From Candidatus Helarchaeota archaeon (lineage in GTDB: Archaea > Asgardarchaeota > Lokiarchaeia > Helarchaeales > JABXJV01): a DNA stretch of 29,686 bases. Location of the stretch: NCBI GenBank assembly GCA_013375355.1, contig JABXJV010000587.1:1-29686 (forward strand), in the 5' to 3' direction. Shown in pieces: positions 1 to 29,686 of this stretch. The notes under the pieces are model-generated. The model was not told the origin of the DNA. It worked only from the letters and a program-made list of their open reading frames with translations, and made no database searches. Each line of letters opens with the position of its first letter. The stretch's first letter is position 1. The position numbers and the translations under genes are program-made.

Positions 1-255
1 AGCATATTTTATCATATCACAAATATTTTTATGAAGTAAAGGTTCCCCACCCAGATATAACTTAACTAATGGTTTATTAAAGCAAATATGATCGATGATT
101 TTCTTAAATAAATCCATTTTCATTGTAGATTTAGGTCTTTTAATTCCTTTAAATTGAGGGCACATTATACATTTCAAGTTGCAAATATTTGTAGTTTCTA
201 TCCAAAACGTTGTTGGAAATCTTAACGAATAAGGTCTTAAAATCGATATTTTAAA
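1..255 (-). CDS. Radical SAM domain protein, N-terminal part (runs off left edge)
   Basis: The minus strand is open from position 255 to the window edge (85 codons). It contains a cluster motif CNLKCIMC (CxxxCxxC) preceded by WIETTNI, and later LYLGGEPLLH, which matches the GGEP motif that contacts S-adenosylmethionine. This is the 4Fe-4S/SAM core of a radical SAM enzyme, probably of the SPASM-like group common in surface-glycan clusters. The substrate cannot be read from the fragment. The start is a problem: an in-frame TGA lies at 256-258, and no ATG, GTG or TTG occurs between it and the cysteine motif. An ATG-GTG at 262-257 is out of frame, but loss of one T from the following TTT would join it and give MVIKISILRPY. 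Either a rare start codon is used, or there is a frameshift or a sequencing error. The family call is firm; the start is not. Confidence 0.75.
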
Positions 256-698
256 TCACCATATTGAATAACGAGGATTAAAAAAAGAAAATCCTCAATA
301 AACATCTTATAACATCATTATTGTAAGAATTTAGTCATTAAGTAATTTAAATAATTATTTATTGTTCTTCTTACTTAAAATCTGATTTTTAAATTAAAAA
401 TATTTCTGGTGAAGGATTCTAAACGCAAAATTATTGCTATGATCAATATTATATTTTAATAAAATGAAAATATAATTTCAAAGAGCTATTTTTCCTTAAA
501 AAAGTATTAATTTATATTTCAAATACTTCTAAATGATAAAATTGTTGTACATGAATATTAATTATCTTCCCTATCCCAAATTTGATTAAATTCATTAATC
601 TTAATAAAAAATATAGATTTATATTTTGACTAATATTTATTAAGCTTAAATTTCTATTTTGTTCAATTTATTTAATTAATTGTTTTCTAAATATAAAA
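256..698. other. AT-rich divergent intergenic region with inverted repeats
   Basis: No coding frame or RNA gene is visible between the divergent radical SAM and glycosyltransferase genes. Three inverted repeats are present. The first is at 273-296: 7-bp arms GAGGATT/AATCCTC with a 10-nt A-rich loop, just upstream of the radical SAM gene. The second is at 448-476: 10-bp all-A/T arms with a 9-nt loop. The third is at 502-528: arms AAGTATT/AATACTT. The region must hold both promoters, but TATA-like strings are too common here to choose one. Confidence 0.5.
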
Positions 699-1913
699 AT
701 GAAAGATTCGAAAAAACTAACTATTATCCATTTACAAGCTACAAGTTTCGGAAAATATATGTATAAATCTTTTTCCAAAAAAGATTTTGGTATTTCTTTA
801 ATGGGATATCAACCATATTTATGTGAAGAACAAGGAAAATTAGGACATAAAGTAGTTGGGATATTATTTTCAAAAGATGGAAAAAGCTTTATTATTGAGA
901 AAAGGAAAAATTATGTTTTTTATTTTCTTCCTTCTCTTTTTCAACTCCCTTTTCCTTTAAACAAGATATATAAAGAACCACTTAATTTTGGAATATTTTT
1001 CCAAATACTAAAAATTAAACCAGATATAGTTCATCTTCATGGACTGTTTACTTATCATTTACTTCATTTATTTCTGATTCCTTTATTAAAGATAAAAGGA
1101 ATTAAGGTATTTTCTCATTTACGTGGTCTAGATCCCGTTAATCCATTTAAAAAACCCGTTTTTTTCTTTTTCTATTTCGTTCAATTTTTATTATGTCGTT
1201 TTTCCAATAAAATTTTGTGTCTTAATAAAAAAGCAGGGTATCTTTTACAGAAATTCAAATTATGTAAGAAAAATAAAGTAGAAATAATGCCAAATGGCAT
1301 TAATATAGACCTTTTTAAACCGAAAGATAAAGCATCCTGTATAAAAAAATTAAATTTAGACCCAAATTTTCGTTATATACTCTTGGTAAATCGGATTGCA
1401 CTGCCTCAGAAAGACCCATTTACAGTTTTAGAAAGCATAAAAGATTATGTTTTAAAAAATAAAGATATTAAATTAGTAATTATCGGTGATGGACCGGATT
1501 TACCCAAATTAAAGAAAAAAATTAAAGAATACAATCTAATGAATAAGGTAATTCATTATAAATTTGTTACTCATGATAAAATGCCTTTATTTTACAATGT
1601 AGCGGATTGTTTCATATTGCATTCAAAATTTGAAGGAATGCCGAAAGTAGTTCTAGAAGCATTTGCAACTAAAACACCGGTTATTGCATCAAATATTCAT
1701 TCTATAAGGTATTTAGTTAAACATAAAAAAAATGGTATATTAGTTGAATTTCAGAATAAGAATCAGATATTAAAAGCTGTAAAAATGATATTTTCAGATG
1801 ATAAATTGAGAGATAATATTGTTACTAATGCGTTTAATTTTATTCAAGATTTTACATGGGAGAAGATCAGTTATAATTTGATTAAATTATATAGAAAGGA
1901 ATTAAAAAAATAA
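699..1913 (+). CDS. GT4 family glycosyltransferase
   Basis: A cytoplasmic retaining glycosyltransferase of GT-B fold, expected to move a sugar from a nucleotide-sugar donor to a growing surface glycan. The N-terminal acceptor domain covers roughly residues 1-200. The donor domain begins at MPNGINIDLF (197-206). It carries VNRIALPQKDP (230-240), IIGDGPDLPKL (261-271), and the EX7E donor-binding motif at E312-E320 within EGMPKVVLE, followed by KTPVIASN. At 404 residues the length is normal for GT4. The ATG at 699 is the natural start. The N-terminus is rather basic and the stretch around residues 120-170 is very hydrophobic, suggesting membrane association. It is followed by oligo-T tracts. The sugar and linkage cannot be predicted. 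Confidence 0.9.
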   Translation: MKDSKKLTIIHLQATSFGKYMYKSFSKKDFGISLMGYQPYLCEEQGKLGHKVVGILFSKDGKSFIIEKRKNYVFYFLPSLFQLPFPLNKIYKEPLNFGIFFQILKIKPDIVHLHGLFTYHLLHLFLIPLLKIKGIKVFSHLRGLDPVNPFKKPVFFFFYFVQFLLCRFSNKILCLNKKAGYLLQKFKLCKKNKVEIMPNGINIDLFKPKDKASCIKKLNLDPNFRYILLVNRIALPQKDPFTVLESIKDYVLKNKDIKLVIIGDGPDLPKLKKKIKEYNLMNKVIHYKFVTHDKMPLFYNVADCFILHSKFEGMPKVVLEAFATKTPVIASNIHSIRYLVKHKKNGILVEFQNKNQILKAVKMIFSDDKLRDNIVTNAFNFIQDFTWEKISYNLIKLYRKELKK

Positions 1914-1919
1914 TAAATC

Positions 1920-1962
1920 AATTATTTTTTTTAAACCTATTTAAATTAAAGGCTTTTTTTAT
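1920..1962 (+). terminator. Oligo-T termination region after the GT4 gene
   Basis: Two T-tracts, T8 at 1925-1932 and T7 at 1954-1960, follow the stop at 1913 on the coding strand with no GC-rich stem. This is the form of intrinsic archaeal terminators. Given the base composition, chance cannot be excluded. Confidence 0.4.
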
Positions 1963-2067
1963 ATTTGCTTCAAAAAATGAAATTTTAATAAAGTATTCTT
2001 TAATTAGATATAAATTATTATTAAATGATTCCTTGTTAAGTACGTACCAGTCATTTTTAGTATAAAG

Positions 2068-2856
2068 TTACGAAGGTTTTTTGAAATGAATGATTGGATC
2101 GCGAATACACAAACCTACGTCTGGGTTTACTATCTCCCAACCTACAGATTCCAGAAATTGACAAGTTTCTTCTATTCCCGCATGAAACCACTTATTTTTG
2201 TTTTCATCCTTCTTATATAAAAAGTCATATGTCCGATGTATAAAATTCTGCTGGTCCCTATTAATAAGTAGTTTGATTATAGAGCGAACTATATTTTTCA
2301 GCCCAAAATCAAATTTCCAAAAACTTACTTTTCCAAAATTCTTTACGGCGGTATTATATTTATTTAAATCTGAAAACATGACCATTGCTGTCCCGCCTTT
2401 GCGTATTTTTGAATAAATGTTTCTGTAATATTTGTGTTGTCCTTCCACTGGTATATGACAGAATGTTCCAAAAGAAAATAGAAAATCAAAATGTTCTTCT
2501 GGAAGATCACTGCAAGAAAAATCTTTTACTTGGATATAATTAACTTTTCCTTTGTTTTTTGAACCTATATATTCCCAAAATTTATTATTTTTGGCCGAAA
2601 GGACATCCAAACACCAAATTTCTTTTGCATTTAACATAGTTTTTGTCCATGTCCCTCGTCCTGGACCGATTTCTAATACAACTGTATCGGATTTTATATA
2701 AGGTTTTATACACACTTGATAAACAGCATGTAAAATTGAAATAAAACCCATTTGTCCATAAGTACTTATACCATAGGGATCCAGAGGATCTCCCTCATAA
2801 TAACCACCTTTCCATTTTCCGTAGCATATCTTTATCATATCACTTTCAGAAGGCAT
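2068..2856 (-). CDS. Class I SAM-dependent methyltransferase
   Basis: A Rossmann-fold methyltransferase, probably cytoplasmic. Motif I is VVLEIGPGRGTWT (residues 59-71) and binds S-adenosylmethionine. The acidic residue ending strand 2 is in WCLDVLSAKN (81-90). FSFGTFCHIPVEG corresponds to motifs II/III, and SKIRKGGTAMVMFSD to the post-motif strand. The C-terminal third has aromatic and cysteine residues and ends IIHFKKPS. The neighbours suggest methylation of a glycan sugar or a precursor, but no substrate-specific motif is recognised. The start may be M1 or M7 (MIKICYGKW). It lies between two plus-strand genes, so it is probably transcribed alone. Confidence 0.85.
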   Translation of the reverse strand: MPSESDMIKICYGKWKGGYYEGDPLDPYGISTYGQMGFISILHAVYQVCIKPYIKSDTVVLEIGPGRGTWTKTMLNAKEIWCLDVLSAKNNKFWEYIGSKNKGKVNYIQVKDFSCSDLPEEHFDFLFSFGTFCHIPVEGQHKYYRNIYSKIRKGGTAMVMFSDLNKYNTAVKNFGKVSFWKFDFGLKNIVRSIIKLLINRDQQNFIHRTYDFLYKKDENKNKWFHAGIEETCQFLESVGWEIVNPDVGLCIRDPIIHFKKPS

Positions 2857-3241
2857 ATTTAAATCTCCTAATTTCTTTTTTTATTAGCCATTTTATATTT
2901 TTTTATTAAATAAATTAAGAAATAATATTATTTCTAAATATATATTTTTAAATAATTTTGTTTTATCGTTTGTAAATCTTTTTTTATTTAGAATAACATC
3001 AAATGTTATGTATCCTAAAGAAAATGATAAAAAGTTGTTATTTTAAATCAATTTATATATTTTTATTGATAAATGGAATTGAAAAAATCTGCAACAATCT
3101 GGAAAAAATTAAATAATTATATACACAGATAGAGTTAATATATTCAATAAAACCAAGGTTAAATTTTATAAGTAAATAATAAACATGCAACTGGTATGAA
3201 TACAGATAGAGGATGAAATATGGGTTATTTGAGGATGATAT
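2857..3241. other. AT-rich divergent intergenic region with a small perfect palindrome
   Basis: A 385-bp spacer between the divergent methyltransferase and flippase genes, with no supportable gene. At 2993-3009 there is a perfect inverted repeat, ATAACAT-CAA-ATGTTAT (7-bp arms, 3-nt spacer), which could be an operator or a short hairpin. At 3209-3244 the start signal of the flippase gene appears twice (see that gene). Confidence 0.5.
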
Positions 3242-4747
3242 ATGAGTTCTAAAAACAATATCAGCAATAATACCAGTGATGATAAAAATCTCTCGATGCG
3301 TGTGGTTAGAGGAGGATTTTGGGTTTTTTTAATCAGAATTATTAGTGAATCCTTGTATTTAGCAAAGATTATAATTCTTGCCAATATTCTTAGTCCGCAT
3401 GATTTCGGCTTGTTTGGTATTGCACTTTTAATGTTGGATATCATGAAACTTTTTTCGCGAACGGGTTTTGAAGCTGCATTAATACAAAAAAAAGAAGATA
3501 TTGAATCCTATCTTGATAGTACATGGACAGTAATAATTTTACGTAACTTGGGATTATTTATAATAATGTTATTAATTGCACCTGTTACTGCATTCTACTT
3601 TGAAGCACCAGAAGCTACATTATTAATTCAAATAATTGGATTTGAATTGATTTTTGGAGCATTTACTAATATTGGCTTTATTTATTTCAGGAAAGAATTA
3701 AAATTTAGCAAAGAGTTTATTTTTCGATTAACTGGACAGTTAATCGATTTTTTTATAACGATTTATACTGTTTTGATCTTGAGAAATGTATGGGCGATTA
3801 TTATTGGCTTACTTACGGGAACTGCAGCAAAATGTGTTATTTCGTATTTTCTGCATCCCTATAGACCTCATTTAAGTACTGATTTTAAAAAAGCAAATGA
3901 ATTATGGAGTTTTGGAAAGTGGGCTTTTATCTCAGGATTATTATTATTTTTAATTATTGAAGCGGATGATGTTTTTGTAGGAATAGTATTAGGTGTAACC
4001 GTTTTAGGTTTTTATCAGATGGCTTATAGAATTTCAAATTTACCAGCAACTGAAATTACGAATGTAGTTTATGATGTAACTTACCCGGCATACTCAAAAT
4101 TACAAGATGATATACCTAATTTAAGAGAAGCATATTTAAAAGTTTTAAAAATTACCGCATTTTCATCCTTTCTGATTGGTGGTTTAATCTTTGCTTTTGC
4201 CTTCGATTTCACAAAGATATTTCTTGGAGATAAATGGTATCCGATGGTACTAGCGATGCAAGTGCTAGTTTTATGGGGAATGATAAGATCTGTAGGACAT
4301 ACAACAGTTTCTATATTTCAAGCTAGAGGGAAACCGGGAATAATAACGAAGATATTAGCATTTCAAGTCATATTGATGGCAATTTTTATATATCCTCTCA
4401 CTATACAGTATAATATAATGGGAACTTCCGCTTCGATCGTTTTTGCCGCTTTGATCTCAACTTTAATATTTTTTTATAAAGTAGTTAAAATTATTAAATG
4501 TGGGAGATGGGATTTTTGCAAATTGATAATCTTGCCTTTAATAAATATGGTAATTATGGTTTTATCCATATTTTTCATAAAGATATATTGGAACATATCA
4601 ATTGGAATAATAGAACTAGGTATGCTTGGTGTATTTGCTATATTAATGTACTTTGGTATAACTCTTATCTTTGAAAAATTCTTTAATTATAAAATAATTA
4701 AAGATTTATTTAAATTGTATAGGCAGTTGACAACGCAAAAATTATAA
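3242..4747 (+). CDS. Wzx-like polysaccharide flippase (MOP superfamily)
   Basis: A 501-residue polytopic membrane protein of the polysaccharide-biosynthesis/WzxC type, expected to flip lipid-linked oligosaccharide across the membrane. The N-terminus is basic and hydrophilic. It is followed by the typical first helices with GGFWVFLIRIISES and ILANILSPHDFGLFGIA (the LGPxxFGxxxxA-like signature), then GFEAALIQKKE. About twelve to fourteen hydrophobic segments follow, and KWAFISGLLLFL and LGVTVLGFYQMAYRISNLPA mark the second half. Its position among glycosyltransferases supports a polysaccharide role. The chosen ATG has GAGG upstream. A second GAGG-ATG pair 22 nt upstream (ATG 3220) opens a ten-codon out-of-frame ORF, MGYLRMIYEF, that overlaps the start. 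Confidence 0.9.
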   Translation: MSSKNNISNNTSDDKNLSMRVVRGGFWVFLIRIISESLYLAKIIILANILSPHDFGLFGIALLMLDIMKLFSRTGFEAALIQKKEDIESYLDSTWTVIILRNLGLFIIMLLIAPVTAFYFEAPEATLLIQIIGFELIFGAFTNIGFIYFRKELKFSKEFIFRLTGQLIDFFITIYTVLILRNVWAIIIGLLTGTAAKCVISYFLHPYRPHLSTDFKKANELWSFGKWAFISGLLLFLIIEADDVFVGIVLGVTVLGFYQMAYRISNLPATEITNVVYDVTYPAYSKLQDDIPNLREAYLKVLKITAFSSFLIGGLIFAFAFDFTKIFLGDKWYPMVLAMQVLVLWGMIRSVGHTTVSIFQARGKPGIITKILAFQVILMAIFIYPLTIQYNIMGTSASIVFAALISTLIFFYKVVKIIKCGRWDFCKLIILPLINMVIMVLSIFFIKIYWNISIGIIELGMLGVFAILMYFGITLIFEKFFNYKIIKDLFKLYRQLTTQKL

Positions 4748-4756
4748 TTTTTTTGT
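4746..4756 (+). terminator. Oligo-T tract at the flippase 3' end
   Basis: T7 at 4748-4754 begins one base after the flippase stop codon, in the convergent gap before the next minus-strand gene. It resembles an archaeal U-tract terminator. Confidence 0.4.
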
Positions 4757-4843
4757 TTGGGGGCTAATTTTCGAGCTAAAATCAATGAAATTTCAAAGAT
4801 ATTTAAAAAATTTATATTCAAGTTTATGTGATAATATCGAAAA

Positions 4844-5800
4844 TTACTCCAGAAATCGTCGTTTTACAAATTTTTTTATTTGAGGCGGAAAAAGTTTCCT
4901 CAAAAAATCTAATTTGCGGAGCAAATTTTTTAACCGAATTTTTATGGAGTTTATTCTATAATTCAATTTAAATTTTTTGTAAAATTGTTTAAACAATTCA
5001 ATATGTGCTTCATATTGATGTATGACATTAAAAACATCTCCATTATCATTAATAATAAGACCTTCGTTATTAAAATGAATTGTTCCTTTTTTTGTTTGAC
5101 CAAGAGTTAAAACTGGTCCTTTTTCATTTTCAAAGAGTTCCAAATCATTAAGTTGGTTTGTATAAATTAAATAATTATGGACCCCTTGGTCATTAATCGA
5201 TGTTCCACCTCCCTGTGTTAAGTAGTCCACCATTTTTTTTAAATAATTCATTATTTTGGAAGTTTCACCAATAGTTATTCCTGCGCATGAAATGCAATTA
5301 TGACCTATTTCTGCTAAAACTTTTTCTCCAAACCCCTCTCTTATCCATTTTGTATTAATTTCGCTTGTATTAATCTTTACTCGTTTATCTTCTAGGAAAC
5401 AACATAATCCTTTATTAAACTTAAAATCAAAAGGATTATGTTGAAAAATAACATCCCTAACATCAGTTAACATCACTTTGGAATAATTTTTTCCATATTT
5501 AGATAAATAAAGATAATACATAACAAATCGGGAACAAACATGAGCCATTTTATTATAAGGTAATTTAGGTAATATATTATTTACATCTGAAATATCTGTA
5601 ATAAATGGATATTCATCTTTGGATTTCACTAATTTTACTCCATATTGTCGTAGATAATTATGTTTCTGTATATTTTTTTCTGAAACAAAAAAACACACAT
5701 CTCCTTTATAACCAGATTTTCTTAATGAAAGAATAAAGGGTTTAATATCAAAGCCATTTATTTGCCCTAAAATTAAATGTTTATTTTCTGTGTCATTCAT
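4844..5800 (-). CDS. Putative GT-A-like glycosyltransferase
   Basis: A 318-residue protein without membrane segments. LILGQINGFDI opens an alpha/beta fold, and KVMLTDVRDVIFQHNPFDF (108-126) contains D113-V-R-D116. This is the DxD-like metal/nucleotide-sugar site of a family of putative GT-A transferases in which an aspartate-rich VMLTDVRDV-type strand is followed by F-x-x-NPF. Later, CAGITIGETSKIMNYL and INDQGVHNYLIY fit the conserved acceptor-side helices (NDQGxxN) of that family. The C-terminal 40 residues are strongly basic (KLDFLRKLFPPQIKKFVKRRF), compatible with peripheral membrane binding. Donor and acceptor are unknown. It converges on the flippase gene and may share a transcript with the upstream minus-strand glycosyltransferase at 5962-7089, though a 161-bp gap separates them. 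Confidence 0.65.
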   Translation of the reverse strand: MNDTENKHLILGQINGFDIKPFILSLRKSGYKGDVCFFVSEKNIQKHNYLRQYGVKLVKSKDEYPFITDISDVNNILPKLPYNKMAHVCSRFVMYYLYLSKYGKNYSKVMLTDVRDVIFQHNPFDFKFNKGLCCFLEDKRVKINTSEINTKWIREGFGEKVLAEIGHNCISCAGITIGETSKIMNYLKKMVDYLTQGGGTSINDQGVHNYLIYTNQLNDLELFENEKGPVLTLGQTKKGTIHFNNEGLIINDNGDVFNVIHQYEAHIELFKQFYKKFKLNYRINSIKIRLKNLLRKLDFLRKLFPPQIKKFVKRRFLE

Positions 5801-5961
5801 TAAACTACACCATATCTAAGCAAAAATTTTTATCTTTGATATTATGATATAATTCAATTTTGTCATTTATTATCAAATTCATTAAAAAGCTTATTCCTAT
5901 AATAAATTATTAGATCTTCTATTTTATTGCTCGATTAAATAAATCTTAAAATAAATTGAAT

Positions 5962-7089
5962 CTAAAGATTTTTATTGATATGTTCTTTTAGAAAATTGAT
6001 TCTTTTTGAAAGTGTATGCTTTTCTAATATTAATTTTCTTCCATTTTCCATAAATTTAACATAATTTACTTTATTTTCTAAATAATCATATACTTTTTGC
6101 TTAAAATTTTCTTTATTAAAAATTATGCAATTTTCATTATCCTTAAATCCTAATAAAGCTAAATCTTCTGCCTCTTGAGCAAATAATAAAGCTCCAGAAG
6201 CGGGGATTTCAAAATATTTGGCTACAGTATGCCTAAATTTCGGTTTCAAGGATGTGGCAGCAATTATAGCGTTAAATTCTGCTAACCAATTAAAATAATC
6301 TAAACCAGTCACGACTTTATAGGCCCCAGAACGAGAATGTGATTTGACAAAATCGAATTTTTTACACCAATTTCTTGTTTCATAGACATTTGTACGAGAT
6401 TCACCAAAAACCATTATATAATCTTGAGTAGGTGTTTTGATTTGTTTTTTATTTATAAAATTATCTGGAATAGCCCATGGAAAATGAATTATTTTTTCCT
6501 TTGATATATTCTTAAAATGGAAAAGTGCTGGATTATAATAACCCACCAGAATAAAAGAAAATGAAGCCTCTAAAAAATATCTCTGTTTGACATTCGTATC
6601 AACCCATGGATCGTACGTTATAACATATTTTAATTTTGGTTTTCCTTTTTCATATTTTATAAATGGTCCACAGAAACCTGGTTCTAGAGCAATTATGACA
6701 TCTAAATAATCCTTATAATGATTATAATCATGTTGATTTTCTATCAAAATACATGTTAGTTCTCTAATAATTGTATTAATTAAATATTTAGTTAATCCCA
6801 CGATCCATTTATTATCTAGATGTGAATTGAGATTAAAAATTATACCGATTTTTGGATAAATTTTAGAATTGAATATTATTTTTTCATTTCTCTTTCTTAA
6901 TTTTTTTTTAATTGAATAAAAATTAGGAATTTTCTTTACATAATTTATTATTTTATTAAAATTTTGTTTTATTGGAAGCTTTAAATACCTCGATAAGACA
7001 TATAAAAAGAATGAATTTGTGATTAAGTCTTTATAGACTTTTTTAATAACATACAAATTTATCACAAACAAAATATTAGATTCTTTCAA
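5962..7089 (-). CDS. CgeB-like glycosyltransferase (Glyco_trans_1_2 type)
   Basis: A 375-residue protein. The C-terminal segment KYFEIPASGALLFAQEAED, followed by LGFKDNENCIIF, is the donor-site signature of the Glyco_trans_1_2/CgeB group of GT-B transferases, in which Y-F-E-x-P-A-S/C-G replaces the usual EX7E. Upstream are VITYDPWVDTN, HFPWAIPDNF and YIMVFGESRTNVYETRNWC. FDFVKSHSRSGAYKVVTG corresponds to the arginine/glycine region typical of the group. The first 75 residues are basic with hydrophobic stretches and may associate with the membrane. It is divergent from the GT4 gene at 7204. A sugar transferase role is inferred from family and neighbours; specificity is unknown. Confidence 0.75.
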   Translation of the reverse strand: MKESNILFVINLYVIKKVYKDLITNSFFLYVLSRYLKLPIKQNFNKIINYVKKIPNFYSIKKKLRKRNEKIIFNSKIYPKIGIIFNLNSHLDNKWIVGLTKYLINTIIRELTCILIENQHDYNHYKDYLDVIIALEPGFCGPFIKYEKGKPKLKYVITYDPWVDTNVKQRYFLEASFSFILVGYYNPALFHFKNISKEKIIHFPWAIPDNFINKKQIKTPTQDYIMVFGESRTNVYETRNWCKKFDFVKSHSRSGAYKVVTGLDYFNWLAEFNAIIAATSLKPKFRHTVAKYFEIPASGALLFAQEAEDLALLGFKDNENCIIFNKENFKQKVYDYLENKVNYVKFMENGRKLILEKHTLSKRINFLKEHINKNL

Positions 7090-7203
7090 GAATTCAAAAT
7101 CTAAATTAAATTAAATAATTTATATCATTAAAAATATATAACTAAAAAAATTTTTTCAATTTACTATTTTATCATCCTAAAAAACAATTTTGAAGCTAAA
7201 AAA

Positions 7204-8343
7204 ATGAAATTCTCAGCAACTATGGAATCTTTAGCAAAAAATATCTTAAATAAGTATGGGCATCATGGGTTAAACTTAATTGGGATTGTTTTGCTTAATA
7301 TCCTTCAAAATATGAAAATTAAAGCGTTATTTCAGAAGTACTTGTCAATTTTAAAGAAAAAACCTAAGAATTCTAAATCAATTTTATTTTTTCCATCAGG
7401 TTTTTATCAAACTCTACCTTCTGGTAAATTTCGTTGTTATCACGTTGCAAAATATTTAAAAAATAAAGGATATTTCACTCTTGTCATCTCACCAAAATTG
7501 GGTAAAAAATATCGTAAAAAGATATTAGAAGATCTAAACCCAGATTGGGTCTGGATTCAAAAAGCATATCATCCTTATAACAGATATAAATTTTTTAAAA
7601 AATTTAAAATTATTTTTGATATTGATGATCCTGATTTTCTTAATCCCTATTTATCTAAACCCATCCACGAATTATTTAAGAATTCTCAAATCATTACATG
7701 TGGGAGTGAGCTAATAAAAAACTATGCAAAGAAATTTTCTAATAATATACATAAAATTTGGACTCCTTTTCCAGTTGAAGAAGAAAAAAAGTTTAAATTT
7801 CAAGCTAAAGATCGATTAATAATTGGATGGACTCCAAGTAAAGCTGATGCATATTATGAAAGTATAAAACAACTTTATAAACCACTTTTAAATTTACATA
7901 AAAAATATAACATTATTTTTAGAATTGATGGTGGGAGTACAGAAAAAGTCAGGAAATTATTTTCAAACCTAAATTGGGTTCAGATTATTTATTCTAGACC
8001 GTATAAGTTTTTTCTTAAAAAACTTAAAGAAATTGATATTGGTATTCATCCATTAGCCAAAACACCAAGTAATTTGGCTAAAAGTTTTGGAAAAACACTT
8101 AATTATATGAATGCCGGTATCCCCTGTGTTGCAACTGATATTGGAGAAAATTCAAAATTTTTTAAAGATGGAATTAATGGATTTTTAGCAAAGACGTCCG
8201 AAGAATGGGAAATAAAACTTGGAAAACTCATTGAAAATCAAGATCTCCGAGAAAAAATTGCAAATCAAGCCTTTCAAGATATGAAAAAAGAATTATCAAT
8301 AGAAAATGCATCTAGAAAATATTTAAAATTATTATTTAATTAA
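7204..8343 (+). CDS. GT4-type glycosyltransferase with N-terminal extension
   Basis: A 379-residue GT-B glycosyltransferase. After a hydrophobic/basic extension of about 55 residues, the core begins ILFFPSGFYQTLPSGKFRCYHVAKYL. IIFDIDDPDF and CGSELIKNYAKKF end the first domain. The second domain starts at IIGWTPSKADAYY and carries FRIDGG, DIGIHPLAKTPSNLAKSFG, KTLNYMNAGIPCVATDIGEN and NGFLAKTSEEW. The place of the first donor-binding glutamate is taken by a K/S-rich loop, as in some GT4 subgroups. The ATG at 7204 has no strong Shine-Dalgarno sequence, so initiation may be leaderless. It ends 32 bp from the convergent gene at 8376. Confidence 0.82.
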   Translation: MKFSATMESLAKNILNKYGHHGLNLIGIVLLNILQNMKIKALFQKYLSILKKKPKNSKSILFFPSGFYQTLPSGKFRCYHVAKYLKNKGYFTLVISPKLGKKYRKKILEDLNPDWVWIQKAYHPYNRYKFFKKFKIIFDIDDPDFLNPYLSKPIHELFKNSQIITCGSELIKNYAKKFSNNIHKIWTPFPVEEEKKFKFQAKDRLIIGWTPSKADAYYESIKQLYKPLLNLHKKYNIIFRIDGGSTEKVRKLFSNLNWVQIIYSRPYKFFLKKLKEIDIGIHPLAKTPSNLAKSFGKTLNYMNAGIPCVATDIGENSKFFKDGINGFLAKTSEEWEIKLGKLIENQDLREKIANQAFQDMKKELSIENASRKYLKLLFN

Positions 8344-8375
8344 AACTAATAATATTTTAATTCATATTTTTCAAT

Positions 8376-9566
8376 TTATTTATTTTTGGCCATTTTTTTA
8401 TATAAATTTAAATGATTTTCTACTGACATTTCCAAGTCAAATTTTTGCTTTATAGACTTCTTGCCCTCTCTCCCCATATTTTCTCTTAATTCTTTATCTT
8501 CAATCAGTTTTATTAAAGCATTTGCTAACTCTTCATGATTATTTGGGGGAACTACTAATCCCGTTTTTCCATCTTCAATAGCTTCTGACATTCCTCCAAC
8601 TGCAGAAGTAATAATTGGTTTTTCTAAAGACATAGCCTCATATGCAACTCTTGAGAGTGGCTCTGGCCATACAGAGGGTATACAAACAATATCTGCCGAT
8701 ATATAAAGCCTTCCAATTTTCTTAAAAGGAATCTTTCCTGTAAATTTGACATTCTTTTCAAGATTCAATTTTTGACTCAGTTCTTTTAAATATCTTTCAT
8801 AAGGTCCTTCACCAGCAATAATCAATTCAATTTTACTTATTTGAGAAAGGATCTTTTTCAAAGCTAAGAGTAAAATATGGATACCTTTTGCCTTCTCTAA
8901 TCTACCTAAGTAGAGTAACCTCATTTTTTTGGAAATATCCGCACTCTTAAATTTATTCCCAATTGTTTCTAATTTTTCCCATTTTGGAGGGAAATTATAT
9001 ATGGTAATTAATTTTTCTTCTGGAACTCCGAGTCTAGACATTCTATCTTTAATAAAATCACTTACTGCAATTACTTTGTCACAGTCTTCTTTTAGATTTT
9101 TTAGCAAGATATTATTTCTACTCTTAAGAATCTGGTTTAAAATGAATTTAATAAAAAAATTGTAAGGATGAAGAAGAACTTTAGGCAATGGCTCTCTTAT
9201 GGTAACAACTATGGGTATTTTAAATTTTCTAGCAACTTTAACACTTGCAGGTAGAGCATAAATATTCTGGACATGTATAACATTAGGATAATAATTATTT
9301 TTTTTGAATGCAGTTTCAATATTTTTCTTCAAAAGCATATCCAATACAGGATTTCCAAGTAATATTATCTCTTTAGGTATAGGAACTTTGAAATTAATTG
9401 GAAGAATATCTTTTTCATCTTCTTTTATTGGTTGAGCTGTTAAGATTTTTACTATTACTTTTTTTTTTTCGAGTCCTTTCTTCAACAAATTTGCCCCAAT
9501 CTCTCCACCCCCTAATCGGGTCCAAAATGTTGAAATGAAAGCAACTTTAAATTTATCTTCCATCAT
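8376..9566 (-). CDS. GT4 family glycosyltransferase
   Basis: A complete 396-residue GT4 enzyme. The N-terminal nucleotide-side loop GGGEIGANLLKKGL (19-32) and VIHVQNIYALP (97-106) are typical. The donor domain has LYLGRLEKAKGIHILL (218-233), IIAGEGPYERYL (249-260), KFTGKIPF and SVWPEPLSRVAYEAMSLEKP, with the EX7E pair at E302/E310, then GGMSEAIEDGKTGLVVPPNN. It has no transmembrane segment and should act at the inner membrane face. Two adjacent ATG codons (9564-9566 and 9561-9563) can serve as start. It is the last gene of the long minus-strand cluster, 46 bp after the small membrane protein gene, so it is likely co-transcribed with the genes upstream. It is the most canonical glycosyltransferase in the window. 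Confidence 0.93.
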   Translation of the reverse strand: MMEDKFKVAFISTFWTRLGGGEIGANLLKKGLEKKKVIVKILTAQPIKEDEKDILPINFKVPIPKEIILLGNPVLDMLLKKNIETAFKKNNYYPNVIHVQNIYALPASVKVARKFKIPIVVTIREPLPKVLLHPYNFFIKFILNQILKSRNNILLKNLKEDCDKVIAVSDFIKDRMSRLGVPEEKLITIYNFPPKWEKLETIGNKFKSADISKKMRLLYLGRLEKAKGIHILLLALKKILSQISKIELIIAGEGPYERYLKELSQKLNLEKNVKFTGKIPFKKIGRLYISADIVCIPSVWPEPLSRVAYEAMSLEKPIITSAVGGMSEAIEDGKTGLVVPPNNHEELANALIKLIEDKELRENMGREGKKSIKQKFDLEMSVENHLNLYKKMAKNK

Positions 9567-9612
9567 CTATTTCATCAAGCCGAATCAAATACCTTAATTG
9601 ATTTATTAAATT

Positions 9613-9987
9613 TTATAAATTATTATATTGACGTGAAATTCTATAGTCTTGAATAAAACCAAATAAAGTAATGCCCTGTCCAATGACACAGAGAATAATA
9701 CCAATAAGAAGTAAGGTTGAGATAGCCATTTGATAATTATTATAAGCCGCAGTACAAAATAGAATAAAACATTTTTCAAATGAAAATCCCGCTTTCATAT
9801 AGAAATAATCGCTTACAATATATATTAAAATTATATAATCGTCTATAACACCTCTATATATGAATCTACTTAAAATAATAGAAATAATTCCTGCAATTAC
9901 AACAAATAATCCGATAATGGCTATAACAGACCATTTATTAATTTTATAATATATAGGCTTTTCTTGATCTTTTTTTGAGTATTCCAT
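9613..9987 (-). CDS. Small membrane protein, tandem paralogue B
   Basis: A 124-residue protein of unrecognised family. A charged N-terminus leads to a membrane helix at about 20-41 (VIAIIGLFVVIAGIISIIL). A conserved central stretch follows, IDDYIILIYIVSDYFYMKAG (48-67), then FSFEKCFILFC and a last helix at about 87-113 (ISTLLLIGIILCVIGQGI, ending LFGFI). The preceding gene (10028-10432) aligns along its whole length with shared KW-x-x-I-x-A-I-x-GL, DD-x-x-x-LIYI-x-SDYF and LGFI/FGFI features, so the pair arose by tandem duplication. Forty bases separate the two genes. A role with the neighbouring CotH protein is an inference from context only. Confidence 0.7.
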   Translation of the reverse strand: MEYSKKDQEKPIYYKINKWSVIAIIGLFVVIAGIISIILSRFIYRGVIDDYIILIYIVSDYFYMKAGFSFEKCFILFCTAAYNNYQMAISTLLLIGIILCVIGQGITLFGFIQDYRISRQYNNL

Positions 9988-10027
9988 TTATTTTACCTTT
10001 TAATCTATGATTCATATTCTATTTTAA

Positions 10028-10432
10028 TTAAATTTCGAATTTATCGAGCAGTTCTGACCAATAGTGTTTATTCAATTGGTGAACTCGAATAAAACCCAAG
10101 ATACTTAAAATTTCTCCATTGGCACAAATAATAAGCCCAAAATAAAGCTGTTTTGTCATAATTTCTAAAAAATAATTTGAGGTTAATATACTAAGTACGA
10201 AAAATAATTCTAAAAAAGGATATCCAAATTTAATATTGAAATAATCACTTATTATATATATTAAAAATGCAAAGTCGTCAACATTGGCATTGTAAAGAAT
10301 ATCTCTAGTAAAAATTATAATAAGTCCAATAACTATAATGCCTAAACCAGTAATTGCCAAAATGGCCCATTTCATTGTAATATAATCTTCGCCTCTTTGA
10401 ATTTTTTCTTCTTTTTTAGACATTTTTCTCAT
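10028..10432 (-). CDS. Small membrane protein, tandem paralogue A
   Basis: A 134-residue paralogue of the next gene downstream. Membrane helices lie at about 21-42 (KWAILAITGLGIIVIGLIII) and 95-115. The conserved core is VDDFAFLIYIISDYFNIKFG (51-70), followed by YPFLELFFVLSIL. N- and C-termini are charged and probably cytoplasmic. Start options are M1 or M4 (MSKKEEK). It begins 23 bp after the CotH stop codon and is probably in the same transcript. The D-D and S-D-Y-F residues kept between the two copies suggest a functional site or helix packing, but no known family is recognised. Confidence 0.7.
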   Translation of the reverse strand: MRKMSKKEEKIQRGEDYITMKWAILAITGLGIIVIGLIIIFTRDILYNANVDDFAFLIYIISDYFNIKFGYPFLELFFVLSILTSNYFLEIMTKQLYFGLIICANGEILSILGFIRVHQLNKHYWSELLDKFEI

Positions 10433-10455
10433 TTTTGATTAATTATATTGAATTT

Positions 10456-12069
10456 TTAATGATCATTCTTTTCTTTAAAAATTCTTTTATTATAATTTTT
10501 AGAGTTTATTTTTGGATTGGTTTTTATACTAATATATAATGTGGCTATTCCTGCTATTATTATACTGATTATTAAGATTACAAACCAAGTTATATCATAG
10601 TTTCGTGGAAATAAATATATCAAATTTAATTTTATACGAGTTATAGGCCTCACATCTCCGATTTCACTTATATGATTATCAATAAAGTTAATTCTATCTT
10701 CAAACCAATCTATAAGATTTTCAATTTCACCCCAATAAGTTTTAGGATAATCGGGTGGTGTATTAGGCCATATCCATCTCCCAAGTACAGACCATTTTTG
10801 GAAATTCCGAATTTGAGACTCATTTAATAAAGAAGCCGTGTTATTTATAAGTGAAGTTATATTTTGTATAGAAATTATTCCTGCCCTTAGCTCGTTCCAT
10901 CTATTAGTAACATTATTCACAAAGTTATCATCTTCTAATAATCGACGAAACCAAAATCCTCTATTTCGAAATACCCAATCTTTGATATTATGATCCCCGT
11001 TTCCCATGGCAATATTATAGTCCCAAATAGGACCCATTACGAGCTTACCATTTCTATCTTTATGAAAATATGCACTTACTGTATACGCACCAGGATTTTT
11101 CAATAGCTCAATTAATATAAGATAATCTACAAAGGAGTTAACATCGATGTATTTTGCATACCCCTCGACTGGATCAGTAAAATTAGGTCCATAAAGAGCC
11201 GTTTCAAAATCATTTATATAATTTTGTATCCAGCTCCTCTGATCCGGTCTGTCTTCCATGTCTTCTGCGTTAGGGTATACATAAATTATTCGAGTGCCTC
11301 TATTAGTATAGAAATAACCATCATTAGGATCTAAATTGTCAAATTTTAATATGTATCCTCCAGTAATATCTGGGTACGTAGTATGGGTGCTATTGAGTTC
11401 GGTTATATTAACCCGATATTCATCTCTCTTTATTTTTTCTACGAATAGATAAATTCCTTTGTACTGACCTTCAAGAGCCCCTCCTGAACTATTTATGAAG
11501 AGTTCTACAAATTTTGTTCTAGAAGCATAACAATCTATTTGGTTTGATAAATTATATGCCAGAAAGTTACGCATAAGTGTTTTATCAGAATATGGTCCAT
11601 GTAAAATCCAATCCTCTTCAGCTGGAAAGCCGAGTAAAGGAACATCAATGTCTTCAATTGGGTCATTTTTATTCCTTGTTTCAAAACCGTAATTTTTTTT
11701 GGGGTAAAGCCTTTGTGAAGTATAACCTCTTTTTTCAATACCTATAGTTCCATTGTAATCTGTTATGCCATAATCAACTGGAGAATCTGTAATAAAATTC
11801 CTCTCTGCAGACTCATTATGAATTATTATTATATTTGCAATTATCTTTGGCTCATCCGGTATAGACTGACCATAAGTATTAATTATTATAATCGGAAGAT
11901 TGGAGCTAAAAGGGGTATCTAAGGAAAGTTGTTCTTCAGATATGTAAGGTAAAAAGACGATTGGATTTATTGATTTGGGTTCAAAATTATAAAAAATACC
12001 AAGACCTAATCCAAAGGATCCTAATATAAGAGTAGTAATAATTAATACATACCTTGTATTGTTTTGCAT
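10456..12069 (-). CDS. CotH-kinase family protein, membrane anchored, without VTC
   Basis: A 537-residue CotH-type protein. An N-terminal signal anchor (about 7-27) is followed by a beta-rich domain (57-125, including LPIIIINTYGQSIPDEP) and the CotH atypical kinase fold. Recognisable CotH motifs are DWILHGPYSDKTLMRN (153-168), GIYLFVEKIKRDEYRV (205-220) and HKDRNGKLVMGPIWDYNIAM (336-355), where WDYN is the metal-binding WDxD/N element. A second membrane helix lies at about 493-515, with a short basic cytoplasmic tail. With two membrane segments and several sequons (NSS, NFT, NIT, NES), the kinase domain is predicted to be outside. CotH of Bacillus phosphorylates spore-coat proteins; the substrate here is unknown. 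Residues 55-470 closely match the CotH half of the protein at 18328-20682. Confidence 0.88.
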   Translation of the reverse strand: MQNNTRYVLIITTLILGSFGLGLGIFYNFEPKSINPIVFLPYISEEQLSLDTPFSSNLPIIIINTYGQSIPDEPKIIANIIIIHNESAERNFITDSPVDYGITDYNGTIGIEKRGYTSQRLYPKKNYGFETRNKNDPIEDIDVPLLGFPAEEDWILHGPYSDKTLMRNFLAYNLSNQIDCYASRTKFVELFINSSGGALEGQYKGIYLFVEKIKRDEYRVNITELNSTHTTYPDITGGYILKFDNLDPNDGYFYTNRGTRIIYVYPNAEDMEDRPDQRSWIQNYINDFETALYGPNFTDPVEGYAKYIDVNSFVDYLILIELLKNPGAYTVSAYFHKDRNGKLVMGPIWDYNIAMGNGDHNIKDWVFRNRGFWFRRLLEDDNFVNNVTNRWNELRAGIISIQNITSLINNTASLLNESQIRNFQKWSVLGRWIWPNTPPDYPKTYWGEIENLIDWFEDRINFIDNHISEIGDVRPITRIKLNLIYLFPRNYDITWFVILIISIIIAGIATLYISIKTNPKINSKNYNKRIFKEKNDH

Positions 12070-12102
12070 ATCATATACTCCAAACTAGATTGTAATACTA
12101 TT

Positions 12103-13059
12103 CTATTTCAGATTTGATTTTATATATTTAATATAAATCCTCAAACCACCCTCAAGATTAATCTTAGGAGAATAACCTAATACTTTTTTTGCTTTTTCTA
12201 CATTTGCAAATGTATGATAAACATCCCCTTTAATATCATCTAGAAATAAAATTTTTGATTGACTATTAATAATTCTAATAATTTTTTGAGCTAACTCTAA
12301 AATTGATATTCTATTACCTGCCCCAATATTTAATTCACCTCTTCCTTTCTTCATAGCCAACATATTAGCTTCTATTATATTATCAATGTAAGTAAAATCC
12401 CTTGTCTTTTTTCCATCTCCAAATATCGCAATGTTTGAATTCTGTAATGCTTTATATGTAAAAATCGAAATTGCAAGATCTGGACGCATTTTTGGACCAA
12501 AAACTGTAAAATATCTTAACGAAATATAATCTAATCCGTAAATTTCATAGAAAATTCGTAATAAATGTTCTGCAGCAAGTTTTGAAACTCCATATGGTGA
12601 TAGCGGATTTTTTGGGTGATCTTCATCAAAGGGAAGATAATGAACGGTCCCATATATAGAAGATGAAGATCCAAATATGATTTTTTTTACATTTGAATTT
12701 AAAGCGGCTTGTAATATATGTAAAGTTCCTACAACGTTTACATTATTAGTCTTGATAGGATTTTTTATTGAAAATCTTACACCTGGCTGTGCAGCTTCAT
12801 GAAAAATATATCTTATATTATTTTCATTTATAATTTCTTTTACTAATTTTGTGTCGAGAATATTTCCCTCTTTTAAATGAAAATTTTCTTCTTTCATTAA
12901 ATCAGCGATATTATCTCTTTTTAAATTTGGGTCATAATAGGGGTCAAAATTATCTAGACAATAAACCTCAAATTCTTTTTCAATTAAACGACGACATAAA
13001 TGGCTTCCAATAAAACCAGCGCCACCTGTGACTAAAATTACCTGTTTCATCTCTCTCAT
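12103..13059 (-). CDS. NAD-dependent sugar epimerase, UDP-glucuronate 4-epimerase-like
   Basis: A 318-residue extended short-chain dehydrogenase/reductase. ILVTGGAGFIGSHLC (8-22) is the NAD-binding glycine motif. LDNFDPYYDPNLKRDNI (35-51) is characteristic of the UDP-glucuronate epimerase/CapI subgroup, as is HEAAQPGVRFSIKNP (87-101). The catalytic set is SSSS at 131-134 and Y156-x-x-x-K160 in SPYGVSKLAAEHL. RYFTVFGP and FGDGKKTRDFTYIDNI complete the family signature. It should interconvert a UDP-hexose or hexuronate at C4 to supply the surrounding glycosyltransferases; GalE-like activity is the alternative. The start may be M1 or M4 (MKQVILV). It sits 33 bp before the CotH gene and 47 bp after the propeller gene. 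Confidence 0.9.
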   Translation of the reverse strand: MREMKQVILVTGGAGFIGSHLCRRLIEKEFEVYCLDNFDPYYDPNLKRDNIADLMKEENFHLKEGNILDTKLVKEIINENNIRYIFHEAAQPGVRFSIKNPIKTNNVNVVGTLHILQAALNSNVKKIIFGSSSSIYGTVHYLPFDEDHPKNPLSPYGVSKLAAEHLLRIFYEIYGLDYISLRYFTVFGPKMRPDLAISIFTYKALQNSNIAIFGDGKKTRDFTYIDNIIEANMLAMKKGRGELNIGAGNRISILELAQKIIRIINSQSKILFLDDIKGDVYHTFANVEKAKKVLGYSPKINLEGGLRIYIKYIKSNLK

Positions 13060-13106
13060 TAAATATATTTATTCGTAAATTTAACACAAAACATTAAAAA
13101 TATAAT

Positions 13107-14762
13107 CTATAATAATTTTTTCTTTTGTATATCTGTATAATCAATAGTTTTTTTTGGTTCTATATTAATTTTAGATTGATTTTTTTTAAATAAATTACAC
13201 ATGAAATTTCTTGTTTGTGGGATTAGATACAAGGCTGTTAAGGCAACTAATATTCCAATTACTATAATTATTAATATTATGCTCTCAACGTGTGTATCCG
13301 GATAGTAAAACGCCATTTGACTAGTTTCATGCTCAAGACCGGTCTTATCAATGATATTATATTTAAATAATAGTACTACTCCATATTCAAATCCAGGAAT
13401 GGCAGAGATCCCTGTGAATTTAGTTCCATTACCTGATCCAATCATCGATAATGTGTTCCAAGATGCACCTGCATTTATACTCCACATCAATTCTACTTTC
13501 TTAATCCAAAATTCATCAAAGAATTCTCCCATAGCTATCATAGTTATTTTCTGTGTATTTAAGTCTAGAGGAATTAATGTAGATTTTAACATCCTTACAG
13601 CAGGATAATCTGGATATATAGAATTCTTATAATATGTTTGATTTTCAAACAACCAAATTATATGAACTCTTCCATTTTTATCAATCGCTATATCTCCAGC
13701 ATACCCACTGGTAAAAGTCATATTGTTAAAAATTGTTGTATTTGTTACGAAATCATCACTTTGATCTGTATATATTAAATCACGTTGAGACCCGTTAGCC
13801 CATATTATGTGAAGTAACCCACCTGGACCTTTTGTAATTGTTGGATTAGAATTATTATTTATATTATTAGAAATTGTTTGATTTTCCCAATGATTTGTAC
13901 TATTTTTAGTTGCGAGGTAAATTTTATAATCGGCAACCAATGCTTGCCATACAATATGTACTGAATTTGTCGCAATAATATCTGGGACTTGATCCTCACC
14001 CGTATTTTGACTTACTGTTGCATTAGCTGCAAAATTATTTGTTGAATTTGCATAAAAAATATCATTATTACCACTCCAAACAATATGAACATTATCTTTG
14101 AAGTCCACAGCAATACTCGGATTTTCATTGCTATCTGAATTATTTGTAATTTCTATAATTTTTGTGTAGTTATCACTATTAGTGTACCAAATATCTGTAT
14201 TTGATACGGCAGGTCCAGTTTTTTGATTCCAAACAATATGAACTACTCCAGCATTATCAATAGCGATGTCAGGAGAAGTTCCATTATAAGATATTGTTTG
14301 ATTTATTGAGAAATTTGAACCTTTTGAAAGTGAAATGCCAGTAAGACTACCGTTATGACTTGTCCAAACAATATATACCGTGCAATTATTACTATTAACA
14401 GCTATTGCGGGCTCTTTATCTTGATCTGTATTATTTGAGACTCTCTGAACAACAGAAAAATTAGTTGAATTTGAATAAACAATGTCATTTCCGTTAGAAG
14501 AATTAACATAAACAAGGTGGATAATGTTATTTTTATCTATTGCAATCTTACTTTCTAATTCACTTAGATTAGGATCTTGCGGAGAAATATTCATAGTTTG
14601 TTGAAATGAAGTTGCGGATGACAATTGGAAGGAAGAAAGATTTGGTATGGCTATAGGAAGGCAATAAGAATTAGAAACTCCATATAATGATATAAAAATA
14701 GGAACAACTAGAAATCCAGCAATAATAAGAGTACTAATATTACGTTTTTTCATTTTTATCAA
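13107..14762 (-). CDS. Membrane-anchored seven-bladed beta-propeller protein (exported)
   Basis: A 551-residue exported protein. A signal peptide/anchor lies at about 8-33 (M1 or M4 start). Residues 68-385 hold seven repeats of the pattern I-A-I-D-x-x-x-x-V-H-I-V-W: IHLVY (81), VYIVW (129), VHIVW (174), VHIVW (225), VHIVW (268), LHIIW (317) and VHIIW (366). This is the count of a closed seven-bladed sialidase/BNR-like propeller. No sialidase Asp-box or catalytic arginine triad is evident, so binding rather than hydrolysis is likelier. A beta-sandwich-like domain follows (388-490; KKVELMWSINAGASWN). A C-terminal membrane helix lies at 494-514, with a basic cytoplasmic tail. N-glycosylation sequons are abundant. 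The ligand is unknown; placement suggests a surface partner of the CotH/glycan genes. Confidence 0.8.
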   Translation of the reverse strand: MIKMKKRNISTLIIAGFLVVPIFISLYGVSNSYCLPIAIPNLSSFQLSSATSFQQTMNISPQDPNLSELESKIAIDKNNIIHLVYVNSSNGNDIVYSNSTNFSVVQRVSNNTDQDKEPAIAVNSNNCTVYIVWTSHNGSLTGISLSKGSNFSINQTISYNGTSPDIAIDNAGVVHIVWNQKTGPAVSNTDIWYTNSDNYTKIIEITNNSDSNENPSIAVDFKDNVHIVWSGNNDIFYANSTNNFAANATVSQNTGEDQVPDIIATNSVHIVWQALVADYKIYLATKNSTNHWENQTISNNINNNSNPTITKGPGGLLHIIWANGSQRDLIYTDQSDDFVTNTTIFNNMTFTSGYAGDIAIDKNGRVHIIWLFENQTYYKNSIYPDYPAVRMLKSTLIPLDLNTQKITMIAMGEFFDEFWIKKVELMWSINAGASWNTLSMIGSGNGTKFTGISAIPGFEYGVVLLFKYNIIDKTGLEHETSQMAFYYPDTHVESIILIIIVIGILVALTALYLIPQTRNFMCNLFKKNQSKINIEPKKTIDYTDIQKKKLL

Positions 14763-14878
14763 CGCTTTTAATTCTCGACAAGAATTTATTTATTGGATTT
14801 TTATTTCACGATATTCCGTTAATTTGAATAACAAATTTAATTTATTTTTTCAAATCTTTTTAGAAAATTAAGATTTTT

Positions 14879-17173
14879 TCAACTATTAATGTCATTATCA
14901 TTCTTAATAAGAGGTTTAGGGGTTTTAGAGGAAATTTCAGACTCTTTAGGAGGAGTTTTATTAGAGTTTAGTTCTTTAATAATAAAAAATGATAGCATAA
15001 ACACACTAGTCAATACAATTGGAAGTTGTAAAAAATTGGAGTGCATCAATGGTAGTGAATTAATAAAAAATACTAATAGAATCACTATTATTATTGGACG
15101 AAATATTCGAATATAATCTCGAAATGGTGATTCTTCTTCCTTGACTTCCAGATATTTTAATAAATATCTATCCATAAAAAATAATATAATGATAATAGTA
15201 AGAATCAATTCTATCAAATAAATATATTTTAATTGGTTAAGTAGATTAAATAATGCTTCAAAATGAAGAAAAACATAGATGTTAATGTTATCCATCGGTA
15301 TTGATTCTTCTCCAAGATAATTATAATATTGAGTTATTAGATATAAAATATTACAATCCCTTGAAACTTGATTTATTAATATATTTAAGGGAATATTTAT
15401 AATTAATATTCCAATTGCACACCAAAGAGCAACGATAATAATTAGTTGAATTCTTGATATTTGGTCATTTAAGAAATGTTGCTTAAATATTTTAATGCAA
15501 ATAATTATATTAATTATAGTAAAAATGGCAATTAGACTTATCTGAAAGGGAATATTCGAAAATAAACTCGCAAGAACCTTTGAAAATCCACTAAAATATT
15601 CTATTCTCATATGGTGAATTGACGCTGTATATATTGGAAGAAATATTACAAAAAAAGTACTTAATTTATCCCTATTAAATAATAAAAGCAAAAAAGGAAC
15701 TATCCACAAAAAGTATCTTGGCGTAGGCGCCCAGAAAAAGGCTAAAAATATTAAAAGGGTGAAAAATGAAGAAAAAAGTAAGGCATCTTCATTATTTTCT
15801 TTAATCTTATAAAAAATATAATAATTAATGAACGAGAAGGAAAAAATTAATATCATCATTATAGTTTGAATTGTTTGTGGAAATGATGATACGAGGGTGT
15901 TATAATCTCTTTGTAAAGTTAACAACATAGCAGGGTAAAAAAGTAAGGCGAGAATTGAGAATAAAACAAGCCCTTTTTGCCAATCACTTCGTTCTATGTT
16001 TGTATCATATCTTAAAATAATTAATAATATAATACCAGAAATTAATAACCAAATCAATGGGTTTATAATCGGAAAAATAAAGAATAAAACAATTAATGTA
16101 GCATTTAAATTAAATAAAATTATTTTCAAATGTTTTTCTTTTATATTATATGCCATTAAAACATTAACGGTAATCAATACTAGCAAAAATAATATTGAAT
16201 TATCTAGGCGTAATTTAAATCTCTTCGTTAACCCACTGGTAATAACATTTAAGTTAGGTCCTTCAATTATTCTGATAATTGATGCCATAATACTATTTCT
16301 CGCCCCATGGGTACCATGGAATAAGATTGCATGCTCATAAAATCCTCTTATTATTGAAATTAATAAATCTGAAGAATATAATAAAAGAACTCCAGCAAAT
16401 ATAATGACAGGACTTATGAACTTGATTATTTTTATAAAATAATTTTCATTGGGTTTTTTGATTTTGTATAAGTAAATAAGGAATATGGGGTAAAGGAAAA
16501 CGGCATAATATTTATAGGCAATTGCTAGCGTAATAAAACAGCTAGAAAAAATTAGTTGTTCTCTTATTAAGCAATAAAAAGATATTAACATTAGTAGAAC
16601 AACACCAACATCATTGTGGGTGAGCCAAGAAAAATTTATAATGAGAAAAGGCATCAAAATGTATAAGATTGATATTTTATAACGATTTTTGAATTGTAAA
16701 TGGCGAGCGATTAAATAGATTAATACTAAATTACAATAATCAATTAATAGAAAAAAAAATCTTATAGCAAAAAAATCTGCTTTTGTAAGTAATGTAGGGA
16801 CAGCAAGGAATAATGAGAAAATTGGACCGTATCCCAAATTAAAAGCAAAAATAGGAGAGACATTATTTACCATTCTTATAGCCAAATGGTAAATTGCTTC
16901 AAAATCAATATGATAATTCGGCTTTAAAATAAAAGGAAATCGTACCCAAAAAAATAATAAACTTATAAAGTAGAAATTTGTAAGGTGCTGATTTTTTAGA
17001 TCGTTTTTAGAAAAATAATATACAAAATAAGTGAAACTAATTAATGATAACACATATCCATAAAAATATTCAGTATAATATTCAAAAGGAAATAATAAAA
17101 AGTAAATTCCTAGAATGTAGAGTCCAATGAATAACATATTTTTATTTTGTTGAGAAAAGTTAAAACTCCACAT
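14879..17173 (-). CDS. GT-C fold membrane glycosyltransferase (GT87/PMT-like)
   Basis: A 764-residue polytopic protein with a dozen or more hydrophobic helices and a hydrophilic cytoplasmic tail (about 730-764). The first large loop contains NYHIDFEAIYHLAIRM (86-101), where D90 occupies the position of the catalytic acidic residue of GT-C enzymes, then NLGYGPIFSLFLAVP. Further elements of the GT87/ArnT-type core are LTHNDVGVVLLM (184-195) and AIAYKYYAVFLYPI (217-230). Such enzymes use lipid-phosphate sugars and act on the outer face of the membrane. Substrate is unknown; modification of lipid-linked glycan or of exported proteins in this cluster is inferred. It lies 177 bp downstream of the DUF4956 gene and 116 bp upstream of the propeller gene. 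Confidence 0.7.
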   Translation of the reverse strand: MWSFNFSQQNKNMLFIGLYILGIYFLLFPFEYYTEYFYGYVLSLISFTYFVYYFSKNDLKNQHLTNFYFISLLFFWVRFPFILKPNYHIDFEAIYHLAIRMVNNVSPIFAFNLGYGPIFSLFLAVPTLLTKADFFAIRFFFLLIDYCNLVLIYLIARHLQFKNRYKISILYILMPFLIINFSWLTHNDVGVVLLMLISFYCLIREQLIFSSCFITLAIAYKYYAVFLYPIFLIYLYKIKKPNENYFIKIIKFISPVIIFAGVLLLYSSDLLISIIRGFYEHAILFHGTHGARNSIMASIIRIIEGPNLNVITSGLTKRFKLRLDNSILFLLVLITVNVLMAYNIKEKHLKIILFNLNATLIVLFFIFPIINPLIWLLISGIILLIILRYDTNIERSDWQKGLVLFSILALLFYPAMLLTLQRDYNTLVSSFPQTIQTIMMILIFSFSFINYYIFYKIKENNEDALLFSSFFTLLIFLAFFWAPTPRYFLWIVPFLLLLFNRDKLSTFFVIFLPIYTASIHHMRIEYFSGFSKVLASLFSNIPFQISLIAIFTIINIIICIKIFKQHFLNDQISRIQLIIIVALWCAIGILIINIPLNILINQVSRDCNILYLITQYYNYLGEESIPMDNINIYVFLHFEALFNLLNQLKYIYLIELILTIIIILFFMDRYLLKYLEVKEEESPFRDYIRIFRPIIIVILLVFFINSLPLMHSNFLQLPIVLTSVFMLSFFIIKELNSNKTPPKESEISSKTPKPLIKNDNDINS

Positions 17174-17350
17174 AATTATTCCACGTAATTAATTTGACTA
17201 TTTTAAAAAAAATATAATTTGTTATAAAAAGATACCGTAAAATAATAAAACACTTTATTTACTTCAAAGTATTTAAAATATACAGTTAAAAAATACAAAA
17301 AATAAGTGATTAGATAATAAATAATAAATGGATTCGAACTTTAGATAATT

Positions 17351-18226
17351 TTATAAAGTTGATAAATCTCCACTATATGAGATCAGTCTTATCTCTTTGA
17401 TTCCTTTAAGTTGCCTAATTTCTTGGACTAATTCATTTTGTTGTTCATATTTTAATTTGACTTCAATTACTCTTTCTGGATCTTCGTTGGTAGCCCATGT
17501 TGTTGATCTTGGTTTATATCTTTTACAATATTGTTTAAGAATTACAATTACAGGATCTGAATCGGCTTCTATTGACCTTTTCTTTAATTTTAATGAATCC
17601 TTCTTTAATGCTAATGAGTCTTTCTTAAAATCTAATGATTTCTTTTTATCTTCTATTGTATCAATATTATAATCTAAAGAATCTTTACCTAAATTTATAG
17701 AATCCAAAATATTTCTATCAAATTTTAATATTAAAAGATATGGTGTGTCAAATCGTGTTGTTCTTGAGATGATTGCAGTGATGAGTCCGATTAATAATAC
17801 AGAAACTATTGCGAGATAGTAAGCAGATACGCCGCATATAATTCCAGTTGTTATTGTCCAAAACATGAATGCTGTATCTTTAGGTTCTTTCACAGCTGTT
17901 CTAAACCGAACTATTGATAAAGCTCCAACAAGGCCAAGAGAAAGTGCTATACTGCCACTAACAACCATAACTACAGTGCAAGTTATCATCGCACACATCA
18001 TTAGCGTAACATTGAAGTTTTTAGAATAAAGTACCCCACTATAGGTTTTTTTATAAATGATATAAATCATAATTGCAGAAAAAAAGGCGACAGTTAGATT
18101 GAGTATTATCGTTTCTATCATTAATAATGATGTATTGGGCATTATTTGGTTATTTAATATAAAAGCTGATAACAATTCTACAATTAAATTCATTAATATT
18201 TTTTCAAATTGCTGCCCAACGACCAT
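17351..18226 (-). CDS. DUF4956 membrane protein with heptad-repeat insert
   Basis: A 291-residue protein of the DUF4956 family. Four membrane segments lie at about 15-30, 38-58, 72-98 and 120-152. The family signature is LSLGLVGALSIVRFRTAVKE (96-115), continuing PKDTAFMFWTITTGI. A cytoplasmic alpha/beta domain follows: strand YLLILKFD (163-170) and ERVIEVKLKYE to ISYSGDL (251-288). Between its first strand and the rest is an insert of seven 7-residue units (173-221), the last four of KK-x-S-L/I-x-x type. DUF4956 genes commonly sit beside VTC-domain and CotH genes, as here (101 bp after the CotH-VTC gene), so it is probably a partner of the polyphosphate polymerase, perhaps forming the membrane part. 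The biochemical role is not established. Confidence 0.88.
   Translation of the reverse strand: MVVGQQFEKILMNLIVELLSAFILNNQIMPNTSLLMIETIILNLTVAFFSAIMIYIIYKKTYSGVLYSKNFNVTLMMCAMITCTVVMVVSGSIALSLGLVGALSIVRFRTAVKEPKDTAFMFWTITTGIICGVSAYYLAIVSVLLIGLITAIISRTTRFDTPYLLILKFDRNILDSINLGKDSLDYNIDTIEDKKKSLDFKKDSLALKKDSLKLKKRSIEADSDPVIVILKQYCKRYKPRSTTWATNEDPERVIEVKLKYEQQNELVQEIRQLKGIKEIRLISYSGDLSTL
17564..17710 (-). repeat. 21-bp in-frame minisatellite, seven units
   Basis: Seven consecutive 21-bp units in the DUF4956 gene encode ILDSINL, GKDSLDY, NIDTIED, KKKSLDF, KKDSLAL, KKDSLKL and KKRSIEA (in order along the protein: residues 173-179, 180-186, 187-193, 194-200, 201-207, 208-214, 215-221). The three central to C-terminal units are also similar at DNA level; the first and third units are degenerate. 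The register is unbroken. Confidence 0.85.
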
Positions 18227-18327
18227 AATATTGACACTCCTTTCTTATTTTAGAAAAATATTTTTTATCATTTTCTAATCTAATATATTTATAAATGCCA
18301 TTATAAATCTAACAGTTGATATTCAAA

Positions 18328-20682
18328 TTATTCGATTCTTCTTGATTGAGTATATTTACTTATCGCTGATCTAACAAATGTCTTTAATTGAAGTATATTT
18401 TTAATATAATCTGGTAAAAAATGATCATATTTTATTTCTAGTATTATTTTATTATCTTGAAATGAATGATCTCTACAAATTTCTGGATTAAAAAAGTCAA
18501 TCTTTGTTTCTGAATGACCTAACATTTTATCAAATGTAATTCTGATATTATTGATATTATAATAATAAGCAATTCTGCGATAATCTATTTTTGTTTTCGG
18601 AATGTAGTGGAATTTTTTGAATTCGTAAAATATTTTATTTAAAACTTTGTTATTATACTTTAATAACAATTCATAATTTCCTTTTATTATTTCGGCTACA
18701 TCTTCTTGTTTTATTAAAGCTGATTCCTTTACAATTTCATTACTAACTTTATTTTTAATTTCAAATTTTATAATATTTGGATTTAAATCATACATCCTTA
18801 TCCTATATTTCTTTCTCGTTTCTACTCCCGCCAATTTTTCATATAATGCTTTATTTTCTTCATTATCGAAATATACACTTCTTACTAAGTAACCTTTACC
18901 TCCCTTACTATGTGGATCGAGTTTTAATACTTTTGAAAGAACATTTGATAAATATTCATATTCAATATGATTTATATAATATTTTAATTCATAACGCTTT
19001 ACTATAATCGTGTTTTTATCTCTTTCTTCCTTTGAAATTGATCCAAAAAGCTCTCTTATATTGGTCCTTCTTATCTCCAAAAAAACTGCTAAAATTTCTT
19101 TTCTTCCATAAATTACTATTAAAATTAATGGTGTTATTACCATTCCGAGTATTATGATCAAAACCCAAAAACTACCATCAAATGGTGGAATAAACCACAA
19201 TAATTCCGTTGGAGGGGGAGATTTTCTCTTTATTCCATGAATATAATTTATATTGTCATCAATCCATTTAATTCTCCCCTCAAACCAATTTTTGAATCGA
19301 TTAATTTCTTGCTCATATGTCTTAGGAAAAGGAGGTGGGTTTGCCCATATATATCTTCCAAGTATTGGCCACTTTTGGAAATTACGCTCTTTAGATTCAT
19401 TGAGTAATAATGTATAATTATCAATTATTGAGGTTATATTTTGCAAAGAAAATATTCCAGTTCGTAACTCATTCCATCTAGAAATCACCTTATTAGAAAA
19501 GTTATCATCCTCTAATAGTCGTTCAAACCAGAAAGTGCGAGGTCCTAGAACAGTCGCCCAATCTTTGGAATCCCAAGCTTTAAAATCATTCCAAAGTGTG
19601 TAACTATTAAAATTTCCCATAGCTCCATTATAATCCCAAATAGGACCCATCTTCAACTTTCCTCCCCTATCTTTATGCATGTACATACTAGCGCTGAATG
19701 CTTCACCATTTTTAAATAATTCATTTAATATGATATAATCAACAAAAGAGTCAACATCAATATATTTAGCATAACCATCTATGGGATCTGTGAAATTTTG
19801 TCCAGCAAGGGCAGCCTCAAATTCATCCATATAATTTTTTATCCAAGCACTTTGATTTTTTATATCTTCCATCTGATTGCCACTTGGATAGAAATAAAAT
19901 ATTCTTGTTCCTCTATCTGTAGTAAAATATTCATCTCCTGATAGTGGGTTATCGATTTTTAAAATATAACCACCACTGATCTCTGGTTCCATAGTTTCAT
20001 TTTCCAATAATGGAGTAACATTTACCCTAAATTCAGAAACTGTTATTCTCTCCATGAATACATAAACACCTTGATATTGGTCTTCAAGGGAACCTCCCGA
20101 ACAATTTATAAAGAGCTCCACAAACTTTGTTCTGACTGCATATTGACCTATCTGATTGCTAAGATTATAGGCCAAAGGATTACGCATAAGCGTTTTATCT
20201 GAATAAGGTGCATATAAAATCCAATCTGTTTCATTATGAAATCCAAGTAAAGGAACTTCAATGTCTTCTTCTGTATTACTTTTATTTCTAGTTTCAAAAA
20301 GAAATTGGCTCTTAGGATATTTCAGCGAACTTCTACCACGTATTTCGATCCCAATAGTACCATTAAAATCGGGAATGCTATAATTAACAGGTTGATCTGT
20401 AAGAAAATTTCTCCCTGAAGACTCATTATGGATTATTTGAATGTTAGCAATTATCTTTGGCTCGTCAGGTATAGATCTACCATATGTATTGATTACAATA
20501 ATAGGGAGATTAGAACTGAATGGTTTGTCCAGAATAAAAATTGGTTCTTTAGGTATTTGCGACCAAAAAATTATCGGGTTTACTGGATCGGGATGGGATA
20601 AATTAAAGATTCCAATACTTATTCCAAGGCTTCCTAGAGAAACGGAAAAAATAAATATTAGATTAATAAACTTTTTGCCCAT
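18328..20682 (-). CDS. CotH kinase - transmembrane - VTC polyphosphate polymerase fusion
   Basis: A 784-residue fusion. The N-terminal signal anchor is at about 6-27. The CotH region (57-480) has DWILYAPYSDKTLMRNPLAY (153-172), GVYVFMERITVSEFRV and HKDRGGKLKMGPIWDYNGAM (336-355). A transmembrane helix lies at 505-525. The VTC domain (558-784) lines the polymerase tunnel with basic and acidic strands: KRYELKYYI (562-570), LVRSVYFDN (599-607), YRIRMYD (626-632), IIKFEIKNK (637-645), KTKIDYRR (696-703), NIRITFDK (712-719) and ILEIKYDHFLPDYI (747-760). All the expected catalytic strand motifs look intact. VTC domains make polyphosphate from ATP. Predicted topology puts CotH outside (sequons NESS, NCS, NFT, NIT) and VTC inside. 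It heads the ten-gene minus-strand cluster, with DUF4956 next. Confidence 0.92.
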   Translation of the reverse strand: MGKKFINLIFIFSVSLGSLGISIGIFNLSHPDPVNPIIFWSQIPKEPIFILDKPFSSNLPIIVINTYGRSIPDEPKIIANIQIIHNESSGRNFLTDQPVNYSIPDFNGTIGIEIRGRSSLKYPKSQFLFETRNKSNTEEDIEVPLLGFHNETDWILYAPYSDKTLMRNPLAYNLSNQIGQYAVRTKFVELFINCSGGSLEDQYQGVYVFMERITVSEFRVNVTPLLENETMEPEISGGYILKIDNPLSGDEYFTTDRGTRIFYFYPSGNQMEDIKNQSAWIKNYMDEFEAALAGQNFTDPIDGYAKYIDVDSFVDYIILNELFKNGEAFSASMYMHKDRGGKLKMGPIWDYNGAMGNFNSYTLWNDFKAWDSKDWATVLGPRTFWFERLLEDDNFSNKVISRWNELRTGIFSLQNITSIIDNYTLLLNESKERNFQKWPILGRYIWANPPPFPKTYEQEINRFKNWFEGRIKWIDDNINYIHGIKRKSPPPTELLWFIPPFDGSFWVLIIILGMVITPLILIVIYGRKEILAVFLEIRRTNIRELFGSISKEERDKNTIIVKRYELKYYINHIEYEYLSNVLSKVLKLDPHSKGGKGYLVRSVYFDNEENKALYEKLAGVETRKKYRIRMYDLNPNIIKFEIKNKVSNEIVKESALIKQEDVAEIIKGNYELLLKYNNKVLNKIFYEFKKFHYIPKTKIDYRRIAYYYNINNIRITFDKMLGHSETKIDFFNPEICRDHSFQDNKIILEIKYDHFLPDYIKNILQLKTFVRSAISKYTQSRRIE

Positions 20683-20988
20683 TCCATAAACCTTTTTTAA
20701 TCATACAGAATCTCATGGTTACATTTCCAAAATTACATAAAATTACAATAAATCTCTTTAATAAGAATGTTTTTTAAATGATATTTCATTATACTAATTA
20801 ATATTAACTTCTTTAATTAAATATTATTTTGAAGAATTTTTTTTCCATAGTTATATTGTATTATAGGAAAAATTGAATTTAGAATTTAAATTTGATTAAA
20901 CTTCTTTTCTATATGCTTCTCAAATCTAATCTACCTTATTAATAGGTTATATTTTTAATCTTATTCTTATGATATTTTTATGATCTAA
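20683..20988. promoter_or_regulatory. Divergent intergenic region (CotH-VTC / acyltransferase)
   Basis: A 306-bp AT-rich spacer between the divergent CotH-VTC cluster and the acyltransferase gene, so it must carry the promoter of the ten-gene cluster and that of the plus-strand gene. A TATA-like string, TATATTTTTAATC (20948-20960), ends about 28 bases before the TTG start at 20989 and would suit a short-leader or leaderless transcript. T-runs at 20840-20848 and many A/T strings make other assignments unreliable. No ORF is seen. Confidence 0.35.
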
Positions 20989-22095
20989 TTGAATAACAAA
21001 ACTAGAAATACTATAGAATCCTCAAATAATGAGAGTAAAAAAATAACAATTTCGGAAGTTAGAAATCCAACTTCGAAAAAATCATCCAGAATTCATTCGA
21101 TAGATACAATGAGGGGATATCAAATTCTCCTTATGATTGCAGGACATTACAATTCTTTTCTTAAAATAGATTATTTTGAAACTGCAATGTTTACAATGTT
21201 TGTACGGAATATGGTTGAACAAGTTGCAAATCCATTATTCATAATCGTAATGGGAGTAGCACTGGTTTTATCAATGGATCAACGAAAAAAAAGAGGAAAA
21301 AATTTTAGAGATAATCTAATTCATCAAATAAAAAGAGCAATTATTTTCTTTTTATTAAATCAAGTACTTGTCATTACTTATGTAATATATTTTGGTGTTG
21401 AAATTACTTTTACTCAGTCTGGATTATATCCTGGATGGATAACTTCCCTTGGAATAATATCTGTATTTTGTTTTTTATTATTGTATGTAAAAAAGCTGTA
21501 TCGAATTTTAGTCATGATAGCAATTGAATTGCTTTATGAACTACATTTCATTAGTGGGTGGTGGGTATTTAATTTATCCGCATTTTTTTACATGACTTTC
21601 GGAACTCTTATTGGTGAATATATTCTTGAGGCTAGACAGAATGATTCATGGAGGGCATTTCAAATAAAGATATTTGTTTCAGGTGTTATTCTTTTTACTT
21701 TTGGAGTTCTTGCAGAGTTATATCTGTATAATACTTATGATTTAACGATCCCTCATACAACTACCCAATATGCTCCCCATTATAATATATATGCGTTAGG
21801 AATGTTTACTTTTGTTTTTTCAATTTTTTTTAGGATTCAAGATTATAAAAGAGATCCGGGGATGAGAATAGAAGCAATAAGAGTATTTAGTAATTTATCC
21901 CTCACTTTATTCTACTCACATTTAATAGTAATGGCAATTCTTTTTATTCCAATTGGGATGGGTAATGCATTTTCCGTTTATTCGTTTCTCATTTTTATGT
22001 TGTGTTTGTATATATTTATTTTTTTATTAGGAGTTCTATGGGCTAAAAAAGGTTATATTTATAGTTTTGAATGGATCATTCGAAAATTTAGCTAA
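20989..22095 (+). CDS. DUF1624/HGSNAT-like integral membrane acyltransferase
   Basis: A 368-residue polytopic protein. After about 33 hydrophilic residues comes RIHSIDTMRGYQILLMIAGH (34-53), the signature of the DUF1624 / heparan-glucosaminide N-acetyltransferase family, with the conserved Asp39, Arg42 and His53. PLFIIVMGVALVLSMDQR follows. About nine or ten further membrane helices run to a basic end. Family members move acyl groups, usually acetyl, across the membrane onto sugars, which fits the glycan context. The start is TTG at 20989. An in-frame TAA stands immediately before it, and the next Met (M41) lies inside the signature, so TTG is the only reasonable start. It ends three bases from the convergent methyltransferase fragment. 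Confidence 0.8.
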   Translation: MNNKTRNTIESSNNESKKITISEVRNPTSKKSSRIHSIDTMRGYQILLMIAGHYNSFLKIDYFETAMFTMFVRNMVEQVANPLFIIVMGVALVLSMDQRKKRGKNFRDNLIHQIKRAIIFFLLNQVLVITYVIYFGVEITFTQSGLYPGWITSLGIISVFCFLLLYVKKLYRILVMIAIELLYELHFISGWWVFNLSAFFYMTFGTLIGEYILEARQNDSWRAFQIKIFVSGVILFTFGVLAELYLYNTYDLTIPHTTTQYAPHYNIYALGMFTFVFSIFFRIQDYKRDPGMRIEAIRVFSNLSLTLFYSHLIVMAILFIPIGMGNAFSVYSFLIFMLCLYIFIFLLGVLWAKKGYIYSFEWIIRKFS

Positions 22096-22098
22096 AAC

Positions 22099-22569
22099 TT
22101 ATAAATTTGCCAAAGAATTAATTACTTTTCCAATAATAATCAAAGCTGGTGGATTTATTCCTTGATCCTTCGTTTTATTTATTACAGTATCAAGGGTTGC
22201 TGTTAAAAATTTTTGATCTGGGAAATAACCATGCTCTATTATGGAAATGGGTGTATTTTTAGGTAAGCCACCTTCGAGTAAAGATTTCACAATATCTGAA
22301 AGATTTCTTAATCCCATCAATATTACTAGAGTGTCTACTGCTTTAGCTAATAATTCAAAACTTACTTTCTTTTCTTCTTTGGTGGGATCTTCATGTCCAG
22401 TTACAATCCCAATCGAAGAAGAATACTTTCGATGTGTCAATGGAATATTAAATTGTATTGGAATTGAAAGCGCACTTGAAATTCCTGGAATAATTTCAAA
22501 TTCAATTTTATTTTTTATAAGAAATTCTAATTCCTTTGTACCTCTCCTAAAAATTAATAATAAATTAAT
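22099..22569 (-). pseudogene. Uroporphyrinogen-III C-methyltransferase, N-terminally truncated
   Basis: The frame between a stop at 22570-22572 and the stop at 22099 encodes about 156 residues that match the C-terminal part of SUMT (uroporphyrinogen-III C-methyltransferase, siroheme/cobalamin pathway). Key stretches are FEIIPGISSALSIP, PLTHRKYSSSIGIVTGHED, LAKAVDTLVILMGLRNLSDI and NPPALIIIGKVINSL. A full enzyme has about 240-260 residues; missing are the N-terminal glycine-rich SAM loop (GxGPGDPxL) and most of the first domain. Alignment begins at about LLLIFRRGTKELEF, where the family has the GDPFxFGRGxEE loop. Upstream DNA on this strand shows no remaining N-terminal motif in any frame. A start at the TTG 22438-22440 is possible but would remove still more. 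I treat it as a relic. Confidence 0.8.
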
Positions 22570-22974
22570 TTAAATAAGGGAAATGTCGAATTAGTCCTTT
22601 AAAAATAGAAAAATTTAACCAGAAGGGAAGAAATAATGGATTTGTAATAGGAAATTTCAGATAGAGGAACCGAAAATGCTCTCTTTAAAAAAAGGATCAA
22701 AATTTCACTTTTCTTATAGCCCCTCTCTTAATATTTAAGTAAGTTCTTGAATATTAACTTGAAAAGTAAAAAACGTCGGTTTCCATAATTCGACAAAAAT
22801 CTATACATTCTTCTTGAAATATAAAGTTAGGAAGGAGCCTAAAACGAATACAAAAATTTCAGAGCCTAAAATCTGAAGAAAATTAATTCAAGTAGGATTA
22901 TTTAACATGTCAAATATTCTAGCCGAATCTATGGAGCATAATATTGTCTTGTTACCAGAAAGAAGGCAAATAAT
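22570..22974. other. Intergenic region upstream of the winged-helix gene
   Basis: It holds no convincing gene. TGTCGAATTA at 22584-22593 recurs inverted at 22786-22795, and the 9-mer recurs again at 23768. GAGCCTAAAA occurs at 22835-22844 and 22862-22871, 27 bp apart. A 24-codon ATG ORF (22907-22981, ending RRQIIC) overlaps the TTG start of the next gene by its last bases and could be a leader peptide, but nothing else supports it. Confidence 0.4.
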
Positions 22975-23277
22975 TTGTTAAAAATAGAAAAAACTATTCC
23001 CAATAACAAGCTACCCCCTTTAGAGGAAATACTATCTTATAAAGCCAGAATCAAGATTATATTATTATTAGTGAAGGTGGGTGAATTAAATATTACTGAA
23101 ATTGCAAGACGAACGAATCTAAATAATAAAACTTGTAAAGAACACTTAAAGTATCTTACAAAGGTCAAAGTGATACAAGAAAAAAAATATGGGAAAATTC
23201 GGATATACAGGCTTCGAGTAGAAAATCCTAAAATTAGATCCTTAACAAATTTTGTCCAAAATTGGAATTCGAATTGA
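22975..23277 (+). CDS. Small winged helix-turn-helix regulator (ArsR-like)
   Basis: A 100-residue DNA-binding protein. Residues 17-82 form a winged helix: EEILSYKARIKIILLLVKVG (helix 1), LNITEIARRTNLN (helix 2), NKTCKEHLKYLTKVKVIQEK (recognition helix) and the wing KYGKIRIYRLR. This is the usual arrangement of archaeal ArsR/MarR-type single-domain regulators. No metal-binding cysteine pair or ligand domain is present (single Cys54). The start is TTG at 22975; no ATG or GTG occurs in frame before the fold. Three TGTCGAATT motifs flank the gene and could be its operators. It stands apart from other genes and may regulate itself or the giant surface protein downstream. Confidence 0.8.
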   Translation: MLKIEKTIPNNKLPPLEEILSYKARIKIILLLVKVGELNITEIARRTNLNNKTCKEHLKYLTKVKVIQEKKYGKIRIYRLRVENPKIRSLTNFVQNWNSN

Positions 23278-23808
23278 CTCAAAAAACATTTCGGTTTTAT
23301 TATTATTTCTTAAAGACTTTTTTGCACATTGAGTTCTATCTTTGATTCTTTTGGGCAATGAATTTATTATAATTCATTAATTTGTTATTTTTGACTCTTT
23401 TTATTTTATAAAAAGTTTATAAGATTTTAAAATAAATATATAAGTTTAGATATCTCCCCAATTTATTTCTCAATTAGTTTTCTATTCTCTTTTTTTTTAT
23501 TTCGCCATTTCTTCATAATTTGACCTCATTTTTTCTCATAGAAATATTTTCTACACATAATGTTAATAATTTTCTTCAGACCATATTTTTTGTACTTCAG
23601 ACCGTATCTTTTGTATTTTGAAAGATAAATTATTGTCTATTAAATATCATTAAAGTTATGGTTAAATATAACTAATTTTTAGTTCTCAAGACCTCCCTCT
23701 TTTCATTTATTAATCCAATTTTATATTTATTAATCAATTACATATTGATAACAACATAAAAGATAAGTGTCGAATTTGTCTTTAATAAACATCTTTTTTG
23801 AGGTCTCC
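23278..23808. other. AT-rich intergenic region with tandem repeat
   Basis: About 530 bp without a supportable gene. A 21-bp unit occurs twice in direct contact at 23574-23615. A looser pair of ATTTATTAATC strings starts at 23705 and 23725, 20 bp apart. A third TGTCGAATT motif is at 23768-23776. TATATAAG-type strings near 23440 are TATA-box-like but not assignable. Confidence 0.4.
23574..23615. repeat. 21-bp direct tandem repeat, two copies
   Basis: Copy 1 (23574-23594) begins CTTCAGACCATAT and copy 2 (23595-23615) begins CTTCAGACCGTAT. The two match at 19 of 21 positions (A/G and T/C differences) and abut exactly. It lies upstream of the small ORFs and the giant surface-protein gene. It could be a regulatory double site or a simple slippage duplication. 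Confidence 0.8.
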
Positions 23809-23919
23809 GTGCAAAAAATAACAGTATATAATAATAGAGGATTTCTAAAAGGCAAGCCTTACCCATTGGAAGAGAGGAGCCCTGCTAAATATTATAATTA
23901 TATGGAGATAGACGCTTAA
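23809..23919 (+). CDS. Small ORF, 36 residues (possible first half of a broken gene)
   Basis: It begins at GTG with GAGGT four bases upstream, a good Shine-Dalgarno, and encodes 36 residues including GKPYPLEERSPAKYYNYME, which looks protein-like rather than random. Its TAA (23917-23919) is directly followed, in the same frame, by the ATG of the next small ORF. An in-frame GTG at 23767 could extend it by 14 residues. No family is recognised. It may be a short gene translationally coupled to the next one, or the front half of a gene interrupted by a stop. Confidence 0.35.
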   Translation: MQKITVYNNRGFLKGKPYPLEERSPAKYYNYMEIDA

Positions 23920-24063
23920 ATGCCTATAGATCAAATTTATAAAGATAATTTTGAAAAGGATTTGGAAGATAATCTGTCAACAGTAAATACATATTTGGGA
24001 ATTAATTTAGGAAAATATTTTAAAATTAAGTCAAAGGAGAAAATCCATAATGGGAAAAAATAA
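23920..24063 (+). CDS. Small ORF, 47 residues, abutting in frame
   Basis: It starts MPIDQIYKDNFEKDLEDNL and continues STVNTYLGINLGKYFKIK. The protein is charged and soluble-looking, with no recognised family. The ATG follows the stop of the preceding ORF without a gap and in the same frame. The last 14 bases overlap the start of the giant NHL gene in another frame. Read through the TAA, the two ORFs give 83 residues with uniform character, which favours one ancestral gene with a nonsense change; coupled mini-genes are the alternative. Confidence 0.35.
   Translation: MPIDQIYKDNFEKDLEDNLSTVNTYLGINLGKYFKIKSKEKIHNGKK
24034..24039 (+). promoter_or_regulatory. Ribosome binding site of the giant NHL-repeat gene
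   Basis: AAGGAG ends ten bases before the ATG at 24050 and is complementary to the 16S rRNA tail. It supports this ATG, whose N-terminus is a good signal peptide, as the start of the open frame running to the window edge. Confidence 0.6.
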
Positions 24064-27000
24064 TAGAAAATTTAGTATATTTATAATTATAACATTAATA
24101 ATTTTGCCAAATTATACCTCATTTCTTAAATTAAATCAAACAAACCTGATAAATAAAGAATTTTTAAATTTTGCCTTGGTATTAAATACTTTACAAACCA
24201 AATTACCTAACAACTATTTACCAATTCCAGAAGATCCCTCAGAAGTTAGTATTTATACGGCAAATGGAGAATCAGATGATTCCGCTATATTTAATTTGAC
24301 TGTTAAAAATTTTACTAACTTTCATAAATCAAGTCAAAATGTTACTTATGGATATGGAAACTTAAATTTGACAGACAATTCTGGAATATTTCAAGGTAAA
24401 TATAATTTCAAAAATGATAATCTAGGTGGAAATCCAAATGGATGGACGGTTGATGAAAGTTCACAAGCATTTATAAACATAACTTCAGAAATTGATGGGC
24501 ACAAAAAAGTTGTTGATTTTTATGATAATGATGCTAACGCATATACATATATGAACCAATTATTTACAAATCAACAAAATGGAACTATCGAGTATTACGT
24601 TAGAGGTAACAAAGCGGATAGCTTTATAACTATTTCCCTTCGCGAATCTGCTAGTGCAAGAACTTTATCGGGGATATGTTATTTTGATGGCAATATGAAT
24701 TTTTATCATCGTTTCGATAATCTAAGCTACAAAAGTTTGCAAGTAATAAACCCTAATACATGGTATCATATTAGAATGGAGTTCGATACAACCTCTGATA
24801 CCTCAAAATATTGGATTGATGGCGAATTTAAAGGAGAATATGAAAACTTCGCTTCTACTACTAATATGAACGAAATTCACATTAATACGGGAACAAGTGC
24901 TGGAGAAGAACCATTCAATATCACTTTAGACGCTCTTGATTATTCATGGGAAAATAATTATTATGAAAATAGAAATTTAAATTTAGAAAGTAATTCTACT
25001 AGTGGTTATTACATTTCTAAAGATATTCCACTATTTTATAATTCAACAATATATAGTTATTCAAAGATACTTGGAGTTAATATAACTTCAGAAAACCAAC
25101 CAGGAATAAATACGACCTTAGAATATTATGACTTTAACACAGATACTTGGTTAAATTTATCTGATTATATAGGAACTACTCAAAATTTATTTAAATTTAG
25201 AGTCAATTTTAATACAACCTGTTATTCAAATGCATTTTTATATAATCTAACCCTTCATTATAACACAACACCTTATACCATTGATAGACCAATCTACCTT
25301 AACCAACCTCGTGATATAGCAATTGATGATAAAGAGTATATATATGTGGCTGATACTCTCCATAACAAAATAAAAAAGTTTGATTCGGATGGAAATTTTA
25401 TTTTAGAATGGGGAACGTCTGGTTCTAAGAAGGGGCAATTTAATCATCCTATAGCTTTGGACATCAGCGCTGAATGGACGGGCTCTGAATATAAAAATTA
25501 TATCTATGTTGCTGACTATTATAATAATCGTATACAAAAATTTGACGAAAATGGAATATTTGTTCTAGAATGGGGTAGTTATGGTGGTCCAGATGAAGGA
25601 GCAAAATTTAAACTACCAATAGGAATTACAATTTATTCTCCAAGAGTTGAATCTAATGTATCTCCAACAATTTATGTAGCTGATTCAGGAAATAAACAGA
25701 TACAGAAGTTTTTCAAGAATGGTGACTTTGATAACCTTTGGCAAGATACTGATTTGAGTTATAATTTTAAAATTGCTGTGAACAAAACTAATCATATCTA
25801 TGTGGCGGACGTAGAAAGAGATGAAATCCGAACTTATGACAGATTTGGTAATTTATATTATGTATGGGGTAAGACTGGAGATGGTGATGGCGAATTTTCG
25901 AAGCCTTCAGATATTGCATTTGATAATGAAGGAAAAGTTCATGTCTTAGATTCATATAATAATAGAATACAAAAATTCAATTTCTCAGGTGAATGTATCA
26001 ATGAAAGCACTTGGGGGAGTCTAGGGACTGGTGAAAAAGAATTTAATTTTCCTTCGGGACTACTTATTGATAATGAGACTAATTATTACGTTGTTGACAC
26101 ATATAATTATAGAATTCAAAAATTCAATTCTACAACCGATTTCTTATGGGAAATAGGAAAAATTATCCCTGAGCTAGAAATTACTACGCAAACATATAAA
26201 ACAGAATGGGGCAATTATGAAAATAACACTTTAATTAGTCCTCGAGGTATAGCCATCGATTCCGAGGGCAATCAATATGTTTGCGATTCTGGAAATAATA
26301 CTATTATTAAATATGATAAATGGGGACACTTTTTAAAGAAATGGGGTAATGGAAACCCCTCCTCTGAATTTATATTTAATAACCCTAGAGGAATTGCAAT
26401 TGATTCTGATGGTTATATTTATGTGGCAAATTCTGGCAATAATAGCGTAGTAATATTTACAGATTCAGCCATTACAGACTCATTTTATAAATGGGGCAAT
26501 GGGACAGATGAAACTTTTAATTTCCCAGAAGATCTTGAAGTTTTTACAAATTCAAATAACGAAACAGATCTTTATGTTGTTGATAAATATAATCAAAGAG
26601 TTGTAAAATTTCGAATTCTAAAAGATGTAAATCGACAATATGAAGGATATGGATTACCTTCTTATTGGTATAACTATGAAATGGATGATGAAATTATTTC
26701 ATTTAAGGAACCTTACGGAATTACTATAAATACCAAAGGTCATGTATATATTTCAGATAGAAATGATACAAGTGTTATAAAATTCGATTCTGATGGTAAG
26801 TTTCTCCTAAAAGTTGGTGGAAATGAATCCGATATATTTGATAATCCTACCGGATTAGGTTCAGATTTAAGTAATAATATATATATTGTTGATACAAATT
26901 CAACAACAGGCAATCATACTATAATAATTACCACAAACTCTTTTTGCTATATTAAGGAAATTACCATAAATTATACGTTGCCTTTAGATGTAGAAGTTGA

Positions 27001-29686
27001 TAATTTTAATAATGTTCTAATTGCAGCAAATGATTCAATTTTAAAATATACATATTTAGACGATTTTCCGCCTTTGCTTTCAATATTAAATCCTACTTTA
27101 TCTCAAGGCTATCTTAATAGCACAAAAACTCCTGTATTTGATGAAACAGGTAATATTTACGTTTTGGAAGGCAATAAAGTCTATAAATTCAGCAATTATG
27201 GAGATTTTATTAAAACTTTTGATACTGGTATACCAGGAAATGGAACTGAAATAAGGATTAAAAATTTTGATAATGGAGAATCATACTTATACCATGCTTT
27301 GCGAAATGATACTGGTCACAATTGGGTTACGAAATTTTTCTTAGATGGAACAATTTCAGAACAAATTGAAATATCGGGTCACTTAAATCTATCGAGTATT
27401 GCGATTAACGATAATGGTTCTTTATATCATTTAACTGAATCGGGAATTACAAAACATATAGTAATGGAAAATATCTACCATGCAATTTACAACTTTAAAG
27501 ATGTAGCAAATAATTCTAATCATGAAGAATGGGATAATGAGTCCACTGGAGGTTGGAGTTATACAAAAGTTATTGATGAGTTAGGTAATCATTCAAAAGT
27601 TTATCGTCTCCATGATGGGGGTGATGCTAGTTGGGCGAAAATATCCAATAATTTTACAGAAATAACCGCTGGAACTGTAGAATTTTATATCCGCTCCACG
27701 GATGTCACAAGACGTAATATTATATATATTAATGATGGAGCAGGAGAGGAAGGAATTACTCTTGCACTAGTGGCTGATTCTTTACAATATAGAACAGAAG
27801 GTTCATGGCATTCCGTATGTCCTGTTAGTGACAATACTTGGTATCATCTAAAAGTAGTTTTTAATATTACAAGTAATGAGTGGTATTTATATTTAAATGG
27901 AGTTTGTTATAAACATGATATCTCAAATATTACAATGATCTTTCGTAAGACACCTGAAGCTATGGATCGTATTATTTTTAGAACTGATGAGGACCAAAGT
28001 ATTTACGATTTTTGGATTGATGCTGTTGATTACAGTTGGGCAGATCTATATTATGAAGGTAGAAATACATATTTTGAAACTAATTCCACTGGTGAGCTAT
28101 ATAATGCAAGCGGGGAAATTTCGAGTGAAGGAGGAAAAAATCAAAATGAAATAGATTCAGCAGGTAAAATATTTTATCTTTCACATTCAAAAAATGAAAT
28201 ATTAAAAATTGATTGGGATTCACAAGAAATCCTAGAAAATTGGACTATAGATTCTAATTTAACTGAACACCAATTCTTCATTGATAATGATGATAATGTT
28301 TATCTACTTAATAAATTGAATCAAGAGGCAGAAATTTTTATAATTTCGAATGAAAGTCAAAAATTAAATAGATATGAATTTAGTTACAATGAATCTGAAG
28401 AAATCAGCATTTCAACTGACGATTTTTCTCGTTTATATCTTTTTAGAAATCCTAATGGTAATGAAACTATATTGTATAAATATGGAGTTCAAGAAATTAC
28501 TCCTGAACTTACTTTTCAAATAACAGACTACTATAATTGGACTGATATTGCTATAAATTCTACAGGGTTTATCTTTGCGTTAGATTCGAAAGAAAATGAT
28601 ATTGAAATCTATAATCCAACAGGATATAAAGTGGGAACTGTAAATGGATCACAACTAGATTCACCTTCCCAAATCTGTATAGATCGAAATAATAGTTTAA
28701 TAGTAATAGATTCTCAAAATATGGTGAAAATTCTTGGAAATTCATCAAATACATTCAATACAACAATTAATGAAACGTCATTAGAATTTATTGACCTTTA
28801 CGTATCGGATAGAATCTTTATATTAGCCGAGGATCAAGATGGCAATTTCTCGGTTAGAGCTTATACATATAATTTAACTTGTGCAGAACTAAATTATTCA
28901 ACCCAAAACCTAACCTTAACAGAACCGACCAGTTTCTGTGTAATTACTGAGAACAATACTGATCGAATTCTAGTTGTAGACTTTTTAGAGAATGAAATTA
29001 AAGAATTCAATGAAACTGGAGACCTTAAAAAACATTGGGGAAAATTTGGATCAATGGCTGGGGAATTTATTGGTCCTCTCAAGATTGCAAATAATTCCTA
29101 TGGTGATCTATTTGTGATTGATATCGGAAATCTACGAATTCAAAAATTTGATTCTGAAGGTAATTTTAAATCTGAATGGGGGAACTTTGATATGACTTTG
29201 GCTCAAAATATACTCGAATCTAAAATTAATGTTTTAATAAATAGATTTAATGATATCGAGCTTTATATTCTGGATTCTTTGGGAATCAACTTATTTCAAT
29301 ATGAATATAGTGAAAAGGAATCAGCCTCTAGCGATAGAACTTTTGTAAAAGAAAAAATCATTGATTCAGGAGCTACTTATGGAGTTCCTCAAATATATGC
29401 CATAATTTACGATCCACCAGGAAGAGATAGTTATGGTTATATTGAGAGAGGTAGTTCTTGGACTATAACTAGAACTTTCGAAGAAAATTTGAATGTGAAA
29501 ATGGGTCATCAAAATATAGTTGAAATTGCTGGAAACGGATTTGAAAGTGATAATAATATTGAGGAAGTTTTTTTAGATGGAGGTAAAATATCAATTAAGG
29601 TCGAAACCAATGAAAGAATAACTTCATCACAATCTAATATTCAAAAATATATTGGTCCGGGTCATGGAGATACTATATGGGGTGAA
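24050..29686 (+). CDS. Giant secreted NHL-repeat / ConA-like surface protein (runs off right edge)
   Basis: An uninterrupted frame of 1879 codons to the window end; no stop is reached. Residues 7-20 are a signal peptide or anchor (FSIFIIITLIILP). A ConA/LamG-like domain (about 120-305) has GTIEYYVRG, NTWYHIRMEFD and LDALDYSW. From about 413, some 14 NHL-type units follow, such as DIAIDDKEYIYVAD, NNRIQKFDENG, GIAIDSEGNQYVCDSGNN and GIAIDSDGYIYVANSGNN, enough for about two propellers. A second ConA-like domain (about 1143-1330) repeats the first with GTVEFYIRS, NTWYHLKVVFN and IDAVDYSW. About eight more NHL units follow, ending with LFVIDIGNLRIQKFDSEG. The last part (from about 1760) has IIYDPPGRDSYGYIERGSSW and starts a different domain. 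Very many N-x-S/T sequons are present. Adhesion or surface-layer function is inferred. Confidence 0.9.
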   Translation, partial: MGKNNRKFSIFIIITLIILPNYTSFLKLNQTNLINKEFLNFALVLNTLQTKLPNNYLPIPEDPSEVSIYTANGESDDSAIFNLTVKNFTNFHKSSQNVTYGYGNLNLTDNSGIFQGKYNFKNDNLGGNPNGWTVDESSQAFINITSEIDGHKKVVDFYDNDANAYTYMNQLFTNQQNGTIEYYVRGNKADSFITISLRESASARTLSGICYFDGNMNFYHRFDNLSYKSLQVINPNTWYHIRMEFDTTSDTSKYWIDGEFKGEYENFASTTNMNEIHINTGTSAGEEPFNITLDALDYSWENNYYENRNLNLESNSTSGYYISKDIPLFYNSTIYSYSKILGVNITSENQPGINTTLEYYDFNTDTWLNLSDYIGTTQNLFKFRVNFNTTCYSNAFLYNLTLHYNTTPYTIDRPIYLNQPRDIAIDDKEYIYVADTLHNKIKKFDSDGNFILEWGTSGSKKGQFNHPIALDISAEWTGSEYKNYIYVADYYNNRIQKFDENGIFVLEWGSYGGPDEGAKFKLPIGITIYSPRVESNVSPTIYVADSGNKQIQKFFKNGDFDNLWQDTDLSYNFKIAVNKTNHIYVADVERDEIRTYDRFGNLYYVWGKTGDGDGEFSKPSDIAFDNEGKVHVLDSYNNRIQKFNFSGECINESTWGSLGTGEKEFNFPSGLLIDNETNYYVVDTYNYRIQKFNSTTDFLWEIGKIIPELEITTQTYKTEWGNYENNTLISPRGIAIDSEGNQYVCDSGNNTIIKYDKWGHFLKKWGNGNPSSEFIFNNPRGIAIDSDGYIYVANSGNNSVVIFTDSAITDSFYKWGNGTDETFNFPEDLEVFTNSNNETDLYVVDKYNQRVVKFRILKDVNRQYEGYGLPSYWYNYEMDDEIISFKEPYGITINTKGHVYISDRNDTSVIKFDSDGKFLLKVGGNESDIFDNPTGLGSDLSNNIYIVDTNSTTGNHTIIITTNSFCYIKEITINYTLPLDVEVDNFNNVLIAANDSILKYTYLDDFPPLLSILNPTLSQGYLNSTKTPVFDETGNIYVLEGNKVYKFSNYGDFIKTFDTGIPGNGTEIRIKNFDNGESYLYHALRNDTGHNWVTKFFLDGTISEQIEISGHLNLSSIAINDNGSLYHLTESGITKHIVMENIYHAIYNFKDVANNSNHEEWDNESTGGWSYTKVIDELGNHSKVYRLHDGGDASWAKISNNFTEITAGTVEFYIRSTDVTRRNIIYINDGAGEEGITLALVADSLQYRTEGSWHSVCPVSDNTWYHLKVVFNITSNEWYLYLNGVCYKHDISNITMIFRKTPEAMDRIIFRTDEDQSIYDFWIDAVDYSWADLYYEGRNTYFETNSTGELYNASGEISSEGGKNQNEIDSAGKIFYLSHSKNEILKIDWDSQEILENWTIDSNLTEHQFFIDNDDNVYLLNKLNQEAEIFIISNESQKLNRYEFSYNESEEISISTDDFSRLYLFRNPNGNETILYKYGVQEITPELTFQITDYYNWTDIAINSTGFIFALDSKENDIEIYNPTGYKVGTVNGSQLDSPSQICIDRNNSLIVIDSQNMVKILGNSSNTFNTTINETSLEFIDLYVSDRIFILAEDQDGNFSVRAYTYNLTCAELNYSTQNLTLTEPTSFCVITENNTDRILVVDFLENEIKEFNETGDLKKHWGKFGSMAGEFIGPLKIANNSYGDLFVIDIGNLRIQKFDSEGNFKSEWGNFDMTLAQNILESKINVLINRFNDIELYILDSLGINLFQYEYSEKESASSDRTFVKEKIIDSGATYGVPQIYAIIYDPPGRDSYGYIERGSSWTITRTFEENLNVKMGHQNIVEIAGNGFESDNNIEEVFLDGGKISIKVETNERITSSQSNIQKYIGPGHGDTIWGE

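Follow-up and report, generated by a model that had tools for sequence, protein, structure and literature searches.

A 29,686-nucleotide stretch of DNA from a Candidatus Helarchaeota archaeon, here called the window, carries a single open reading frame (P0001) that joins a CotH-fold domain, one membrane helix and a VTC polyphosphate polymerase domain. The frame is followed directly, on the same strand and after a gap of 101 nt, by a DUF4956 gene (P0002). We consider it fairly probable that P0001 is a tethered protein whose CotH domain lies outside the cell and whose VTC domain is a cytosolic polymerase working with DUF4956, CotH and VTC being fused 1:1. The neighbourhood of the three families is already known from pel loci, while the single CotH-VTC protein appears to be new. 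The domains, folds, residues, topology signals, recurrence and co-occurrence described below were computed.

Layout and orientation of the fusion

In P0001, Pfam matched CotH (PF08757) at residues 112-474 with 207 bits (cut-off 23.8) and VTC (PF09359) at residues 562-781 with 120 bits (cut-off 23); in P0002 it matched DUF4956 (PF16316) at residues 52-175 with 59.4 bits (cut-off 30.6). Together with the reading frames, these matches bear out the original prediction of CotH, membrane helix and VTC in that order in one frame with DUF4956 adjacent, both genes being on the minus strand. The helix that it had placed at residues 505-525 agrees with the model (504-526) and with hydropathy (506-524). 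These features, and other genes of the window, are given in Table 1. In the window, to which this search was confined, no match to PelG or DUF2194 was obtained among the ORFs scanned.

Table 1. Features of the window discussed in the text
Feature	Position	Strand	Basis
CotH-TM-VTC fusion gene P0001, 784 aa	18328..20682	(-)	single ORF; fusion shared with P0006 and P0007
N-terminal hydrophobic segment of P0001, residues 8-26, signal anchor or signal peptide	20605..20661	(-)	hydropathy; model helix 2-26
CotH-fold domain, residues 58-482, probably outward-facing, 16 sequons in residues 27-504	19237..20511	(-)	
Codon 327, GAA (Glu), in place of the family's catalytic Asp (Asp228 in B. subtilis CotH)	19702..19704	(-)	alignment
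Codon 350, GAT (Asp), conserved counterpart of B. subtilis CotH Asp251	19633..19635	(-)	alignment
TM helix, residues 504-526, hydrophobic core without basic residue	19105..19173	(-)	model and hydropathy
VTC tunnel domain (polyphosphate polymerase), residues 562-781, with conserved tunnel residues	18340..18999	(-)	
DUF4956 gene P0002, 291 aa, MgtC-like membrane domain and C-terminal ferredoxin-like (ACT-like) domain	17351..18226	(-)	
Multi-pass protein, PMT_2 / GT87 matches below cut-off	14879..17173	(-)	Pfam
Surface protein, 26 sequons (10.7 expected), C-terminal hydrophobic segment read from sequence	13107..14762	(-)	
NDP-sugar epimerase/dehydratase	12103..13059	(-)	
Second CotH gene P0010, C-terminal TM anchor, without VTC; Gly at catalytic position	10456..12069	(-)	
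GT4-type glycosyltransferase, end of co-directional run	8376..9566	(-)	

The two halves of P0001 differ sharply in their sequons. The CotH half (residues 27-504) has 16 against a shuffled mean of 4.5, with none of 2000 shuffles reaching 16, which upholds the sequons first noticed there, while the VTC half (residues 527-784) has none against a shuffled mean of 1.6. The same excess is seen in the related fusion P0007 (16 versus 3.8) and is absent from seven other CotH proteins taken as controls. The flanks of the TM helix carry no Lys or Arg before it and four after it. These computed signals support the predicted orientation, CotH out and VTC in, and the CotH-fold domain is probably outside and glycosylated. 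Among the genes surveyed below, an N-terminal hydrophobic segment was present in 55 of 67 CotH frames, and none of 71 stand-alone VTC frames had a TM segment.

An assembly chimaera or frame error could in principle have joined two genes, and such an artefact would fit the survey, where no fused CotH-VTC open frame occurred in 80 loci or among the VTC matches over the cut-off (102 of 1124 genomes; longest frame 354 aa). Searching genome and viral contig sets with P0001 gave 36 and 4 pattern-matching stretches, respectively, with no relative encoded in them, and literature searches for a CotH-VTC fusion gave only unfused neighbours or single families. However, the same junction is found in P0006, a CotH-VTC fusion on a 5.1-kb contig identical to P0001 but for one residue seen, and in P0007, a 76% identical fusion from a Promethearchaeota MAG that breaks off inside the VTC domain. 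The fusion sought in other archaeal genomes is thus present in a second organism, and the sequon asymmetry across the junction also speaks against an artefact. P0007 refutes the chimaera unless that MAG carries the same error, and we give this explanation almost no credence.

Tunnel residues and catalytic positions

Fold comparison assigned the VTC domain of P0001 to the triphosphate tunnel fold of Vtc4. A PDB search with the single sequence gave no match at E ≤ 1, and alignments served as queries instead. The first VTC alignment (A1) gave, among other PDB matches, Huntingtin and FAM155A, which were rejected as artefacts of long disordered N-termini, and A1 was replaced by a domain-only alignment (A6). 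Across the 35 VTC sequences of A6, K567, R627, R629, K643, K652, R703, R714 and E749 of P0001 are invariant and K776 is nearly so. R627, R629 and E749 align with R264, R266 and E426 of yeast Vtc4, and K567, K643, K652, R703, R714 and K776 are the counterparts of what we take to be its further tunnel residues (K200, K281, K294, R361, R373 and K458), the region of E426 and K458 being a weak second piece of the alignment. Yeast Vtc4 carrying R264A/R266A/E426N is catalytically impaired (PMC9911596). All nine residues sought are therefore present, which supports a polymerase tunnel. Pfam found only CotH and VTC in P0001; the tunnel domain is neither preceded by an SPX domain nor followed by a TM domain, and the VTC match extends to residue 781 of 784. 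Topology signals, a fusion in a second organism and the tunnel residues had been set beforehand as the points on which the prediction could fail, and by computation all three came out in its favour.

The motifs had been called intact, and this did not hold for CotH. P0001 has the profile score and the fold of a CotH kinase (PF08757) and retains the equivalent of Asp251 (Asp350, Asp in 40 of 40 aligned rows), but column 327 is Glu instead of the Asp found in 36 of 40 CotH rows; its equivalence to Asp228 is drawn from the alignment and the distance of 23 residues that separates it from the second Asp, the B. subtilis sequence itself lying outside the alignment. At this column P0001 and P0006 have Glu, P0010 has Gly and P0011 has Ala, while the sister fusion P0007 has Asp and so retains both catalytic residues. 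D228Q inactivates B. subtilis CotH (PMC7821199), and the CotH half of P0001 is probably a weak kinase or a pseudokinase. Near VTC genes elsewhere, the catalytic Asp is kept in 50 of 51 readable CotH pieces (57 aligned, 6 gapped), counted by alignment columns after 14 of 71 pieces were dropped as short. A D-23-WD spacing pattern for the catalytic pair was discarded as unreliable on diverged CotH (13/49), since WD also arises by chance elsewhere and many CotH have YD.

Recurrence of VTC, DUF4956 and CotH

A contig scan with patterns drawn from A1 gave 187 stretches and 149 relatives, the best 80 of which were taken as loci; because of the origin of the patterns, this set is biased to close, clostridial-type VTC, and Pfam-based genome draws provided a less biased test. 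DUF4956 adjoins VTC in 140 of 145 distinct loci other than the window. The pairs lie on the same strand in all 144 measured, with a median gap of 4 nt and VTC first in 140. Five loci lacked DUF4956 by the survey profile. Two of these (L097 and L099, genomes G325 and G039) have it next to VTC by Pfam, in L138 a DUF4956-like frame (L176) lies at a distance of about 2.7 kb, L102 is a fragment of 1.9 kb, and L148 still lacks a DUF4956 match. Conversely, the VTC of L098 was found by Pfam and missed by the survey VTC profile. In the genome draws, the identical 53 of 348 Bacillota genomes carry VTC and DUF4956, and 28 of 344 archaeal genomes carry both, one each having only a fragment, so that all 53 Bacillota genomes with VTC, and 28 of the 29 archaeal ones, also have DUF4956. 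This near-perfect co-occurrence supports DUF4956 as the membrane partner of VTC, and in one protein, P0143, the two are fused. Sub-cut-off VTC matches in G374, G408, G443 and G1075, three of which lie in reading frames 473-1057 aa long, were dropped, having no VTC, CotH or DUF4956 profile match.

About 69 of the 80 VTC-DUF4956 loci have a CotH gene in the flank searched, and none was found in about 11. The count rose from 48 with the first profile, which was made from close relatives and failed to detect diverged CotH, to 67 with an iterated profile that may have drifted, and to 69 on adding back L044 and L073, whose CotH had been lost to ORF trimming. In 33 of 48 loci, the gene immediately upstream of VTC is CotH. 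The locus survey thus confirms that the three families recur as neighbours. PelG is absent from 45 of 64 genomes with the trio, which indicates that the trio extends beyond genomes with Pel genes, contrary to a statement in a 2025 paper (PMC12345266). In two Sulfurovum loci, the gene next after DUF4956 encodes an inorganic pyrophosphatase whose N terminus is signal-like. A phosphatase lies beside six Paenibacillus-type loci (one member scanned); it was given little weight because of its opposite strand and narrow range.

The DUF4956 protein P0002 scored 12.6 bits against MgtC (PF02308), under the cut-off of 31.4, yet DUF4956 and MgtC are related by profile-profile comparison (hhalign probability 96.6, E 7e-10, over 138 columns that take in the C-terminal domain); we therefore class DUF4956 as MgtC-like rather than as MgtC. 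The P0002 model is modest (pLDDT 74, pTM 0.58). In the fold search, ferredoxin-like domains aligned to the C-terminal part filled the list, which bears on that part of the protein, and MgtC was absent among the matches listed. K59, R107, R109 and K113 of DUF4956 are conserved at 0.99-1.0 among 108-109 rows, but they were not counted as evidence for a polyphosphate channel, since R and K also occupy two of those positions in the MgtC profile. In the portions of the literature available, no channel function was found described for the MgtC-like fold, and PMC12345266 describes MgtC as a regulator, not a channel.

Possible mechanisms and comparison with known systems

In our preferred reading, the N terminus of P0001 would sit at the membrane, with the CotH fold outside, one tethering helix and the VTC domain in the cytosol. 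VTC would polymerise the gamma-phosphate of ATP into polyphosphate, working with DUF4956 as the apparently near-obligate partner of prokaryotic VTC. DUF4956 would most likely take the chain at the membrane, as a channel or as a chain-gripping regulator. The pair would belong to a widespread VTC-DUF4956 module, usually with a separate exported CotH; the fusion would fix polymerase and surface domain at 1:1 across one membrane, and the CotH half may have a glycan or glycoprotein of the cell surface as its ligand. From the computed features we infer three things here: that the polymer is made, what DUF4956 does and what CotH binds.

The original prediction went further and proposed a surface kinase fuelled by polyphosphate, with VTC making the polymer, DUF4956 exporting it and CotH phosphorylating surface glycoproteins with it in place of ATP. 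Outside the cell, where CotH would sit, ATP should be scarce. The frequent CotH genes beside VTC-DUF4956, the catalytic Asp kept in nearly all of them and in P0007, and the pyrophosphatase and phosphatase genes with signal-like N termini beside some loci also favour this idea. However, coupling to surface phosphorylation is weakened in this organism, because the catalytic Asp is missing from both CotH copies in the window, and we know of no CotH that uses polyphosphate. Polyphosphate as donor is weakened by Streptococcus intermedius, where the VTC deletion (SIR_1593) still aggregated; the accessible part of PMC12345266 reports loss of aggregation for the CotH and DUF4956 deletions and not for the polymerase deletion. 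On balance we find such a kinase improbable. The DUF4956 and CotH deletions shift Pel levels in opposite directions (same source), and since the deletion phenotypes differ, the three proteins need not belong to a single linear pathway.

These changes in Pel amount would also suit signalling inward, in which the CotH fold senses a ligand and DUF4956 is an MgtC/ACT-type regulator, the ligand tuning cytosolic polyphosphate synthesis or phosphate use with no export. A binding role would be in keeping with the lost catalytic Asp, and a regulatory one with the ferredoxin/ACT-like C-terminal domain and MgtC-like membrane part of DUF4956. Nevertheless, the constancy with which DUF4956 accompanies VTC in Bacillota and archaea is more easily reconciled with a polymer coupled to the membrane than with one stored only in the cytosol, the signal-like pyrophosphatase of two loci also counts against inward signalling, and we regard it as unlikely. 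Alternatively, the fusion may merely anchor independent CotH and VTC activities, in keeping with the VTC-DUF4956 loci where no CotH was found and with the aggregation phenotype of the VTC deletion as far as the source reports it. This is very unlikely in our view, given the retention of the fusion at 76% identity in a second organism and the frequent position of CotH directly upstream of VTC.

Under the preferred reading of a tethered CotH and a cytosolic polymerase working with DUF4956, the fusion would link polymerase and surface domain covalently and in a fixed topology, making a poorly understood partnership testable. The survey predicts that DUF4956 plays for prokaryotic VTC the part that the Vtc membrane helices play in yeast. 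A bolder extension, which we hold to be a long shot, is that VTC-DUF4956 corresponds in prokaryotes to the yeast VTC synthase-translocase, passing polyphosphate through an MgtC-fold protein to the outside. In the Asgard fusion this system would be at its most compact, with the chain passed directly to CotH; relatives with the Asp pair intact, such as P0007, would phosphorylate surface glycoproteins from polyphosphate, and the CotH studied here would only hold or hand over the chain. To our knowledge, the source of phosphate for extracytosolic kinases is an open problem. Our literature searches found neither biochemistry of a prokaryotic VTC-DUF4956 pair nor an established membrane partner for prokaryotic VTC polymerases.

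P0001 shares with the yeast VTC complex (Vtc4 with Vtc1/Vtc3; PMC9911596) the tunnel fold, the catalytic residues and a membrane-held polymerase. It differs in having neither SPX nor a TM domain after the tunnel; its single TM helix, whose core has no basic residue, precedes the tunnel domain, and the multi-pass partner is DUF4956. Compared with the Bacillus spore-coat kinase CotH (5jd9/5jda; PMC7821199), P0001 has Glu for Asp228 and is sequon-rich, membrane-tethered and fused to VTC. DUF4956 matches the MgtC/SapB profile (PF02308), with P0002 below the Pfam cut-off, but the conserved RFRTAxKDP motif and the partnership with VTC are traits of DUF4956. The closest parallel is the pel accessory set of Gram-positives (PMC7112168; S. 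intermedius SIR_1592-1594, PMC12345266), which has the same three families as adjacent genes, with CotH predicted to be secreted and SIR_1592 described as having an MgtC-like membrane part and an ACT domain. The window is archaeal, has no pel gene among the ORFs scanned and has the catalytic Asp substituted; and whereas the pel set consists of three separate genes, CotH and VTC are one protein in the Asgard window.

The CotH-VTC fusion and its distribution

The original prediction of CotH, a membrane helix and VTC in one polypeptide holds for the 784-aa protein P0001, and the same fusion was found in two database relatives. P0006, from another source (a 5.1-kb contig), begins within CotH and carries CotH and VTC in one chain, with a single residue difference from P0001 seen. 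P0007, on an 8.3-kb contig, is 76% identical to P0001 and also joins the two domains; its record ('CotH kinase family protein, partial [Promethearchaeota archaeon]') breaks off in VTC, at the position corresponding to residue 636. Because the fusion occurs in P0007 as well as in the window, the CotH-VTC junction is present in two different organisms.

The fusion is rare in the material searched, in which Asgard archaea were represented by these database proteins. It was found in 2 of the 26 proteins retrieved with the VTC half, in two among the 120 matches listed for the whole-protein query (5306 found), and in none of 80 VTC loci (the best 80 of 149 relatives). In a sample of 1124 genomes, drawn evenly from four phyla with all 34 available genomes of a fifth added, VTC matches over the cut-off (102 genomes) included no open frame longer than 354 aa. 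The closest named relatives among the matches listed were P0007 (Promethearchaeota) and P0011 (Hodarchaeota), names that suggest an Asgard affinity for the window.

A CotH gene lay within the searched flank in about 69 of the same best 80 loci. For the 48 loci detected by the first CotH profile, CotH was directly upstream of VTC in 33, downstream in 13 and neither in 2. The downstream CotH had a C-terminal TM helix in 11 of 13 cases, and P0010, the second CotH of the window, also has a C-terminal TM anchor. These anchors suggest that the fusion may derive from an anchored CotH that acquired VTC on its cytosolic tail.

Membrane topology and catalytic residues

The proposed topology, CotH outside and VTC inside, is borne out as a prediction by the helices, their K/R flanks and the asymmetry of N-x-S/T sequons. 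Residues 1-26 of P0001 are a hydrophobic helix; a second one, at 504-526, follows 15 residues devoid of K/R and precedes 15 that contain four. Residues 27-504 contain 16 sequons against a shuffled mean of 4.5 (at least 16 in 0 of 2000 shuffles), and residues 527-784 contain none (shuffled mean 1.6). P0007 has 16 (3.8 expected), with none in its VTC part; P0010 has 12 against 5.5 and P0011 13 against 4.5. The excess was absent from seven control CotH proteins (P0015, P0016, P0018, P0031, P0043, P0064 from Poribacteria, and P0073). Within the window, sequons numbered zero in four predicted cytosolic enzymes and one each in two glycosyltransferases, with a clear excess in the two long surface proteins (see table). 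The multi-pass flippase showed some excess (5 vs 1.8), which means that exposed segments in general, and not secreted domains alone, carry the signal. The sequon pattern lends independent support to the predicted placement of CotH outside and VTC inside. Among CotH frames of 300 aa or more from other genomes, 55 of 67 began with a hydrophobic segment near the N terminus, and no TM segment was found in the 71 stand-alone VTC frames (of 80 loci) left after ORF trimming.

The claim of intact motifs survived for VTC and failed for CotH. Counterparts of Vtc4 K200, K281, K294, R361, R373 and K458, which we take to be tunnel residues, align in P0001, as do those of R264, R266 and E426; the E426 and K458 matches depend on a weak second alignment piece. 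Sixteen columns were invariant in a domain-only alignment of 35 VTC sequences. R264, R266 and E426 are named in excerpts of PMC9911596.

Excerpts of PMC7821199 give D228Q and D251A as inactive forms of B. subtilis CotH, and our CotH alignment has two Asp columns with the same 23-residue spacing. All 40 rows carry Asp in the second column and 36 of them in the first; the four exceptions, all from these archaea, have Glu (P0001, P0006), Gly (P0010) or Ala (P0011). Both CotH copies of the window, P0010 being 59% identical to the CotH half of P0001 (BLASTP), thus lack the first catalytic Asp. The sister fusion P0007 retains it, as do 50 of 51 readable CotH pieces adjoining VTC in other genomes (57 aligned, 6 gapped). 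The residues beside this position also differ between the two fusions (NGDGFRAS in P0007, NGEAFSAS in P0001). The CotH half of P0001 therefore keeps the fold but lacks the standard catalytic loop.

Genes around the fusion and around other VTC loci

The fusion gene begins a co-directional run (20682 to 8376, minus strand) whose gene content, together with the flippase, identifies a surface-glycan locus.

Features of the window surrounding the fusion
Feature	Position	Strand	Remarks
Predicted cytosolic enzyme	699-1913		
Predicted cytosolic enzyme	2068-2856		
MOP-type flippase	3242-4747		
Glycosyltransferase	8376-9566	-	run end; predicted cytosolic
Small protein, 124 aa	9613-9987	-	hydrophobic segments; no Pfam match
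Small protein, 134 aa	10028-10432	-	hydrophobic segments; no Pfam match
Second CotH (P0010)	10456-12069	-	
NDP-sugar epimerase	12103-13059	-	predicted cytosolic
GT87/PMT-like protein	in run 20682-8376	-	matches below cut-off
Sequon-rich surface protein	in run 20682-8376	-	26 sequons vs 10.7
Tetrapyrrole methylase-type frame, 113 aa	22099-22440	-	C-terminal third alone (profile 141-211 of 212)
Giant surface glycoprotein, 1879-aa open frame	24050-29686	+	leaves window end; NHL repeats, LamG-like domain, weak sialidase-like CBM matches; 67 sequons vs 31 expected

The two small proteins, between the second CotH and the glycosyltransferase, resemble each other on reading.

In two Sulfurovum loci (L003, 11431-12075; L015, 11454-12095), the reading frame of an inorganic pyrophosphatase (PF00719) opens on the final base of the last DUF4956 codon. 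The enzyme's N terminus is signal-like, and the arrangement hints at pyrophosphate or polyphosphate outside the cytoplasm. Locus L001, from a Nanohalarchaeota MAG, holds the VTC gene most similar to that of the window (52%); its start is overlapped by a 920-aa open frame without a Pfam match (1230-3989), possibly another outward partner replacing CotH. In L059, the VTC-DUF4956-CotH set is flanked on the other strand by a gene (8431-9681) that encodes a purple acid phosphatase domain and an N-terminal hydrophobic segment; it alone of its cluster was scanned, and counterparts lie likewise in L016, L027, L042, L053 and L063.

Proposed function and known systems

In the proposed mechanism, the VTC domain would carry out polyphosphate synthesis tethered to the membrane, DUF4956 would be its near-obligate membrane partner, and the outward CotH fold would bind or modify a surface polymer. 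The CotH/VTC/DUF4956 trio has been reported beside pel genes (PMC7112168), and excerpts of PMC12345266 state that no such arrangement was seen away from Pel loci. A PelG match was absent from 45 of 64 genomes picked for VTC and DUF4956 with CotH nearby, some of them incomplete MAGs; contrary to that statement, the trio therefore does not look tied to Pel.

The sole genetic test of a trio found in our literature search is in S. intermedius. According to excerpts of PMC12345266, deleting DUF4956 or CotH cut aggregation in sputum medium by more than half, and the two deletions had opposite effects on Pel; the strain lacking the polymerase still aggregated, and it is not picked out there as changed. 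As far as those excerpts go, these phenotypes are evidence against a simple chain from VTC through DUF4956 to CotH. The original interpretation is partly supported: this part of it is weakened, and the predicted orientation stands.

In yeast VTC, synthesis and translocation are coupled via basic-lined helices (PMC9911596, excerpts). The helix core of P0001, in contrast, has no basic residue, so the helix is more likely a tether, and any passage would be DUF4956. The three-gene module was already known, though uncharacterised; what is new here is the CotH-VTC fusion.
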